DNA of 64,000 bases from NCBI GenBank assembly GCA_009829735.1, contig CM020619.1, forward strand, positions 1,990,590-2,054,589, written 5' to 3'. The translations under genes and the position numbers were made by a program. Of the stretch, positions 1 through 64,000 are shown piece by piece. Each line of letters begins with the position of its first letter. The stretch's first letter is position 1. Origin of the DNA: Pyropia yezoensis. Taxonomy: Eukaryota; Rhodophyta; Bangiophyceae; Bangiales; Bangiaceae. The notes below the pieces were generated by a model. The model was not told the origin of the DNA, did no database searches, and worked only from the letters and a program-made list of their open reading frames with translations.

Positions 1-2265
1 CCAGAAGCAGCAGCAAATTCGCCGGGACCTGCCACCCCCCCGCCGGTAGCGGCCGCCCCCCACCGGTAGCGCCCGCCCCCCCGCCAGTGTGAGCCGCCCC
101 CCAAGGGTAGCTGCCGCCCCCCTGGTACCAACAGACCCCCCCGCCGGTATCAGCCGCCCCCGCACAGGTAGTGGCCGCCCCCCACCAGTACCGGCCTAAC
201 CGCCGCCGGTACCTGCCGCCCCAACGGCCGCGGCAGCAGCCCCACAGCCGGTACCAGCAGCCCCCCCGCCGGGAGCGGAAGCCCCCCACCGGTACCAGCC
301 GCACCCCCGCCGGTACCTGCCGCCCCAACGGCCGCAGCAGCAGCCCCATAGCCGGTACCAGCAGCCCCCCCGCCGGGAGCGGAAGCCCCCCACCGGTACC
401 AGCCGCCCCCCCGCCGGTACCTGCAGACCCAACGGCCGCAGCAGCAGCCCCACAGCCGATAGCAGCCGCCCCCCCACCGGTAGCAGCCGCCCCCCCGCCG
501 GTCGCGGCCGCCCCCCACCGGTAGCGGCCGCCCCCACAGTGGTAGCGGCCGCTCCCCACCAGTAGCAGCCGCTCCCCCGCCGGCCACGGCCGCCCCCGAA
601 CCGGTAACAGCCGCCCCCCCCCCGATACCAGCCGCCCCCCACAGGTAGCGGCCGCTCACCCGCCGGTAGCAGCCGCCCCCCCACCGGTAGCAGCCGCCCC
701 CTCACCGGTAGCAGCCGCCCCCCCGCCGATCGCGGCCGCCCTCCAGCGGTAGCGGCCGCGCCCCACCGGCCGCGGCCGCCCCTCACCGGTAGCGGCCGCC
801 CTCCCGCGGGAAGCAGCCGCCCCCCACCAGTAGCAGACGCCCCCCCGCGTGTTGCGGCCGCCCCTCACCGGTCGCGGCCGCTCCCCCGCCAGTACGAGCT
901 GCCTCCCACCTGGAGCAGCCGCCCCCTCGCCGGTACCTGCCGCCCCCCACATGGAGCGCCCGCCCCTCCGCCGGAAACAGCCGCCCCCCACCGGTAGAAC
1001 CCGCCCCCCCGGCCACAGAAGCCGCGCTCTATCGGTAGCGGCCGCCCCCCCGCCGGCCGCGGCCGCCCCCAACCGGTACCAGCCGCCCCCCCGACGGTCG
1101 CGGCTGCCCCCTACCGGTAGCAGTCGCCTCCCCGCCGGTAGCGGCCGCCCCCCACAGGTAGCGGGCGCCCCCTTGCCGGTAGTAGCCGCCCCCCCACTGG
1201 TTGCAGCCGCCCACCCGCCGGCCGCGGCCGCCCCCCACCGGTAGCGGCCGCCCGCCAGCCGGTAGCAGCCACCCCCCCACCGGTAGCGGCCGCGCTTTCG
1301 CCGGTCGCTGCCGCCCCCCACAAGTATCAGTCACCCCCCCGCCGGCCGCGGCCGCCCCCCACCGGTAGCAGCCGCGCCCCCGTCCACAGCAGCCGCCCGC
1401 CAGCCGGTAGCAGCCGCCCCCCCACCGGTACCAGTCACCCCCCCGGCGGCCGCGGCCGCCCCCCACCGGTAGCAGCCGCGCCCCCGTCCACAGCAGCCGC
1501 CCGCAAGCCGGTAGCAGCCGCCCCCTTGCCGGTAGTAGCCGCCCCCCCACTGGTTGCAGCCGCCCCCCCGCCGGCCGCGGCCGCCCCCCACCGGTAGCGG
1601 CCGCCCGCCAGCCGGTAGCAGCCGCCCCCCCACCGGTAGCGGCCGCCCCTTCGCCGGTTGCTGCCGCCCCCCACAAGTATCAGTCACCCCCCCGCCGGCC
1701 GCGGCCGCCCCGCACCGGTAGCGGCCGCCCCTTCGCCGGTCGCTGCCGCCCCCCACAAGTATCAGTCACCCCCCCGCCGGCCGCGGCCGCCCCGCACCGG
1801 TACCAGCCGCGCCCCCGTCCGCAGCAGCCGCCCGCCAGCCGGTAGAAGCCGCCCCCCCACCGGTAGCAGCCGCCCCTTCGCCGGTCGCTGCCGCCTCCCA
1901 CAAGTAGCAGTCACCCCCCCGCCGGCCGCGGCCGCCCCGCACCGGTACCAGCCGCGCCCCCGTCCGCAGCAGCCGCCCGCCAGCCGGTAGCAGCCGCCCC
2001 CCCACCGGTAGCGGCCGCCCCCCCGCCGGTAGCGGCCGCCCCCCACATGTAGTAGCCGCCCCCCCGCCTGTACCAGCCCCCCCCCACCTGTAGCAGCTGC
2101 CCACCCGCCGGTACCAGCCGCCCCCGACCGGTAGCAGCCGCCCCCCCATCCGCAGCAGCCGCCCCCTAGCTGGTACCAGCCGCCCCCCCACCGGTAGCGT
2201 CGCCGCCCCGGCTGCAGCGGCCGGCGGCAGGCCGCAGCCTGGCGCGTGGTGGCCAGGGTACGCCC
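1..2265. repeat. GC-rich heptad-like minisatellite, truncated by window start
   Basis: The stretch is built from degenerate units of about 21 bp containing CCGGTAGC and GCCGCCCCC. On the plus strand it would read as Pro-Pro-Val-Ala-Ala-Ala-Pro type heptads. Longer blocks are copied within it: the landmark CACAAGTATCAGTCACC recurs near 1319, 1673 and 1757, and a variant lies near 1900. Open frames exist on both strands but are broken and overlap each other, as expected from a repeat whose unit is a multiple of three. It could be the tail of a Pro/Ala-rich protein starting outside the window, but nothing here proves translation. Confidence 0.85.
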
Positions 2266-3702
2266 GCCCGCGTCCCATTTTTTGGCGCCTGCCCCAGCCC
2301 CTTTGGCTGGCCCTCTACCTCCGTGCTGCAGTAGACACCATCCCCCTGCATGCCTGAGTCATCCCCCGTGGCCTCTCGCCACTTCCGGCATCTCCCATGG
2401 CCGTAGCGGTCTATCGTCGGCCGTAGCTGCGCCTTCCAGACGCGTCAATTTCCAAGTATGACGAACTTGCAGGGTGATAGAGACGAATCCACAGGCTGCG
2501 GGCCTCGCGCGAGCGAACTTGCAGTCTGCAAGTTCAAAGGAGTATTAACTTAATGCGGGGAATGGGAATGGACAACGGCACCATCACCAGATTCCGGGAC
2601 AAGCTCTTGCTGGGGCGACCCGCCCGCCACCCTGCCCATGGCGTGCAGCGCGGCACCGTCCTCCAGCACATGCCCGTCCACAGGAGGGCGCCCGTCACCG
2701 CCCGGCACATCAACCCGCCCCCCTTCACGGCCAAGGTCCGCAGTGGTGGGCACGTCAGCAACGGGGGCGACCGGGGAGACACGACCGGGAAGGGGGGGGA
2801 AATCAGAGAGGTCCATTCCGAGCAGTGCGGCCGACAACGGCAGCACAACAGCGCAACAAGTTGGCAGTCACGCTCGAGGAAGAAACGGGGTTGCCCTGGA
2901 AGGACTAACACCCCCAGGGAGCACAGGACCCACGCACGAGGGCACCCGTCGCAACCCAACACACGCGGACATGCCAGCCTGCGGGAAGAACAGCACCCAG
3001 GGCAGGGCGCCCACGCGGTACACAGCGACAGGAAGACACCCAGCACTCGAGGAGGTACAGACCGTACAGAGGAAGCTACCATGTGGGAATATAGGTCTGT
3101 ATCTTCCTACCGACCCCGTCTGGCACCGTCCAAGCCCGGCGCGCCCATCTGTGTACGGGGCCTCGCCCCTCACTCCCACTCCCAGCAGCGCGCGGTGGAG
3201 CCGCTCGTCCGCCACGACAGTCGGTCGACTTGCCGCGTGGAACGATCGTACCTGCGCACCGAGCACCACAAGTCCCTTGTGGACTTGACCACCCTCGTCA
3301 ATCACACTCACAGCGGGGACAAGGACAGTGGCGGCGACGGGTTTCCATCACCAGCCGCCTCCAGCGCCGCAAGACGGGCGGGTATCAATGAAACATTGAA
3401 GGTGTACATGCATCGCCAACTGGAAGGATGACGTCGCCGCAGGATGATTCAGTTCATCATCGAAGCTCGGCCTGGGAACAGTACATGCGGTCGCGCAAGT
3501 TTACATACATACCTGGGCTAACGTCCGTTACAGAGACACACTCTTCATTACTGTACATACATACACACTGGCGAATGGTCTTGCCCCTTCCGCTCCTGTC
3601 CCCGCCACCCCCACTAGCCATTTGGCAACTCCTCAGGAACCTCACGTAACCCATTCACCCACATCCCCATAGATTGAGACACAGCAACAGACCGCCGCTG
3701 TC
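2266..3702. other. No supported gene
   Basis: Several frames of 180-290 codons are open on both strands between about 2530 and 3430. None has a recognisable domain, and they overlap each other in antisense. The block 3440-3660 is less GC-rich and may be the 3' flank of the minus-strand gene that ends at 3703. Confidence 0.5.
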
Positions 3703-4968
3703 CTATCCCTCCCCCTCTCCCGGATGCGGCGACGCGTGGCTCCATCCCAGCCGTCGCCGCTCCGCCGCCAACCCCCTGACCGCATCGGCACGCAGATCCG
3801 CCACCACCCCGTAATGGTCGCTCGGGAACACCCCCTCCCCGTCGGGCCAGTCACACACCACCCGCGACCGGACGACTGCTCCACGCCCATCGGCGGCGGG
3901 CGGCGCCACACACACGTAATCCAGCCGCCGGTCCGGCTCAGCTTCTAGTGCCGCCGCCGGGTTCGCCGACGGCACGTACGTCTCGCCGCCGTCGGTTGCG
4001 GCGGCGGCCGCCACCGCCGGCGCAGACCGCCGAGCAGCCTCCCACGCATCGGTCCACGCGGTGGACGCGCCGCCAATGGTCGCGTGGCCACGAAGGAAGC
4101 AGAGTTCCGTCGAGGGCGGCTCGGCGTTGAAGTCGCCGAGGAGGACCGACGGGAAGGGCCGGTGTGGGCCCCCGCCAGTGGAGGTGACGGCGGCAGCGGC
4201 GGCGGCAGCCGCCGCCCGACCTCGCGCAAGCGCAAACGCGTCGAGCGCCACCACCTGCGCCTGCCGCACCGGGCTGTCGTGGAGCCGCCAGTTGAGGTGA
4301 GCAGTCGTCACAGCGAGAGTGCCAGCGGAGGTGGCGACCACTGCAGACACGGCCGCCCGGCGCTCGGGAGGACGGGACACCACCGGTGGGACCTCGCGGG
4401 CGGGCGAGGTGGCTACCCCATTGGCGGGCACGCCAGTGAGAGGCACAGCCTTGTCCCCCTTACTGCTCGTCCCGCGCTCCTCCCAGTCGCCAGCGGTGGA
4501 CGGCAGGGTCAGGCGTTCAGCATCGAGGATGGGGTGCCGGGACGCAATCGCGTTGCCAATCACCTGCGACGGGTCGCCCCAAAAAGAGCTCGCCGCCCCA
4601 TAGGCCACTGCTGCAAAGCCGAGGCCGTCCAGCAGCTCGTGGCTCTGGTCGTAGGGTGCCGGGGGGGGCAGCGACGCACCGCCGCCGTCAATGTTGCCGC
4701 CTCCACCACCACCGCCATCACCAGTAGCTTCCTCCTGCCCCCCAGAGTGAACTGCCATTGACGGCCCATCTGCATCCAGCTGAGTAACTGAGCACGCCGG
4801 CAGCGACGCGTCCCGGAGGACCTCTTGAAGTGCAAGCACATCAGGTCGAACTGCAGCAATCCATCGCCGCAGACCCGCCAGGCGAGCGGCGTAGGTAGGA
4901 CCCCCAGCAGTATACCAGACGTTAATAGTCATAAAGCGGAGGACGCGGGGCACACAGGGGGCCTCCAT
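3703..4968 (-). CDS. Endonuclease/exonuclease/phosphatase (EEP) superfamily hydrolase
   Basis: A 421-residue single-exon protein with the full set of EEP signature motifs in order. N16 lies in TINVWY, Q48-E49 in LALQEV, H224 in AHLNW, D279 and N281 in LLGDFNAE, D350 in RRLDYV, and D384-H385 in FPSDHYG. These are the metal-binding and catalytic positions of DNase I-like phosphodiesterases and phosphatases, so the enzyme should be active. The substrate cannot be told: the family includes nucleases, sphingomyelinases, inositol phosphatases and deadenylases. Low-complexity Gly and Ala inserts (about 80-100, 250-262 and 315-325) lengthen it compared with the usual 250-300 residues, which is common in this GC-rich genome. 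No signal peptide is obvious. The start is the first ATG of the frame, eight codons before the first conserved strand. It is divergent to the gene at 6032. Confidence 0.85.
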   Translation of the reverse strand: MEAPCVPRVLRFMTINVWYTAGGPTYAARLAGLRRWIAAVRPDVLALQEVLRDASLPACSVTQLDADGPSMAVHSGGQEEATGDGGGGGGGNIDGGGASLPPPAPYDQSHELLDGLGFAAVAYGAASSFWGDPSQVIGNAIASRHPILDAERLTLPSTAGDWEERGTSSKGDKAVPLTGVPANGVATSPAREVPPVVSRPPERRAAVSAVVATSAGTLAVTTAHLNWRLHDSPVRQAQVVALDAFALARGRAAAAAAAAAVTSTGGGPHRPFPSVLLGDFNAEPPSTELCFLRGHATIGGASTAWTDAWEAARRSAPAVAAAAATDGGETYVPSANPAAALEAEPDRRLDYVCVAPPAADGRGAVVRSRVVCDWPDGEGVFPSDHYGVVADLRADAVRGLAAERRRLGWSHASPHPGEGEG

Positions 4969-6031
4969 CGTATGAAGAGTGAAGGGAGGTGCGGAGGAGG
5001 AGCGGCTGAGAGGTGGGCGAATGGGGTCGAGCGAAGCACATGGGATGACACATTATCTGGAACTACCTGGGATCGGCCAATAGAGAGCGCTCTCAGTTGG
5101 TTGCAAGTGCCCGCTCCGGCCCGCTTGAAATGTGAAGTGTGAGCTGGGCTCCGCCAGGAGAAGCCCCACCAATGTCAAGTGTGAGATTGGCTCACTGGTG
5201 GGGAAGTCCGATGAGTTTGAAGTGTGATTGCGATGTAGCGAATAGTGTGATTTTGGTTGGATAAAAGGGGGACCGTCGCGCTCGCCCGGCCGTCCGATGG
5301 GGGTCTCGGCAGTCTTCTTCGTCATATTCACGATATCTCACTGTGAATAACTGACTGTCACTATCTGGTCAGCTGACAGTCGGATTAGCTGACAGTCAGA
5401 CTAGCAGTAACGTTTCGAAGTTGCTCATGTCTTTCCGTTTGTCAGTTTCTTTCGGCGTCAGACCGACTGCAGAGCCCCACTCGCTTGGTCACACTGGCCG
5501 TCACATTGGGCTTTGCTGTGGGCATGTTTGCTCTCCCTCGTGCGGTCGTGCAGGTTGTGCCTGCAGCGGCGGGCGGCGCCAAGGCCCCGCCTTCTCCCTC
5601 TTGTCGATGAGGGGCCGCAAAAGGCGGCTACCGCTACCGGCGGAGCTGCTGGCGGCGCGTGGCGATTGCGTCGCGGGCAGGTGGGGGCGAGACGAGGCCA
5701 GGGGGTGACTGGCTTGGGCGCCGCTGCCGAGGCATGCCTCTCTGGGGCGCTCCTTGGCCGGCGCCGCTTCTGGGCTGCCTCCCCTAGGGGGCGGCGGCTG
5801 CTCACCACGACTCCCAGGTTCGGGGCGTGCGCTGGCGCGGCTCGCCACCGCCGGGGCTCCCTACCTGTCGCGTCGCGTGCGCGGCCTTTATCTCTTCTCT
5901 TCGGCGGATATCTATGAGCGTGTGCCCCTGCGACGCATCCCCCGCCGCCGCCCCACATTCTCCGCTTCCCCCTCCTCCCGGTCGCCGTCCGTGTCGCTGC
6001 TCCGTTTGGACTGCGGGTCCCGCGCGGCGCC
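4969..6031. promoter_or_regulatory. Divergent intergenic region with GTGTGA motifs, a hairpin and a TATA-like box
   Basis: This lies between two divergently transcribed genes. Between about 5130 and 5250 the hexamer GTGTGA occurs four times, three of them preceded by (T)GAA or TCAA. CCCCACCA near 5166 pairs with TGGTGGGG near 5200, which could form a hairpin around one of these motifs. A TATA-like GGATAAAAGG lies near 5260 and points to the plus strand. At about 5350-5400 there are repeated and inverted copies of CTGACAGTC. The rest (5420-6030) is very GC-rich and is probably 5' leader. The functions are inferred from position only. Confidence 0.35.
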
Positions 6032-6784
6032 ATGGGGCTTCCGTGGGACTCGTCGCCCCGGTCCCCCCGGTCCGTAATGGGGCTGTACGGGGCGGCCGAC
6101 TCGTCCGACACGGAGGACGGGGGGTGTGACTCGCCGCTCGCGCACCCCGCCATTGGGTGGCTCCATACCATGGCGGACGTCTACAACGATGGCAACGTGC
6201 GCAAGACTGTGCGGGCGCTCCTTGAGTACGCGTCGGCGCAGTGGGACATGGAGGCTGTCCTCACGCGCCCGTCGTCGGCGTCGGGCGGCGCCGCGGCCGC
6301 GACCGACACGGACCTAGCGGCCTTTGACGGGGTCATCAGCACGGCCCACGGGGACTGGCTGTCCCGCATGGCCGTGCGGTACGGCCTGCCGTCGGGTGCC
6401 GCGGCGCTGCTGAGGCTGCTGGCGTACGGGGCCAAGTGTGAGGACCGGGCGGGCGAGATTTTCGGCATGGTCTGGCTCCGCCCTACCACCCTGACCGTGA
6501 TGGGCGATGTTGGGATGTACAAGGGCCTCCTCACGGCCGAGCCGTTGAGCTTTCGGCTGTCGCCCAAGGCGCTCTACTGTCATGTGGATGGGCCGCGCGG
6601 GGAGTCGCGCGTCGGGCAGGTAATCTCGGGCTCCCGCTGGGTTGTCTTCACGGCCAGGGAGGTGTGGACGGCCGGCTGGGCGCTTGCCCTGTCGGCCCGC
6701 ACTCAGCTGATGCAGTGGATGGCCAACGGGAGTGGCTTTTACACGGACTTACTGTTCAAGCGGGCGGACCGGTACACGTACTAG
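6032..6784 (+). CDS. Unrecognised protein, 250 residues
   Basis: I do not recognise the family. The frame is open for 250 codons and has a protein-like composition: acidic patches near the N-terminus, an Ala-rich stretch at about 95-105, and several aromatic segments in the C-terminal half. It is not low-complexity like the shadows around it. No clear membrane segment or signal peptide is seen. ATGs at 6032, 6077 and 6170 are all possible starts; 6032 is used because it gives the longest frame. No Cys/His cluster or nucleotide-binding motif is visible. It lies alone between the divergent promoter region and the starch synthase, which is transcribed towards it. Confidence 0.5.
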   Translation: MGLPWDSSPRSPRSVMGLYGAADSSDTEDGGCDSPLAHPAIGWLHTMADVYNDGNVRKTVRALLEYASAQWDMEAVLTRPSSASGGAAAATDTDLAAFDGVISTAHGDWLSRMAVRYGLPSGAAALLRLLAYGAKCEDRAGEIFGMVWLRPTTLTVMGDVGMYKGLLTAEPLSFRLSPKALYCHVDGPRGESRVGQVISGSRWVVFTAREVWTAGWALALSARTQLMQWMANGSGFYTDLLFKRADRYTY

Positions 6785-7329
6785 GTGCGCGTTCCATGCC
6801 ACCGCATGGCTGTCGCCGCACACACTCGCCCCCCCCCGCGCTTCACGTGGAGCTGCTGCTGCGCGGGCACCTGCGGTCCTGGGGGTTGCCATCAAGGCTC
6901 TTGGCTGCCGTTTGGGTGGCTCGTCACTGGTGTTCTTGGCGCTCGGCGATGCTGTCTACCCAACAGGACGGCCACATGTCCGAGAACAGACGGGCAACGT
7001 GGGGTCCCTTGGTTCTGCGTGATCACGCGCGACGGCCCGAGCACCACCGACGCGGCAGTCTGAGGACGCGAGGCGAGGAGCAAAGCCGGACCGGTAACGA
7101 CGGCTGATGCACAAGCATGCCGTAGCAGCCATGAGTCACGCCACTCCCCGAGCCATCATGAGGCGAATTTAATGTCCGGTCGCAGAGTAGCAAGCATACA
7201 CAGGCAAATAGAAAAACAAAACAACCCTAGACCCACACACGGCCCCCATCAAGCAACAACGAGGACAGAAGAAAAAACGGAGAAGAAGAAACGTGCGGGG
7301 GGGCTCTCCACATCGACCAGTAGCCCACA
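6785..7329. other. Intergenic, tail-to-tail gene ends
   Basis: 3' flanks of the plus-strand gene ending at 6784 and the minus-strand starch synthase ending at 7330. The stretch 7180-7290 is A-rich on the plus strand, hence T-rich for the minus-strand transcript. No gene or repeat is seen. Confidence 0.5.
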
Positions 7330-10300
7330 TCAAGATACCGAGAGGAGATTGTTGGTGAAAGCGCCCTCCCCTCTCGTGGGCAAGTCCTTGGCCAGCCCCC
7401 ACTTTCCGTCCACTTTGAACTTGAACTCGTAATCCCCAGGCGGAAGCCGCAGCCGCACCATGTGCTTCTCCACGGGCACACTTCCGTCGGCGGCCTCCTC
7501 CCCCCCTTCACCGTCAATCGGAGTGGGCCCGTCCGTCAGCGGCCACTCGCGAGCCCAGCCGTCCCAGGAGCCCTTGACAACCACATCCTCGCCCGCCGCC
7601 GTCCACCGCACAACGTGGACGGTGGCGGCAGGGTCCAGTGCCTCCGAGTCCTCTTCCACAACGGCATTTAAGTCCTCCCTGAAGATGGGCCGCCGCACGT
7701 AGATGCTGTTGCGCAGCCGATGGAACTCAGAGCTCCACGCCCACGCAGCATCCCGCACGTCGATGGCCGTCGTGCGGGTGGCACGACGAAGCTCGGCGAA
7801 CTCGTCCGGCTTGGAAAAGACCCGCAGCGCCCGCTTGACGGCGCCCAGGAAGTTATGATGATTGTACTCGTGGAAGAGGAAGCCGTTGCCGCTGCCCGAC
7901 TCAAGGTCCCACTCAAACACCGTATCCACGAGCCCGCCCACCGCGTGTGCAATGACGGGCGTGCCGTCGCCGGCACCCACAAAAGACTCAATTTGCCGCA
8001 GGCCAGCCGGCTCAAACAGTGACGGAACAAAGCCAAAGTCTGCCCCCGCGTCCACCAGCAAGCCGTCCGTGAAAAACTCCTCAGGCGCGGCCCAAAAGCA
8101 CCACTTGTGTCGGCGCGACAGGTCGCGCATGTGTCGCGCACACGCAGCGGCGTAAGGGTCGGCCTCGTTGGCAGGGCCGCCGACCAGGACTTGGATCTTG
8201 CCGCCAGTATGGGCAATGAGCTCGTCCACGGCGTTCAGGATGAGGTGCACACCCTTTTGGGAGGTTACTCGCCCCACAAACGCAAACAGAGGAATAGAGT
8301 GGTCCGCCGCGTTGAAGCCAAAGTACTTCTTCTGAACCATCTCCTTGGCCTGCGCGTGCGTTTTGATGTTGAGGGCCGCCAATGACGCCTCTCGCTCCTT
8401 GATCCGGATCCCGTTCGGGTAGGCAAACGGTGACTTGGCCATCGCCAGCAGGTTCTTGAGCGGGTGGCCGGCCAGCAGCTCCTTAAGATAGTTGGGCGAT
8501 ACCGTGCCCCACGTGTCGGACGTCATGAATGCACAGCGCGAAGGGTTGACAACCACCCGGGACCACCAGGGGTCTACCAGCAGATTCCTGGGCAGGCGGT
8601 GGATGACACCAAAGTCGCCCTCATGGGGGTTGGGGTAGACGCGGCCCTCGTACGCCGCATCGCCAAGGTTGTGCACCAGGTGAAAGAAGCTGGTGTTGTC
8701 AAAGTACGGTCCAAAGAATCCGTTCTTGGCATACCCCGCCGCCATACTCGGGAGCCAGTCGTTCGAAATAACGACCGACGGCACCAAGCCCGTCGCGCAG
8801 CACGCCTCAAGAGCGCCCATCGAGAACAGGACGACAGTCTGCAAGTGCTTGGCAGCGCCCCCTGGGTCAGCGTACACCTTGGGCAGAAGGTCACCCCGCT
8901 CTAAAAAGAGAAGGTTGACACCAGCCTCCTTGCCCTGGAAGATGCCTACCTCCACAACATGGGAGCCCAAGTCCACCTTGATGTTGCGCGTCCAACGAAT
9001 GTTGTCGCCTAGGTAGCCCGTCTTGTTCTTCCGATTGAGCGTGTAGTAGGGGGTGATGACGTGCACTTCCAGGCCAAGTGCAGCCAGCTCCTTCGCCAAG
9101 TCATCCACCATAACGCCAAGGCCACCGGCTGTAGAGAAACGACCCAGCTCTGGGGTGAGAAGCACGATCGGCCCAATGGCAGTGGCGTTTGCCAAGAGTG
9201 ACCGCGCCAGCGACTTCGTGTCGGGATTCGCCGCAGAAAGCGACAGCATGGCAAGAAAAGATACGAGGCGCTCACCCACAGGTGGCACAAAGTCCTTGGG
9301 TGCCACCGTCCCTTCGTACAAGACGGAGAATAGCAGCGACGACGCGCGCTGCAACCCAAGCTGCAGTACACGCCAAATCTCCGACGCTTCCAGGCCCTCG
9401 GCTGCGAGGCCACACCTGGCCTTCTCCAGCGCCGTCGCAAAAGCGGTAAGTGATGTAGCCGCCCCACGCGCGAGCTCCGACAGCACAGTGTTCTCGCGCG
9501 GGTCCTTGATATCCCCAGCGTCCTCCAGCGTCAACCGCGTGATCGACTGAGCGTAATGCTCCTCAGCCGACCCGTTGGGCTCCGCCCGCAACTCTAGCAC
9601 GGAAGAAGACATGGGCCTCAGGTGCAGTGACAGGCGGCGGAACATCAGTTCCTCCAGAGTCAAGAGGCCCTCCGTCACAAACGGTTCCTCAGCGCCGGCA
9701 ACCACGTCAAAGGCGTTGAAGAGGTCGGCACGGCGATTGATGAACTCCTCAGGCAGCGCCGACCACAGGGGCCGCAAGTCCAGGTCAACATTGACGCCTG
9801 CCTCAAATGCCTCTCCGTCGCGCCCGTCCTTGAGGTTCAGCGCCACAAGAACTATTTGATCAGTGGTGAAGCGGGCAAACGCAAACACCTGCTCCTTCAC
9901 CGACGGGTCTACGGGCACCACAACCATCTTACCAAGGCGCAGTGCCGGCAGCTGCTGCCGCATCAGCGAACGGTGAGTGTAGTGGCCACGAATCTGAGAC
10001 AGGTCAAACCCCAGCTGCGGCCCAATCTCGGCCCTCAGCCGAGCCTCCTGGTCCGCAATGGCCATCAGGTCGCTGGCGCCCACGCCGCGCACGGCAAGAC
10101 GCTTGCCCTCGTCCGTCGTTTGGCTCCGCACAAGCGACGACACGGACGAAGTGCGGCGCACGCCAGATGTGAGTGTCTTGGCCTTCGAGGCCGCCGCCGG
10201 GGCGGCCCCCCCAGTGGCTCGACTGGCCGATGCATCCCGGCCGGGAGACGACGGCGGCGCGTTGGCCGCGGCGGCGAGGTTGCCAAAGCTAGGCTTCCGA

Positions 10301-12627
10301 CCGCCCATGGACATGGAGCGCAGGTTCAGGCTCGAGTTGGAGCGCTTGCGCATGCCGGTGCCAACACCACCCAGACCGCGGCCGCCGCCTGCAGTGGTGG
10401 CATTGGCTGTCACCGCTGGGGGTGGAGGTGCAGCCCCGCCAGCAAGCCCATCCATAGGGCTCACCGACGCGGACTGAGAAGAGGAATAGGGAGGTGCCCG
10501 GAGGCCACCGCTGCTCGAAGCCGAAACGGTCATCGCTGCTTCACCCAGGGACAGCTCCGACAGCTCGTGACTGGCATTTGCGAGTCCGGCGGATGGGGAC
10601 ACGGGCTGCGATCCCGAGTGTCGCAGACGAGGGCTCTTGGGCAGCACCGCGTCGTAATTGACATCGTACACGGAATCCTCCTCCACTTCTACCACCGGCG
10701 CCATGTCCACCCGCAGAGCCCGGCCCGCATCCTCCCCCCACAGCAGCACCGGCATGTGGGGCAGGAAGAAGAGCAAGTCCACAGCAATCCACGACCGCCG
10801 GCGATAGAGGGCGCCTGGGTAGGGGGACGCGTGCGTGCACGTGCATGATGCGAGGATGGCGTCGCGAGGTAGGTCGGCCTGATCGGCTCGGTACAGCCGC
10901 GCGAGGGTATTCGCGGTGGAGCGCTTGTGCGGCGGCAGCACCGCCACCGACCCGTCCCGCCGGAGGGACATCCCTGAGATGGACGCCAAAATCTGCGATA
11001 CACGCATGCTGTGAGGCACCACCCCCGAAGCAACCAGTTGGGGCTCACGGTGAAAGTGGCTTTCACCGAGCACCATAAACGTCGGGTACTCGTTCCAGAG
11101 CTCGCGAGTGAGCTTAACCAGGAAAGGGTTGGCGTAGCCACAGTCGGCCCCCGCTTCGCTCGCCCAGTAGCCGCTTTCCTCGTTGCGCAGCACCACCGTC
11201 CCGTACAGGATGTCAGACAGGGAATAGTGAGGTACGCCGTCAGGGTCCAACCGAAAGAGTTCTTCCGCATCCATCGTCATGATGGGGGGACACGATTGGG
11301 CATTGTCCAGTCGGATGCCTCGCACCCCGTAGTCCCGCGCAAGGCGCTTCACCTCGGAAATGAGCAGCGCCCACGTCTCCACCTTGCGGTAGTTCAGCAG
11401 CGCCGACTCCTCCCACGTGATCACCCGCCCATCCGTGCCTGGGTGGGAGACCAGTACGCCCCGCTCGTCACGCGTCATCACCCCAAGGGACGTATACTTG
11501 CGGTGCGCTCGCCGCCGGGAGACTCTCTCAATGGCGTCCACAATGGGCACCATGCCCAGCCGCCGGATCTCTGTCGTCAGCGACGCAAAGTCCTCCCCAC
11601 CGCCGAGTACCTTGGCGAGCACGCCCCGATCCGCTGCCGCCATGGGCGGAGCATCGGGCTCGTCAATCGGGCGCTCGAGGGCGCCCATCAGGTACACAGC
11701 AGTTGCGCCCGACATTTTCAGCTCGGGCAACGTCTCCAGCACAGCCGAAAAAGAGCCCCGGGTCTCCAGCTGGCCAGTCCCTGCGTTCCACGACGCGCCC
11801 ACCTGGTCCACCGGCACCTCGGCAACGAGTGACTCCCGCGTGCCCGCCGGCTGCACGACAAAGCGGCCACACAAACGGCGCCGGTCTATGTTGCTCAAGG
11901 GGTCGGCACCACCCGCGCCGGAGGTGCCACTGTCGGCGGCGGCACCGCCCTCCCCATTTACGGCTGCCGCCGGCGCAGCGCCCGTGCTTGCCACCGACGG
12001 GTCCGGGGGCGAGCTCCGGTCCGTGTCGGGCTTGAAGTCTCCGTCAGCCGCGTGCGCGACGAGCCAGTCGTAGTAGCCAGGTCGGGGAAACGGGGGAAGC
12101 CGGACGCGGAGCCCCCCCCCCGCCGTCGACGTGACTGCATGGGTCGTCCACCGCGGAGGGCGACCCGCGTCGACAGGCCCAAAGAGGCGCAACGTGAGGG
12201 AGCCCTTTGGCAGCACCGTCGGTTGAGTGGGATCCGCCTGGGGCAGGCTAAGGCGAACGACAGGGGCCTCCCCAACTGAAGATACGGCCGGCGTCAGCGC
12301 GTTCTCCAGCTGCATCGCATGCCCATCGTAAAGCACATTGAGCAGCACCACCGCCGCCTCTCGCACCGATGCATGCAAGTTGCCGAGCGCGGCGATGAGC
12401 GTCGCCTCAATGACCGTCACCACATCGGGGCAACGAGCGTAAGACGTGGCCTGCGCATCAAGCAGCGCCGCCTGGACGTCGGCCATCGCGTCGGTAGCCA
12501 CGGCCGCATCACGGGTGGTCAGGCCCTGCGCCCATTTTTCCGCCCGCCGCCGCGTCGCCACCGACGGCTTTGCTTGGCCCGCGGGCGCTGGGCTGCCCCC
12601 ACCACTGCCAAGGCGAGATACTACCAT
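7330..12627 (-). CDS. Floridean starch (alpha-glucan) synthase: GH13-like + GT5 + C-terminal starch-binding domain
   Basis: A 1765-residue single-exon protein that extends alpha-1,4-glucan chains. Red algal GT5 starch synthases are known to use UDP-glucose and to act in the cytosol. A beta-rich N-terminal part (about 120-260) precedes a GH13-like barrel (about 295-640) with D441 in IRLDNAQS and E522 in LGESHF. The wording of these motifs recalls glycogen debranching enzymes; I could not place a third catalytic Asp. A Ser/Gly/Pro-rich linker (about 650-850) splits the barrel from its beta domain (about 870-1010). The GT5 domain covers about 1153-1640, with TAGGL at 1166-1170 and FEPAGL around E1539. 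The C-terminal module (about 1668-1763) has VVVKGSWDGW and GDYEFKFKVDG, typical of CBM20/CBM48-like starch-binding domains. The Lys of the usual KxGGL motif is Thr here. There is no membrane segment, unlike fungal alpha-1,3-glucan synthases of the same GH13-GT5 order. The start is the first ATG, with in-frame support throughout. Confidence 0.93.
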   Translation of the reverse strand: MVVSRLGSGGGSPAPAGQAKPSVATRRRAEKWAQGLTTRDAAVATDAMADVQAALLDAQATSYARCPDVVTVIEATLIAALGNLHASVREAAVVLLNVLYDGHAMQLENALTPAVSSVGEAPVVRLSLPQADPTQPTVLPKGSLTLRLFGPVDAGRPPRWTTHAVTSTAGGGLRVRLPPFPRPGYYDWLVAHAADGDFKPDTDRSSPPDPSVASTGAAPAAAVNGEGGAAADSGTSGAGGADPLSNIDRRRLCGRFVVQPAGTRESLVAEVPVDQVGASWNAGTGQLETRGSFSAVLETLPELKMSGATAVYLMGALERPIDEPDAPPMAAADRGVLAKVLGGGEDFASLTTEIRRLGMVPIVDAIERVSRRRAHRKYTSLGVMTRDERGVLVSHPGTDGRVITWEESALLNYRKVETWALLISEVKRLARDYGVRGIRLDNAQSCPPIMTMDAEELFRLDPDGVPHYSLSDILYGTVVLRNEESGYWASEAGADCGYANPFLVKLTRELWNEYPTFMVLGESHFHREPQLVASGVVPHSMRVSQILASISGMSLRRDGSVAVLPPHKRSTANTLARLYRADQADLPRDAILASCTCTHASPYPGALYRRRSWIAVDLLFFLPHMPVLLWGEDAGRALRVDMAPVVEVEEDSVYDVNYDAVLPKSPRLRHSGSQPVSPSAGLANASHELSELSLGEAAMTVSASSSGGLRAPPYSSSQSASVSPMDGLAGGAAPPPPAVTANATTAGGGRGLGGVGTGMRKRSNSSLNLRSMSMGGRKPSFGNLAAAANAPPSSPGRDASASRATGGAAPAAASKAKTLTSGVRRTSSVSSLVRSQTTDEGKRLAVRGVGASDLMAIADQEARLRAEIGPQLGFDLSQIRGHYTHRSLMRQQLPALRLGKMVVVPVDPSVKEQVFAFARFTTDQIVLVALNLKDGRDGEAFEAGVNVDLDLRPLWSALPEEFINRRADLFNAFDVVAGAEEPFVTEGLLTLEELMFRRLSLHLRPMSSSVLELRAEPNGSAEEHYAQSITRLTLEDAGDIKDPRENTVLSELARGAATSLTAFATALEKARCGLAAEGLEASEIWRVLQLGLQRASSLLFSVLYEGTVAPKDFVPPVGERLVSFLAMLSLSAANPDTKSLARSLLANATAIGPIVLLTPELGRFSTAGGLGVMVDDLAKELAALGLEVHVITPYYTLNRKNKTGYLGDNIRWTRNIKVDLGSHVVEVGIFQGKEAGVNLLFLERGDLLPKVYADPGGAAKHLQTVVLFSMGALEACCATGLVPSVVISNDWLPSMAAGYAKNGFFGPYFDNTSFFHLVHNLGDAAYEGRVYPNPHEGDFGVIHRLPRNLLVDPWWSRVVVNPSRCAFMTSDTWGTVSPNYLKELLAGHPLKNLLAMAKSPFAYPNGIRIKEREASLAALNIKTHAQAKEMVQKKYFGFNAADHSIPLFAFVGRVTSQKGVHLILNAVDELIAHTGGKIQVLVGGPANEADPYAAACARHMRDLSRRHKWCFWAAPEEFFTDGLLVDAGADFGFVPSLFEPAGLRQIESFVGAGDGTPVIAHAVGGLVDTVFEWDLESGSGNGFLFHEYNHHNFLGAVKRALRVFSKPDEFAELRRATRTTAIDVRDAAWAWSSEFHRLRNSIYVRRPIFREDLNAVVEEDSEALDPAATVHVVRWTAAGEDVVVKGSWDGWAREWPLTDGPTPIDGEGGEEAADGSVPVEKHMVRLRLPPGDYEFKFKVDGKWGLAKDLPTRGEGAFTNNLLSVS

Positions 12628-14114
12628 TGGTCGTCACATGGGGAAGGGGGCGGGGGGAGAGACGGGGGGGGGGGCAAGGAAAGAAAACAAAGACCACCCA
12701 AACATGTCAGCACCGTCATGGTGCGAGAAGCAACGTCGCGCACCCCACTCGCGTAAGCATTACGCATGACCGGCGTGCCAACGGAAGCAACCGGCAAACC
12801 GTGGCGCCCGCGCAAGACCGGCACAGCCCCACTGCCACGGCTCCAATCAAGGAGGACGGGACCGGTAAGAAACAGAGACGGTGGTGCGCCACGGCTGGGG
12901 CTCCCCAACGGCGCAACCACTTGTCCCCCCCCCGTCAACGTACCGAGCGCGCTCATCATTCCGGTCGGGGCTGCCAGGGCCGCCAGCCGCCGTGTTGAGA
13001 CGCGCACAACGGCGGCGGCGGGGGAATGGCACCGCTGTGGGATGCTCGGCAAAGCCGTCGCCCGGCGTCAGCCAGCACCCTGCCCACCAGCACCCAATCC
13101 CTCCCACCACGCACCGGGCGGTACCAGTACACAGTGCGCGATCGGCGGGAGACTCCTCCGCCGCCCCGTCCGCGAAGGGGCCACGAGGCAAACCCCCGCA
13201 TAGGCGGTCCAGCGGGAGACGCCGGCGGAGCTCCTCCCCCTCAATCCCACCCACCGCGCCCCAAGCCTTCGGCTGTGGCTGCTGCTGTGTGGATGGATCG
13301 AGCTGCGTGCCACGTCAAGAGTCTGCGAAGCCACCACTCGTTCCACGTTGCACATGCGCCGCACCCGTCTCAGCCACAGGCAGCGAAGGTCCATTTGGAT
13401 CGCCGGCCACTCATCACCGACTTGCTGAGGTTGGACTCGCCAGCATCAGGCCCCACGTGGCATACGATCACGGATACGGACCTCGAAAGACCAATTGTCG
13501 GAATTGCGCATCACAAGCACTAGCAGCAGAAAAACTAGCACAAGTGCGGGGGCTTGCATGCGGGCGGTGCAAGGGGAAGAGCAGACGATGCAGAGCCATC
13601 CGAAGTGAAGACCTCGCTACGTAGTTCCTCATCGTAAATCTACCACGCGCTTCTTTTTCAGGGGCCACACGGTCGTCGGGAAGGCGTTGGGAGCGCGGCC
13701 GGAAGGCGTCGGGAGGGTGCGTACGGAAGGCGTTGGGAGGGCGTTGTTGAGAGGCTAAAAACCAACTACGCCACATGACCGGTGTGACTGGCCTGGGGTG
13801 CTGAAGATCACCACTTCAACAGGCGTCCAGCATCCGGAAGGGTTGCAGCTGCTGCGTCTACTCCACGCGCAGCTCTTTGCAGCAGCCGAATGAAGCCGCA
13901 GGCTTTGTTTCCGAATGCGCCGGCTTCACTTCCCACGATGAGCACTGAAGTTGCGCAGATAGGACAGAGGGAGGAGGAAAACAGGAAGAGAAAACTGCAA
14001 ACCACGAGGTGTGTGCAGGAAAGGTAGTCGTCATCCACCACCCCCTCACACTCATCCCCAAGCACCCCTGCTGGCCCCCCTGTCCGTCTCCGCCCCGCAA
14101 TAAAAGGTTGTGGT
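12628..14114. other. Intergenic and 5' region of starch synthase; no supported gene
   Basis: Open frames on both strands (for example 12881-13624 plus and 12621-13052 minus) are Arg/Pro/Gly-rich shadows without a domain. A G-run lies at 12665-12675, just upstream of the starch synthase start. Three copies of GGAAGGCGTYGGGAG lie between about 13678 and 13745 with a period of about 24 bp. The region 13860-14110 is probably the 3' flank of the next minus-strand gene. Confidence 0.45.
13678..13745. repeat. Short direct repeat, three copies
   Basis: GGAAGGCGTTGGGAG or a one-base variant occurs three times with a period of about 24 bp. It lies between two genes and shows no coding capacity. Confidence 0.55.
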
Positions 14115-16718
14115 TCAGAGCGCGGCGTCGTCAAACACGCCCATCTCATCCAGCCGCCGCACCCGATGCGATGCGAGCGCGCCCGCCCGCTTGGCGCTCC
14201 GCTGGGTGCGCACCCAAAAGAGGAGCCCCTCGTCCAGGCAGCTCGCACGCGCGTGCCAGCGCCCGCCGCTGGCCGCGACGGCCGCCTCGAGGCGCGCAAA
14301 GCCGCGCTCCCACTCGAGGTCAAACCAGTCAAAGTCAAAGCGGGCGTCGAGCAGCTGCGCAAACCGCTCTGGCCGTAGGGCGCCCGTGCGGAGCAGGCGC
14401 CGCTGCGTCAGCATCCAAAGCTGGAGCTTCCGCAGTCGGAGGGGGAGCTTGGTCGGCACCACTGACGTCGCCGCTTCGGGCGCTTGGGTCCACGCAGGGG
14501 TTGAGAGAGTCGAGCCCGGGGTGAGGGGGGCGGGTGGGGGGGGGGACTGCGCCAGGGGCGACACCGAAGGCGGTCTGCCAACCGTCGCCGAATGGGCAGG
14601 CAATAGTGCTCCTGGAGACGACGCACCTGCCGCCCCACTTGGTGGGGCCACGCCATTCGACGCCGTCAACCGGTCGGCAGTGGCTCGTACTGTGGCTTCG
14701 CCTCCCTCGGCGAGCCCGTTGCCCGTCGAGGCATCGGTCCTACCACGGTTACTGGGCAGATGCAGTTCACAGACGCTGGGCTTGCCGCCACGAGCGGCAC
14801 CGCCCCCAACGTGTTTGCGGGCAGACCGCCATGACGCGGCCGAGGCACGACCCTTGGCGGTCTGTGCAGCGGCCAGGCGTTGCAGGCATAGCTCCCGGGC
14901 GGCGCGCTCCAGATCCACCACCCCCTCGGCCGCGTCGTCCGCCGCGTCGGCCGCCTCGGCAGCGCTGACAAGCTCCGCGACGCTCATCGACCCATCCGCA
15001 ATCCGGGTGGACACGCGCAGAATCTCCTCCCGCAGGCGCACAAACTCTGAGAGGCGTGCCTCCCACGCCGCCTGCTGCGCGTCCCACACAAAGCCGATCG
15101 ACTCGAGGCGCGCCGCCCGCGACTGCGGCATCAGGCCCTTGCGCCACTGCGTGCGCTGCGAAGACACCCAGTTGTGAAGGCTAACGCTCTCCGAGATGGG
15201 CACATCCGTCACGCCCCCATGGGCCGACGCGTACGAGGCCAGGTCTGCAAAGCGCGACTCCCAAGGCGGCAGCCGGTGGTGCGCCCACTCCATCCCGAGA
15301 GCGTCGAGCTTAACCAGCCGTTCAGGGGCGAGGCGGCCCAGCCGCTGGGACGTCCGCTGGTTCTGTACCCACGCGCCCAGCGGGGCCAGCGGCCCGCTCG
15401 TCGGCACCCGCACGTGCCCCCGGGCGGCCTTGAACTGCCGCAGCTCGTGCAGCCGTGCCTCCCACTGGCTGCTGTGCCGGTTCCACACCATTCCAATCGC
15501 GTTGAGGCGGGCAACGCGGTCGGGGAGGAGCAGGCCTTGTCGATGAAGCGCGCGCTGTAGCTGCGTCCACCGGACGAGGCGGTCGTCAGAGCCCATCGCT
15601 GTGTGGCAGTGGCCATACGTGCGCCGGAACTCGACCAGTGCGTTGTACTGCACATCCCAAGCGCTGGAGGGGGGGGAGCTCTTCGCCGACGACAGCGAAG
15701 GGGACGAGGTGGAGCGGGGGGGGGGGGGGGAGGCCATCGATGCCGGGCTGGCCCCCCGCGATTCAGGGGTGAGGGATGGCAGGTCCGTCGATGCCGACGC
15801 GCGGCTGCCGTGCCTGGTGCCGCTTGCGACCGGCCGACTCCTGTTGCTGCTGCGGCTGCTGCTGCTGCTACTGCTGCTGCTCCTGCTACGGCTGCTGCTA
15901 CTGCCATTAATGCTATTGCTGCTACGACCACTGCTCCTGTTGATGCCGCGGCTGCCGTCCGCCGCGTCAGCGAAAGAAGCAGGTGCCGCAGACGCATCCC
16001 CCTCAGCCGGCCGCCCTCGCCTTGCCCGCTGCCTCCCCACCCCCGCCGAGGCCGCGTGTCCCCCCTCCCCCGCCGCTCGCACAGACCGGCCACACCCGCG
16101 ACCCGACGTCGCCGCCACCGCCGCCGCTGCCACCACCACGGCCCCCCCCGCCGCCTCCACTCGCAGTGCTGCCCGCCGTTTCCTCACACCCACGGGGGCG
16201 GCTACCGTCACCGACGCGGAAGATGCGGAAACGGCGGCCGTGGCTGCAGAACCGCGCGGGGAGGAGGGGGCGCGTGCCGCCGCCGCCGCCGCCGCCGCCC
16301 CCCCTCCACCTCCGCTGGGCATTCCGGCTGCCGCCACGACCGCCGCGGCGGCTGCACCCCCCGACGGCGGTGGCGGCGGCGACGGCGGCGGCTGCGGCGG
16401 CGGCTGCACCACCACCCGCAGCGCACGGTGTCGCCGCGCGCTCGTCGACGCCGCGCGGCTGACGACGGCCAGCCGGCGTGGCCGTCGCCGTGCCACCGCG
16501 GCTGGCAATGGCGCCCCCCGCCGCGGGCCCGCGCCCACCAGGCCAGGGGGGGTGAGGAACGCCGCCGCCGCGGCCGCCGCTGCCGGTGGTGGTGGCTCCA
16601 GGCTGGGTGCGAGCAGTGCGGCGGCGGCGGCCGCATCCGCTCCGTCATCGAGGGCGGGCGCAGCGGCGGGGGGGGGGAAGGGAGGGGCGACCCCGCCAGC
16701 GGCTCGGCACGCCGCCAT
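14115..16718 (-). CDS. Helicase-associated (HA) repeat protein without a helicase domain
   Basis: An 867-residue protein counted from the ATG at 16718. The frame stays open upstream to 17234, but that part is Arg/Pro low complexity, so the start is uncertain. Residues 1-350 are Ala/Gly/Pro/Ser-rich and end in a long Ser/Arg tract. HA repeats (W-x3-F/L-x2-L-x2-F-x4-G then LxxWVxxQR then LxxLGxxW) lie at about 354-413, 418-479 and 486-546, with a partial one from 551, another partial at 755-798 and a last one at 803-863. HA modules are small helical, putatively nucleic-acid-binding domains, first seen beside helicases and multiplied in algae and stramenopiles. No helicase motor is present here. 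The middle region (555-750) is acidic, then Pro/Ser-rich. A nuclear or plastid DNA/RNA-binding role is inference. Confidence 0.8.
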   Translation of the reverse strand: MAACRAAGGVAPPFPPPAAAPALDDGADAAAAAALLAPSLEPPPPAAAAAAAAFLTPPGLVGAGPRRGAPLPAAVARRRPRRLAVVSRAASTSARRHRALRVVVQPPPQPPPSPPPPPSGGAAAAAVVAAAGMPSGGGGGAAAAAAAARAPSSPRGSAATAAVSASSASVTVAAPVGVRKRRAALRVEAAGGAVVVAAAAVAATSGRGCGRSVRAAGEGGHAASAGVGRQRARRGRPAEGDASAAPASFADAADGSRGINRSSGRSSNSINGSSSSRSRSSSSSSSSSRSSNRSRPVASGTRHGSRASASTDLPSLTPESRGASPASMASPPPPRSTSSPSLSSAKSSPPSSAWDVQYNALVEFRRTYGHCHTAMGSDDRLVRWTQLQRALHRQGLLLPDRVARLNAIGMVWNRHSSQWEARLHELRQFKAARGHVRVPTSGPLAPLGAWVQNQRTSQRLGRLAPERLVKLDALGMEWAHHRLPPWESRFADLASYASAHGGVTDVPISESVSLHNWVSSQRTQWRKGLMPQSRAARLESIGFVWDAQQAAWEARLSEFVRLREEILRVSTRIADGSMSVAELVSAAEAADAADDAAEGVVDLERAARELCLQRLAAAQTAKGRASAASWRSARKHVGGGAARGGKPSVCELHLPSNRGRTDASTGNGLAEGGEATVRATADRLTASNGVAPPSGAAGASSPGALLPAHSATVGRPPSVSPLAQSPPPPAPLTPGSTLSTPAWTQAPEAATSVVPTKLPLRLRKLQLWMLTQRRLLRTGALRPERFAQLLDARFDFDWFDLEWERGFARLEAAVAASGGRWHARASCLDEGLLFWVRTQRSAKRAGALASHRVRRLDEMGVFDDAAL

Positions 16719-17832
16719 GGCCACAACCGCCCGCCGATCCAAGCGCGACCGCCGCGGGGACGCGTTGGCGACTGTCGCCAACGGCGCGCTGGCAGACCCA
16801 GCACACCACGACGCGCCGGCAGGGACGGGGAGGCGGCACATACGCAAGCAAGGCAGCCAAAGGGAGCCAACAACAAACAAAACAAATAAAAACACCACCA
16901 CCGACAAACAGGCGCAGCCCTCCCGAGGGCAGCCAGGTACGCCGGGCGACCACGGCGACCAAAAAGAGACCCAGGCACTGGGTATTGAGGAGGGCGTGGG
17001 GGGGGAGGGGGGGAGCGGGAGATGCGGGCGGCGGCGCGGGGCGGGGATGCCGCCACCGCGCACCAGCGCCGGCAGTTGAGGGGGTTGCGACAGGGGGGGG
17101 GTCGAGTTGGGGCGCGGGGGGTGCGGCGCGGTGGCGCGTCCCGGCCCGCCGCGCTCGGAGCGGCGCGCGCCTGCCGGTCCGTGGTCGGGCCAGCGGTGGG
17201 GTGATGGGGGCCGGTGGTGGTGATGGTGGTGCACAAGCGGTGGTTCGGTGGGGGGGGGGAGGCGGTTGGAACCTGCCTGAGCGGACCGGTTCGCCCCATG
17301 CGGTCCCCCCCAGGGCTGGAAAGTGGGTCAATTGCGGGGGGAGTGCGGCGCGCGTGCCCAATCTCAAGAGCTCCACCGCGCACCTGCGTCGGTCTGTGGC
17401 CAGATGAGATCAGACGGAGGGCTCCCCCAGGCCCGCGAGTGGCGGGGGACGGTGCGCAGCCCACGGATTGATTGGCAGAGGGGGCCCCCGGGTGGGGGGA
17501 GGGACCTGGAAGGGACCCTCCCGTGGTGTTCCAGAGGAGTGCGATACGAAATCATAGACGAAAAGCCCTCTTTGACTATTTGCCACCATCATGGCTTGGC
17601 CTACGCCCGTGATTGCACGCGCGCTGTTGCGTGTGGAACCTGCCACGGTGGCGGGCCGTGGCATCGTTGTGCTTTGAATGTACGTAATTACACTTGGCCC
17701 TTTTCGATAGACCGTGGTCTTCAAGTGATGGTTGGCAGCAAAAAAGTCGATGCATTAAATTGGTATAATTAATCACATATTACCAGTAGTTCGGCCGCCC
17801 CTTCTGCTCCTCGGCGGGGGTGAGCACGCCTA
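16719..17832. other. Intergenic, G-rich then less GC-rich; no gene seen
   Basis: 16990-17300 is full of G runs. After about 17560 the GC content falls. No domain-bearing frame was found on either strand. The region contains the presumed promoter of the minus-strand HA-repeat gene and the left flank of the MITE. Confidence 0.45.
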
Positions 17833-17951
17833 TAGTGCGTCCCGTAAAAAGTGGACGTGCTCGTGTCGTGATCATGTCAAATATCGGCCACTGGACCAAT
17901 CAAACACACACTGCACGACCTGTGCACGTCCACTTTTTACGGGACGCACAA
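17833..17951. mobile_element. MITE copy 1, Tc1/mariner-like (TA target duplication)
   Basis: A 119-bp element whose ends are inverted copies of GTGCGTCCCGTAAAAAGTGG, extended by ACGTGC, so the arms are about 26 bp. It is flanked by TA on both sides (17831-17832 and 17952-17953), the duplication made by Tc1/mariner transposases. The centre is not palindromic, which allows orientation: all three copies in the window lie in the same direction. It ends 16 bp before the Harbinger element. Confidence 0.85.
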
Positions 17952-17967
17952 TACTCAAGGTGGCTGA

Positions 17968-17993
17968 GGCCTGTTCGCAGACCGCGTTCGCAG
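17968..17993 (+). repeat. Left terminal inverted repeat of Harbinger element 1
   Basis: Starts GGCCTGTTCGCAGACCGCG, directly after the TGA target duplication. The first 19 bases match the right end perfectly. Confidence 0.9.
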
Positions 17994-18095
17994 GTCACAC
18001 GCAGCGCGTCCCCGGGGCCCGGGGCTGCGAAAGGATGAGCGCAGGCACAACCGCACGACAATTAACTACACAGCCGAGGAAGATAAATGAAATAA

Positions 18096-19382
18096 ATGCG
18101 TGTCGATTTAGCCTCGACCTCGGTGGGCCATTTACAAACACTCCTACCCGATGACGATGGCAGTGGTCTCCTCCGCGACAGACGCGCGGCCATGTACCCC
18201 CGGGCCTGTCAGACTGCCGCTACAGCGCACGCCATCACCGTAGCGGCCACCATGTATAGTAGGCGCGGGTTGTTTGCTTCTCCTCCCCCTGTTGTAAACA
18301 TCCCTATTACTGTGGAGGATGTGCAGGCCCGCTACGGTGCCAACTGCGCCCGCGCAATGCGGATGCCGGCAGACGCTGTCGAGAGCTTGGTGGCTGTTTT
18401 GCGCCCCCACCTCCCGCGCCGCGGACTGTCCCCACTGTGTCGCACGGCTCTGGCGCTCAGGTACTTGGGCGGCGGCGGCTATGTGGACATCTGCGCGGTT
18501 TTTGGTGTCCACCCTGCCACGCTCTACCGGGCGCTCTGGGAGGTGATCGATGCCATCAATGCCACCCCAGCGCTGGATTTTGACTTCAGGTTGAGCAGCC
18601 GAGACCGACGGCTGGATTACGCGGGTGGCTTCCAGCGCCGTCGGGGGATCCCGTTTGGGCATGTGATTGGAGCTTTGGACGGCGTCGCGATACGCCAGGA
18701 GCAGCCTCTGCCGTCTGACGTCCAATGCGTCGCGGATTACTACTCAAGGAAGGGCTTTTACTCGTTCAACGCCCAGGCGATCTGCGACGCCGATTACAAG
18801 TTTCGGTGGATGAGCTGCATGAGCCCTGGTGCTGCCCATGACTCGACAGCGTTTGCCTGCACGCGACTTGGTCGGACGTTATTGGACCCTGTCCACGCGC
18901 TGACGGCGGCTTTGATTGCCGACGGCCATTGCATTGTGGCTGACGAGGCATATGCTGCCAGCGAGATATTGGCCGTACCTTGGCCAAGCGGTGGGCGAGG
19001 TGACCGCAGGAAGGATGGTTACAACTTTTATCAGTCATCAAGCCGCATCCACATCGAGCAAGCCTTTGGCATGCTTTCGTGGCGATGGGGTGTGTTTTGG
19101 CGCCCTTTGCGTGTGCCTTTTCCCAAGAGACCGAGCCTCGTGCGTGCGTGTTTTCGCTTGCATAACTTTTGTCGGGGCGACGCTTCTGCAAGGAACTGTG
19201 CCCCTGGGCCGTGGGGTAACGACCAAGTTGGGGGTCAAGCGTCATTCGCTCCGACAGATATGGTCGGTCCTGACCAACATGGGCGCCGCCGGGACCGTGA
19301 GCGTTCTGACCTGAGGGTTAGAATGACGCGCGGAGTGGAGGATATGGGGCTGCTTCGCCCGGGTGTGGGGCCTATGTTCTGA
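18096..19382 (+). CDS. PIF/Harbinger (HARBI1-like, DDE_Tnp_4) transposase
   Basis: A 428-residue protein that would cut and rejoin the element ends. A helix-turn-helix-like segment at about 115-150 (LALRYLGGGGYVDICAVFGV) is followed by the DDE nuclease core. The triad is D195 in GALDG, D283 in VADEAY and E321 in HIEQAFGML. The supporting signatures YYSRKGFYSFNAQ, PGAAHDSTAF and W-RPL after the Glu are also present, so all landmark positions of an active enzyme are there. The C-terminus (about 365-428) is polar and variable, as usual. ATG 18096 gives the full frame; ATG 18192 is an alternative start nearer to the conserved part. It converges with the SAP/Myb gene on the other strand and lies entirely between the element's inverted repeats. 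Confidence 0.9.
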   Translation: MRVDLASTSVGHLQTLLPDDDGSGLLRDRRAAMYPRACQTAATAHAITVAATMYSRRGLFASPPPVVNIPITVEDVQARYGANCARAMRMPADAVESLVAVLRPHLPRRGLSPLCRTALALRYLGGGGYVDICAVFGVHPATLYRALWEVIDAINATPALDFDFRLSSRDRRLDYAGGFQRRRGIPFGHVIGALDGVAIRQEQPLPSDVQCVADYYSRKGFYSFNAQAICDADYKFRWMSCMSPGAAHDSTAFACTRLGRTLLDPVHALTAALIADGHCIVADEAYAASEILAVPWPSGGRGDRRKDGYNFYQSSSRIHIEQAFGMLSWRWGVFWRPLRVPFPKRPSLVRACFRLHNFCRGDASARNCAPGPWGNDQVGGQASFAPTDMVGPDQHGRRRDRERSDLRVRMTRGVEDMGLLRPGVGPMF

Positions 19383-19456
19383 GGCAGACGGCTTGTGCAT
19401 GCGTAAACCTAAGTCACCTGCGACACAAAGAAATAAAACCGAGAAAACAGAAAAGC

Positions 19457-20887
19457 CTACATGAACGTCTCTGCCTCATCCTCCCGCCCAACACTATCAC
19501 CCACACGCTCACCCTCGGATTCGGCACGCGACGATCCGACACCGCTTGCGTCCGTCCCCGGCGCCGCAGGTACAGACGGCGGGAACAGAATTCGCTCCAG
19601 CTTCTGCTCCACAGCGGAAATGAAGCGCGGGTCAGCGTCGGCCTCGCGCAGGTTTTTTCAAGTCTCAGAGAGCGTGGCCAGCTCACTAAAGCCAGCCTGC
19701 TTAGTGATAGCTTGGGTGAGGGCGGTTGAATTGGCGGCTAGCGAGGCCATCGCGCGCTGGTCGTCCATCCGCTTGCGCTTGCCGCGGTTCGTGGCCATCA
19801 CGCGAGTCGCTTGTTCGGGAGGCGTCCGGTCGTCCCCCTCCACGCCATCGCGACCAATATCTGGTGTGACGAGCGTCAAGACGACGTCGTTTCCTTGGAA
19901 CAGGTGGATGTAATAGTCCAGGAGTGTGTCCCCTTTTGAAAAGCGCCCCCACAGGGTCACGTCGTTTTGACCTGAGCTAGAGAACTTCTTGAACAAAGGC
20001 CAGAAACACGCCCCCAGCTGAACAGTCATACAGAAAACAAGAAAACACGCCACAGGAAGCCAAACGCCAGCGGGCCACACGTGCGTGAGAGACGGTCACA
20101 GCAGATAACATATCAACGTGGGCCACGACAGATACATTGAGCTCCAAGCAGAAGGGAAAAGCGGTGACGTACATCGGACCATCTCGACTTGAGAGCCTCC
20201 CCGGTGCGAATATGGGGGTGCATATTGGGGTCGATGCCCCCTTCGGTACATCCAGCGGGCACATCAAAAGTCCAGGGGCAGTTAAACATAGGGGCCACAA
20301 CAACCACTGAGACAGACCCGCGAGAGGTCCGCGCGTCCTGCTGCTGGCGGGACATCACACCTCGAGACGTCACGACGCCGGCAGCCACCTCAGGCGTGCA
20401 CAAATCGTGTGCCAGGCGCGCCTTCTCATGTTTCGTAAATGAGGGGGTCCGCAGTGTCGCCGCGCCTCCACGACCAGACGTCGGGCCGACCGCGCTTGAG
20501 CCACCCCGAGCGGCGGGCGTTGGAGGCGACAGCCGGAAGCGCCGCGGTCGGCGTCATCAGTCGGTCGCCGGCGTCAGCCCCGGCCGACGATGCGTCTGGC
20601 CCGGTGACAGCCGTGGCCGCTGTCGTGGCCGGCGCGTCGACAGGAGCAGCTGACGATGCGGCCAGCGCGGGCCCGTCATCGGGCGGGGCTGACAGCGGCA
20701 GCGCGCAGCCTTGCGATGCGGGAGCCACCGCCGCCGCCACCGCACCGCCTGGGGCCGGACGGTCGGAGGGGGCCCGCACGCCGTTAGCGCGGCAGCGCTC
20801 AACGAGAGCCGCCTTGACACCGGCAGTCGATAAACCACGTTCGCTCAACAACATCCGCAGCGTGTCGACGGTAATACGTGATGCCAT
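19457..20887 (-). pseudogene. Harbinger element 1 accessory protein: SAP + Myb/SANT-like DNA-binding protein
   Basis: The start at 20887 opens with a SAP-type segment (TLRMLLSERGLSTAGVKAAL), a DNA-binding fold. A Pro/Ala-rich linker follows to about 20480. A second reading frame then carries a Myb-like part (SFTKHEKARLAHDL, then ALKSRWSD near 20175). GTACGT at 20172 is a good splice donor, and acceptors lie near 20010-20030, so an intron there is likely. The segment from 20010 down (TLWGRFSKGDTLLDYYIHLF, then a basic stretch near KRKRMDD) resembles the C-terminal part of Harbinger Myb proteins, which bring the transposase to the ends and into the nucleus. The frame change near 20480-20550 may be a small intron or a frameshift. 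An in-frame TGA at 19658-19660 interrupts an otherwise open frame to 19457. A single C-to-T change from an Arg CGA codon would explain it. Confidence 0.65.
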
Positions 20888-21229
20888 TGTGGTCAGAAGG
20901 TGGAAGGATGTGGTTGGGGAGGGGCAGCGGAACGAACGTGGCTCGTGGGGAGGAGGCGGAAAGTGTTTGCCGAAGGGCAACAACGGACGCCGGCGTCGAG
21001 CGGTGTGGACATACAAAAAATGACCTCTGATCGAGAACAAGTTGCGTGACACCAGAAGAATTTCACTGGCTCAAATATTGCTCCCTCGCATTAAGTCTTT
21101 CGGGGAGCGATGCGGCGCAGCCTCTCAACGTACGCGGCGGCGCCGCGTACGTTGCGTGCCGCGCTGCACCGCGGGGCCCCGCCGCGTGACGCCAGCCAAT
21201 GGGAGTGTCGCATCCCGGGCTGCAGCATC

Positions 21230-21255
21230 TGCGAAACGCGGTCTGCGAACAGGCC
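21230..21255 (-). repeat. Right terminal inverted repeat of Harbinger element 1
   Basis: The reverse complement starts GGCCTGTTCGCAGACCGCG, identical to the left end over 19 bases. It is followed by the TGA target duplication at 21256-21258. Confidence 0.9.
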
Positions 21256-21258
21256 TGA

Positions 21259-21766
21259 GTCCAGGTCTCGGTGCATTACAGCACAGTATGCAAATTGCGT
21301 GAAACTTGTACTGCATAGCATCGGCGCAGGAGACGACTGCGATCCGACCCTGCGATCCTGTCCTGCCCGTCTTCTTCGCGTGGCCGCCGACCGGCTCGCC
21401 ACCAGCCTCTGCCAGAATTGCGCCGCGTGCTTGGAGTTCACAGGATCTAACACGCGTCTGCGGGTACCAACGGGCGCGCCGTGAGTAGCGCTTTCGGACG
21501 CTCTCTTTTCCTGCGTCATGTCTTCACGCAGTCCTGTTGGGGAAGGCCCAGCTGCTGGCTCTCGGACGAGAGCGACGTCAGCGTATGTTGCGCAACTTTT
21601 CACGCCCACGTCCCACCTGCCTCTTCTGTACCGGTCCTCCTTGGGCATACTTTCTTTCTGACGAAGTGCTGAACGGCCTTGTGTGTTGAGATCCTAATTT
21701 TTCTACGGTTCCCGTCCTGCTGTGACGCTCTGAAGAAGACGCGCATGTTTCCTCTCTCTGCACAGT
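21259..21766. other. Flank between Harbinger element 1 and the repeat protein; no gene seen
   Basis: This carries moderate GC and only short frames on both strands. It may contain the promoter of the plus-strand gene that follows. Confidence 0.4.
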
Positions 21767-24247
21767 TTGCTCTCGTCTCCTGACGTAAGAAGCGCTTTTG
21801 AGGGCAAAGTGTATGCCCATACTTGTATCCAGTGCTGCTCTGCGTTCCTACGGACCTCACACGAAGCCATCATTTGGAAGACCAGTGCTGTTTCTCTGGC
21901 GCAGACTGCATCCCGAAAGCGCCTGGTGCAGCGCATGGTAGCTCTGCCGACAGTGTTGTGCAAGCACACTTTCAGAGCTGACCAGTGCGGTGTACCCAAA
22001 GGGATGTGCAGCCCTTGCCACTCACGACTGGCACGAGCTAGGCGCCCTGCGGGACAGAGTACGGCGCAGGCGGACTCCAACGCCCATGCTGACAGTGGTC
22101 CCCCACCACCACCCGACCTTACTCTTCCTCCACATGGCGAAGGCCCCGCCCCGCGCAGCCATCCCCACGCCCATGGTGGCAGTGGTCCCCCTCCCGCTCC
22201 CGAACGTTCTTTCCCCCCACCTGGCGGCGGCCCTGCCCCGCGCAGTCAACCGCACGCCCATGGTGGTAGTGGTCACTCTCTCCCAGCCCCCCCTGCCCCA
22301 CCTCCACCAGGCGGCGGTCCCGCGCCACGCGGTCACCCGCACGCCCATGGTGGAAGTGGTCGCCGTCCCCCCCGTGACCTTCCTCCCCTCCCACCAGGCG
22401 GCGGCCCCGCCCCGCGCGGTCACCTGCACGCCCATCGTGGCAGTGGTCCCTCTCTCCCACCCCCCCCTGCCCCACCTCCACCAGGCGGTGGTCCCGCCCC
22501 GCACGGTCACCCGCACGCCCATGGGGGCAGTGGTCCCTCTCTCCCACCCCCCCCTTCCCCAGCTCCACCTGGAGGCGGCCACGCCCAGCGCAGCCATCCC
22601 CACGCCCATGGTGGCAGTGGTCCCCCTCCCGCTCCCGAACGTTCTTTCCCCCCACCTGGCGGCGGCCCTGCCCCGCGCAGTCAACCGCACGCCCATGGTG
22701 GTAGTGGTCACTCTCTTCCAGCCCCCCCTGCCCCACCTCCACCAGGCGGCGGTCCCGCGCCACGCGGTCACCCGCACGCCCATGGTGGAAGTGGTCGCCG
22801 TCCCCCCCGTGACCTTCCTCCCCTCCCACCAGGCGGCGGCCCCGCCCCGCGCGGTCACCTGCACGCCCATCGTGGCAGTGGTCCCTCTCTCCCACCCCCC
22901 CCTGCCCCACCTCCACCAGGCGGTGGCCCCGCCCCGCCCGGTCACCCGCACGCCCATGGTGGCAGTGGTCACTCTCTCCCACCCCCCCCTTCCCCAGCTC
23001 CACCTGGAGGCGGCCACGCCCAGCGCAGCCATCCCCACGCCCATGGTGGGAGTGGTCCCCCTCCCGCTCCCGAACGTTCTTTCCCTCCACCTGGCGGTGG
23101 CCCTGCCCCGCGCAGTCAACCGCACGCCCATGGTGATAGTGGTCACTCTCTCCCAGCCCCCCCCGCCCCACCTTCACCAGGCGGCGGTCCCGCGCCACGC
23201 GGTCACCCGCACGCCCATGGTGGCAGTGGTTCATCTCCACACCCCGACCTTGCTCCCCCTCCACATGGCGAAGGCCCCGCCCCGCGCGGTCACCCGCACG
23301 CCCATGGTGGCAGTGGTCCCTCTCTCCCAGCCCCCCCTGCCCCACCTCCACCAGGCGGCGGTCCCGCCCCGCGCGGTCACCCGCACGACCATGGTGGCAG
23401 TGGTTCATCTCCACACCCCGACCTTGCTCCCCCTCCACATGGCGAAGGCCCCGCCCCGCGCGGTCACCCGCACGCCCATGGTGGCAGTGGTCACTCTCTC
23501 CCAGCCCCCCCTGCCCCACCTTCACCTGGCCGCGGTCCCGCGCTACGCGGTCACCCGCACGCCCATGGTGGCAGTGGTTCATCTCAACCCCCCGACCTTG
23601 CCCCCCCTCCACATGGCGAAGGCCCCGCCCCGCGCGGTCACCCGCACGCCCATGGTGGCAGTGGTCCCTCTCTCCCAGCCCCCCCTGCCCCACCTCCACC
23701 AGGCGGCGGTCCCGCCCCGCGCGGTCACCCGCACGCCCATGGGGGCAGTGGTCACTCTCTCCCAGCCCCCCCTGCCCCACCTTCACCAAGCGGCGGTTCC
23801 GCGCCTCGCGGTTACCCGCACGCCCATGGTGGAAGTGGTCGCCGTCCGCCCCGAGACCTTCCTCCCCTTCCACCAGGCCGCGGCCCCGCCCCACGCGGTC
23901 ACCTGCACGCCCATCTTGGCAGTGGTCCCTCTCTCCCACCCCCCCCTGCTCCACCTCCACCAGGCGGCGGTCCCCCCCTGCGCGGTCGCCCGCACGCCCA
24001 TGGTGGCAGGTGTCCCTCTGCCCCACCCCTTCCTGCCTCACCTCCACCTCGCGGCGGTTACGCCCAGCGCGGCGACCCGCACGCCCATGGTGGCAATGGT
24101 CCTCCTCTTCCCCCCCACCTGGCTCCCCCGCCATTTGGCAGCGGCCCCGCCCCGCGCGGTCACGCGCATGCCCAAGGTGGCAGAGGTCCTCCTCCACTCT
24201 GGTGGCGGGCCGGCCTGGAGGTCACACCCACGAGCCCCAGGAGGTAA
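21767..24247 (+). CDS. His/Pro/Gly-rich protein of 29-residue repeats with Cys-containing N-terminus
   Basis: An 826-codon frame. The first 105 residues look like a real domain, with CIQCC near the start and CSPCH near residue 84, a spacing that could hold zinc. Then about 25 copies of a 29-residue unit follow, with a core like GHPHAHGGSG followed by PPPPAPPPPGGGPAPR. I do not recognise a family. Because the DNA unit is 87 bp, the two other plus frames and the minus strand are also open; this frame is preferred because the N-terminal Cys pairs lie in it. It stops at the hexamer AGGTAAGC near 24243, a good splice donor, so it may continue into the domain that begins at about 24285. The plus frame 21990-25247 reads straight into that domain and is the alternative. 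Confidence 0.45.
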   Translation: MLSSPDVRSAFEGKVYAHTCIQCCSAFLRTSHEAIIWKTSAVSLAQTASRKRLVQRMVALPTVLCKHTFRADQCGVPKGMCSPCHSRLARARRPAGQSTAQADSNAHADSGPPPPPDLTLPPHGEGPAPRSHPHAHGGSGPPPAPERSFPPPGGGPAPRSQPHAHGGSGHSLPAPPAPPPPGGGPAPRGHPHAHGGSGRRPPRDLPPLPPGGGPAPRGHLHAHRGSGPSLPPPPAPPPPGGGPAPHGHPHAHGGSGPSLPPPPSPAPPGGGHAQRSHPHAHGGSGPPPAPERSFPPPGGGPAPRSQPHAHGGSGHSLPAPPAPPPPGGGPAPRGHPHAHGGSGRRPPRDLPPLPPGGGPAPRGHLHAHRGSGPSLPPPPAPPPPGGGPAPPGHPHAHGGSGHSLPPPPSPAPPGGGHAQRSHPHAHGGSGPPPAPERSFPPPGGGPAPRSQPHAHGDSGHSLPAPPAPPSPGGGPAPRGHPHAHGGSGSSPHPDLAPPPHGEGPAPRGHPHAHGGSGPSLPAPPAPPPPGGGPAPRGHPHDHGGSGSSPHPDLAPPPHGEGPAPRGHPHAHGGSGHSLPAPPAPPSPGRGPALRGHPHAHGGSGSSQPPDLAPPPHGEGPAPRGHPHAHGGSGPSLPAPPAPPPPGGGPAPRGHPHAHGGSGHSLPAPPAPPSPSGGSAPRGYPHAHGGSGRRPPRDLPPLPPGRGPAPRGHLHAHLGSGPSLPPPPAPPPPGGGPPLRGRPHAHGGRCPSAPPLPASPPPRGGYAQRGDPHAHGGNGPPLPPHLAPPPFGSGPAPRGHAHAQGGRGPPPLWWRAGLEVTPTSPRR
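22083..24235. repeat. 87-bp minisatellite with 435-bp higher-order repeat
   Basis: The landmark CGCACGCCCATGG recurs every 87 bp (for example CCATGG near 22171, 22258 and 22345), about 25 copies in all. A five-unit block is repeated as a whole: the landmark CCGAACGTTCTTTCC occurs near 22201, 22636 and 23071, exactly 435 bp apart. This shows recent block duplication by unequal exchange or slippage. Confidence 0.9.
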
Positions 24248-24249
24248 GC

Positions 24250-25794
24250 CTTCGGATTTCGTGGGGGAATTACAATGCCCAGTGAGCCGGGAAGCAGACT
24301 TCTATGCAATTGGGCGCCGATTCTTGGAGTGCGTCTACGCTGCCAAGACGCTGGCGGAATGCGCGGCGTTGGGGCTGGACACAGTCCTGTCCGTGATACT
24401 GGGGAAGCGTGGGCCTCGATCGGAGCTGCGTGTGGTGCACGGCAACGGGCGCGTGAGCATATATACACGCCGCCCAACACCCCTGAAGAGCGCAGTGAGA
24501 AAACGCCAGGCCAATAAGCGGGCCGCTGCAGTGCGTCGCCTAGATGGGACTGGCGCTGCACGGACGGATGGCGCTCGGGCTCTCTCCGCTCGTGCGCTGC
24601 CCACCGTTTTGCAGCAGGTGGGCCTTCTCGCGGCCATTGGTTTCAGTGACGCCAAATGGAACCGGATACGCACTTTGTACGGGGGGCGGGCAAGTGGAAT
24701 GGCGAGGCGGCACTGCCTGAGCTGCACACGCGAGGTGATGCGGCGCTCACCGGCCATGACTGTCACTGTAGACGACACAGGGGCGCACATGGCTCGTCTC
24801 CGCGATGCTGTGGAAAAACGATTGGGGGATCTGTGGGATGCTGGCCAGTTGCGGGAGATGAGCGCGGAGTACAATAGCGCAGGCGGCGACGCTCGCGATC
24901 TCGGGGTGGCAGTGCACCTGTCCATTGAGCGCTCCCCGCTTTTGGTGACTCATCCACGCCAGCTGGCACCACTGCCGCTGCACACGACCTGTGGCAGAAC
25001 GAGACGCCTCGTGGTCGTCGCAATCGAGGCCGTGACGATGGAGCGCGGGCAAGCGGACGAGCATTTGTTTGCGGACTTACTTGCCTCGAAGCTGTGTTTG
25101 GACAGTGGAGTCCAGCCGGTGCCGTACAATGGGGGCAGCTTTATTGGTCGGCACTGCCTCCAAATTGCCCGCGAAAGCGACCTCCTATGCCAGGCACTGC
25201 TGGGGCTCGTTTCTGACGAACTCCACGGCGCCTACAAACGAGCTTGAGGGCTGTGGAGGAAGCTGGTGGGCCCATTGAACGGCGCCTGTGACGTATCCGC
25301 CGAGGACGTGAGCCGGTTCCGTGGCAACGCCGTCGCATTCGTCACCGGCCTGAAAGAAGCCTTCCCATGGATGACTGTCTCGCCAAAACTGGACGTGCTT
25401 ATGCATCACGCTGCCGACTGCGCGCTACGGCAGCGTGGGCCGCTATGGTGAGCAGGCTGTTGAGGGCTGGCATGGCTACTTCAACCAAAACGCCGCGCGG
25501 TTTACCGCGGATACCCACCTGAAGTCCTGCGCCAAGCTCGTGCAGTCGGTGGCCCTTGCTGGGGCCGCCTCTGATGCCTTGATGCGATTTAAGGCGCCCT
25601 GTAGGAAACTGAGCGCGGGCGCTTACCTGGCCAAAGGTCCCAATGACAAGCGGCGGAGGAAGAACAAAGTGGAGTTTCGTCACTGCCGCGCGACGACCGA
25701 AGAGGAGGAGGAGGAAAGAAAGAACTGGGCGAAGTCACTGGCCGAGGAGGCCCGACGCACTGTGGAGGTGTGTCAGAGGAGAATGAATACGTAA
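24250..25794 (+). pseudogene. Decayed protein domain of unknown class, possibly transposon-derived
   Basis: From about 24285 the sequence encodes a non-repetitive protein: READFYAIGRRFLE, then a basic stretch, then VQPVPYNGGSFIGRHC, then SPKLDVLMHHAADCA and YGEQAVEGWHGYFN. The last motifs resemble the C-terminal part of multicopy proteins of animals and algae thought to come from DNA transposons (pattern: YxGG, then TPKxHxLxxH, then GxxSEQxxExxH). I cannot name the superfamily. A TGA at 25245-25247 and a frame change near 25425 interrupt the frame, and the last part runs in a third frame to 25794. It may be the 3' part of the repeat protein just upstream. Wherever it came from, it looks inactive. 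Confidence 0.45.
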
Positions 25795-27779
25795 ACGTAC
25801 AGGTCATGTCCGTTTCTTTTTTTACTTCCGTTGATGCAAGAAAACGAACACACGCTGCCCACCAAAATGCCCCTGCCTTGTTGTGCAGACAGCAGGCAAG
25901 TCGGAGACGTGCAGTTTCTTGTTCAGCCCCGCATCCCTTCCAGAAGGCACCCCTAAACAGTCCCCTCAGTCGTCGCGAGGTCAACTGTGCACCATGCTTC
26001 GCATCGTCGGCGACCGGAACCACATGCAACTCAATCACACACACTGCATGGCGTTGTATTTCACAATTTTCCACTGCAACGTACTGCAACATCACGCGAA
26101 GACCGTCCACTGATGAAAAAAGAGCACCACTGCAATACATGTCATGACTTGTGTATCGCCGCATCTTCTTGTATTTCCCTGCAACACAGATCCCTCATGC
26201 GCATTACCGCTCCTCACACACTGGCCATCGCGACTCCGACAGTCGCATCGGACAAGCTGGTCGAGTCACGGACGACGAAACATCGACCTTTCGTTCTCCA
26301 CGCCTACACTCCCGGCCGCCAGTGTCGTCTTCGTTCAAAATACATCCCTGAAGAGTCCACCAATTCTTCCGACCCGACCAGATCGCGCGGTCCGGACGTT
26401 TCAGGACATCTGATTGACCACACAGCCTCGCCCGAGCCTCCATTCACGCAGGCTACTTTTTGGCATTCCCTCCTGAACATGCTCATTTGCGCATCTACCG
26501 ACGCCAGTGAGCTGATTCTGGACTCAGCTTGTCTTAAATCGCACCAAGATCCTCCACAATTGATGACCCAGTTCCCGGCTCGCACCCCTCCCACATCACC
26601 ACGCGAAGCACCTCCCGAGAATCGTCCTTGGGGAGGGGCACGGTGCCTTCTGGGCCCAAGTCAGAGGACTGTCGACTTGGTGCAGTCAGCGAAGAGCAAG
26701 AGCCTGTACGTCTGCGTGTCCATGATTGAAGATTTCACCGAATCGCCTCTCCTTGCCACGTCCTGAGCAATCCCCACCCCTCTTTCCCAGAATTCTCATC
26801 TGACTACTCAAATCCTAGTCAATCGCAGCTCCGGAAGCTCTCTGCCTCCCCGCCCCCCCGCGCCCCGACAGCTCTCCCAGTTGCTCATGTTGACCCCCCC
26901 TCCAAGAAGGGCTCTCAGTAAATCAATTCAGCTCTTGGAACTTGTTCGGGAGGACGAATGACGACGGGAGCAAGACGCTGGGCTCATTGGACAGCGTGAT
27001 CCCCCGCTCCCGGGCAGGCTACTGCAACGTAAAAAAATATCCCGCAGGGGCATGGAGGACTGACAAGCTACCAAATCGGTCTCACTTCAGATTCCTTCTC
27101 GAGAAAGTTAGTAGACCTTAATTGTTCATGATAAGTCTCATTCGACACCACTATCGTGAATTCGCATAGGGGCACCATCGCGTTCTGGTTGGTCGATGTG
27201 ATGATATGTTTTGAAAACGTTGCATTTCCGCATGTTCTCTTGATGACTTACGTTAGAATGCTCGAGCACTCCGAAACTGGGGATGCTTCAAGTACGATTT
27301 CGTCAGTATTTGAACTTTCTGTGTGCGCAAGTATAGGATATTTTGCTGAACTATCACAGAATCTGAACAGAGTGGGCAGATCCTTGCACGGGCTTGCTCC
27401 ATATGAAGATTATTTGCTTGACCAATCAGCGCGATCCGCCACCACCACTTGGCGCCCAATGAATGAACTGGTGGCTACCGTCGCTGTGGTGGAGACCGCA
27501 CGCCATTGGATGCGTGTGGAGCACGAACCGGGCTTGCCACTCATTGCCCCCTCCACCCACCGCCTTGCCTCCACCTCACCCCCCCCTCCACGCCCCGCTC
27601 GCACTCTTCTCCATCCCCTGCAAGCGCTCTCCCGGACTGCCCCTTCTCCCACCGTGTCGTGTCAGATTCCTTTCCTGCTCCCCCCCCACCCCCCCCCGTC
27701 TCCACCCCTCGAGCCCCCATTCTCTCCATCTCCTCTCCCACTTCCCCGCACCCATGCCCCCCCCCCCAACCCCCCCCCT
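25795..27779. other. Gene-poor, lower-GC stretch
   Basis: The base composition is clearly less GC-rich than the host genes. Frames of up to 260 codons exist (25987-26766 plus, 27156-27540 plus), but none has a domain. TTTCCCTGCAAC-like words occur near 26070-26190 and again in the tandem repeats at 28.1 and 28.5 kb. Nothing else is seen. Confidence 0.45.
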
Positions 27780-28960
27780 TTCCACCCCTCGCGCCCCCCC
27801 GCTTCCTTCCATCGCCTCTCCCGCTTCCCCGCACCCACGCTCTTCCTTTTCCGCTTACTTTTCTTGTCCATCACTCAGGTATGTGCGGAGGATGCCATGG
27901 GTGGTACATGTGGGTGGATCGGCTGGACGGAGCTGCTTTGGTGATGTACGTGGGTGTGTGCGCGGGGGGCTGCTCGCGCGGTGGTACGAGAGGGCGTGTG
28001 GGAGGGTGGCAGTTGCCGTGGTGGTGGCGGTAGGAAGACGATACTCACGGGGGTGCCTTACATGCACAGTTGCATGTCATGCGCTACATTGGCTTGCATT
28101 TCCCTGCAACTGCGTTGCATTGGCTTGCAGTTATCTGCACTATCTTGCATATACACCAGTGTTCTACTCGCTACGCACCTTTCGCGGGTTCTTCTGGATC
28201 TTTTTCTTGTCGAGCTGGCGTCCTCCCTTCCCTTTCCACCCCCCGCACCCACCCCGCTTCCCTCCGTCGCCTCTCCCGCTTCCCCGCACCCACGCTCTTC
28301 CTTTTTCGCTTACTTTTCTTGTCCATCACTCAGGTATGTGCGGAGGATGCCATGGGTGGTGCATGTGGGTGGATCGGCTGGACGGAGCTGCTTTGGTGAT
28401 GTACGTGGGTGTGTGCGCGGGGGGCTGCTCGCGCGGTGGTACGAGAGGGCGTGTGGGAGGGTGGCAGTTGCCGTGGTGGTGGCGGTAGGAAGACGATACT
28501 CATGGGGGTGCCATACATGCACAGTTCCATGTCATGCGCTACATTGGCTTGCATTGCCCTGCATGTGCGTTGCGTTGGCTTGCAATTACCTGCATGTTTT
28601 TTAATATTCACGAGTTTTTTGCCCGCTACGTACCTTTCGCAGTTCCTTCTCAATGTGATCCTTACCGCGCTGGTGTCCTCTCTTTCCTTCCCTTCCGCCC
28701 CCGGCTTCCCGGCTCCCCTCCACGCGATTTCACACCGCCCGGCGCCCTCTCCCTCCTCCCCTTGGTCTTTCTGTGTACCCATCAGGTATGCGCAGAGTAT
28801 GCCGTGAGTGGTGCATGTGGATGGATGAGCCGGACGCAGCTGCTATGGTGTTTTGGTGGGTGCGTCGGTGGGTGGATGCGTCTGCTGTGGTACGGGAGGA
28901 CATGTGAGCGGGAGGCCGCGGGCGTAGTTGTGTGCGTCGGGTGACGGCGAGTACAGGCGG
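27780..28960. repeat. Tandem triplication, period about 455 bp, third copy diverged
   Basis: The landmark CAGGTATGTGCGGAGGATGCC lies at about 27878 and again 455 bp later. A diverged form (CAGGTATGCGCAGAGTATGCC) follows about 452 bp after that. Copies one and two are nearly identical over more than 300 bp; copy three is clearly older. The period is not a multiple of three and the open frame crossing it changes meaning between copies, so coding is unlikely. Each copy has a C/T-rich tract ending in CAG, directly followed by GTATG, which looks like a splice junction. Confidence 0.8.
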
Positions 28961-30619
28961 CCGCGCGTGGGAGCACCAGCAGGCGTGCGGAGTGTCAGGC
29001 GGGATCCGTTGAACGGTAAGTCTGCCAACTGTGTCAGGGACGGCGGGTGTCTGGGGCGGCGCAGACACTGCAGCGAGGCATTGACGTCGATGCGGCAAGT
29101 GGCTGTGACTGTGTCTGTCTCTGGTGTGTGTCTGTGCCTGTGTCTATTCTCCTGATCAGGCAGCTCCAGGTCGCCCGCCTCTGTAGTACTTGTCCACATG
29201 CTTTGAGAAGGTGCTGAGTAACTACTAAAGTGAACAAAAAAATGGATGAGCGATTCCACAAGGACCGGAATAAAAGGGGCCGTCATTCGGCGTCATCCGG
29301 ACTGTGCCGGATACGCACTGTAGTGGCCTATTCAACTCTATGTGTTTCACACTGCAATCTAACTTGCATTGAAGTGTGTTACGGGATGCAATACACGTGG
29401 TGTATGGTGCATCACACCATTCTTGCTGCCCTTTTCCGGTGCCTGAGTTGCAAGCATCTGCCTGTATCTACTGCACTTCAAACAGGCGTTGAAATACACG
29501 AAATCATGCAGTGAAATACAGTGGATGCGGTCGCCGACGATCGTCCACCATCTTGGCCCCATGCCAACAACCCAACTGGATGACTTGCCATTGACTGCCG
29601 ACACACTCTTCCCCCTGGCCAGTAACGCTGCAACACGTCTATAACTCCCCCCCGCGAACCCACAAGCCACGTATACCCCCCCCCCCACTGCAACAAACAC
29701 CGCCCACCCACCCCCCGCCAGCTCCTTACCTCCCCCCTCATGCCTCTCTTCACCGCGCCAGCCTTGTCCTTGAATTGCAACCACACACACACCGCCACCA
29801 TGCACAAGTGGTGGAGAAGCACTCCCCCAGAAGATCAGCATCACGACGCCTAGCACGACAGAGTCATGAGAGGGGCCTCTACACGACTCACACCTCGATG
29901 ACCCCCCACCCTTTTGCACCGCGAGCCGCATACCCCCCCCCCCTCCAACTATCGCCCCCCACCCCCCTCTACCATGTCCCAACCTCCCCTCTGCGTCTCT
30001 CAGCACCATGGCAGCCTTGGATGTGTCGGTTTTTCTCGTCCCTGCCGGCTATTGTCTCCCCAGCAACGAGAGGGCGGCGATGATGATCGGTAACCGACCG
30101 GGGGATAGGACGCCAGCCGCTAGATGTTGCCCGCCGTGACGCCGCGGCCTGGGTCCGGGTGACACGAGGCGAAAAAATGACACGACCAGCAGAAGGGGGG
30201 CACACACAGTACCAGTCACATCACTGGAAACCGGGACGGCAACAAAAGAAAAGGAGTAGAGGTACGGCAAACCTGTTCGGCCAGATGCGATTTTGCCGCC
30301 CCCCCACCAGCACCGCGCGTGGCGCCACCGCACGACCAAACAACCCGTGACCCGATCGTGCAGTACGCCCTCTCCCATCACTCAAGACACAAACCAGTTG
30401 ACCCCTCCAACCCCCCCCCCCCCCCCCCCCCCCAGGCTCGACACGTCCGCTTCCATCCGCTTTCCGCAGCCCACCTGCCCCCCCCCCCCCCCAAGCACGC
30501 ACCATGACAGTCGCCAGCCGCCCCCGCACCCGCGCGCTGGCAGCTTATACGTTCCGGCGCCCCCGCCCCCTTCCCCCACCTTAGGGCGGCACCCCCGCCC
30601 GAAGAAGTGGGGAGGCCTA
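28961..30619. other. Gene-poor stretch with C runs
   Basis: 28961-29520 is mixed composition; 29640-30520 is rich in C homopolymers (for example 30413-30433 and 30478-30492). The frames on both strands are low complexity. No gene is supported. Confidence 0.4.
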
Positions 30620-31107
30620 AAGCAGCCCCGCAAAGACCGCCCTTGCCGACCGTCTCCCGCCCAAAACAGCGCCACCTGCAGCACCCCCCTCAAGGCGGCC
30701 AAGACCACCCACGCCCGCGCCTCCACGGTCCCCACCAGGTCCACGGGGGCGCCGCCGAAGGCGGCCGCCCCTGCTACCAACAACGGGCAGATGGGGCATC
30801 CGGGAGGGAGCGGCAGGCCCAGTGCTCAGGGGGCGAACGCGGGAGTGTGGCCGTACGAGCAGAGCGTAACTCTGGCGCTGGCAGACAGGCAGACGGCACA
30901 GGTGGGAGGGGCGGCGGGGCGAGAAGAGGGGGGGGAGAGGTGGGGGAGGGACGGGGGTAGGGGGGCGTCATCATTGGGGAAGCGTTGGCGAGGTTGAGGG
31001 GAGGGAAGGGGCGGGGATGGCGGGGACGTGGATGACAAGAGCACCAGGGGCCTGGTGCACCTCGCATCAGAGTTGAAAGGTCGACCGCGCGTGCTGCTCT
31101 CCTCCAA
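30620..31107 (-). pseudogene. Possible RING-finger remnant
   Basis: The minus-strand frame from ATG 31107 reads a Pro/Ser-rich leader and then CAVCLSASARVTLCSYGH, which has the C-x2-C and C-x-x-x-H spacing of a RING finger start. A stop follows after AFAP. In the same frame just beyond it comes LPPGCPICPLLV, the C-x2-C that would close a RING. The stop may be a mutated Cys codon or part of an intron. The match is short and the surroundings are low complexity, so this could be chance. Confidence 0.3.
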
Positions 31108-31476
31108 AACAAGATTGTCGGACCCCCTCCAAAGACAGCTCTAATGCAGTGCCAGCAGCGAAGGATGGTCGTCGGGCTGGATCCAGGGTAGTGTTCGAGT
31201 TAAACGTGAAAGAGGCCGACACAGAGCATCGCATCCAATAGAACGCGGCATTTGGAAGTGTGTGGCCTATGGGAAGAGCCAATTGCTATGATGGTCCTGG
31301 AGAGCCGATACACTGGGCGTCGAGTAGGCGTGTGAGATGCTGCCCCAAGCGGCAGTCGGCTCGCCGGCGCGCCCCCCCTCCCAATGTCCGTAAGTACATA
31401 CGATTTTGGACTCCCAGCCCGGCAAAGTCCTCTTAATGAAATGGATGCGCTCGAGGTGCTCACGGGCTGTTAGTTA

Positions 31477-31585
31477 TAGTGCGTCCCGTAAAAAGTGGAT
31501 GTGCTCGTGTCGTGATCATGTCAATTTTCGGCCACTGGACCAATCAAACCCACACTGCACGACCCGTGACGTCCACTTCTTACAA
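31477..31585. mobile_element. MITE copy 2, Tc1/mariner-like
   Basis: A 109-bp copy of the element at 17833. The left arm GTGCGTCCCGTAAAAAGTGG and the core TCGTGATCATGTCAA are kept. The right arm has lost about ten bases and has substitutions, so this copy is older. TA flanks both ends (31475-31476 and 31586-31587). Confidence 0.8.
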
Positions 31586-31919
31586 TAGTAGGGAAGTGGT
31601 GAGAGGGGGGGATGACCATCCCCACTCGGCGGCAGATGCTGGTGTAGCCTGTCTGCCCCAATAATCAACCACCTCACCAGACGAGGTAGTTCTCTACGGC
31701 TCCTCAAAAAATAAAACAATAAACCGCTGGAAAGAGGAGAGTGAGCTCAGTCCCATGATGTTCTTTTTTTTTGTCCTCATGAGTGAACATCTCGTAGCGC
31801 ATCCCCCAATATGCGGCTGCCACGTGTAGTGCCCCTAAATCAACCAGTTCTGCAATAGGCCTTCAGGGCCCATCTCGAGTACGATACGTGTCTAGAGAAT
31901 TTCCAGTACGGCTCAGTGT

Positions 31920-32186
31920 TTATTCTTCCCTCGCATAGTCGAACCGTTCTGCCTTACGGAAGCACTGCCAAACCCAAGCGCGTCCGCTGGTGGCGCGCAC
32001 AAGATAGCAGACGCTGTCTTTGTACTGTATTTGCTCCCCCACCCGCCGGTCCCTGGTGACGAGGGCTTCTCGAGCGCGACTATCCGTGCGCTGCTTCTTC
32101 TCGGCAGCCTTCCGCACCGCCTCCTCGAGCCTATCAGCATGCGAGACAGACCGGGGATGGCGAACATGAACTGGGATGCCAGGCTT
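31920..32186 (-). CDS. Fragment or last exon of an unrecognised protein
   Basis: A minus-strand frame of about 85 codons ends at 31920 with DSVCYLVRATSGRAWVWQC and a charged tail. It is preceded by a charged, probably helical segment (RLEEAVRKAAEKKQR). The composition is that of a real protein and unlike the low-complexity shadows around it. There is no good ATG at its upstream edge, and TGATAG before GCTCGAGG near 32127 could be a splice acceptor, so it may be a 3'-terminal exon whose upstream part is lost or displaced by the neighbouring transposon. The family is not recognised. Confidence 0.3.
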   Translation of the reverse strand, partial: KPGIPVHVRHPRSVSHADRLEEAVRKAAEKKQRTDSRAREALVTRDRRVGEQIQYKDSVCYLVRATSGRAWVWQCFRKAERFDYAREE

Positions 32187-32761
32187 TTACCAGACAGAGA
32201 AGGAAAAAACTCACAGGCCCGCGCAGACGGGTCCACAGGGGGATGCTCGCTCCCCGGCGACGACGCACGCCCCCCCCCCTCGCTCGGAGAAACCGCCTGC
32301 TGCCGCGCCGCATCAGGTCCTGAGCAAGTTCCAGCTACATGGCCGGCTCCGCCACGGGTAGGCGACCTTGTTGGATGGGGGGGGCGGTGCGGGGTGCGGG
32401 ACCCCTTCCACAGACCCTCAAAATCAGGGCAGTGGGGGGGGGGGGAGCACAGAACGGGCCCCAGGTGGGCAGGCAGGTCGCTCCCTGTGCCGGTCGCCAG
32501 TTTGGGGGGGGTGGAGCGCCAGGGGGGTGGGGGGCGGTGCGCTGGTGGAGCCGCGTCCGTCGTTGCACGCGGTGGCCGTCGACGACGCGACCATCTCTTT
32601 CCGCACCATCACCGTCCTGTCCGCCTCACCATCGCCGTACCCTCCACCACGACGCCACCATTCCTTTTCTCACCACCACTGTCCCCTCCCTCACGACGCT
32701 GCATTCTTGCTCCTCTCCATCACCGTATCCTCCCCCTCGACGCACGTCCGTCGGCACGGCC

Positions 32762-34417
32762 ATGGACCTGGGCCAGGACAGCGGCGACGAATTGGACACG
32801 TACGCCATGCTCGGCGCCAGCAATGCGCTGGCGATGCGGCGCGCCATGGCGCCATTTGACGAGGACGAGGACGACGCACCCCCCGAGGAGAATAAGCGTT
32901 ATTCCGGGTCCCTTCCTGGCCGACGGCCCAACAAGGACCGCGCCTTCTCTGTCGGAGTGGACAACATCTCACGTGATTACTTTGGACTCAATGGCAACCC
33001 TCCTGTGTACGACGAGAAGGACTTCGAGCGCCGCTTTCGTGTGCCGCGGGTTGTCTTTGATCGCATCTACAAGGACATCAAGGACGGGCCCGGGTGGCAG
33101 CAGACCATCAATGCCACGGGGCGGCCGCAGTCTCATCCTCTCCAGAAGCTGGTGGCGGCCGTTCGCGTCCTCGCGTAGGGGGAGGCGTATGACCGCACCG
33201 ACGAATACGTCCGCCTCTCTCGCAGTACGATTGAGAAGGCCACCAAGAGCTTTATTGACTTCATTATGGACACCTACGAGCACATCTACCTCCGCCGCCC
33301 CAACAATGACGAGCTCGCCATCATCTTGAAATGGAACGCGGAGCGAGGGATGCCGGGGTGCATGGGCTCCATCGACTGCTCGCATTGGACGTGGCGCAAC
33401 TGCTCTCGCGCGCACGCTGGTATGTACCAGGGCTACAAGAAGAAGCGCTCCATCGTCATGGAAACCGTATGCGACGAGGACCTCTTCATCTGGCATTTTT
33501 TCATTGGCACGCCGGGGAGCAACAATGATATGAATGTGCTGCGCCAATCTCCTCTTTACTTTGACGTCATTTCCGGCGCGTGGTCGCCGCGAACCTTCGA
33601 CTACACACTCAACGGTCCCACACGCTCGCTCCTTTACTACATCGCCGACGGTATTTATCCTCAATACGCCTTCTTTGCCACACCCTTCGCCACGCCGCAG
33701 ACGCCGCAGGACCGTACGTACAACTGGCTTCAGGAGGCTCTACGCAAGGACGTAGAGCGCATTTTACGCCGTTTTGACGGCTGGTTTCCACGTGGCCCTT
33801 CACCCTGCACGGTTTCGGTCGGTGCGGCGCATCATCCTCGCAGGCAAGGCCGTTGCCATCTTACACAACATGACGGTCGAGCAGCGGCGCGGGAGTTTCT
33901 TGTCTCGTCGGCGCACTGGCCGGGACCATGGCGCTCCTGCTGGTGGAGGTGGTGGCGCCGCCGGCCCAGATGGCGGACCGGCGGCAAGGGGTGGCGGCCC
34001 TGCCGCCGGCCGACGTGGAGACGGCGGCGGTGGCGGATCAGCGGCAGGGGGTGGCGGCCCTGCCGCCTGTGGACGCGGAGGCGGCGGCAGCGGTGGCGGA
34101 CCGGCGGCGGGGGCTGGCGGCCCTGCCGCCGGCGGACGTGGAGACGGCGGCGGAGGCGGATCAGCGGCGGGGGTGGCGGCCCTGCCCGTGGTGGCGGACC
34201 GGCCGCGGGGGGTGGCGGCCCTGCCCGTGGTGGCGGTGGTGGCGGGGGTCCGCTTCCCGCTGTTAGTCCAGCCCAAGACCCGCCTGTGGGCTCCTTCCTC
34301 TTTGAGCTGCGGGCACGCGCGGAGGCAACAGACGCGGATGAGTTTGCGGCACTGAGGGACGACTTGGCCCCTCATATATGGGAAGACCGCGCTGCCTTCC
34401 TCCAGCCGTATCTGTAG
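32762..34417 (+). pseudogene. Harbinger element 2 transposase (Plant_tran-like DDE), broken
   Basis: The ATG at 32762 starts an acidic N-terminus, then a conserved region (YFGLNGNPPVYDEKDFERRF). A TAG at 33176-33178 sits in the middle of the usual RLLAYGEAYDR-like motif. The same frame resumes and holds the nuclease core: D in MGSIDCSHW, then GYKKKRSIVMETV and TPGSNNDMNVL, D in IADGIYP, and E in RKDVERILRRF. The triad is therefore present. Near 33775-33790 the frame changes; the C-terminal helix (ILAGKAVAILHNMTVEQR) is read in another frame. A Gly/Pro/Ala-rich repeat (33930-34260) follows. A tail in the first frame (DEFAALRDDLAPHIWEDR) ends at 34417 and resembles the usual end of these transposases. 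Confidence 0.8.
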
Positions 34418-35192
34418 CACATAAAGAGGGGTGCCATCGTAAAGGTTTCTTTTTTTGCTGGCGTTTACCCTTTGCAAGGGTGGACGCCTGCTTTTTTTTT
34501 TTTCCTTGACACGCTGTGCCTTTTGCTTGTGTGTAGGCCATCATAGCCGCCATATCCATTCTCCCTGAGGCGTCAATGCAGAGACTCAAAGCACACGCCT
34601 ACGTGATCGAAGCCCCATCCTCTGCTAGAGCCACTGCAATGCCACAGAAGGGTAGGGGAGTCTCAAACCGCGCCCACGCCAGCAAGAGAGCCATCCTGTC
34701 CTCTCCTGGCTGTGATGATGGCGCTGCCGCCGCTGCATTTTGTGGGGAAGGAGCTCCCCCCCCCACAGCGCAAATCTCTAAGACGCCCTCTCGAGGAGCG
34801 TCGCGGGAATGTTGGGTGCAGCTGTGTGTGGGGACGTTGGGTGCAGCTGTGTGCTTTACTGCCACCCGGTGACGCCCGAGGTGTTCAGGCGAGATGTTCA
34901 GGCTGAGGGCTCTTTGCATGTTCCAAGGAAAAAAAAGACTGTGGTCACTTCTGGATGAAGCAGCCACAACCAAAAAAAAACCTTTGCTGCCGTTCTACGC
35001 ACGCGAAAGAAAAGCACACGACTATGAAGTGCAGCGCAGAAAAGGAACAGAGCACAAGGATGAGGCGGGCACACGCAAGTAAACGAAGCACAAGGATGGG
35101 GCGGGCACACGCATATCAAGAGGGTCTCAGACGGTCACAAAGATGCAAGCAAGGGATGGGACAAAACTGCAGAGTAGATGGGTCGAGGTGCA
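34418..35192. other. Region between the convergent genes of Harbinger element 2
   Basis: T runs at 34450-34456 and 34492-34503 may serve as 3' ends for the plus-strand gene. GTTGGGTGCAGCTGTGTG is repeated at about 34809 and 34840, and a 35-bp unit with GCGGGCACACGCA is repeated near 35065 and 35100. No gene is seen. Confidence 0.4.
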
Positions 35193-36743
35193 TCAAGGCT
35201 CCTCCTCGCCAAAATCATCAGCGTCTTCGTCGTCGGCCTTCGTTTGATCAAGCTCTGCAGCCCACGGGCCGCCATTGTCGTCCCCATCCTCCAGGTCCTC
35301 CTCCTCCAGGTCCTCCACGTCCTTCTCCACGTCCCGCGCAATGTCCCGGTCCACGTCCGCTTCCTCCTGCTCGTCAGATGGCCCCGGCGGGGGGCTGGGC
35401 GTACTCTCAATCATGTGCACCGCCAAATTGGACGCAACGGCATGAAATTTGTTGGCCTTGGTCAGCTGCGCCTTCTCTCCGCGAGAGAGAGAGACCACCG
35501 GGTTCATGTCACTCTCCTCCATTACGGCAACAGGTGCGTGCGGCGGTGACGGCGACGGAGGGCCAGATCCCGAGGAAGGAGTGCCGGTAGAAGGCTCAGG
35601 GGAAGCCAAAATACGCGGTGGCATGAGGGTAGATGTGCCCGCCTTGCGCCGCGCCTCATCCGCGTCGCTCTGCTCCATGATGCGGTTAAGAAGGTTCTCG
35701 TGGAAGCGGCGCCCCTCCGTCGTGTCACGGATGGCGGGGTCGCTCATGATGGCGACCTGCATGCGCATCTTGGCCGTCTCCCCAATGCTGGTCAACGCCT
35801 TGGTGTTGGCAGAGCACGCGCGCGTTAGGGCAGCGGCCGCAGCGCGCGTGGTTTTGGCGGCCTTGGTGCCGCCGGGTGGCCCCTGGAAGTCCGACACCGA
35901 CCCGTCGCGCTTGCCGAGGATGGGCTGGCCCGCATCGTCAAGAAGGAAATCTTCATCGCCCAGCTTGCCGGCAGCCATGTCGTACGCCGCCCCACTGTAC
36001 TTATCGACGGTCCGGAGCACACGCCAGCAGGGAAGGATCCGACACTTGCCCTCGACGGGCTTGTTGTTGACGTCGACTGCTCCGCGCACCGCCGCATACC
36101 AGTCCTTCTTGCCGTTGTAGTGCGCCACAGCCCCGCGGATGAGGTCCTCCTCCCCCGGGTTGCCAGTCAGCTGCGCATGCTTGATGTAGCTCCAGGATGA
36201 GGCAAATCGCTAGGTCTGCTTGCTGATGTTGTCACGAAACTCTTTGGTGATGGCCGACGTGCTGCGGTTCGGCGTACCGGTAATGATGTGGCTGATATCC
36301 TCGCGGAAGGTGTCGGTAACGCGACCGTAGGAAACCTTGCCAGACTGGTGCGTCCCGGTGACGGCATCAGACATGATCTTGAGGGCTGCGCGGCTCAGCA
36401 CGACGCGCTCAGTGTCCGTCCAGCCCATGCCTCGGCCACCGTCGGAGGAGGGCGCGCCGCCAGGAGGGGTAGGATCACTTCCAGGGGAACCGATAGAAGG
36501 GCCACAACGAGTGGGGGCGCGTGGCGCTTTGCGAGAAGGTGCAGCAGCCCTACCAGTGCGACCAGCGGGAAGGGAGCTTCCATGAGGGATGAAGGCAGTC
36601 ACTCGCTTTCCGTTGCCGGCGGCTGGTCACGCGGAGCGTCCGGCGGCCTCCCCGACCCGACGTGCGCGCTCGTTGGCTGCGTTGAAGGCGGCCGTTGCGG
36701 CGACGATGGCAGGGTCGCCGCCGGCGGAGGAGCTGCTTGACAT
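35193..36743 (-). pseudogene. Harbinger element 2 accessory protein (NAM-associated/Myb-like), broken
   Basis: The frame from ATG 36743 would give 516 residues, but it is crossed by a TGA at 36627-36629 and a TAG at 36210-36212. Landmarks in the one frame are WTDTERVVLSRAALKI, TSAITKEFRDNI, SSWSYIKHAQLTG and CRILPCWRVLRTVDKY. The last is the C-x-W-x-V-L-R-x3-K-W/Y motif typical of the DNA-binding partner protein of plant and algal Harbinger elements. The C-terminal 90 residues are very acidic (EDLEEEDLEDGDDN). Both stops can arise by a single C-to-T change (CGA to TGA, CAG to TAG). Confidence 0.7.
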
Positions 36744-37081
36744 GTTGACGTCGTTGCGCTTGGGCTCGTTCCCGATGAGTCTTGAGGTGGTAGGAAGAAA
36801 GCAATCTGGAGCGCCAGCCGCTCGGCCTCCCGGATGCGCTTGAGCTTGCTCTTGAGGGTGGGTCGCCCCCACTGGCCCCGGTACTTGGTAGGCGTCACCA
36901 GCTTGGGGGGTGCCCGTGGCGTTGACGTTGATGGGCCTGACGGTCTTGATGTGTATGGGCAGGATGGGCACGGGCAGGTAGGTGGGCAGGGTGTGACGTG
37001 CGAGGGAGGGGTCGGCTGGTGTGGAGGGGGCTGGGGTAGATGAGCCGGCTGTTGTGTTGTCGGGTAGCCGCCCCGCTGCTG

Positions 37082-37465
37082 CTAAAGTACTGGTGCAGCT
37101 CCTCGCCATCGGCCGTCCTGGGTGGATGGGGACGACGGCTTCCAATGGCCCCCCCCTTGGCGCTGCGGCGACGGGCCCTCCCAGTCCGCCGCGCGCCGCG
37201 ATGGGCCGTCCAAGGGCGCCTGGTCGTACGACGGGGCGGCGTCCCGGCTGCCGTAGCCGCCCCGCTGGGAGGGGCCTTCCCAATCGCCGCGGCCACCACG
37301 CGGCGGCCCGTCGCCGTACCCACCCCCGCCCCGCGGCGGGCCGTCGCTGTACCCACCGCCCCCCCGCGGCGGCCCGTACCCACCGCCCCCCTGTTCAGGC
37401 GGTGCGTGCCGGAAAGGGCGCGGGGGGAGGGCTCCCCGCGGCGGCAGCCCGCCGCGCCCGTCCAT
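37082..37465 (-). CDS. Small Gly-rich RGG-type protein (tentative)
   Basis: A 127-residue minus-strand frame opens with MDGRGGLPPRGALPP and carries four GPPRGGGGY-like repeats followed by RGDWEGPSQRGGYGS and a Ser/Tyr/Asp-containing tail. RGG/YGG repeats of this kind are typical of RNA-binding, phase-separating proteins. The ATG context is good. The frame is short, has no folded domain, and lies in a repetitive GC-rich stretch, so it could be chance. It lies just upstream of the Harbinger accessory gene on the same strand. Confidence 0.3.
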   Translation of the reverse strand: MDGRGGLPPRGALPPRPFRHAPPEQGGGGYGPPRGGGGYSDGPPRGGGGYGDGPPRGGRGDWEGPSQRGGYGSRDAAPSYDQAPLDGPSRRAADWEGPSPQRQGGGHWKPSSPSTQDGRWRGAAPVL

Positions 37466-37672
37466 GGCAGCTGCGTCGAGGGATGAGGCTCACAGTTGAC
37501 GGGACAGTCTCCCCGTGATGGTGATGAGGAGGGGGAGGGGGGAAGCGCGCCCAAACCAATGCCAAGGAGGGCGCGCAAATGAAGCGAAGGTGCCCGCAAG
37601 TGGTAAAGGAAGAGGGGTGGGGGGGACCGTGGCGCGAAGACGACGACGGTGCGACGACGGTGCGGCGAGGAA

Positions 37673-37859
37673 AGCGCGCGCGCGCGCAAGTGATACCCGT
37701 CCAGATGGGTCGTCGACAGGGGGGGGGGCGCACAGCACCCACCCACGACGAGCCGCCCCACGCTGGCGCGCGCGCGCGCAAGTGATACCTGTCCAGATGG
37801 GCCGTCGACAGGGGGGGGGCGTACAGCACCCACCCAAAAAGGGCCGCCCCACGCTGGTG
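37673..37859. repeat. Tandem direct repeat, two copies of about 92 bp
   Basis: Each copy starts with a (GC)n run, then CAAGTGATACC, then GTCCAGATGGG, then GTCGACAG, a G run and ACAGCACCCACCC. The copies differ at a handful of positions. A G run near 37897 suggests a third, more decayed unit. Confidence 0.8.
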
Positions 37860-40082
37860 CAGAACGGCACCTTGGACGCCTGAAGATGGGACCACAGCAA
37901 GGGGGGGGTGGCACACGGCGCCGCCCCCCCCTTCGGGCTTTTGTGCCCAAGGACACCAATAAACACACGCCGTGGCGTTCCCCTGCGCGTCCCCTCGCGC
38001 AAGGGCGCGCCCCAGAGCTCGGATGGCGCCCCAATCACCAATTTTGCGGTGTGGACAGTCGACTGGTGCACAGAGGGGGGCTCACGCCACCTGAACAGCG
38101 CAGTGGCCCCACTCATCAGCCACACGGGGGGGGTGTCCACCGACGGGGTTCGCGTCGTCCTCCGCGCGGGGCTCGCGCGGGAGCCTCACGCGCGGTCCGC
38201 GTGGCCCCAAAAAAGAGAGCGTGCCCCCCTGCCACGGCTTCGTCCGTGTGATCCTCGCACAAGGGTCACCCTATCCCAACGCCGCGCCACCCACGTGGCG
38301 CTTCTCAGGAGCAGCACACACCAATGCCGTTCCGAACGCCTGGGAGGGGTGGGGGAGTGGGGGGGCGCGGGGTCGACGTGGGCGCGCGTCGAGGCCCGCG
38401 CGCTCGCGTCGGCCGCCAGTGGGGTGTGTCAATGGATGGTCATGTGCCACCCTCAAAGGAAGGGACCATCCGCCACGGGGGGGTGTGCTCGCAGCATCCC
38501 CGCGACGTGAGTAGTCGAAGACGCCCTTCCCACGCCACCCCATCCGGCTGGGCCCCCCTCCCCCCACACGCAGGACCTGTCAACTGTTGGCAAGGAGCCC
38601 CCCCTGCGAAGAGACACGCGGTACGTGATGGGCACCTTCCAGCCCCTGAAGGAAGGTCAGACACGGACGGGCGAGGCCCGTCGAATCCGCGGCTGTCGTT
38701 CGCCGCATACAGCTCGTGGTGGCGGCCCTAAGTGGCTGGCAGCGAAACAATCGAACCATTTGTACACGGAAGTATACGTGGCGGGTCCAAAACAGACATG
38801 ATTGTTCCAGATGACCTGATTCGGTCGCGTTTCCACGACATTGACTGCATGTTTGCCGCCATGCGGACCGACTTCCGCCGGGTTGGCCTGGGGATTGACT
38901 GATCCGTCACACCCACATTGCAAATATAGCGATCCTCGGAACGCCTCCACCCAGCGATCGCCAGACAATCCGCCCCTATTTCATGACAGCGTGTCAGCAC
39001 CGATCTACCTAACTCCACGGGCGTTTTAGGCCTGCTCGGTCGGGCGTGGTCGGAACGGGGTCGGAAAGGAGCGCCAGCCAATCAGAGGCGGCTCTGAAAG
39101 TTCAGTTAGCAAACCTGAAATGACTTGAGACGTCGACGGTGGGTTCGCTCTAAAGGGTGCGCGGTGCGATTCAATCTTTGTGGCCCGCGCGCTCCACGGC
39201 GAATGCCTGTTTGGGGAGACCCGTCTCGGGTGTGGTTGGACGGTCCCCACAACGGCGTGCGGGCGGGCGCACTTGCGGGGAGCGCGCGAGAGCTCGTGCC
39301 CACACCCGCCGCCGCCGCCGCCGCCGCCGTTGCTGCTGCTGCTGCCACGACTTGTCCCGGGCGGCGCGGCTGTCCACGCTGCGAATATGTAAGTAAAAAG
39401 AGGCCTCGAGCTCGGAGATTGGGGCGGGAAGGAACCCTTGCGGCCGCCACCCACCGCCTGTAGAAGCTATGCAACGGTGGGTGGGGGATGGGGGCCGGCC
39501 ACACCTGGGGGTCTATCCGAGTGAGGCTCTCTGAAGGCCCAAAGGCGATGTCCATCTTGAGTGACTTAAGCGCATCTTGGACGCCGCGCACGCCACTGCG
39601 AGAGAGTCACGGACTGTCCCATGGTCCCAAAACATTGCCCATATTGAAGAAATATTTAAGAATCAGCTGTTGCGGCGTCATCACGGCCTTCGCTCGTGAC
39701 TTTGACGTCGTTGCTTTTTTTCAGAATGAGAACAAAAGAGTGCCACCTCGCCAGCGCGCCCGCGCCCTGGTCATCAACGAGAATACGAGGAAAAAAACGA
39801 AATAAAAAGGATAGAGGAACCAAGCGAGAGCGGATGCCGTGGACGGCCGCGGTGGTTGCAAAGTAAAGAATACAGGGGAAGAAAAGGTTGGCGCCGCCGC
39901 GCCGACGCGGTGCCGCGAAAAGATACGAAGCGAGGGGAGTGGGGACAAAACCGGAAGACACAGCACACCCTGGTCCGAAAGTAGCACCAAGAGTGCCTCC
40001 CACCCCCCCCTTCCCCTTCCTCTGCGGTCCAAGCGGGGAAGGACCCAAAGGCTCCCCCATCGTCCACGCGGGGGCGGGGAAC
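37860..40082. other. No supported gene
   Basis: Frames on both strands lack domains. 38710-39120 and 39500-39840 are less GC-rich than their surroundings. CCG and CTG triplet runs lie at about 39305-39345. 39660-40082 is probably the 3' flank of the RING gene. Confidence 0.45.
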
Positions 40083-40335
40083 TCAAAAGGGCTCCTCCGC
40101 GCCGCCGCCCGCCAAGGGCGGTGGCGACGGCGTCAGCGGGGACAGGGGCACTGGTGGCAGCGGCGTCCCCGCCGGCGGCGTGACCACCAGCGCGCGGCAG
40201 ACGGGGCACGTGGGGGCGTCGGCAAACCAGCGGTCCGCACAGGGGGCGGCGTGAAAGGCGTGGCCGCACGGCATGACCAGCAGCTGGTCGCCGGCCGCAT
40301 AGTCGGTGAGACAAATGACGCACGAGGTGTGGTGT

Positions 40336-40381
<46 letters not shown>

Positions 40382-41450
40382 GGCTGGCGAGCCGCCCCGT
40401 CGACGACGCGGACGCCCCGTCCGTGTCCACGTCCGTGACCGCGCCGTCGTCATCGTCCATGACCGCCGCCGCCGCCGCGGCGGTGGCCTCCCCAAACGTG
40501 CGCACCGGCAGCGAGTCGAGCACCCCCCGGGGCACCCCCGTGGGGAGTTGCTCCAACGGCGGCGGCGCCCCGCGGCGGCCGAACCTGTAGCCGGGGAGGC
40601 CCCCCGCGGCGGTGACATTAAAGACGGGGGAGCCGGCGGCGTTGGCCACCACCTCGTACTGAAAGGTGCCGTGGCTCCCCACTTCCAGCGCCGCGGGGCT
40701 CATCAGCATCACCACCCCCGCAGCCGCAAAGGGCACCTGCACCACGTACGACGGCGCCGTCGTCGCCGCCGCCTCGAACGAGGGTAGCCCCATGCCGGGA
40801 GCCCCGCGGGAGGCGCGGCGCGGCAGCGCCGCCCGCTGCGGGGCGGCCCCCCGGCCCGACGGCGGGCGGGGCGGGACCGCCACAGACGACGGCAGGGCCT
40901 GCATCCCCAGGGGGGCCCGCACAGCCGCCGCGGCAGCGACGGCGAGGGCACAGGCACGGGCGGCCGGCCGCGGCCGCCGGGCGGCCGACGACGCCGTCGA
41001 CGGGGCGGCCGCGGCGGGGCGGCGGCGGCGCAACGGGCGCTCCACCCCCCCCCGCGGCGTCAACGTCGACGGCGGCGCCGCAGACGGCTGCTGACGGCGG
41101 GGGCGGGCGGCCCGCGGGGCTGGCGCCACGGCGGTGGGCACCGCCGCCGTCGGGTGCCGGCCGGGACGCCGCGCCGCCGACCGCCCCGCGCTTGGCCCGG
41201 CCGCCGCCACCGCGCAAGGGGTGGCAGTGGGGGCTTGGGCCGCCGCCGCCGCCGCGGCCAGCGTCGTGCGCGTCATCAGCGGGGGCGGCAGCGGGGGACG
41301 CCCGTCGGTCACCCCCGCCCCGACCGTTGCCGGCCGACTGCCGGCGGCGCTGGCGGCCGCCGCCTCCCACGTCTTGGCGTCGGCAGGGTGGTGGGGGCGG
41401 GGGGGACTGGCGGCGGCACGTGGCGCCAGGGGGCGACCAGGCCCGTTCAT
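40083..41450 (-). CDS. RING-H2 zinc-finger protein, probable E3 ubiquitin ligase
   Basis: 455 residues counted from the ATG at 41450. The frame is open further upstream, but only in Pro-rich low complexity. The C-terminal RING (about 377-418) shows all eight ligands in C3H2C3 order: CVIC, then MPCGHAFH, then C in APCADRW, then CPVC. The W after the sixth ligand is the usual contact for an E2 enzyme. Ahead of it lies a poly-Gly tract encoded by a CCG run. The N-terminal half is Ala/Pro/Arg-rich. A middle part (about 225-300, with VVQVPFAAAGVVMLMSPAAL) is more protein-like, but I do not recognise it. No clear membrane segment is seen, so it is not a typical ATL protein. The substrate is unknown. 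Confidence 0.75.
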
Positions 41451-42474
41451 GGCAACGACAAAAGCGGCTGCCGCGTGAGGAGGACGACGGTGGGAAGAGA
41501 AGGAGGGGGAAAGCGGCGGGGAGGGGGGGGGGGGGGGCGGGGGGGGGGGGTGGGAGGTGGGGGGAGCAAGACAGTGGTGCGACGCGGGGCCGTTTCGATG
41601 GAGGGGGGGGGGCGTCTCCCAGCTTGCTGCGGTCACCAACGCCGGCCGTTGAGGGCACGGGGACGGGGATGCCGGCAGAGCCGCTGCGGTCAAGGGGTGG
41701 GCAAGGGGAAGGAGGGCGTGGGGGTGACGTGCAGACGCACCGACCAGCAGGCGGGCGGCGAGCCGACGGCAGCGCGCGGGGGTGCGTGTTTAATACCCGC
41801 TCCCCCCCCTCCCCCCTCCCCCTCTCCCTCCACCCTGACCTCCGCGGCGCGACAGCCGAGCTGGCAGCTACAGCGCGGGCGGTCGGGCGGGCGGGCGGGC
41901 GGGCGGGCGGGCGGGCGGGTCGGGTGCGGAGGTGCGTGGGGGCCACGCGGGGGGGGGCAGGGGGCAGCGCCCGCCGGCCGGCCGGCGCGCGGCGGCGGCG
42001 GCGGGTGCCAACGTTGCAGCGGTCCCGCCTTGCCCTCGCACGCCACCCGCTGCCCCGCGCTGGGCGGCGAGCACGACAGCACGGCGCTTGCACCCGGGCG
42101 GGGGGAAGAGGGCCCACGGAGGGTGGGCGGGCGGGCGGGCGGGCGGGCGGGCGGGCGGGCGGGCCTCGATGCACCGCGCCACGGGGGGGGGGGGGGTGGG
42201 CGGGCGTTGCAGCTGGGGTTGGGGGTGGCACCACGCGGCAGGGGGGGGGGGGGGGAGCCGCGGCGCCGCCGAGCCGCGGCGCCGCCGGCAAAACCCACCC
42301 GCCACGACGCCAGCACGCGGCTGCCGCCGCCGCCGCCGCCGCCGCCGCTGCCGCCGCCGTCCCCGCTGCTGCCGTCACCGCTGCCGTCACCGCCACCGCC
42401 GCGGCCGCTGCCCCCCGCCGTTGCCAAAACGGCCGCCGCCGCCCCTGCCGGCGTGGCGTGACCGCCACCGCGAC

Positions 42475-42509
<35 letters not shown>

Positions 42510-45079
42510 CGCCGCCCGCCGCCGCCACCGGCGCTGCGGCAGCCGCCGGGAGCGGCGGTGCGCCGTCTCCCGCCGCGCGGCGGCGGCGCCGCGAGCCCCC
42601 CCACCAGACAGCACGGCAGGGGGGGAGGAGCGACGGGGGGGAGGGCCGCCCCGCCGGGGCGGCCGCCGGCGGCCGCCGTCGCGGTGGCCGTCCCACCCCG
42701 CCAATGTGCGCACGTGCCCGTACCGGGGGGGGGGCGGGGCGGCGGCGCGCAGGCCACCGTGGCCTGCGCGCAGTGACTGGGCGCCCGGGGGGCTGGGTGG
42801 GCAGGCAGGCGGCGCGGGTATCGGGGATGGGCGGAAGAGGGAGAGGGGGGGGGGGGGGTGGGGGGGGGGGTGGGAGCGATAGCACGCCCACGAGAGTGGG
42901 CGGGCGAGGACGCCCCGACCGCGCACGTGCGGGCAGGTGGGAGGGCGGACAGGCGGGGGGGGGGGGGGGGCAAAGAGGCGGGCGGGCGGGCGGGCGGGCG
43001 GGCGGACAGGGTCTTGTGGGCGGCCGGCCGGCCGGCCGGCCGGGTGGGGGCGGCAGGCAGGGCGCACGGCGTCAGTCCCTACGAGCCGTGGGGCGGCGGC
43101 CACCCAGGGGGGGAGGGGGGAAGGAAGACGAGCCCCGCCGTTTGCGGGGTGGCCCCGCCGCGCCGCCGCGCGCCGCCGCGGCAGGGGCGGCCCGCCGGCC
43201 GCGCGCCCAACCGCCGCCCCGCCCACGGGTCGGGTAAGCGGCGGCGAGGCGGGGGGGCGTCTTGGCGTCTGGCCGCCCCATCCCCCCCCCCCCCCCCCCC
43301 AAGGCCTGGTCGTTGACCGAGCGGCCGTGGCGGGTCGGCAGGGGCGGCCGGCAGCCAGCCATGGCGGGCAGGCAGGTGACGGCAGCAGGCAGGCAGCACT
43401 GGCGTCAGCGCACTCTCCCCCCCCTCCCCCCCCCCCCCCCCCCCCCTCCTCCTCCTACCCACTCACTCCTCCCACTGGGCGACTCAACCCCCACCGACGG
43501 CGCCACGGCGCGGGTGCGCGGGGGTGGACGCCCCCCCCACGGCGGTGCAGCAGCAGGCAGCGCCGGGCGGGCGGTGGGGGGAGGCGGGCAGCCCGTGTCT
43601 GGGCACGCAGCCCCCCTTGGCGTGCCGCCGGGGGGAGGAGCCCCGCCTCGTCCACGGCGGGTCTCATTTCCCCGACCCGCCCCCCCCCCCGCCGCACCTC
43701 CCCATGGGGAAAGGAGCAAGGGCGGGGCGGGGGGGTGGGCAGGCAGGCAGGGAGACTGCTCCGCCGCTGGCCATCTGCCGCGCGGCGGGGCGGGCAGAGG
43801 CAAAAAAAAAAAAAGAAAAGGGCCACCCTCCTCCCGCACCCACCCCACCGCCGAGCACGGGGGGGGGGACTGCCGGCGCCGTGCACCCGCCGCCTGGCAC
43901 AGAGACTGGCATGGATGGGGGGGTGGGGAGTAGGCGGGCGGGCGGGCGGGTGGGAGTGGAAAGGGGGGGCAGCAGCAATGCAGAGCGGGATGGAAAAACA
44001 CAGAGGGGGGGCGGGGAGGCCGGGAGGAGTGGGGGAGGGTGGGGAGGGTGCGGCGGGAGGAAGAGAGGGGGGGGGGGGGGTCGCCCGTTTCGGCAAGATG
44101 AGCGCGGGGCACCGGCCGAGACCCGTCCGTGAGCCGCGCGCGGGGTCTGGCCGGGCGCCCCCCGCCCCGCGCAGCGGGGCTGGCCACCACCCGCTGCCCC
44201 TCACGCCCCACTCTCCACCCCCCCCCCCCCCCCCCCCCCCGTCCGTGTCCCCCCTGTTGGCGTGTCCATCATGGACCGTGATGGTGGTGTGGGTGGGGAA
44301 GAGATGGGGGTGGGGTGGGGTTGGGTGGGGTTGGGGTGGTGGGGGGGGGAGCGGAGGGGGGGTTCCCGTGGCTTGGGGCAGCCGTCGAGCTCAAGAGAGA
44401 AAAAAAGAGAAGAAAAAAAAAGAAGTTTGAACGGCCGGTGGGAGGGGGAGGGTGGGGAGGTCAGAGAAAGGGAGGGAGGGAGGGGGGGGGGGGGGGGTGG
44501 GGGTGGGGGGGGCGGGAGGGGAGGGGGAAGACAGCCCCACTGTCCGACACTCGCCCGCCCGCCCCGCCTAGCGATGGGGGTACGTCACGCCCAGGGCCAA
44601 CCCACAACGGACCGTGCGCACGTCAGCCCACGCGCAGAGGAGGAGCGCCAGTGCCGTCCGAGGGCGGCGGCCGGCGGATCCGCCCACCCCCGCGGGCGCA
44701 GGCACCCAGTGGCCCAGCCGCGGGCGGCAGCACCCCCCCCCCACCCCCACCACCGCCACCGCCACCGCCAACAACAACAACAGCTGCCAAAGCGAGGCGG
44801 GGGGGGGGGGGGGGGGAAAGGGCACACGACGGGAGGAGGGAGGGGCACCACCGGGGGGGGCAAGCGCGCCACGCGGCTGGGCAACGCGGCCGCCGGGGGC
44901 GCGGCCGCTGGGGGGGGGCGGGAGCGGTGGCCTCGGCGGCCGGGGTGGGGCGCCCACGCGGCACCATTGCGCCGCCGCCCGCCGCTGCCGGCAGGGCCGC
45001 AGGGCGGGCCACGGTCACGTTTGCAGCGTCCACGGTAAGTCAACCGTGGCAACGGTGGGGGTGGGAACCCCACCCACCC

Positions 45080-45080
<1 letters not shown>

Positions 45081-45127
<47 letters not shown>
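45081..45127. repeat. C homopolymer, 47 nt
   Basis: 47 uninterrupted C on the plus strand as given, preceded by three CCCA units. The length may be approximate if the assembly is from error-prone reads. Confidence 0.8.
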
Positions 45128-45128
<1 letters not shown>

Positions 45129-46286
45129 CTCACCGCGGCCACCACCCCCTTCCACATGCCACCCGCCCACCACCACCACCCCCTCTTCCCAATGCCCAAT
45201 GCCTCGCGGATACTCTGTAGGGGGGCGGAGCGGGGCGGGGTGCGGGGGGGGGGTCTATCACGTGGGCCCCCACCGGCCGGCACGCACCAGATCCGTCGCC
45301 CTCCCCGCGACCGCGACCGACCGCCCCCAGCCATCCTATACTGGCCGGATGCCAGTGCTCAACCCCCCGCGCGCCCCCGCACGTGCGCGCGCGGCGGCCC
45401 CGACGGCCCACTGCTGTTCTGCCACACCCACACCCCCCCAGTGCAGTTTGGGCTCTGGGTACATGATGGGCACCCCCCCCCCCCCTCCACCTTGACTTGC
45501 ATCACGGAAAGGTTCCACCCCGCTATCGACTCCTCCCTGCAGGGCAGCAGCGGCGGGCGATGGCGGCGGTTTTGGTGTGTGACCCCGCCCCCCCCCACCA
45601 AAGAGGAAGAGGGGGGGGGGGGGGGGGGGGGGGGGGGTGGGGAGTGGCGAGCCGGGTGGCCTGGCTGTTTAGATAGTGGCCATGGCGGGAAGGAGCGCCG
45701 TGGCGAGCAGCGAGGCCGGCAGACCCCCCCCGGGGGGGGGGGTGGGGGGGTGACACACGCTTCCAGCGTAGACGCACGTGGGGCGCCCGCCGTCACGCGC
45801 GCACGTGCTGGGGCACCGGGAAGGGGGGGAGGGGGGCGGGTGGGTGGGTGGGGAGAGAGCGGCCGGCCGGCCGGCCGACGGGGGGGGCGAGGAGACCCCT
45901 CTCCCCGCCCGGGTGCGGGGATTGGGGTGGTGGCGGAAAACGCCGCCGCCGCCGCCGCCGCCGCCGCTGCCCAGAGGGGTGGGTGTGGCGGCGGGTTTGA
46001 GCACCCGCCACCGCCGCCGCTGCCGCCACCGCCACACCGCCGCCCGCAGCAGGCACGGCTGGCGCGGCCGCGCGGGTGCGGGCTGCTGACCAGCAGCAGC
46101 AGCGGGCAAGAGACAGGCTGGCGGCGGGTGGCGGCCGCGTGGGGGGGTGCCGTTGGTGAGGTGGCAGTCCCGCAGCGACGGGGGCCGGCAGACGGCCGGC
46201 CGCACTGTCACTGTCCACCCCGTCGGGGACCCAGACGGTTGGAGGGGGGGGGCGGGGGGAAGAGGGGCGGCAGACGGCCGCCACAA

Positions 46287-46287
<1 letters not shown>

Positions 46288-46330
<43 letters not shown>
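46288..46330. repeat. G homopolymer, 43 nt
   Basis: 43 uninterrupted G on the plus strand, 1.2 kb from the C run of similar length and in opposite sense. Confidence 0.8.
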
Positions 46331-46332
<2 letters not shown>

Positions 46333-46850
46333 ACGACAGGCAGGTGTCAGCGGCTGGCGGGTGGGGGCGGGCGGGCACCTGGCGGGGTGGCTGGCCCGCG
46401 GTGGGACGGACCGGCCGGGCGGGCGGCGGGGCTAGCGGCCGTGACGGAGACGGCATTGGCGGCCGCTGACGCGCGCGGGAGGCGGCGGGCGGGCGGGCGG
46501 GCGGGCGGGCGGGCGGGCGGGCCGTCGGCGCCGACGCTGGGCGGGCGGGCGGTCGGCCGGGCGGGTGCGCGCGGCCACGACGCGGCCGTCAGGTGCACCG
46601 GCGGGTGGTGGCGGGTGGAGGGGACGCGCGGGGGAGGCGGCAGCGGCGGCGGCGGGAGAGGCGGGAGAGGCGGGAGGGGCGGCCGAGGCGGCGGCTGCCA
46701 CCAGCCGCTGCCGCCACGCCACGCCAACGGCTCTTGTGTGAGCCCCCTGGGCGCACGTGCGCCAACGGGAGGTGGCGGTCTCGGTGAGTCCGGTAGGGAG
46801 GGCATGGCGGTGGCGGTCTCGGGGCAAGTGGCAATGGCAAAGGTAGTGGC

Positions 46851-48280
46851 AGGGTGCCCGCGGGCGGCCGCTCCTCCTCCTTTTTTCTTGTCTCCCGCGT
46901 GCCCAGACCAGATAGTCATACATTTTACCCTGCCCTTTTCTTCTCTCTTCTTTTTTTTTTTTTTTGCCTCTCTCGTACGGGAGCATTGAGCAAGAGGGGG
47001 GGAAAAGGTCGAGGGGCAGCGCGGGACAGCTGTGCCGGCAGGGCTCGGGGACACTGCCCCGGGTCAGCGGCCGCGCCTGGCCGCCGTCACCGTGGTCGAC
47101 GAGGGGCAAAGGACGTGGACGCGCACGGCTTTCCGGGGGAGTGTCCGCTCGTTGCATCGTTGTCCCGACCATGACCGGCGAGGCACACACGGGCAGCTGC
47201 CCGTGCCCTGCAGGGCGCCATTGTACGGGAGTCGTTTGCGTTTTTAGGGGGGAGGGGGGGTTTTGGGGGGGACTGCACTTTGGGTCTCACCAGCCTGCGC
47301 GACGAGGCGGCGGGGGCATCTTCTCTTTCACCCCTGGCGCGCCGCCCCGTGCCTCTCCGCCTCCCCGTCACGGCCGGCTCTATCATTCCCACGAGAAGCT
47401 GCGCTGGGGGAGGGGGGGGGGAAGGGGAACAGGGGTTTGTCCCCAGCCCCACTTCCTTCCTCTCACTCGTTTTTCCCACGAGCAGCCGGGCAGGGGTGGG
47501 GGGGGAAGGGAGGGCGGGGGTTCGTCCCCAGCCCTCCGCCCTTCCTCTCACCGCGCGGGCCCCTCGAGCGAGAGGCCAGCACCCCCGCGGCCGCCACCCT
47601 CGGCCGGCCCCCGCGCGGGGTTGGCTCCGACGCGTTGGAGCGCAACCGCCTCGCGGGGTCGGCCGGGTCCCGAACCGTGGACCTTTCATCGCTTTGTCGG
47701 ACAGGGAGGGGGTCAAGGGGGAGCCGCATCCCTTCCCTGGGCTTGCGTCGTCGGCGGCGGTCACCCTTGGAAGCACCCCACCGCCGCCCGGAAAGAGAAG
47801 AGAACCAAAGTGCACAGCGATCATCGCAGGCTACTGCTTTTGCAATAAATGTCCAAATGCGAAATATTCCACTGCCTAAAATGATTGGAGCTTTTGCATG
47901 TCGCCAACAGGACCGAGGACGGGTCGGGCTCCTGGCTTGACTTGCTTCCCAGCTGCGACAGCCGCCCTCACAGCTTGCGCTACCCTTCTCCTTTCGAAGC
48001 AGTTGCATGCCCACCCACCACTCCCCTTCACTGAGACGCCACAACCATTGGCGAGTTCCCCCCGCCCCCAGCATGGAACGTGGACGTCATGAATGGCCAC
48101 GAGCGTGGCTCTCCCGCCTGTGGATGGCGCTCCGGGAAACAGAGGCTGTGCCGGCCGCCCACCAGGCGTCGCACAACAAAATAGGGTGGCCCACCCTGAC
48201 ATCTGCTGCATGTCAGGTTCGCTCAAACGTGCGGAGTTTACCAAGTAAATGCGCCGTGGGATGAGGCAATGCGAAAGCCG
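46851..48280. other. No supported gene; 3' flank of the FKBP gene at the right edge
   Basis: GC falls after about 47800. The minus-strand frames (47087-47824, 47463-48074) and plus frames are shadows without domains. A tandem repeat of about 98 bp lies at 47385-47560. Confidence 0.45.
47385..47560. repeat. Tandem repeat, two copies of about 90-100 bp
   Basis: Both copies share CCCACGAGMAGC at the start, a G-rich middle, GTCCCCAGCCC, and CTTCCTCTCAC at the end. They differ in the length of their G runs. Confidence 0.6.
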
Positions 48281-49461
48281 CTACGACGGGGGACGCGATG
48301 ACCCAGCCTTGACCTCCGCCGCGGCCGTCTCTTCCCGCCCCTTCTTCCACAGCGCCTCTAGCTCATCGGGCGCAGGCGTCAGGTCAGTGTATAGACCCGT
48401 GTCGCCGGGGTCGGCCCGCATTGACACCAGCTCCAAGTCAATCACGACGAGCCCGTTGCCTGACGGTCGGGCACCCCACAGAAGCAGAGCGCCACTCACC
48501 ACCGAGGCAAGGTGCACCACCAAGAGGAGAGAACCGCAGGCACGCCCACCACAGAAAGGAATGTCTCGGCGGGTGAGTACGTGCACAGTCGGACGATCCA
48601 CAGCCCAGCGTAAACAGCTGCCTCCCGCTCCCTCTCATCACCTCGGCTCCTATCCCCACCAGCCATACCTTCATTGAGGGTCTTGTTGAGCGCCCGCCGC
48701 GTGGTCGTCCGTGGCGGCACAGGCCCGAGCCCCGAGTTGGTGTAGCCCAGCGCCGGCGGGATCACAACCCTACGACGCCCGCCCACTCGCATCCCATGAA
48801 GCGCCTCCTCCACCCCAAGAATGGTCTGCCCGTTCCCATGGTGTATGAGCATATTCTTGTTGCGAGCGTAGGTGCTGTCAGCCACGTCAAGGCGGTCACC
48901 TGACGGGCTGACCGTGTAAAGGACGTACGAGACGGTGAGGAGGTCGCCCCACGCGGGAGGACGGTCTCCGTTGCCGACCTTGAAGTCAAAGTAGCGCAAG
49001 CCACTCTTGGTGACAAAGCCCGTCTCCGGGGGCGTGTTGTCTTCGCGGCGTGCATTGGTTGTCGTCGGGCCAACGGCGGGGGAGGAGGGGCCAGCCGCGG
49101 CGGCCGGAGGAAGGAGGCCGGGAGAGCCCGCGTCACTCGCCAAAGCAGCAGCAACCACACCGAACGCAGCCGTGGCAAGGCGGGTAAGCAAGATGCGACG
49201 GCCCACAGGGGTTGAGGCCGATGTCGAAGGGCGCGAGAACGCCGGAACGTCCCCCGACGCTCGTACAGGTGTCACGGCGGGACTACAAGCAGGCACCACC
49301 GTCGCACCCCACCCAAAACGTGGACAGAAGCTACAACCACGGGGGCGATGGGGGAGAGGCGGCCGCACGTACACAGTCAGGCGGGCAGGGCGAACGGCGC
49401 GGGCCACGGCGGGTGTCTGGCGGTGGCCGCCAATGCCGACCGCAGACGTCACAAACGCCAT
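48281..49461 (-). CDS. FKBP-type peptidyl-prolyl isomerase, thylakoid-lumen type, two exons
   Basis: Exon 1 is 49461-48669 and exon 2 is 48459-48281. The 209-bp intron starts GTATGG and ends GTCAG, and the joined frame has 323 codons. The FKBP domain (about 148-278) starts GFVTKSGLRYFDFKVGNG, has GVEEALHGMRVGGRRRVVIP, and closes with GLVVIDLELVSM, which lies only in exon 2; this supports the splice. FKBPs catalyse cis-trans isomerisation of Xaa-Pro bonds. The N-terminus is a bipartite targeting sequence: a Ser/Arg/Pro-rich plastid transit part, then a twin-arginine type lumen signal (GRRILLTRLATAAFGVVAAALA, R88-R89) ending near an Ala-rich cleavage region. It would act on thylakoid lumen proteins, probably in photosystem assembly (inference). 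The ATG at 49461 is chosen because the transit peptide begins there; upstream codons look like leader. Confidence 0.9.
48460..48668 (-). other. Spliceosomal intron in the FKBP gene
   Basis: Donor AAG|GTATGG, acceptor GTCAG|GC, 209 bp. Removing it joins TLNEG to NGLVVIDLEL in frame, restoring the C-terminal strand of the FKBP fold. Confidence 0.85.
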
Positions 49462-50217
49462 TTCCTGGGGCAGCGTCAGCCGAGGAAGTGTGGATGAAAA
49501 CGACCTTGCGGGGAAGGGTGTGAAGAAGAACGACGAGCTGGCGCGGACTGAGGCGGCTGTTGTCAAGGGCTGGAACTGGAGCGGGGCGTTGAGTGGCGGA
49601 GTCATCGACCTGGCCCGCGCTGAGATTGGGCCGCAGGTCGAGTATTTGGAAACGAATACTTGTAACGAAAGACAGAAACAATTCTGGTCCATAGGTGATG
49701 TTAGGGTCACCAAAGTCACGTCACTTCTTGAGGATTCCAGAACAGCCTCTTTTTCTCACTTCGTCGTCAGCTCTTGGCGGCTTGACGTGCCCACTGTCTC
49801 CTCCAAAGACGCATTGTCTGACGAACAGCAGCTCCAAGATAAGGTTATGGCTTCAGTCGGTCTCTGCGTGCGACCTCAGCGAAGAAAACATCAAGGGTCG
49901 CCACCTCTGCTTTAATGGACTCGGCCGCAAGGTCGTTCGCAGCCAACAGCCATACTCCGCACGTTAATGCCCCTCTATCCGGCGCTGCAACGAACACACT
50001 GTTCTGTGCGCATGGGTATGGGTCCTAGAACTCCTGTATCTCTCTGCAGTCACCATAGGTAAACATCCCACTCCAGGACACGGCTTACTAACTCGTGTCT
50101 TCTGCGAACTCCACAGGAACCCTATAAATATGATTTATACGCAGGAATGCCGTAGATAGGCAAGTTGTGTCCGGTGGAGCAAGCAACAGGCAGGTTTTCT
50201 CTCCAATTTGAGCATAC
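49462..50217. other. FKBP 5' region and lower-GC intergenic DNA
   Basis: The first 250 bp are the likely promoter and leader of the FKBP gene. From about 49650 the composition is close to balanced. No gene is seen. Confidence 0.4.
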
Positions 50218-50227
50218 TATAATAATA
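50218..50227 (+). promoter_or_regulatory. TATA-like box upstream of the tRNA gene
   Basis: TATAATAATA lies 23-32 bases before the first base of the tRNA. An upstream TATA at this distance is used by tRNA genes of several algae and plants. Confidence 0.5.
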
Positions 50228-50249
50228 CCATGATCCATCCAATTTGCAA

Positions 50250-50349
50250 GCTCTGGTGGCTTAGTTGGTTTCTTCGTCAATGAAAGCGTCAGATTGTTAA
50301 TCTGAAAATCGTGAGTTCAAGAGAGTTGTAGAAAGTCTCACCCGGAGCG
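50250..50349 (+). tRNA. tRNA-Asn (anticodon GUU) with two inserts: 12 nt in the D loop and 14 nt in the T arm
   Basis: The acceptor stem GCTCTGG (50250-50256) pairs with CCGGAGC (50342-50348), and the discriminator is G. The D stem GCTT/AAGC encloses A14, G15, G18, G19 and A21, but 12 extra bases (about 50271-50282) sit before A21. The anticodon stem TCAGA/TCTGA is perfect and the loop TTGTTAA gives GUU with T33 and A37. The variable loop AAATC gives C48 to pair with G15. The T stem GTGAG/CTCAC encloses TTCAA, then a 14-base insert whose edges can slide (50321-50334 or 50323-50336). Without the inserts the RNA is 74 nt and fits every conserved position I checked. The A box TGGCTTAGTTGG is a perfect match. 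The inserts are probably introns at non-canonical positions, as known in Cyanidioschyzon tRNA genes. A decayed tRNA is less likely, since all stems are perfect apart from one G-U pair in the acceptor stem. Confidence 0.85.
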
Positions 50350-50356
50350 ATCTAAC

Positions 50357-50361
50357 TTTTT
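50357..50361 (+). terminator. RNA polymerase III T-run terminator
   Basis: TTTTT begins eight bases after the discriminator base of the tRNA-Asn gene. Confidence 0.75.
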
Positions 50362-50590
50362 CCCATTCCAGACAGAAGTTTTCTTTTATAGATGAACAAC
50401 GCCGCAGACGTTCATGTAACTTCTTGGGAAGGTCATTTCAGGGTTACAGTATCGCTGTCATGTGGCACTCCAGCCACGTGGGTTGGTGTGCCCCCTGCAT
50501 CGAGCGGCCACGTTGGCGTGGGTCGCACAAGGTCACACCTTCTCTGCCTGAGGAGCTCAGAGTCGTTGCCACCACCGTCCCCCCCCCTTA

Positions 50591-50709
50591 CGGTGCGTCC
50601 CGTAAAAAGTGGACGTGCACGTGTCGTGATCATGTCAAACATCGGCCACTGGACCAATCAAACCCACACTGCACGACCTGTGCACGTCCACTTTTTACGG
50701 GACGTACAA
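50591..50709. mobile_element. MITE copy 3, Tc1/mariner-like
   Basis: 119 bp, close to copy 1 along its whole length. The inverted arms carry GTGCGTCCCGTAAAAAGTGG and the core GTCGTGATCATGTCAA, and TA flanks both ends (50589-50590 and 50710-50711). One arm base differs (GTACAA instead of GCACAA at the right end). Confidence 0.85.
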
Positions 50710-50832
50710 TATCCCTCCTGCGCTTGCTCGGCGGCCTCACAGAGGACTTGCAGATGCCCGTTTTTTAGCCGCTCTACCGCGATGGCGGCTGCTTGCCAGA
50801 GCCTCAACTACCGGCCACAGCATCCTACCCTT

Positions 50833-50893
50833 CCGTGCAGTCAGCAAAGCACCATCTCACAAGTTGTGAAGTGGTGCTTTGCTGACTGCACGG
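50833..50893. repeat. 61-bp near-perfect palindrome (hairpin)
   Basis: CCGTGCAGTCAGCAAAGCAC plus CA (50833-50854) is the exact inverted copy of 50872-50893, 22 bp. The 17-base centre is itself largely self-complementary (TCACAA and TTGTGA). No target duplication is obvious. It may be a fold-back remnant or a small-RNA precursor-like hairpin. Confidence 0.85.
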
Positions 50894-51292
50894 TCACAAC
50901 GCGCACGCAGCGAAAAAGCTCGCCCATTGACAGTCCCAGCGGTTGGAACTGAGTTTCAACATGGGTAACGGGCGATCGTGCCGCTTAAGAAGCGAGAGAA
51001 CGGACCTAACAGCTCATCTGTCTCTTCCGTGCGGGGCTCCCAATTGTTATTCCAGTACAGCTCTGTCCCTCACCCCCCGTCAGGGCTCTGAACAACAAAG
51101 ACATGACCAGGCGGCTGGCTTGCCAGACGGCAGACTACCCAAGAGAGCCGGAACTGCGGCTGCCATGGAGGTTGTCAGCCGCATGCACGCGCCGCCAATT
51201 GCAGCGTGGGCCACACTGCTGTTCCTCACCTGCAATGGGCAGCTGCACGTGCGTCGGGCCATGATGCCCTTCGTGAGCCAATGATTAGCTAG

Positions 51293-51324
51293 TTACTCCT
51301 TGCCCTCAGACGCGGGTGAGCCAG
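51293..51324. repeat. Direct repeat of the end of the DIRS-like recombinase gene (copy a)
   Basis: 32 bases starting TTACTCCTTGCCCTCAGACG, identical to 51765-51796, where they encode the last codons of the recombinase frame. Split direct repeats are a feature of some tyrosine-recombinase retroelements, so this copy probably marks the left end zone of the element. Confidence 0.7.
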
Positions 51325-51630
51325 TTGACACAGTTTTAATAGGGTGGCCTTAGGCCGGCGCTACCGAAGCTGTCTTGGCTGTCGTGGAGTGCTCGGCCGG
51401 CCACGGGCGCGGTAGGACCCGCGCCCAACAGATAAGAGGGCAAACAGCGTGCACCCGCAAGCGGGGCAAGAGAGGAGAAGGGCGCCACCCGAGGAAGGTG
51501 CCCTAGGGCGTCATGCCGGGACGGTGGGCGGGGCGCGAGGGCAAACGAACGTGCCGGCCGACGGCGGCCGGCGGTTCCCCGCTCGCGCCACCCCTCATAT
51601 CTCCCTCGGGGTGAGAGACAGGTGGCCTCG

Positions 51631-51659
51631 GGGGGCCGGTTAGAAATCTACCGGCCCCC
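51631..51659. repeat. Short palindrome downstream of the recombinase frame
   Basis: GGGGGCCGGT and ACCGGCCCCC flank TAGAAATCT, giving a 29-bp near-perfect inverted repeat. Its position after the minus-strand recombinase frame suits a 3' end or a terminal structure of the DIRS-like element. Confidence 0.6.
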
Positions 51660-51764
51660 GCCCCTCCCCCCAGGAAGTCCAATCCCCAGCAATACAATGG
51701 GGGAGAGGCAAGTCACCCGCTGGCCGGCGGTCCGTAACCCCTTACACAAGCAAAACAAGCGATA

Positions 51765-53092
51765 TTACTCCTTGCCCTCAGACGCGGGTGAGCCAGCAGA
51801 TGGAGAAGGCCGCAGTCGGCGGGCGCCGGCAGGCGTCCTGAGCCAGCGGCCGCAGAGGCGCAGTGCTGCAGAGGACCACGGCGCCAAAACGTCGATGTAG
51901 GACGAGATGGCCGTGCGGGTGTCGTTGTCCTTGTGGCCCAGCATGGCTGCGACCGCGACAAGGGGCACACCTACGACGTAGAGAGCGGTCGCGCCTCCCG
52001 CCCGGGCGCTGTACGACGTGTAACGAACGCCCGGAGGGGGCGCTGTCTGCAGCACCGACATGGCGTGCTGCAGCCAGTGGGTGAGGTGGTTGGGCGTTGG
52101 CGCCGTAGGTAGGGAGGGGGTAGAGAAGATGAGGCGGTTCGGCGGCGCTCGCTCCGCCGCGAGTTCGAGCATCATCCGGCGCAGGAGAGCGAGCACTGGG
52201 TCAGATGGGAGCGCCGGGTCTACGGGGACGGTGTAGACTAAGCGGTGGGGATCGGAGCGCCCCTCGGCGTTCTTGAAGCGTTGGACTTGGAGGTGGAAGG
52301 CTCCGTCCGACAGCAGAGACACGTCTTGCAGCTGCAACTCCAGCACCTCGGTGGAACGGCGGCACACCAGGAAGCAGAGCACCACCGCCGTGAAGCGCCG
52401 ACGCCACTCGGCGTCGGCGGTGGCGGAAGCGAGGCCGACGATGTCCCACAGCAGGGGGGCCGGAAGAGGGCCACGAGCTGTTGGCAGTGAGTTGGTCCGG
52501 TCCGCCAGGATGCGTGCCCAGCCCTTGCGCAACTTGATTACATGGGCGCCGGTCGCCGGCTTGGGGTAGCCCTTGGCGGCGTGCACCGAGTTGACCGCCG
52601 TGAGGTACCGCTTTATAGTTGACGCCTTTAACCCGCGGTCGCACATGGACGCGAAGTAACAGGTGACCGCCGCCTCCGTAGTGGGCAGGGCGGGCCACCC
52701 GTTGCTGTCACAGAAGTCGGCGAACACCAGCCAGCTGCGGTTGTAGCTGTCCGCCGTGCCGTGGGTCACCGCCGAGCCGAGGATCAGGCGGGCGGTGGCC
52801 GCGCCGGCGCTATGCGAGCCCAGGGCGGCCACGGTGCGGGCGTCGGTGAGGTCCCGCCAAGCCACGCTGTGCGCGGTCGGCCGCCGCACTCGATCAACAT
52901 GGCGGCCGTTCGCCAGGAGGGCTGCCTGGCGGGCGTCGACCACCGACCGTGGGTGAACAAGCGGGCGTGGGATGGCAAGTACACCGCCGCGCTGGAGGCC
53001 ATGAGGAGCGGCCGCCACCACGGAGACGCCGGCCAGTGCGGCACCAAGACGACGGCCGTGGCGAGGTCTTGTTGCAGCTTGGGCAGCACCAG
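51765..53092 (-). CDS. Tyrosine recombinase of the DIRS-like element (fossil)
   Basis: A recombinase domain of the phage-integrase fold. A helical SAM-like N-terminal part (SYNRSWLVFADFCDSNGWPA, STIKRYLTAVNSVHAAKG) is followed by the catalytic part with FLVCRRSTEVLELQ, SARAGGATALYVVGV and AAMLGHKDNDTRTAISSY. In DIRS-like elements this enzyme inserts a circular cDNA. The frame runs into the 5' LTR of the Ty3 element at its upstream side, so its natural start is not given. The last ten codons are duplicated at 51293. Confidence 0.8.
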
Positions 53093-53631
53093 TGTGGGAG
53101 ATTGGGCCGGAATTCGGTACCAATACTTTGAAGATTCGGGTCAAGTGGACCTGACCGGAAGTCGAAATTCACCCGACCCACGATGGTGAAACTTCTGACT
53201 TCTGGACGGAAATTCGACTAGGACTTCCGACATACTAGAGCAGGGTAATGCTGCTGGTATTTGTTTCTTGGGATTTTTGCACGGGAGCCAGACGGATTTC
53301 TACGCTTTGAGTTCTTTGCATGTGGAGTGATATGATTGGTTTGTTTGAGGGTTCATTTTCTGAGTGTTTTGAGGGGTTGCGTGAGCGTGTGAGGAGGGTT
53401 GATAAGGAGGGACAGCAAGGCGGGGAGGGCCCACCTTGGCTGGCCAAGCAAGAAAACACCGTCTGGCTCCGACACATCTTGTTCGTGCCTTGGTGAGTGG
53501 ACCCGCTCACCACACGCAAGTTCCGTGTTCGGCTGTGTGGAGGTGCTTGCTTCCGGTGTCCCAAGTTGGGATATCGGCAATACTCCTCTTCCTTCCCTGA
53601 CTCGGGGTTGGTGCTTGGGAGTACTGCTACA
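53093..53631 (+). repeat. 5' LTR of the Ty3 element
   Basis: 539 bp, TG...CA ends, same sequence as 61741-62279 as far as compared by eye. Confidence 0.93.
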
Positions 53632-53633
53632 GT

Positions 53634-53651
53634 TGGTGGATCAGCGGGGGA
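53634..53651 (+). promoter_or_regulatory. Likely primer-binding site
   Basis: TGGTGGATCAGCG begins two bases after the LTR. TGG is complementary to the CCA end of a tRNA. The primer tRNA was not identified. Confidence 0.45.
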
Positions 53652-53933
53652 GAGGATATCGACTTTGGTACCTCCCTTGACCGGAGACGGGACCAAGTTG
53701 GCCCCTCTCCCCCTTCGGCACCGAGACTTCCGGTGACACGATCGACTCGCCTACGTTCCGAGCGTTCGCTGGGTGACGAGGTTGGCCACCGTGAGTCTTG
53801 GTGGGAGACCCGGAGTTTCGGGAAACCTCACCGCCTTCCTTGAGGCAGGTGGAGGGGTGGAACGTGCTCTAGGAACTCCCTAGCTGACGATCCCCGACTC
53901 TGGACACCGTTTGGTCGTTTTGGTTGACTCCAC

Positions 53934-55712
53934 GTGACTCTTGTGGAGATGGCTGGTGAGGGAGACCCCCCCATTGCGCCGAGTGTACCTGGGGAGGGGG
54001 AGCGTAGTCCTCCCCCGACGGGCGGAGTACCACCCAGGCCGGGCAGTGCGGATGTGGTGGGTCCAGAGGTTGGACCCCGACGGCGATCGGCCAGGTTCCT
54101 TCCCAGGCCGTCACCGGAAGAGACGGGCGGAGTTCGCCCTTCTCCGGTGGGAGCGCCGAGCCAGCGTCAGGCTCCGGCAACCTCTTCGGGGAGTGACGAC
54201 ACTCACTTCGGCATGGGACCGCCGACCGGCAGAGGTGACGGGACAGGGAGTTCTGTACCCCGGGTTGGTGGGTCCGCGCCACGACTGGTGCCGGAAGGAC
54301 CGGGTGGGAGCTCGAGTCAAGCTCCACCTGGATCATCCGGTATCGTGGATAACTCGGTGATGACTGCCATCGCACAAGTCGTGCGAGAGGAGGTGGGGAA
54401 GGCGTTGAAGGGGAGCACCCCTCCGCCTGAGCAGGCCTCGAGGCGTCAGAAGCGACGGGAGATTCGACGTACTCTCCGTCGTGAGGTGGACTCGGAGTCT
54501 GAGTCCTCTGCAAGTGGCAAGTCGGGTGAAGAAGATCTTACTCGACATGGTCGTGTGACTCACACGGACCGTCTTGGGACTAGAGTCGTCCCAGGAAAGA
54601 TCGTGGTGAATAATCCATTGTTCAAGGATGTCTTCGACTGTGAGACATATGGGTTGGTCAACAAGTCGTTGACCTACTCAAATAGCCAGGCCCGTACCCT
54701 GGGCCGGCGCAAGAAACACGTTGCGCAATCCTTCGGGGTCCGTTCAGAATGGGACGGGACTCCACCCCTGAAGGTCTTCCAGTTTTTGCGGAAGTTCGCA
54801 AAAGCCTGCGATGACAATGATGTCTCTGAAGCTGAAGCGTTTTTCATGCTTCAGGACTTCACCAAGGAGCCACTCCGCTCCGAGGTGATGAACGTCATGC
54901 CAAGTCGGCATGGTGGGAATCCGGGTGAGGTGACCTCCTACCTGGAGTTGGTTAATTGGATCCTTCGTCTTCACGCAGACGAGGCTTCCTTGGCTGTGCA
55001 GGTTGAAGAGTTCAACCGCGCCACCCAGAGTAAGGGTGAAGAGGAACGGGAGTTCGCTGAACGACTCCGTCAGCTGAACGTCCTCTGTGGATTCCTATAT
55101 CCCCAAGGAGTCATTAAGGGACGCTTTGTGGAGGGTGTCCACCGAGCAGCTCGAGCGACTGTGCGAGAGCGTAATACTCCGACCATGACTCTGGCGGAGT
55201 TGGCACGCATCGCCCAGACTAAGGGTGATGAGTACCGCTGGCTCGTGTCTGAGCAGCGGAAGGAACGAGAGAAAGAAGTTAAGGGAATGGAAGCAAGTCG
55301 CTTCCGCAGAACTGCAAGGATGCCTTCCTACACGCGGACGTACCCTGCAGTACCTTCGTCCTCAACTCGAGAGACGGAAGGTATGGTGGCCGCCATCCCT
55401 GATAAGTCACAGGGAAAAGCGGGGCCATCGGCGGCGATGAGTGATCGGCCGTGTTGGCAGTGTTCCAAGTCGGGACACTGGGCAGCCCAATGCCCCACTC
55501 TGGACGTTCGTTTGAGAGCCCTGTTGGCTCGTATTGGGAAGCTCGGTATTCCGAGGACTGATTCGGATACCCGGCCACACACCACACGTGTGACGGCCAT
55601 GACTCAACCTAAGTCAGAGGATGAGTCCACGCTTGAGAAGGGGGAAACCTCTTCCCCCAGCTCAAGTGGCAAGGATACTCCATCATCCGAGTCGGATGAG
55701 GGAAACGCCTAG
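53934..55712 (+). CDS. Gag of the Ty3 element
   Basis: 592 codons. A Pro/Gly-rich N-terminal part is followed by a basic segment (about 165-185), the capsid-like helical domain (about 250-460, with KVFQFLRKFAKACDDND and EFAERLRQLNVLCGFLYP), and a CCHC zinc knuckle CWQCSKSGHWAAQC at about 507-520. The C-terminus is Ser/Glu-rich. This is the structural protein that packages element RNA. It is in a different frame from pol, a layout found in many Ty3 elements. Confidence 0.85.
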   Translation: MTLVEMAGEGDPPIAPSVPGEGERSPPPTGGVPPRPGSADVVGPEVGPRRRSARFLPRPSPEETGGVRPSPVGAPSQRQAPATSSGSDDTHFGMGPPTGRGDGTGSSVPRVGGSAPRLVPEGPGGSSSQAPPGSSGIVDNSVMTAIAQVVREEVGKALKGSTPPPEQASRRQKRREIRRTLRREVDSESESSASGKSGEEDLTRHGRVTHTDRLGTRVVPGKIVVNNPLFKDVFDCETYGLVNKSLTYSNSQARTLGRRKKHVAQSFGVRSEWDGTPPLKVFQFLRKFAKACDDNDVSEAEAFFMLQDFTKEPLRSEVMNVMPSRHGGNPGEVTSYLELVNWILRLHADEASLAVQVEEFNRATQSKGEEEREFAERLRQLNVLCGFLYPQGVIKGRFVEGVHRAARATVRERNTPTMTLAELARIAQTKGDEYRWLVSEQRKEREKEVKGMEASRFRRTARMPSYTRTYPAVPSSSTRETEGMVAAIPDKSQGKAGPSAAMSDRPCWQCSKSGHWAAQCPTLDVRLRALLARIGKLGIPRTDSDTRPHTTRVTAMTQPKSEDESTLEKGETSSPSSSGKDTPSSESDEGNA

Positions 55713-55750
55713 CCGCTGGGACTAAGACTGACCCAAAGGCTCCAGCGGTA

Positions 55751-58700
55751 ATGAAGCGGGTTGCTTCACGCTCACCGACCCATGGGAGAGTGAAGGTCCT
55801 GACTCGACCTCGAGGGGTGAGACCTAGGGACAAGGCCCCTCCTCAGAAGCACGACCCGAGTCGGATTGTGTCAGTGCTGGTAGGGAGTAACTACCAGGTC
55901 GCAGCTCGACTCTGGCTGCAGGATGGATATGAGTTTACCTCTCGTGTCATAGTCGACACAGGCTCTGCTGCCTCTCTCATTAGGCAAGACTTATTGCCAG
56001 AGGGGACGGATGTGAGCCCCGCCGGCTCACCCGAGTGGCGTATGTTTGATGTCAATGGGGGACTCCTCCCCATTGTTGGGTCTATTGCATTGACTGTTTG
56101 CATTGGGTTCTACCAGACGCAGGTGAACTTTGGAGTAGTCTCCAATATGTCAGTCCCCGTACTCCTGGGAACTGACTATCTGGACCTCCATGTCCCGGCC
56201 GTCTGTGGACCGGAAGGGATAATCCGAATGCGTAATGGAGAGACTGTCCCCATATTGCGTAAAGGGAGGACTGTTTCCCCTACGACTCATCAACCTAGGG
56301 AAAACTCTCCCAAGGGTGGAGGCTCTACGACCCATGTACGAGTATGTAAGGGTACGGTAGTCCCGCCCCGATCAAGGACCTTTGTGCGAGTACGCACACG
56401 GTTTCGAGGGAATGGACTTGTTTCCCCCGTGGACCGAGTCTATTATACTCACCAAGTGCAAGTTGCTTGGGGCCCCATGACTTGTGGGGATGACCAAACC
56501 TGGTGGGTGGAGGTCCTCAACACGTCGGAGGAACCTCGACGACTCCCCGGAGGCATGAAGATTGCGTCGATCTCTACCTTTGAGGGGAATGTCGTTGCTG
56601 TGACTCAACAGCAATGGAAGGATATTGGAACGGCAGGCTCTGCCGACCAATCGAGTTCATCGACGGCTAAGTCGCCGACGGTACATCGGGAGAACATCCC
56701 GGAGTGTTTACATGGACGACTGGATGAGTTAATCCAGAAGCATCACAAGTTGTGGAATGGTGACCTTGGGCTCATCAAGGCCACCGAACACAGAATCGTG
56801 TTGAAGCCAGGGGCTAGGCCAGTTCGCCTGAGTCCCTACCGTATGGGACCAGACTCACGGGAACTCACCCGAGAGCAGGTCCAACGGATGCAAGACATGG
56901 GTGTCATTGAGCCTTGCTCAAGTGAGTGGGCCAGTCCCATAGTCTTGGTGCCCAAGTCAGACGGCACGATGCGGTTCTGCATCGATTATCGTAAGCTAAA
57001 CGAGCGGACGGTAAGGGATAGTTACCCCTTACCCCGTATGGACGATTGCCTTGACTCACTCGGTGAGGCACAGTACTTTTCCACGTTGGACTGCAACGCG
57101 GGGTACTGGCAGATACCCATCCGCAAGGAGGACAGACACTTGACCACCTTCACGTGTCACTGTGGAGTTTATCAGTGTACACGGCTCCCTTTTGGGCTTT
57201 GCAATGCACCTGCGACTTTCCAGCGTGCTATTGACTTGATACTTGCCGGAGTCAAGTGGCAGATCGCCCTGGTGTATCTGGACGATATCATTGTGTTCTC
57301 CGGGACTGCCGAAGAACACTTGTCCCACTTGGACAGAGTGTTTACCCTGTTGGGTGAAGCAGGAGTAACACTCAAACCTACGAAGTGTCACCTCTTTAGT
57401 AATGAGGTGGAGTACCTCGGCCATATAGTCCGGCCAGGTCGCATTCTGGTCAATGAGAAGAACCTCATGGCCATCCGTCGGGCGAAGTTCCCCCAGACGC
57501 AGACACAACTCAGGAGCTTCCTGGGTATGTGTAACGTATACAGACGCTTTGTGGCGAACTATGCCAAAGTGTCTGCACCGTTGAACCACTTGGTAAGTTC
57601 CAAGATGCCCAAGCGCTTGGATGCTCCCAAACCCCCGGAGCAAGAAGCGTTTGATAGGTTGCGAGAGCTCCTCTGCAACCCACCGGTGTTAGCGATCCCG
57701 AGACCGGGGGCTCACTACATCGTTGATGTGGACGCAAGTTACGACCAACTCGGTTGTTGCTTACTCCAACAACAGCCTTCGGGGGAGTATTTACCCGTTG
57801 GCTATTTCAGTAAGGGACTCTCACCCGCCCAGAAGAACTATTCTGTGACGGAGGTAGAGGGTCTTGGCGTGGTATGGGCAGTCTCCATGCTACGGCCATA
57901 CATCGAAGGAAGGAAGTTCCTCATTCGATGTGACCACAAGGCTTTGAAGTGGATACTCACCACTACAGCCTGTACGAATAACCGACTCAATCGATGGCGA
58001 CTCTGCCTCGCTGAGTTCGATTATGATGTTGAATATCGGCCAGGCCCGAAGCATGCGGTTGCGGACGCGTTGTCTCGCATACCGACGGATGGGAAAGACA
58101 CTTCCCCTATCCCTGAGGAACTCCCTCATGTGGCAGTGACCACTCGCTCCGGAACTGTCCTCGACCCGAGGATGCCTGGCATGGCCAAATTATTACCCGT
58201 GTCTTTGGATGAGTTTGTCCAGGCACAGGAGAGCGACAAACTTTGTCGACGACTCAGGAAGGAGCTCGACCAGGCTCAACCGACTCGGTTCTTCCTGAAT
58301 GACAACGGCATACTCTGCCGTAAGGGATATACCCAGGGGGACAAGCAAGTCGTCGTCCCCAAGGAGTTACGCAAGAGTATCCTCCAACGGGAGCACTCCT
58401 CACCGTTGGGTGGACACCCAGGGTCTACGAGGATGTATCAGACCCTACGTAAGAAGTACTATTGGCCATCACTCGTGGCTGATGTGTACGGATATGTAGC
58501 CGCATGCGCGACTTGCGCAAAGAATAGACTCATGGAGTCCCGGCAGACTTCTTCCATGAGACTCTTTCCTGCAACAGAGCCGTTTGCAGCGATAGCAGTG
58601 GACTTACTCGGTCCACTACCACGAACACCTGAAGGATATGAGTACCTTCTGGTGATGTGTGATCGCTTCACTAAGCTCACACGGGTATCCCCACTCAAGG

Positions 58701-59740
58701 ATATCACAGCCGTGGACGTTCTGAGTGAGTTACTCGACGTCTGGGTTGCCAGTTATGGCATCCCCGACTCTATCCTTTCGGATAACGGACCACAGTTTGC
58801 GTCCGTCCTGTATCAGGGAGTCATGAAGATGTTGGGGGTGCAGACGAACTTCGCCACCCCTTACCATCCCCAGACTAATGGGCAGGTGGAACGATTCAAC
58901 AGGACTCTAGTGCGCCAGTTGCGTCACTATGTCCATGACCATGTAGTCACATGGGCTCGTTATGCGTCACTACTCGTGACAGCATACAACTCCCAGGTAC
59001 ACAGTAGTACGGGAGAGGCACCGTTTGCCTTCGTCTGCCCCCGACGACTTCCGTCAGTAGCTGTGGAGCGTCTCACCCAGACTGAGGGTGAGACTTCGAC
59101 TCAAACACCGAGACAGGCGAAAGCCTCCCTACTCCAGAGACTGGAGGAGATGATACCCCTTGTCCGGGCTACTATGGAGAAGGCCCAAGCCCGTTACAAG
59201 AGGTACTTCGATGTCCGAGTCAGACATCGTCGCGATCCGCTCCGAGTTGGAGATTGGATTTATGTTAACTCCCACGACAATAAGGGAGGGAAATTGGTCT
59301 TCAAGACTCTGGGACCATATCACATCCTTAAAACGGATGGACGTCGGTTAACCATCGAGAGTGATGATGGTATCCGGACAATAAATGGGAATCACGCGAC
59401 TCGCGCACCCGAACCCCCAGAGGGAGATCCCGCTTGGGAAAGGGCTTTGCAAGCATGGAAAGTCCCATCCTTGCCGACCTCTTCCAATAAGCCATTGGAG
59501 GCGGTGTTCGACAAGTTTGTCGGGCACGGATATGATGAGTCGGGGCGACTCATGCTCCGAGTCAGGTGGTTCGGGTATGGACCAACTTCCGACACATGGG
59601 AGTTTGTAGAGGACCTACCAGTAGAGAAGGTCCGTAGATACTGCCAGACTGTGGGCATATCTATACGCCGACGTAGCACTCGTACGTCGGGGGATGAAGT
59701 CCCTGCTCCAAGTCAGAGCAGAGCGGCAAGCCAACCATGA
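55751..59740 (+). CDS. Pol of the Ty3 element: protease, reverse transcriptase, RNase H, integrase, chromodomain
   Basis: 1329 codons with the Ty3 order. The aspartic protease has IVDTGSAASL at about 66-75. The reverse transcriptase has YLDD at about 508, preceded by RFCIDYRKLNERT and FSTLDCNAGYWQI. RNase H starts at about 657 (VDVDASYDQLG). The integrase has its HHCC zinc region at about 880-925 and core residues in AVDLLGPLP, SDNGPQFAS and NGQVERFNRTL (about 950-1050). A C-terminal chromodomain lies at about 1250-1295 (GRLMLRVRWFGYGPTSDTWE), which targets chromoviruses to marked chromatin. Domain content is complete for the family. Confidence 0.92.
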   Translation: MKRVASRSPTHGRVKVLTRPRGVRPRDKAPPQKHDPSRIVSVLVGSNYQVAARLWLQDGYEFTSRVIVDTGSAASLIRQDLLPEGTDVSPAGSPEWRMFDVNGGLLPIVGSIALTVCIGFYQTQVNFGVVSNMSVPVLLGTDYLDLHVPAVCGPEGIIRMRNGETVPILRKGRTVSPTTHQPRENSPKGGGSTTHVRVCKGTVVPPRSRTFVRVRTRFRGNGLVSPVDRVYYTHQVQVAWGPMTCGDDQTWWVEVLNTSEEPRRLPGGMKIASISTFEGNVVAVTQQQWKDIGTAGSADQSSSSTAKSPTVHRENIPECLHGRLDELIQKHHKLWNGDLGLIKATEHRIVLKPGARPVRLSPYRMGPDSRELTREQVQRMQDMGVIEPCSSEWASPIVLVPKSDGTMRFCIDYRKLNERTVRDSYPLPRMDDCLDSLGEAQYFSTLDCNAGYWQIPIRKEDRHLTTFTCHCGVYQCTRLPFGLCNAPATFQRAIDLILAGVKWQIALVYLDDIIVFSGTAEEHLSHLDRVFTLLGEAGVTLKPTKCHLFSNEVEYLGHIVRPGRILVNEKNLMAIRRAKFPQTQTQLRSFLGMCNVYRRFVANYAKVSAPLNHLVSSKMPKRLDAPKPPEQEAFDRLRELLCNPPVLAIPRPGAHYIVDVDASYDQLGCCLLQQQPSGEYLPVGYFSKGLSPAQKNYSVTEVEGLGVVWAVSMLRPYIEGRKFLIRCDHKALKWILTTTACTNNRLNRWRLCLAEFDYDVEYRPGPKHAVADALSRIPTDGKDTSPIPEELPHVAVTTRSGTVLDPRMPGMAKLLPVSLDEFVQAQESDKLCRRLRKELDQAQPTRFFLNDNGILCRKGYTQGDKQVVVPKELRKSILQREHSSPLGGHPGSTRMYQTLRKKYYWPSLVADVYGYVAACATCAKNRLMESRQTSSMRLFPATEPFAAIAVDLLGPLPRTPEGYEYLLVMCDRFTKLTRVSPLKDITAVDVLSELLDVWVASYGIPDSILSDNGPQFASVLYQGVMKMLGVQTNFATPYHPQTNGQVERFNRTLVRQLRHYVHDHVVTWARYASLLVTAYNSQVHSSTGEAPFAFVCPRRLPSVAVERLTQTEGETSTQTPRQAKASLLQRLEEMIPLVRATMEKAQARYKRYFDVRVRHRRDPLRVGDWIYVNSHDNKGGKLVFKTLGPYHILKTDGRRLTIESDDGIRTINGNHATRAPEPPEGDPAWERALQAWKVPSLPTSSNKPLEAVFDKFVGHGYDESGRLMLRVRWFGYGPTSDTWEFVEDLPVEKVRRYCQTVGISIRRRSTRTSGDEVPAPSQSRAASQP

Positions 59741-60667
59741 GTACAAACACATACCATGGTTCTTCAAAGATTCTCTACTAACAAAGCCGACTATGGCACA
59801 ATACAAAACGAGAAGAATACCCACCACTCTTCTCACCAAGGAAAGAACAAGTCGTTCGACCGCTGACTCTAGCGTTCCATATGGCCACCCCCACCACCCT
59901 GGGAGAAAAGGGTACTGGTGCTCACGCTCCTCCAGAGGTACGTAGGTGAACTCCACCCGCGACCCGTGGATGAGGAAGCCCGAGGAGCCCCGGAGTCGGA
60001 ACTCCTCTCGCACCACGCCGTGTTGGGCGTGGGCGTCCTCTCCGCCCAGGTAGGGACGGGGAAGGGCACACCACTCGGTAGACACAACCGCGTGGGTGTC
60101 GTCGATCTCCTTGTCGCCCGACCCCAAGGCGAGGGAGGTTGACAACGCCTGGACTTCAGGCGCGTCCGCCAGGCAGAGTAGCGCTGGTAGGTCGCAGACC
60201 ACCCCATCAGGTAGAGTCACCTGGTTGGGGTACCGACGAGTCCGGCGGTACCATACGTCGGTCCGCCGTGGCTCGGGGATGATCAAGTAGACATCCTTGA
60301 GCTTGCAGTCGGGAAGCTCCCCGACTGACTTGGGAGGCGCCCAGGCTCGGGGCCCCATAGGAGGACGGGGCCGCGGCGGGAGTAGCAGCCGTGACTCAGG
60401 AAGGCGGGGGATGGGAGTCACATCCCCTTCCGCCACCGGGTTGGAAGACCCATCCCCCGGTGGGACCACGGGCGAGGGGGCAGTAGGAGGTGATGGGGCG
60501 GGGACGGCTGAGGCGGCCGCCTCCGACCCTCGCCCGGGACGAGTCGTCTCCATGGCCGACCCCCGGCTGAGAGACTCCTCAGTCCCGAGGGCCTCCTCTC
60601 CCGTCCGTCGCTTGTCCGACAGAGACGTCGGAGACGGGGACAAAGGCCGACTCGGCTCACCCGCCAT
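59615..60667 (-). CDS. Antisense open frame of unknown function inside the Ty3 element
   Basis: A 350-codon minus-strand frame from ATG 60667, overlapping the pol end by 126 bp and lying between pol and the 3' LTR. The frame is open further upstream to 61312, through tandem repeats. The first 100 residues are Pro/Ser/Gly-rich. The rest is well-mixed protein: PKSVGELPDCKLKDVYLIIP, VWYRRTRRYPNQVTLPDGVV, then a hydrophobic stretch RRVVGILLVLYCAIVGFVS that could span a membrane. I do not recognise the family. Antisense accessory frames after pol are known from some plant Ty3 (Tat-lineage) elements. Confidence 0.5.
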   Translation of the reverse strand: MAGEPSRPLSPSPTSLSDKRRTGEEALGTEESLSRGSAMETTRPGRGSEAAASAVPAPSPPTAPSPVVPPGDGSSNPVAEGDVTPIPRLPESRLLLPPRPRPPMGPRAWAPPKSVGELPDCKLKDVYLIIPEPRRTDVWYRRTRRYPNQVTLPDGVVCDLPALLCLADAPEVQALSTSLALGSGDKEIDDTHAVVSTEWCALPRPYLGGEDAHAQHGVVREEFRLRGSSGFLIHGSRVEFTYVPLEEREHQYPFLPGWWGWPYGTLESAVERLVLSLVRRVVGILLVLYCAIVGFVSRESLKNHGMCLYSWLACRSALTWSRDFIPRRTSATSAYRYAHSLAVSTDLLYW

Positions 60668-60676
60668 CACGCGACC

Positions 60677-60880
60677 AACCTTGACCGACTCGGTGAGGTT
60701 GAGCACGGGGGGGGACACGACCCGCTCCCCCTCCGACGACAACCAACCTTGACCGACTCGGTGAGGTTGAGCACGGGGGGGGGACACGACCCGCTCCCCC
60801 TCCGACGACAACCAACCTTGACCGACTCGGTGAGGTAGAGCAAGGGGGGGGGACACGACCCACACCCCCCACCGACAACG
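60677..60880. repeat. Three tandem copies of about 68 bp in the Ty3 element
   Basis: AACCTTGACCGACTCGGTGA begins at 60677, 60745 and 60814. Each copy has a G run and GACACGACCC. Looser copies of the G-run/GACACGACCC part continue to about 61000. Confidence 0.8.
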
Positions 60881-61727
60881 AAGAAGCCCGACACAAGGGG
60901 CAGCGCGGGGAAGACACAACCCCGCCAACGAGGACAAAGGGGGGGGAACACGACCCGCGCCCCCACCGACAACGAAGACGCCCGACACAGGGGCGAAAGG
61001 GGGAAGACACCACCCCAACCAACGACACCAACCGCACGGCGGGAAGAGACAGACCCGCCGACGCGAGGGAGCAGCGGCGGGAAGGCACACACCCGCCCGC
61101 ACACACGAAGGGGAGAGAAGACCCCGCACCGGCGGCCGAGTCCCACCGCCGGCGACCGAGTGCAACACCCCCAACTCGGGGTGCGCACACCCCTCAACCC
61201 TGACTAGAAAGGGGGGGAAGGAGTGAGGAACACCCCGCAGAGAGCCAGCTGGGGGTGGATCGAGCTGAAGGGGGGGACACAACCCGACCCCCCGAGAGCA
61301 ACCGTACCCCAACTGAAGGGGCAGGTGCAGGTCGACGTTCCGAGTGAGAACGTCGACGCCCTACTCCTCCAGTTGAGGGGCAGGGGGTGTGGCGGAGGTA
61401 CGCCGACACCCAGATTAGGGGGCTCACCCACACGTGAGTCCACCCGTGGAGCACCCTGACCAGGTGGGGGACGACTTTCCCCCACACCTGTTTCGCGTGG
61501 AGGGGGCTCCTCTACCCAGTGTCAGGGCAGAGAGCGCACCCCACGGAGAGGGACTGCCTCTCCCGGAGGGCCCCGCCGGACGCGAGTGCAACCCCGGCGT
61601 AACCCTGGTGCACGCTAGACGCCAGCGATGCACCGTACTTTGCATCTCAACTCGGGAATTGCATCCTCCTCTCCCGGTCACTGCGACTCGCCGCTGATTG
61701 GACGTCCACCGGGACGGCTGGACTTTT

Positions 61728-61740
61728 GAGAAGGGGGAAA
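61728..61740 (+). promoter_or_regulatory. Polypurine tract of the Ty3 element
   Basis: GAGAAGGGGGAAA directly abuts the 3' LTR, the usual place for plus-strand DNA priming. Confidence 0.8.
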
Positions 61741-62279
61741 TGTGGGAGATTGGGCCGGAATTCGGTACCAATACTTTGAAGATTCGGGTCAAGTGGACCT
61801 GACCGGAAGTCGAAATTCACCCGACCCACGATGGTGAAACTTCTGACTTCTGGACGGAAATTCGACTAGGACTTCCGACATACTAGAGCAGGGTAATGCT
61901 GCTGGTATTTGTTTCTTGGGATTTTTGCACGGGAGCCAGACGGATTTCTACGCTTTGAGTTCTTTGCATGTGGAGTGATATGATTGGTTTGTTTGAGGGT
62001 TCATTTTCTGAGTGTTTTGAGGGGTTGCGTGAGCGTGTGAGGAGGGTTGATAAGGAGGGACAGCAAGGCGGGGAGGGCCCACCTTGGCTGGCCAAGCAAG
62101 AAAACACCGTCTGGCTCCGACACATCTTGTTCGTGCCTTGGTGAGTGGACCCGCTCACCACACGCAAGTTCCGTGTTCGGCTGTGTGGAGGTGCTTGCTT
62201 CCGGTGTCCCAAGTTGGGATATCGGCAATACTCCTCTTCCTTCCCTGACTCGGGGTTGGTGCTTGGGAGTACTGCTACA
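61741..62279 (+). repeat. 3' LTR of the Ty3 element
   Basis: 539 bp, TG...CA ends, followed by the ACCAG target duplication. Confidence 0.93.
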
Positions 62280-64000
62280 ACCAGGTCCATTTGGCTCAGA
62301 GGTGGGCTGAGGTAGTTGCGGCATCGGCCCCACGGCTGGAGCCAAGCGTTGATGGCCTCGGTGCCGGGCGACGTCACACGGCTGTTGAACCGGCGCAGCT
62401 GCGTGTTCTCGGCTGTGGCGAATCGGTCGACCTGCAGCGGGCCCCACGCGTTGTTCAGCACCTGGAAAATGTCGGGCCGCAGGCGCCAGTCGGACGAGTC
62501 GGTGTCGCGCGACAACTTGTCGGCGTGGCTGTTGGCCACTGACGAGAGCCACGTTGCTTCCGCGCGGAGGCCCCGCCCCGACAGTTTGTGCGCGATCCGG
62601 TCTAGAACCGCCTTGAGCTCGGGCGAGCGTGTGGTCATATTGTTGACCACCGACACGTTGACCGAGCTGTCGAGCCGCAGGCGGAGCACACCCGGCCCCC
62701 GAAGGTTGGGCCAACAGTCGAGTGCCTTGTCCAGCGCTATCAACTCCTGCACGTTGATGTGGTCCGCCTGCTCTGCCAACGAGAAGAACCCGCGCGCCGG
62801 AACGCGTCGGTTGAGGACCGCCCCCCAGCCGTACCCGCACGCATCCGTTGTCAGCTCGGCGACAACAGGCTGCTGCCATAGGGCCCGGCCCACTTCTGAT
62901 GACGAATCCAGACGGGCCCACCAGGTCAGCTCCGTCATCGCCGCGGTGGATAGCTGGAGTTGCGATCGTCGTTGAGTGGGCATGCAACGATACAGGGCGT
63001 GAAGGCGGAAGCGCGCCATCGGCACGGCCGCCGAGCAGGAGACGGCCAGGCCGCAGAACCGCTGCAGTGCGCGTAAGCGCGCCCAGCGCCGGTGCGAGGA
63101 AGCTGCGCGGTGGAGGGAAATCGCCGCGCCGACGACGGTGTCCAGGCGCTTGGGTGGGAGCAACAGCAGGCGGCGGACCGTGTCGACCCGGAAGCCGAGG
63201 ATGTCGAGGGAGGTTGTCCCTTCCACCGCGCCTTTGGACGGGTGGATCTGGAGTCCGAGGCGTCGAAAAACGGCGACTGCCCGGCGACGCGCCGCTGTAG
63301 CGCGTGCCTTGGAGCCTGGCCTCGCCCCGGTCGCCACCGAGGCGAAGTCGTCCATGTACCCCAACATAGGGAAGCCCTTGGAGCGGAGGTAGGCAAGGAC
63401 GGGCCGCAGTACCTTGGTGAGCGCCCACGGCGCGAGCTTGAGGCCGAACGGCAGGGAGAGAGGGTAGTACAACGTGCCGCCGACCACAAACGCCAGGTAC
63501 TGTTGGTCGCTCTCCTTCAATGGGATGTGATGGAAGGCGTCGCTTATGTCCCACGACACCATGTGGTCGCCGGGTCGGAGGTGGGCTACGAATGACGCCA
63601 GCGACTCGTAGCGAAAGGGGCGGTCCTCCAGGTAGTCGTTCACCGTGGATAGATCGACGACCAGGCGCGGCTTGCGTGCGACGTCGGTCACAAAGGTCGC
63701 GGCCACCCACGGCGCCTTCCGGGCCTCGGAAGCTTTGGCCTTGCGCACGAAGCCGCGCGTGAGCCAGCGGTCGATCTCGCAGGCGGCCCACCGTTGGACG
63801 TCTGGGTCTTGGCAGATCGTCCGGGCCTTGTACGGTGGGGGGGTGGTACTCCATGGGAGACAGAGGCCTTGCCAAAGGGTCTGCAGGACCCACGGAGAAG
63901 CCGCGATTGCCCGCCACGCCCGTAGTGCGCGGCGGACACCCACGTACGGCGGAGGCAGGCCGGGTTCGGCCGACTTGTTGTGGACGAGGTGGCGTGGTGG
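62280..64000 (-). CDS. Reverse transcriptase / RNase H of the DIRS-like element (fossil, partial)
   Basis: The frame is open from the window end to the 3' LTR of the Ty3 element. Motifs in order are KPRLVVDLSTVNDYLEDRPF, HMVSWDISDAFHHIPLKESD, SLPFGLKLAPWALTKVLRPV and LGYMDDFAS (the catalytic Asp pair), then a thumb-like part. RNase H follows with ELTTDACGYGWGAVL, NVQELIALDKALDCW, LRLDSSVNV and ANSHADKLSRD. This set and order are typical of DIRS-like elements, which lack the integrase and protease of LTR elements. The 5' part lies beyond the window. The insertion of the Ty3 element cuts the region at its downstream end. Confidence 0.88.

Follow-up and report, generated by a model that had tools for sequence, protein, structure and literature searches.

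The 100 nt at positions 50250 to 50349 on the forward strand of the window, which is the whole 64,000-nt stretch of Pyropia yezoensis DNA that was analysed, are most likely, judging from the sequence, a real tRNA-Asn(GUU) gene that carries two real ectopic introns and is one among many genes of this kind in the genome. With high confidence we regard it as a working nuclear gene with two short introns of the bulge-helix-bulge (BHB) type, both outside the anticodon loop, that would be excised by the tRNA-splicing endonuclease. The assignment was made from the sequence itself, from a genome search, and with a cloverleaf scanner in which inserts are allowed. Exon 1 (50250-50270, 21 nt) runs from the 5' strand of the acceptor stem to nucleotide 20a and contains the A box. 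It is followed by a 12-nt intron in the D loop at site 20a/21 (50271-50282), by exon 2 (50283-50321, 39 nt), which covers nucleotides 21 to 59 with the anticodon and the 5' strand of the T stem, by a 14-nt intron in the T loop at site 59/60 (50322-50335), and by exon 3 (50336-50349, 14 nt), which covers nucleotides 60 to 73. All of the stems that the first-pass annotation of this DNA had described were confirmed, namely, an acceptor stem of 7 bp with one G-U pair, a D stem of 4 bp, an anticodon stem of 5 bp with the anticodon GTT, and a T stem of 5 bp, and so were its two inserts, one of 12 extra bases directly before A21 and one of 14 in the T arm, the latter now placed in the T loop, where it separates nucleotides 59 and 60. 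The TATA-like box and the TTTTT that it had reported were located on the same strand, the former at 50218-50227 (TATAATAATA, -32 to -23), where its function is presumed, and the latter at 50357-50361, where it is the presumed Pol III terminator. This gene is the only mismatch-free match of the scanner in the 64-kb window, and when the window was shuffled in 500-base blocks, none of 1000 such versions contained a mismatch-free cloverleaf. The gene has no insert at 37/38 and is thus not in the canonical single-intron arrangement. Group I and group II introns were considered and rejected because the inserts found in this genome, at 11 to 44 nt, are too short for a catalytic core.

The count of Asn-GUU genes that had been proposed as a check on the annotation was carried out by genome search, and it returned five Asn loci including the window gene. 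Three of the others, L001, L032, and L033, have all 74 of the 74 exon bases as in the window gene, and each exon is therefore the same in four Asn genes. L001 is without inserts, L033 has an 11-nt T insert alone, and L032 has a different 14-nt insert at the D site and a 16-nt insert at the T site, the same two sites as in the window gene. Removal of both inserts from the window gene gives a 74-nt product that is identical to L001. The introns, on the other hand, are little alike (9 of 14 aligned columns between the D introns, and 8 of 16, 8 of 14, and 6 of 16 among the T introns), and the flanks have no similarity outside the gene bounds. That the exons are identical amid diverged introns and unrelated flanks implies that selection acts on the product without the inserts. 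The earlier claim of two ectopic introns is supported by the identity of the predicted spliced product with the intronless paralogue and by the two Asn genes in which other inserts occupy the same site or sites between identical exons. The existence of an intact intronless Asn-GUU gene means that the window gene need not be indispensable.

The assembly that was searched has 107,475,971 bases in 11 contigs. Loci were taken from the Rfam tRNA family, with which 63 of 1453 first-look candidates were scored, and from searches for Asn, Lys(CUU), Asp, Glu(UUC), and Gln(UUG) genes; since the listing is of 63 among 1453 candidates, a genome-wide proportion of interrupted genes cannot be derived from it. 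At least 29 whole tRNA loci with 11 anticodons carry ectopic inserts, and every one of these inserts is at 20a/21 or 59/60. The loci are for Asn (3), Asp (10), Glu (2), Gln (1), Lys(CUU) (6), Lys(UUU) (1), Arg(UCG) (1), Arg(ACG) (1), Ser(CGA) (2), Val(UAC) (1), and Trp (1). Inserts at 20a/21 are present in 14 loci and inserts at 59/60 in 18, three loci having both, and the inserts, which are 11 to 37 nt long in the D loop and 11 to 44 nt in the T loop, are conserved neither in sequence nor in length. In Lys(UUU) the T insert is accompanied by a second insert at 37/38, and inserts at 37/38 were also found in Val(CAC), Thr(UGU), and Ser(GCU). Among the 63 scored candidates, Thr(AGU), Thr(CGU), Val(AAC), Gly(GCC), and Ala(UGC) are examples without an ectopic insert. 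Intact intronless copies were returned for Asn (one, L001), Lys(CUU) (one, L008), and Trp (at least one, L023). A run of four or more Ts lies within 40 nt of the 3' end in all 30 whole genes, that is, the 29 interrupted genes and the intact Asn gene, as compared to 8.2% of random windows. Three genes, Arg(ACG), Trp, and Gln, were parsed by eye, the insert in Gln being longer than the scanner allows; Arg(ACG) and Trp have two mismatches each in the D stem, which are common to the intronless Trp gene. The uniformity of the sites is partly built in because the scanner looks for inserts at three places, namely, from GG to A21, within the anticodon loop, and downstream of A58. The sequence searches (5 Asn, 7 Lys(CUU), 24 Asp, 2 Glu, and 1 Gln loci) are less subject to this bias, and they gave no insert at any other site in the D or T arm. 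Both sites appear to be just 3' of the internal promoter boxes, the A box at nucleotides 8 to 19 and the core of the B box at 52 to 58, and this may be why inserts are tolerated there.

Some further observations were made on these loci. The six Lys(CUU) genes with D introns, of which there are three variants, lie within 117 kb (G000:C3:12654877-12771752, L024-L029), and the sole intronless Lys(CUU) copy that was returned is on C1, away from this cluster. An odd tRNA-like sequence that resembles Thr(UGU) and adjoins a partial self-repeat (L066, G000:C1:9299464-9299536) is not among the loci parsed as cloverleaves. All parsed loci are in the normal order, with no permuted gene among them. A query with a plant initiator tRNA had no match in the genome, which carries no weight regarding permuted genes.

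An alternative is that the interrupted copies are dead tRNA genes that have acquired short insertions, as is usually concluded for insertions in the D or T arm of eukaryotic tRNA genes. This view has some basis: in the accessible part of one review, insertions in the D and T arms elsewhere are said mostly to affect a single gene out of many synonymous ones and are supposed to mark pseudogenes (PMC4090602), an intact Asn gene does exist, and among the Asp-like loci the 5' end has truly been lost in 14 of 24. It is nevertheless very improbable for the whole loci. The exons of four Asn genes are identical despite differing introns and flanks, the insert sites are common and the inserts pair in a BHB register as described below, a run of at least four Ts is within 40 nt at 29 of 29 whole interrupted loci, and the Asn copy that has decayed (L035, which differs at 5 of 74 bases and lacks a T run after its 3' end) is one without inserts. 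All 24 Asp-like loci that were returned carry an ectopic insert: ten are whole (seven with the T insert only, two with the D insert only, and one with both), and in 14 a foreign sequence stands in place of the first seven bases while the T insert is kept. T inserts are likewise present in both Glu(UUC) loci and in the single Gln(UUG) locus. Thus, no intronless gene for Asp, Glu(UUC), or Gln(UUG) was among the 24, 2, and 1 loci returned by the family searches, of which the Asp search reached partial copies with as few as 39 matching bases. Unless an intronless tRNA-Asp gene was missed by the search, decoding of Asp codons would need excision of an ectopic intron. We therefore dropped the pseudogene reading for the whole loci and kept it for L035, for a degraded Thr locus (L046), and for the 14 Asp loci with replaced 5' ends.

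Those 14 Asp loci point to a possible element targeted to tRNA-Asp, for in each of them a sequence ending in ACCGCCAATTAAAC (ATTAACC in two) is joined to nucleotide 8 of the tRNA. The copies joined to it differ from each other (loci L087, L050, L057-L059, and L068-L077). At L087 (G000:C1:32052000-32060000, positions 126-8001) a whole and a truncated tRNA-Asp are 7353 bp apart, and a 517-bp repeat with 99% identity begins exactly at nucleotide 8 of the tRNA and reaches the end of the examined stretch. The element may carry nucleotides 8 to the end of tRNA-Asp at its own 5' end and in this way spare the upstream gene. An ORF within the element at L087 has a weak match to a reverse transcriptase (RVT_1, E 1.7e-4), which is below the cut-off.

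In a BHB the cuts fall between the second and third nucleotides of the bulge. The motif is a 4-bp helix between two 3-nt bulges (PMC3978253, in its accessible text). For introns at 20a/21 and 59/60 this geometry requires that nucleotides 16 to 19 or 54 to 57, respectively, pair with a stretch of four insert bases whose end is two bases short of the 3' boundary; one bulge is then made up of two exon nucleotides and one insert nucleotide and the other of two insert nucleotides and one exon nucleotide, so that the splice points are inside the 3-nt bulges. The D boundary was placed just before A21, with its 5' side taken from a paralogue without the D insert where there is one, and the T boundary after nucleotide 59. 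In this register 37 of 40 pairs are formed by the ten distinct D inserts and 44 of 56 by the 14 distinct T inserts. The central helix, which is the only part of the motif that was scored, is complete in seven D and five T introns and relaxed in the others, with three pairs in three D and six T introns and two pairs in three T introns. Shuffled inserts gave means of 19.6 (D) and 23.1 (T) pairs, and none of 200,000 shuffles reached the observed values; the best alternative registers gave 24 and 31 pairs. This pooled test is not wholly independent because the register was first spotted by eye on five T introns and on the D introns of Asn, Trp, Arg(UCG), and Lys. When the introns outside this set were taken by themselves, the nine T introns had 27 of 36 pairs (0 of 200,000 shuffles) and the three D introns had 12 of 12 (100 of 200,000). 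In an earlier set, to which two Asp loci with replaced 5' ends also belonged, 8 D inserts had given 29 of 32 pairs and 14 T inserts 43 of 56. The three Lys(CUU) D introns each miss one pair, and the two Asp D introns have four pairs if the exon ends in GTGGTA, as taken from the paralogue L053, and two if it ends in GTGGT. The two Asn D introns differ in the bases that they use, TCAA in one and CCAG in the other, and both form four pairs. In the T arm the loop strand of the central helix is nearly invariant, and hence covariation cannot be tested there.

In the window gene, TTGG at 50265-50268 (nucleotides 16 to 19 in the D arm) pairs at all four positions with TCAA at 50277-50280, which ends two nucleotides before the 3' splice site of the D intron. 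In the T arm, TTC at 50316-50318 (nucleotides 54 to 56) pairs with GAA at 50331-50333, which likewise ends two nucleotides before the 3' splice site, giving three of four pairs with A57 mismatched. The first-pass annotation had instead suggested helices of TTTC with GAAA at the D insert and of GAGA with TCTC at the T insert; these are not the pairings common to the other introns, which are TTGG with TCAA and TTC with GAA. The minimum-energy fold of the window precursor contains the D helix, whereas the T arm is mispaired in it as the GAGA/TCTC hairpin. At -22.5 kcal/mol the BHB cloverleaf is, in this energy model, 6.4 kcal/mol less stable than the minimum of -28.9 kcal/mol.

Six-frame searches of the genome found two PF01974 genes, one Sen2-like (L049; E 5e-10 with solved Sen2 chains) and one Sen34-like (L048; 5.7e-15 with Sen34), and a PF12928 gene that is closest to Sen54 (L067; 4e-7). 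An RtcB-like ligase is represented by two adjacent matching pieces that are probably two exons. The Trl1-type ligase domain PF09511 had no match in the genome, and no positive control matched it either. We propose that Pol III would transcribe the window gene, that an endonuclease with Sen2 and Sen34 would cut the precursor at the bulges of the BHBs, that a ligase, for which the RtcB-like gene is a candidate, would join the exons, and that the 74-nt tRNA-Asn would then mature normally. The sites would be recognized through the BHB and not through the distance ruler used for introns at 37/38, as has been proposed for C. merolae. The suggestion made with the first annotation that ectopic tRNA splicing exists in this lineage is supported by the 29 loci, the 11 anticodons, the BHB register, and the genes for the SEN subunits and the ligase, although excision itself is inferred.

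Removal of the inserts by some other nuclease, or by a mechanism independent of the BHB, is equally improbable as the pseudogene explanation. The weak central helices, with two of four pairs, in three of the 14 T introns would fit it, and so would the many ectopic introns of the Guillardia nucleomorph for which PMC3978253, in its accessible sections, describes no defined BHB. Against it are the pairing, which is specific to one register overall, and the presence of the Sen2-, Sen34-, and Sen54-like genes. Retention of the inserts in the mature tRNA is the least credible alternative because, even though the stems around the inserts are intact and sequence data alone would be compatible with enlarged loops, a 21-nt D loop and a 21-nt T loop would disturb the contacts between these loops that belong to established tRNA structure, the inserts vary in sequence and length and are absent from some paralogues, and the BHB pairing would lack a reason. 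We therefore favor splicing at BHBs by the tRNA-splicing endonuclease.

As predicted in the first-pass annotation, standard finders miss the window gene: ARAGORN made no call, and the Rfam model gave none at its gathering cut-off and, at a relaxed cut-off, a match of 22.4 bits, as against 29, with a wrong 3' end. With the 29 interrupted loci, ARAGORN made no call in 23 and called a wrong tRNA or wrong ends in six, whereas the isotype and anticodon were correct in four intact controls. The Rfam model at its cut-off matched 13 of the 20 interrupted loci that were tested, several with truncated ends. The sole ARAGORN call in the window, a Gly(ccc) at 42509-42588 on the reverse strand, appears to be a false positive; the stretch there is repetitive and has a GC content of about 80%. 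Interrupted genes may help to explain gaps in the tRNA inventories of red algae that were made with standard finders, and two surveys may bear on this. In one of them a red alga is coded Pum, which we take to be Porphyra umbilicalis. As given in the accessible text of that survey, Pum has 56 tRNA genes, the fewest of 50 species, and is among the top three species for the share of tRNA genes that contain introns (PMC12652284). In the other, a tRNAscan-SE survey, the accessible text gives 97 to 165 tRNA genes for multicellular red algae, which is above most unicellular ones, and tRNA-Ile in only two unicellular red algal species (PMC10496412).

The window has a GC content of 54 to 80% per 4-kb block, which is consistent with the 65% given for the P. 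yezoensis genome in the accessible text of PMC7423979. A long ORF at 55751-59740 on the forward strand has reverse transcriptase, RNase H, and integrase domains and is a retrotransposon polyprotein, and an ORF at 18096-19382 on the same strand has a DDE_Tnp_4 transposase domain. On the reverse strand, an ORF of 1765 amino acids at 7330-12627 is starch synthase-like with a glycogen-binding domain, its closest named relatives being from red algae (Chondrus crispus with 67%, then Porphyridium and Galdieria), and near the tRNA-Asn gene there is an ORF at 48496-49719 for an FKBP-type isomerase.

This kind of intron is already known from Cyanidioschyzon merolae. As far as the reviews are accessible, tRNA introns are found there in the D and T arms, several per gene, at 12/13, 37/38, and 53/54 in tRNA-Ile and at 14/15, 37/38, and 55/56 in others, and the junctions of permuted genes are at 20/21, 37/38, 50/51, and 59/60 (PMC9602550, PMC3978253); the ectopic and multiple introns were reported by Soma et al. 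(2007, 2013), as reviewed in PMC3978253 and PMC9602550. In the accessible part of the table in another review, C. merolae is the sole eukaryote listed under multiple-intron tRNAs (PMC4033280). P. yezoensis resembles C. merolae in that both are red algae with short introns in the D and T arms, two in some genes, with BHBs or BHB-like motifs and with homologues of Sen2, Sen34, and Sen54. It differs in that the ectopic inserts found are solely at 20a/21 and 59/60 and not at 12/13, 14/15, 53/54, or 55/56, although the C. merolae sites are known here from accessible parts of reviews and introns at 20/21 or 59/60 may occur there too. The permuted genes of C. merolae offer another comparison because the BHB junctions of types I (20/21) and IV (59/60) are essentially at the intron sites of P. 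yezoensis. In P. yezoensis, however, the exon order is normal with no reversed halves among the parsed loci, and Thr(AGU), Thr(CGU), Ala(UGC), and Lys(UUU), which are permuted in C. merolae, are in normal order.

Excision of ectopic introns has been described for C. merolae and for a nucleomorph in the accessible text of PMC3978253, PMC4090602, and PMC9602550. This nucleomorph, the relict nucleus of Guillardia theta, is of red-algal descent and also has short introns in the D and T arms, with excision confirmed by RT-PCR according to the accessible part of the review; unlike those of P. yezoensis, its introns are 3 to 24 nt long (Kawach et al. 2005, cited in PMC4090602 and PMC3978253), many are without a defined BHB, and its genome is strongly reduced. 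The ectopic introns of crenarchaea are similar in having BHBs, in lying outside 37/38, and in being several per gene in some species, but they belong to Archaea with an endonuclease of archaeal architecture (PMC3978253, accessible text). Among the matches listed in a literature search of titles and abstract openings, with subscription papers mostly outside it, none described ectopic introns of nuclear tRNA genes for Pyropia, for Porphyra, or for any other red alga outside the cyanidiophytes, and the word tRNA is absent from the main text of the P. yezoensis genome paper as far as that text is accessible (PMC7423979).

In eukaryotes, ectopic tRNA introns have so far been regarded as an oddity of a single extremophile and of relict nuclei. 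Their presence across many tRNA families in a seaweed that is multicellular, cultivated, and a member of a distant red algal class indicates an old trait of red algae. A wider proposal, which we put forward tentatively as possible rather than probable, is that red algae share an old splicing system that acts at 20a/21, 37/38, and 59/60 and reads the BHB instead of a ruler, that the seaweed depends on it for tRNA-Asp, and that permuted genes could derive from tandem intron-bearing copies in which the outer halves were lost and the BHB of the intron became that of the junction. This derivation is suggested because the type I and type IV junctions of C. merolae coincide with the two ectopic sites. 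The P. yezoensis introns, which are natural and some of which have intronless sisters, offer a clean system for studying how SEN chooses sites away from the anticodon and also how permuted tRNA genes originated. As compared to C. merolae, then, three features seem to be new, as read from the genome: the lineage, the uniformity with which 20a/21 and 59/60 are used, and an apparent reliance of all Asp tRNA on splicing.
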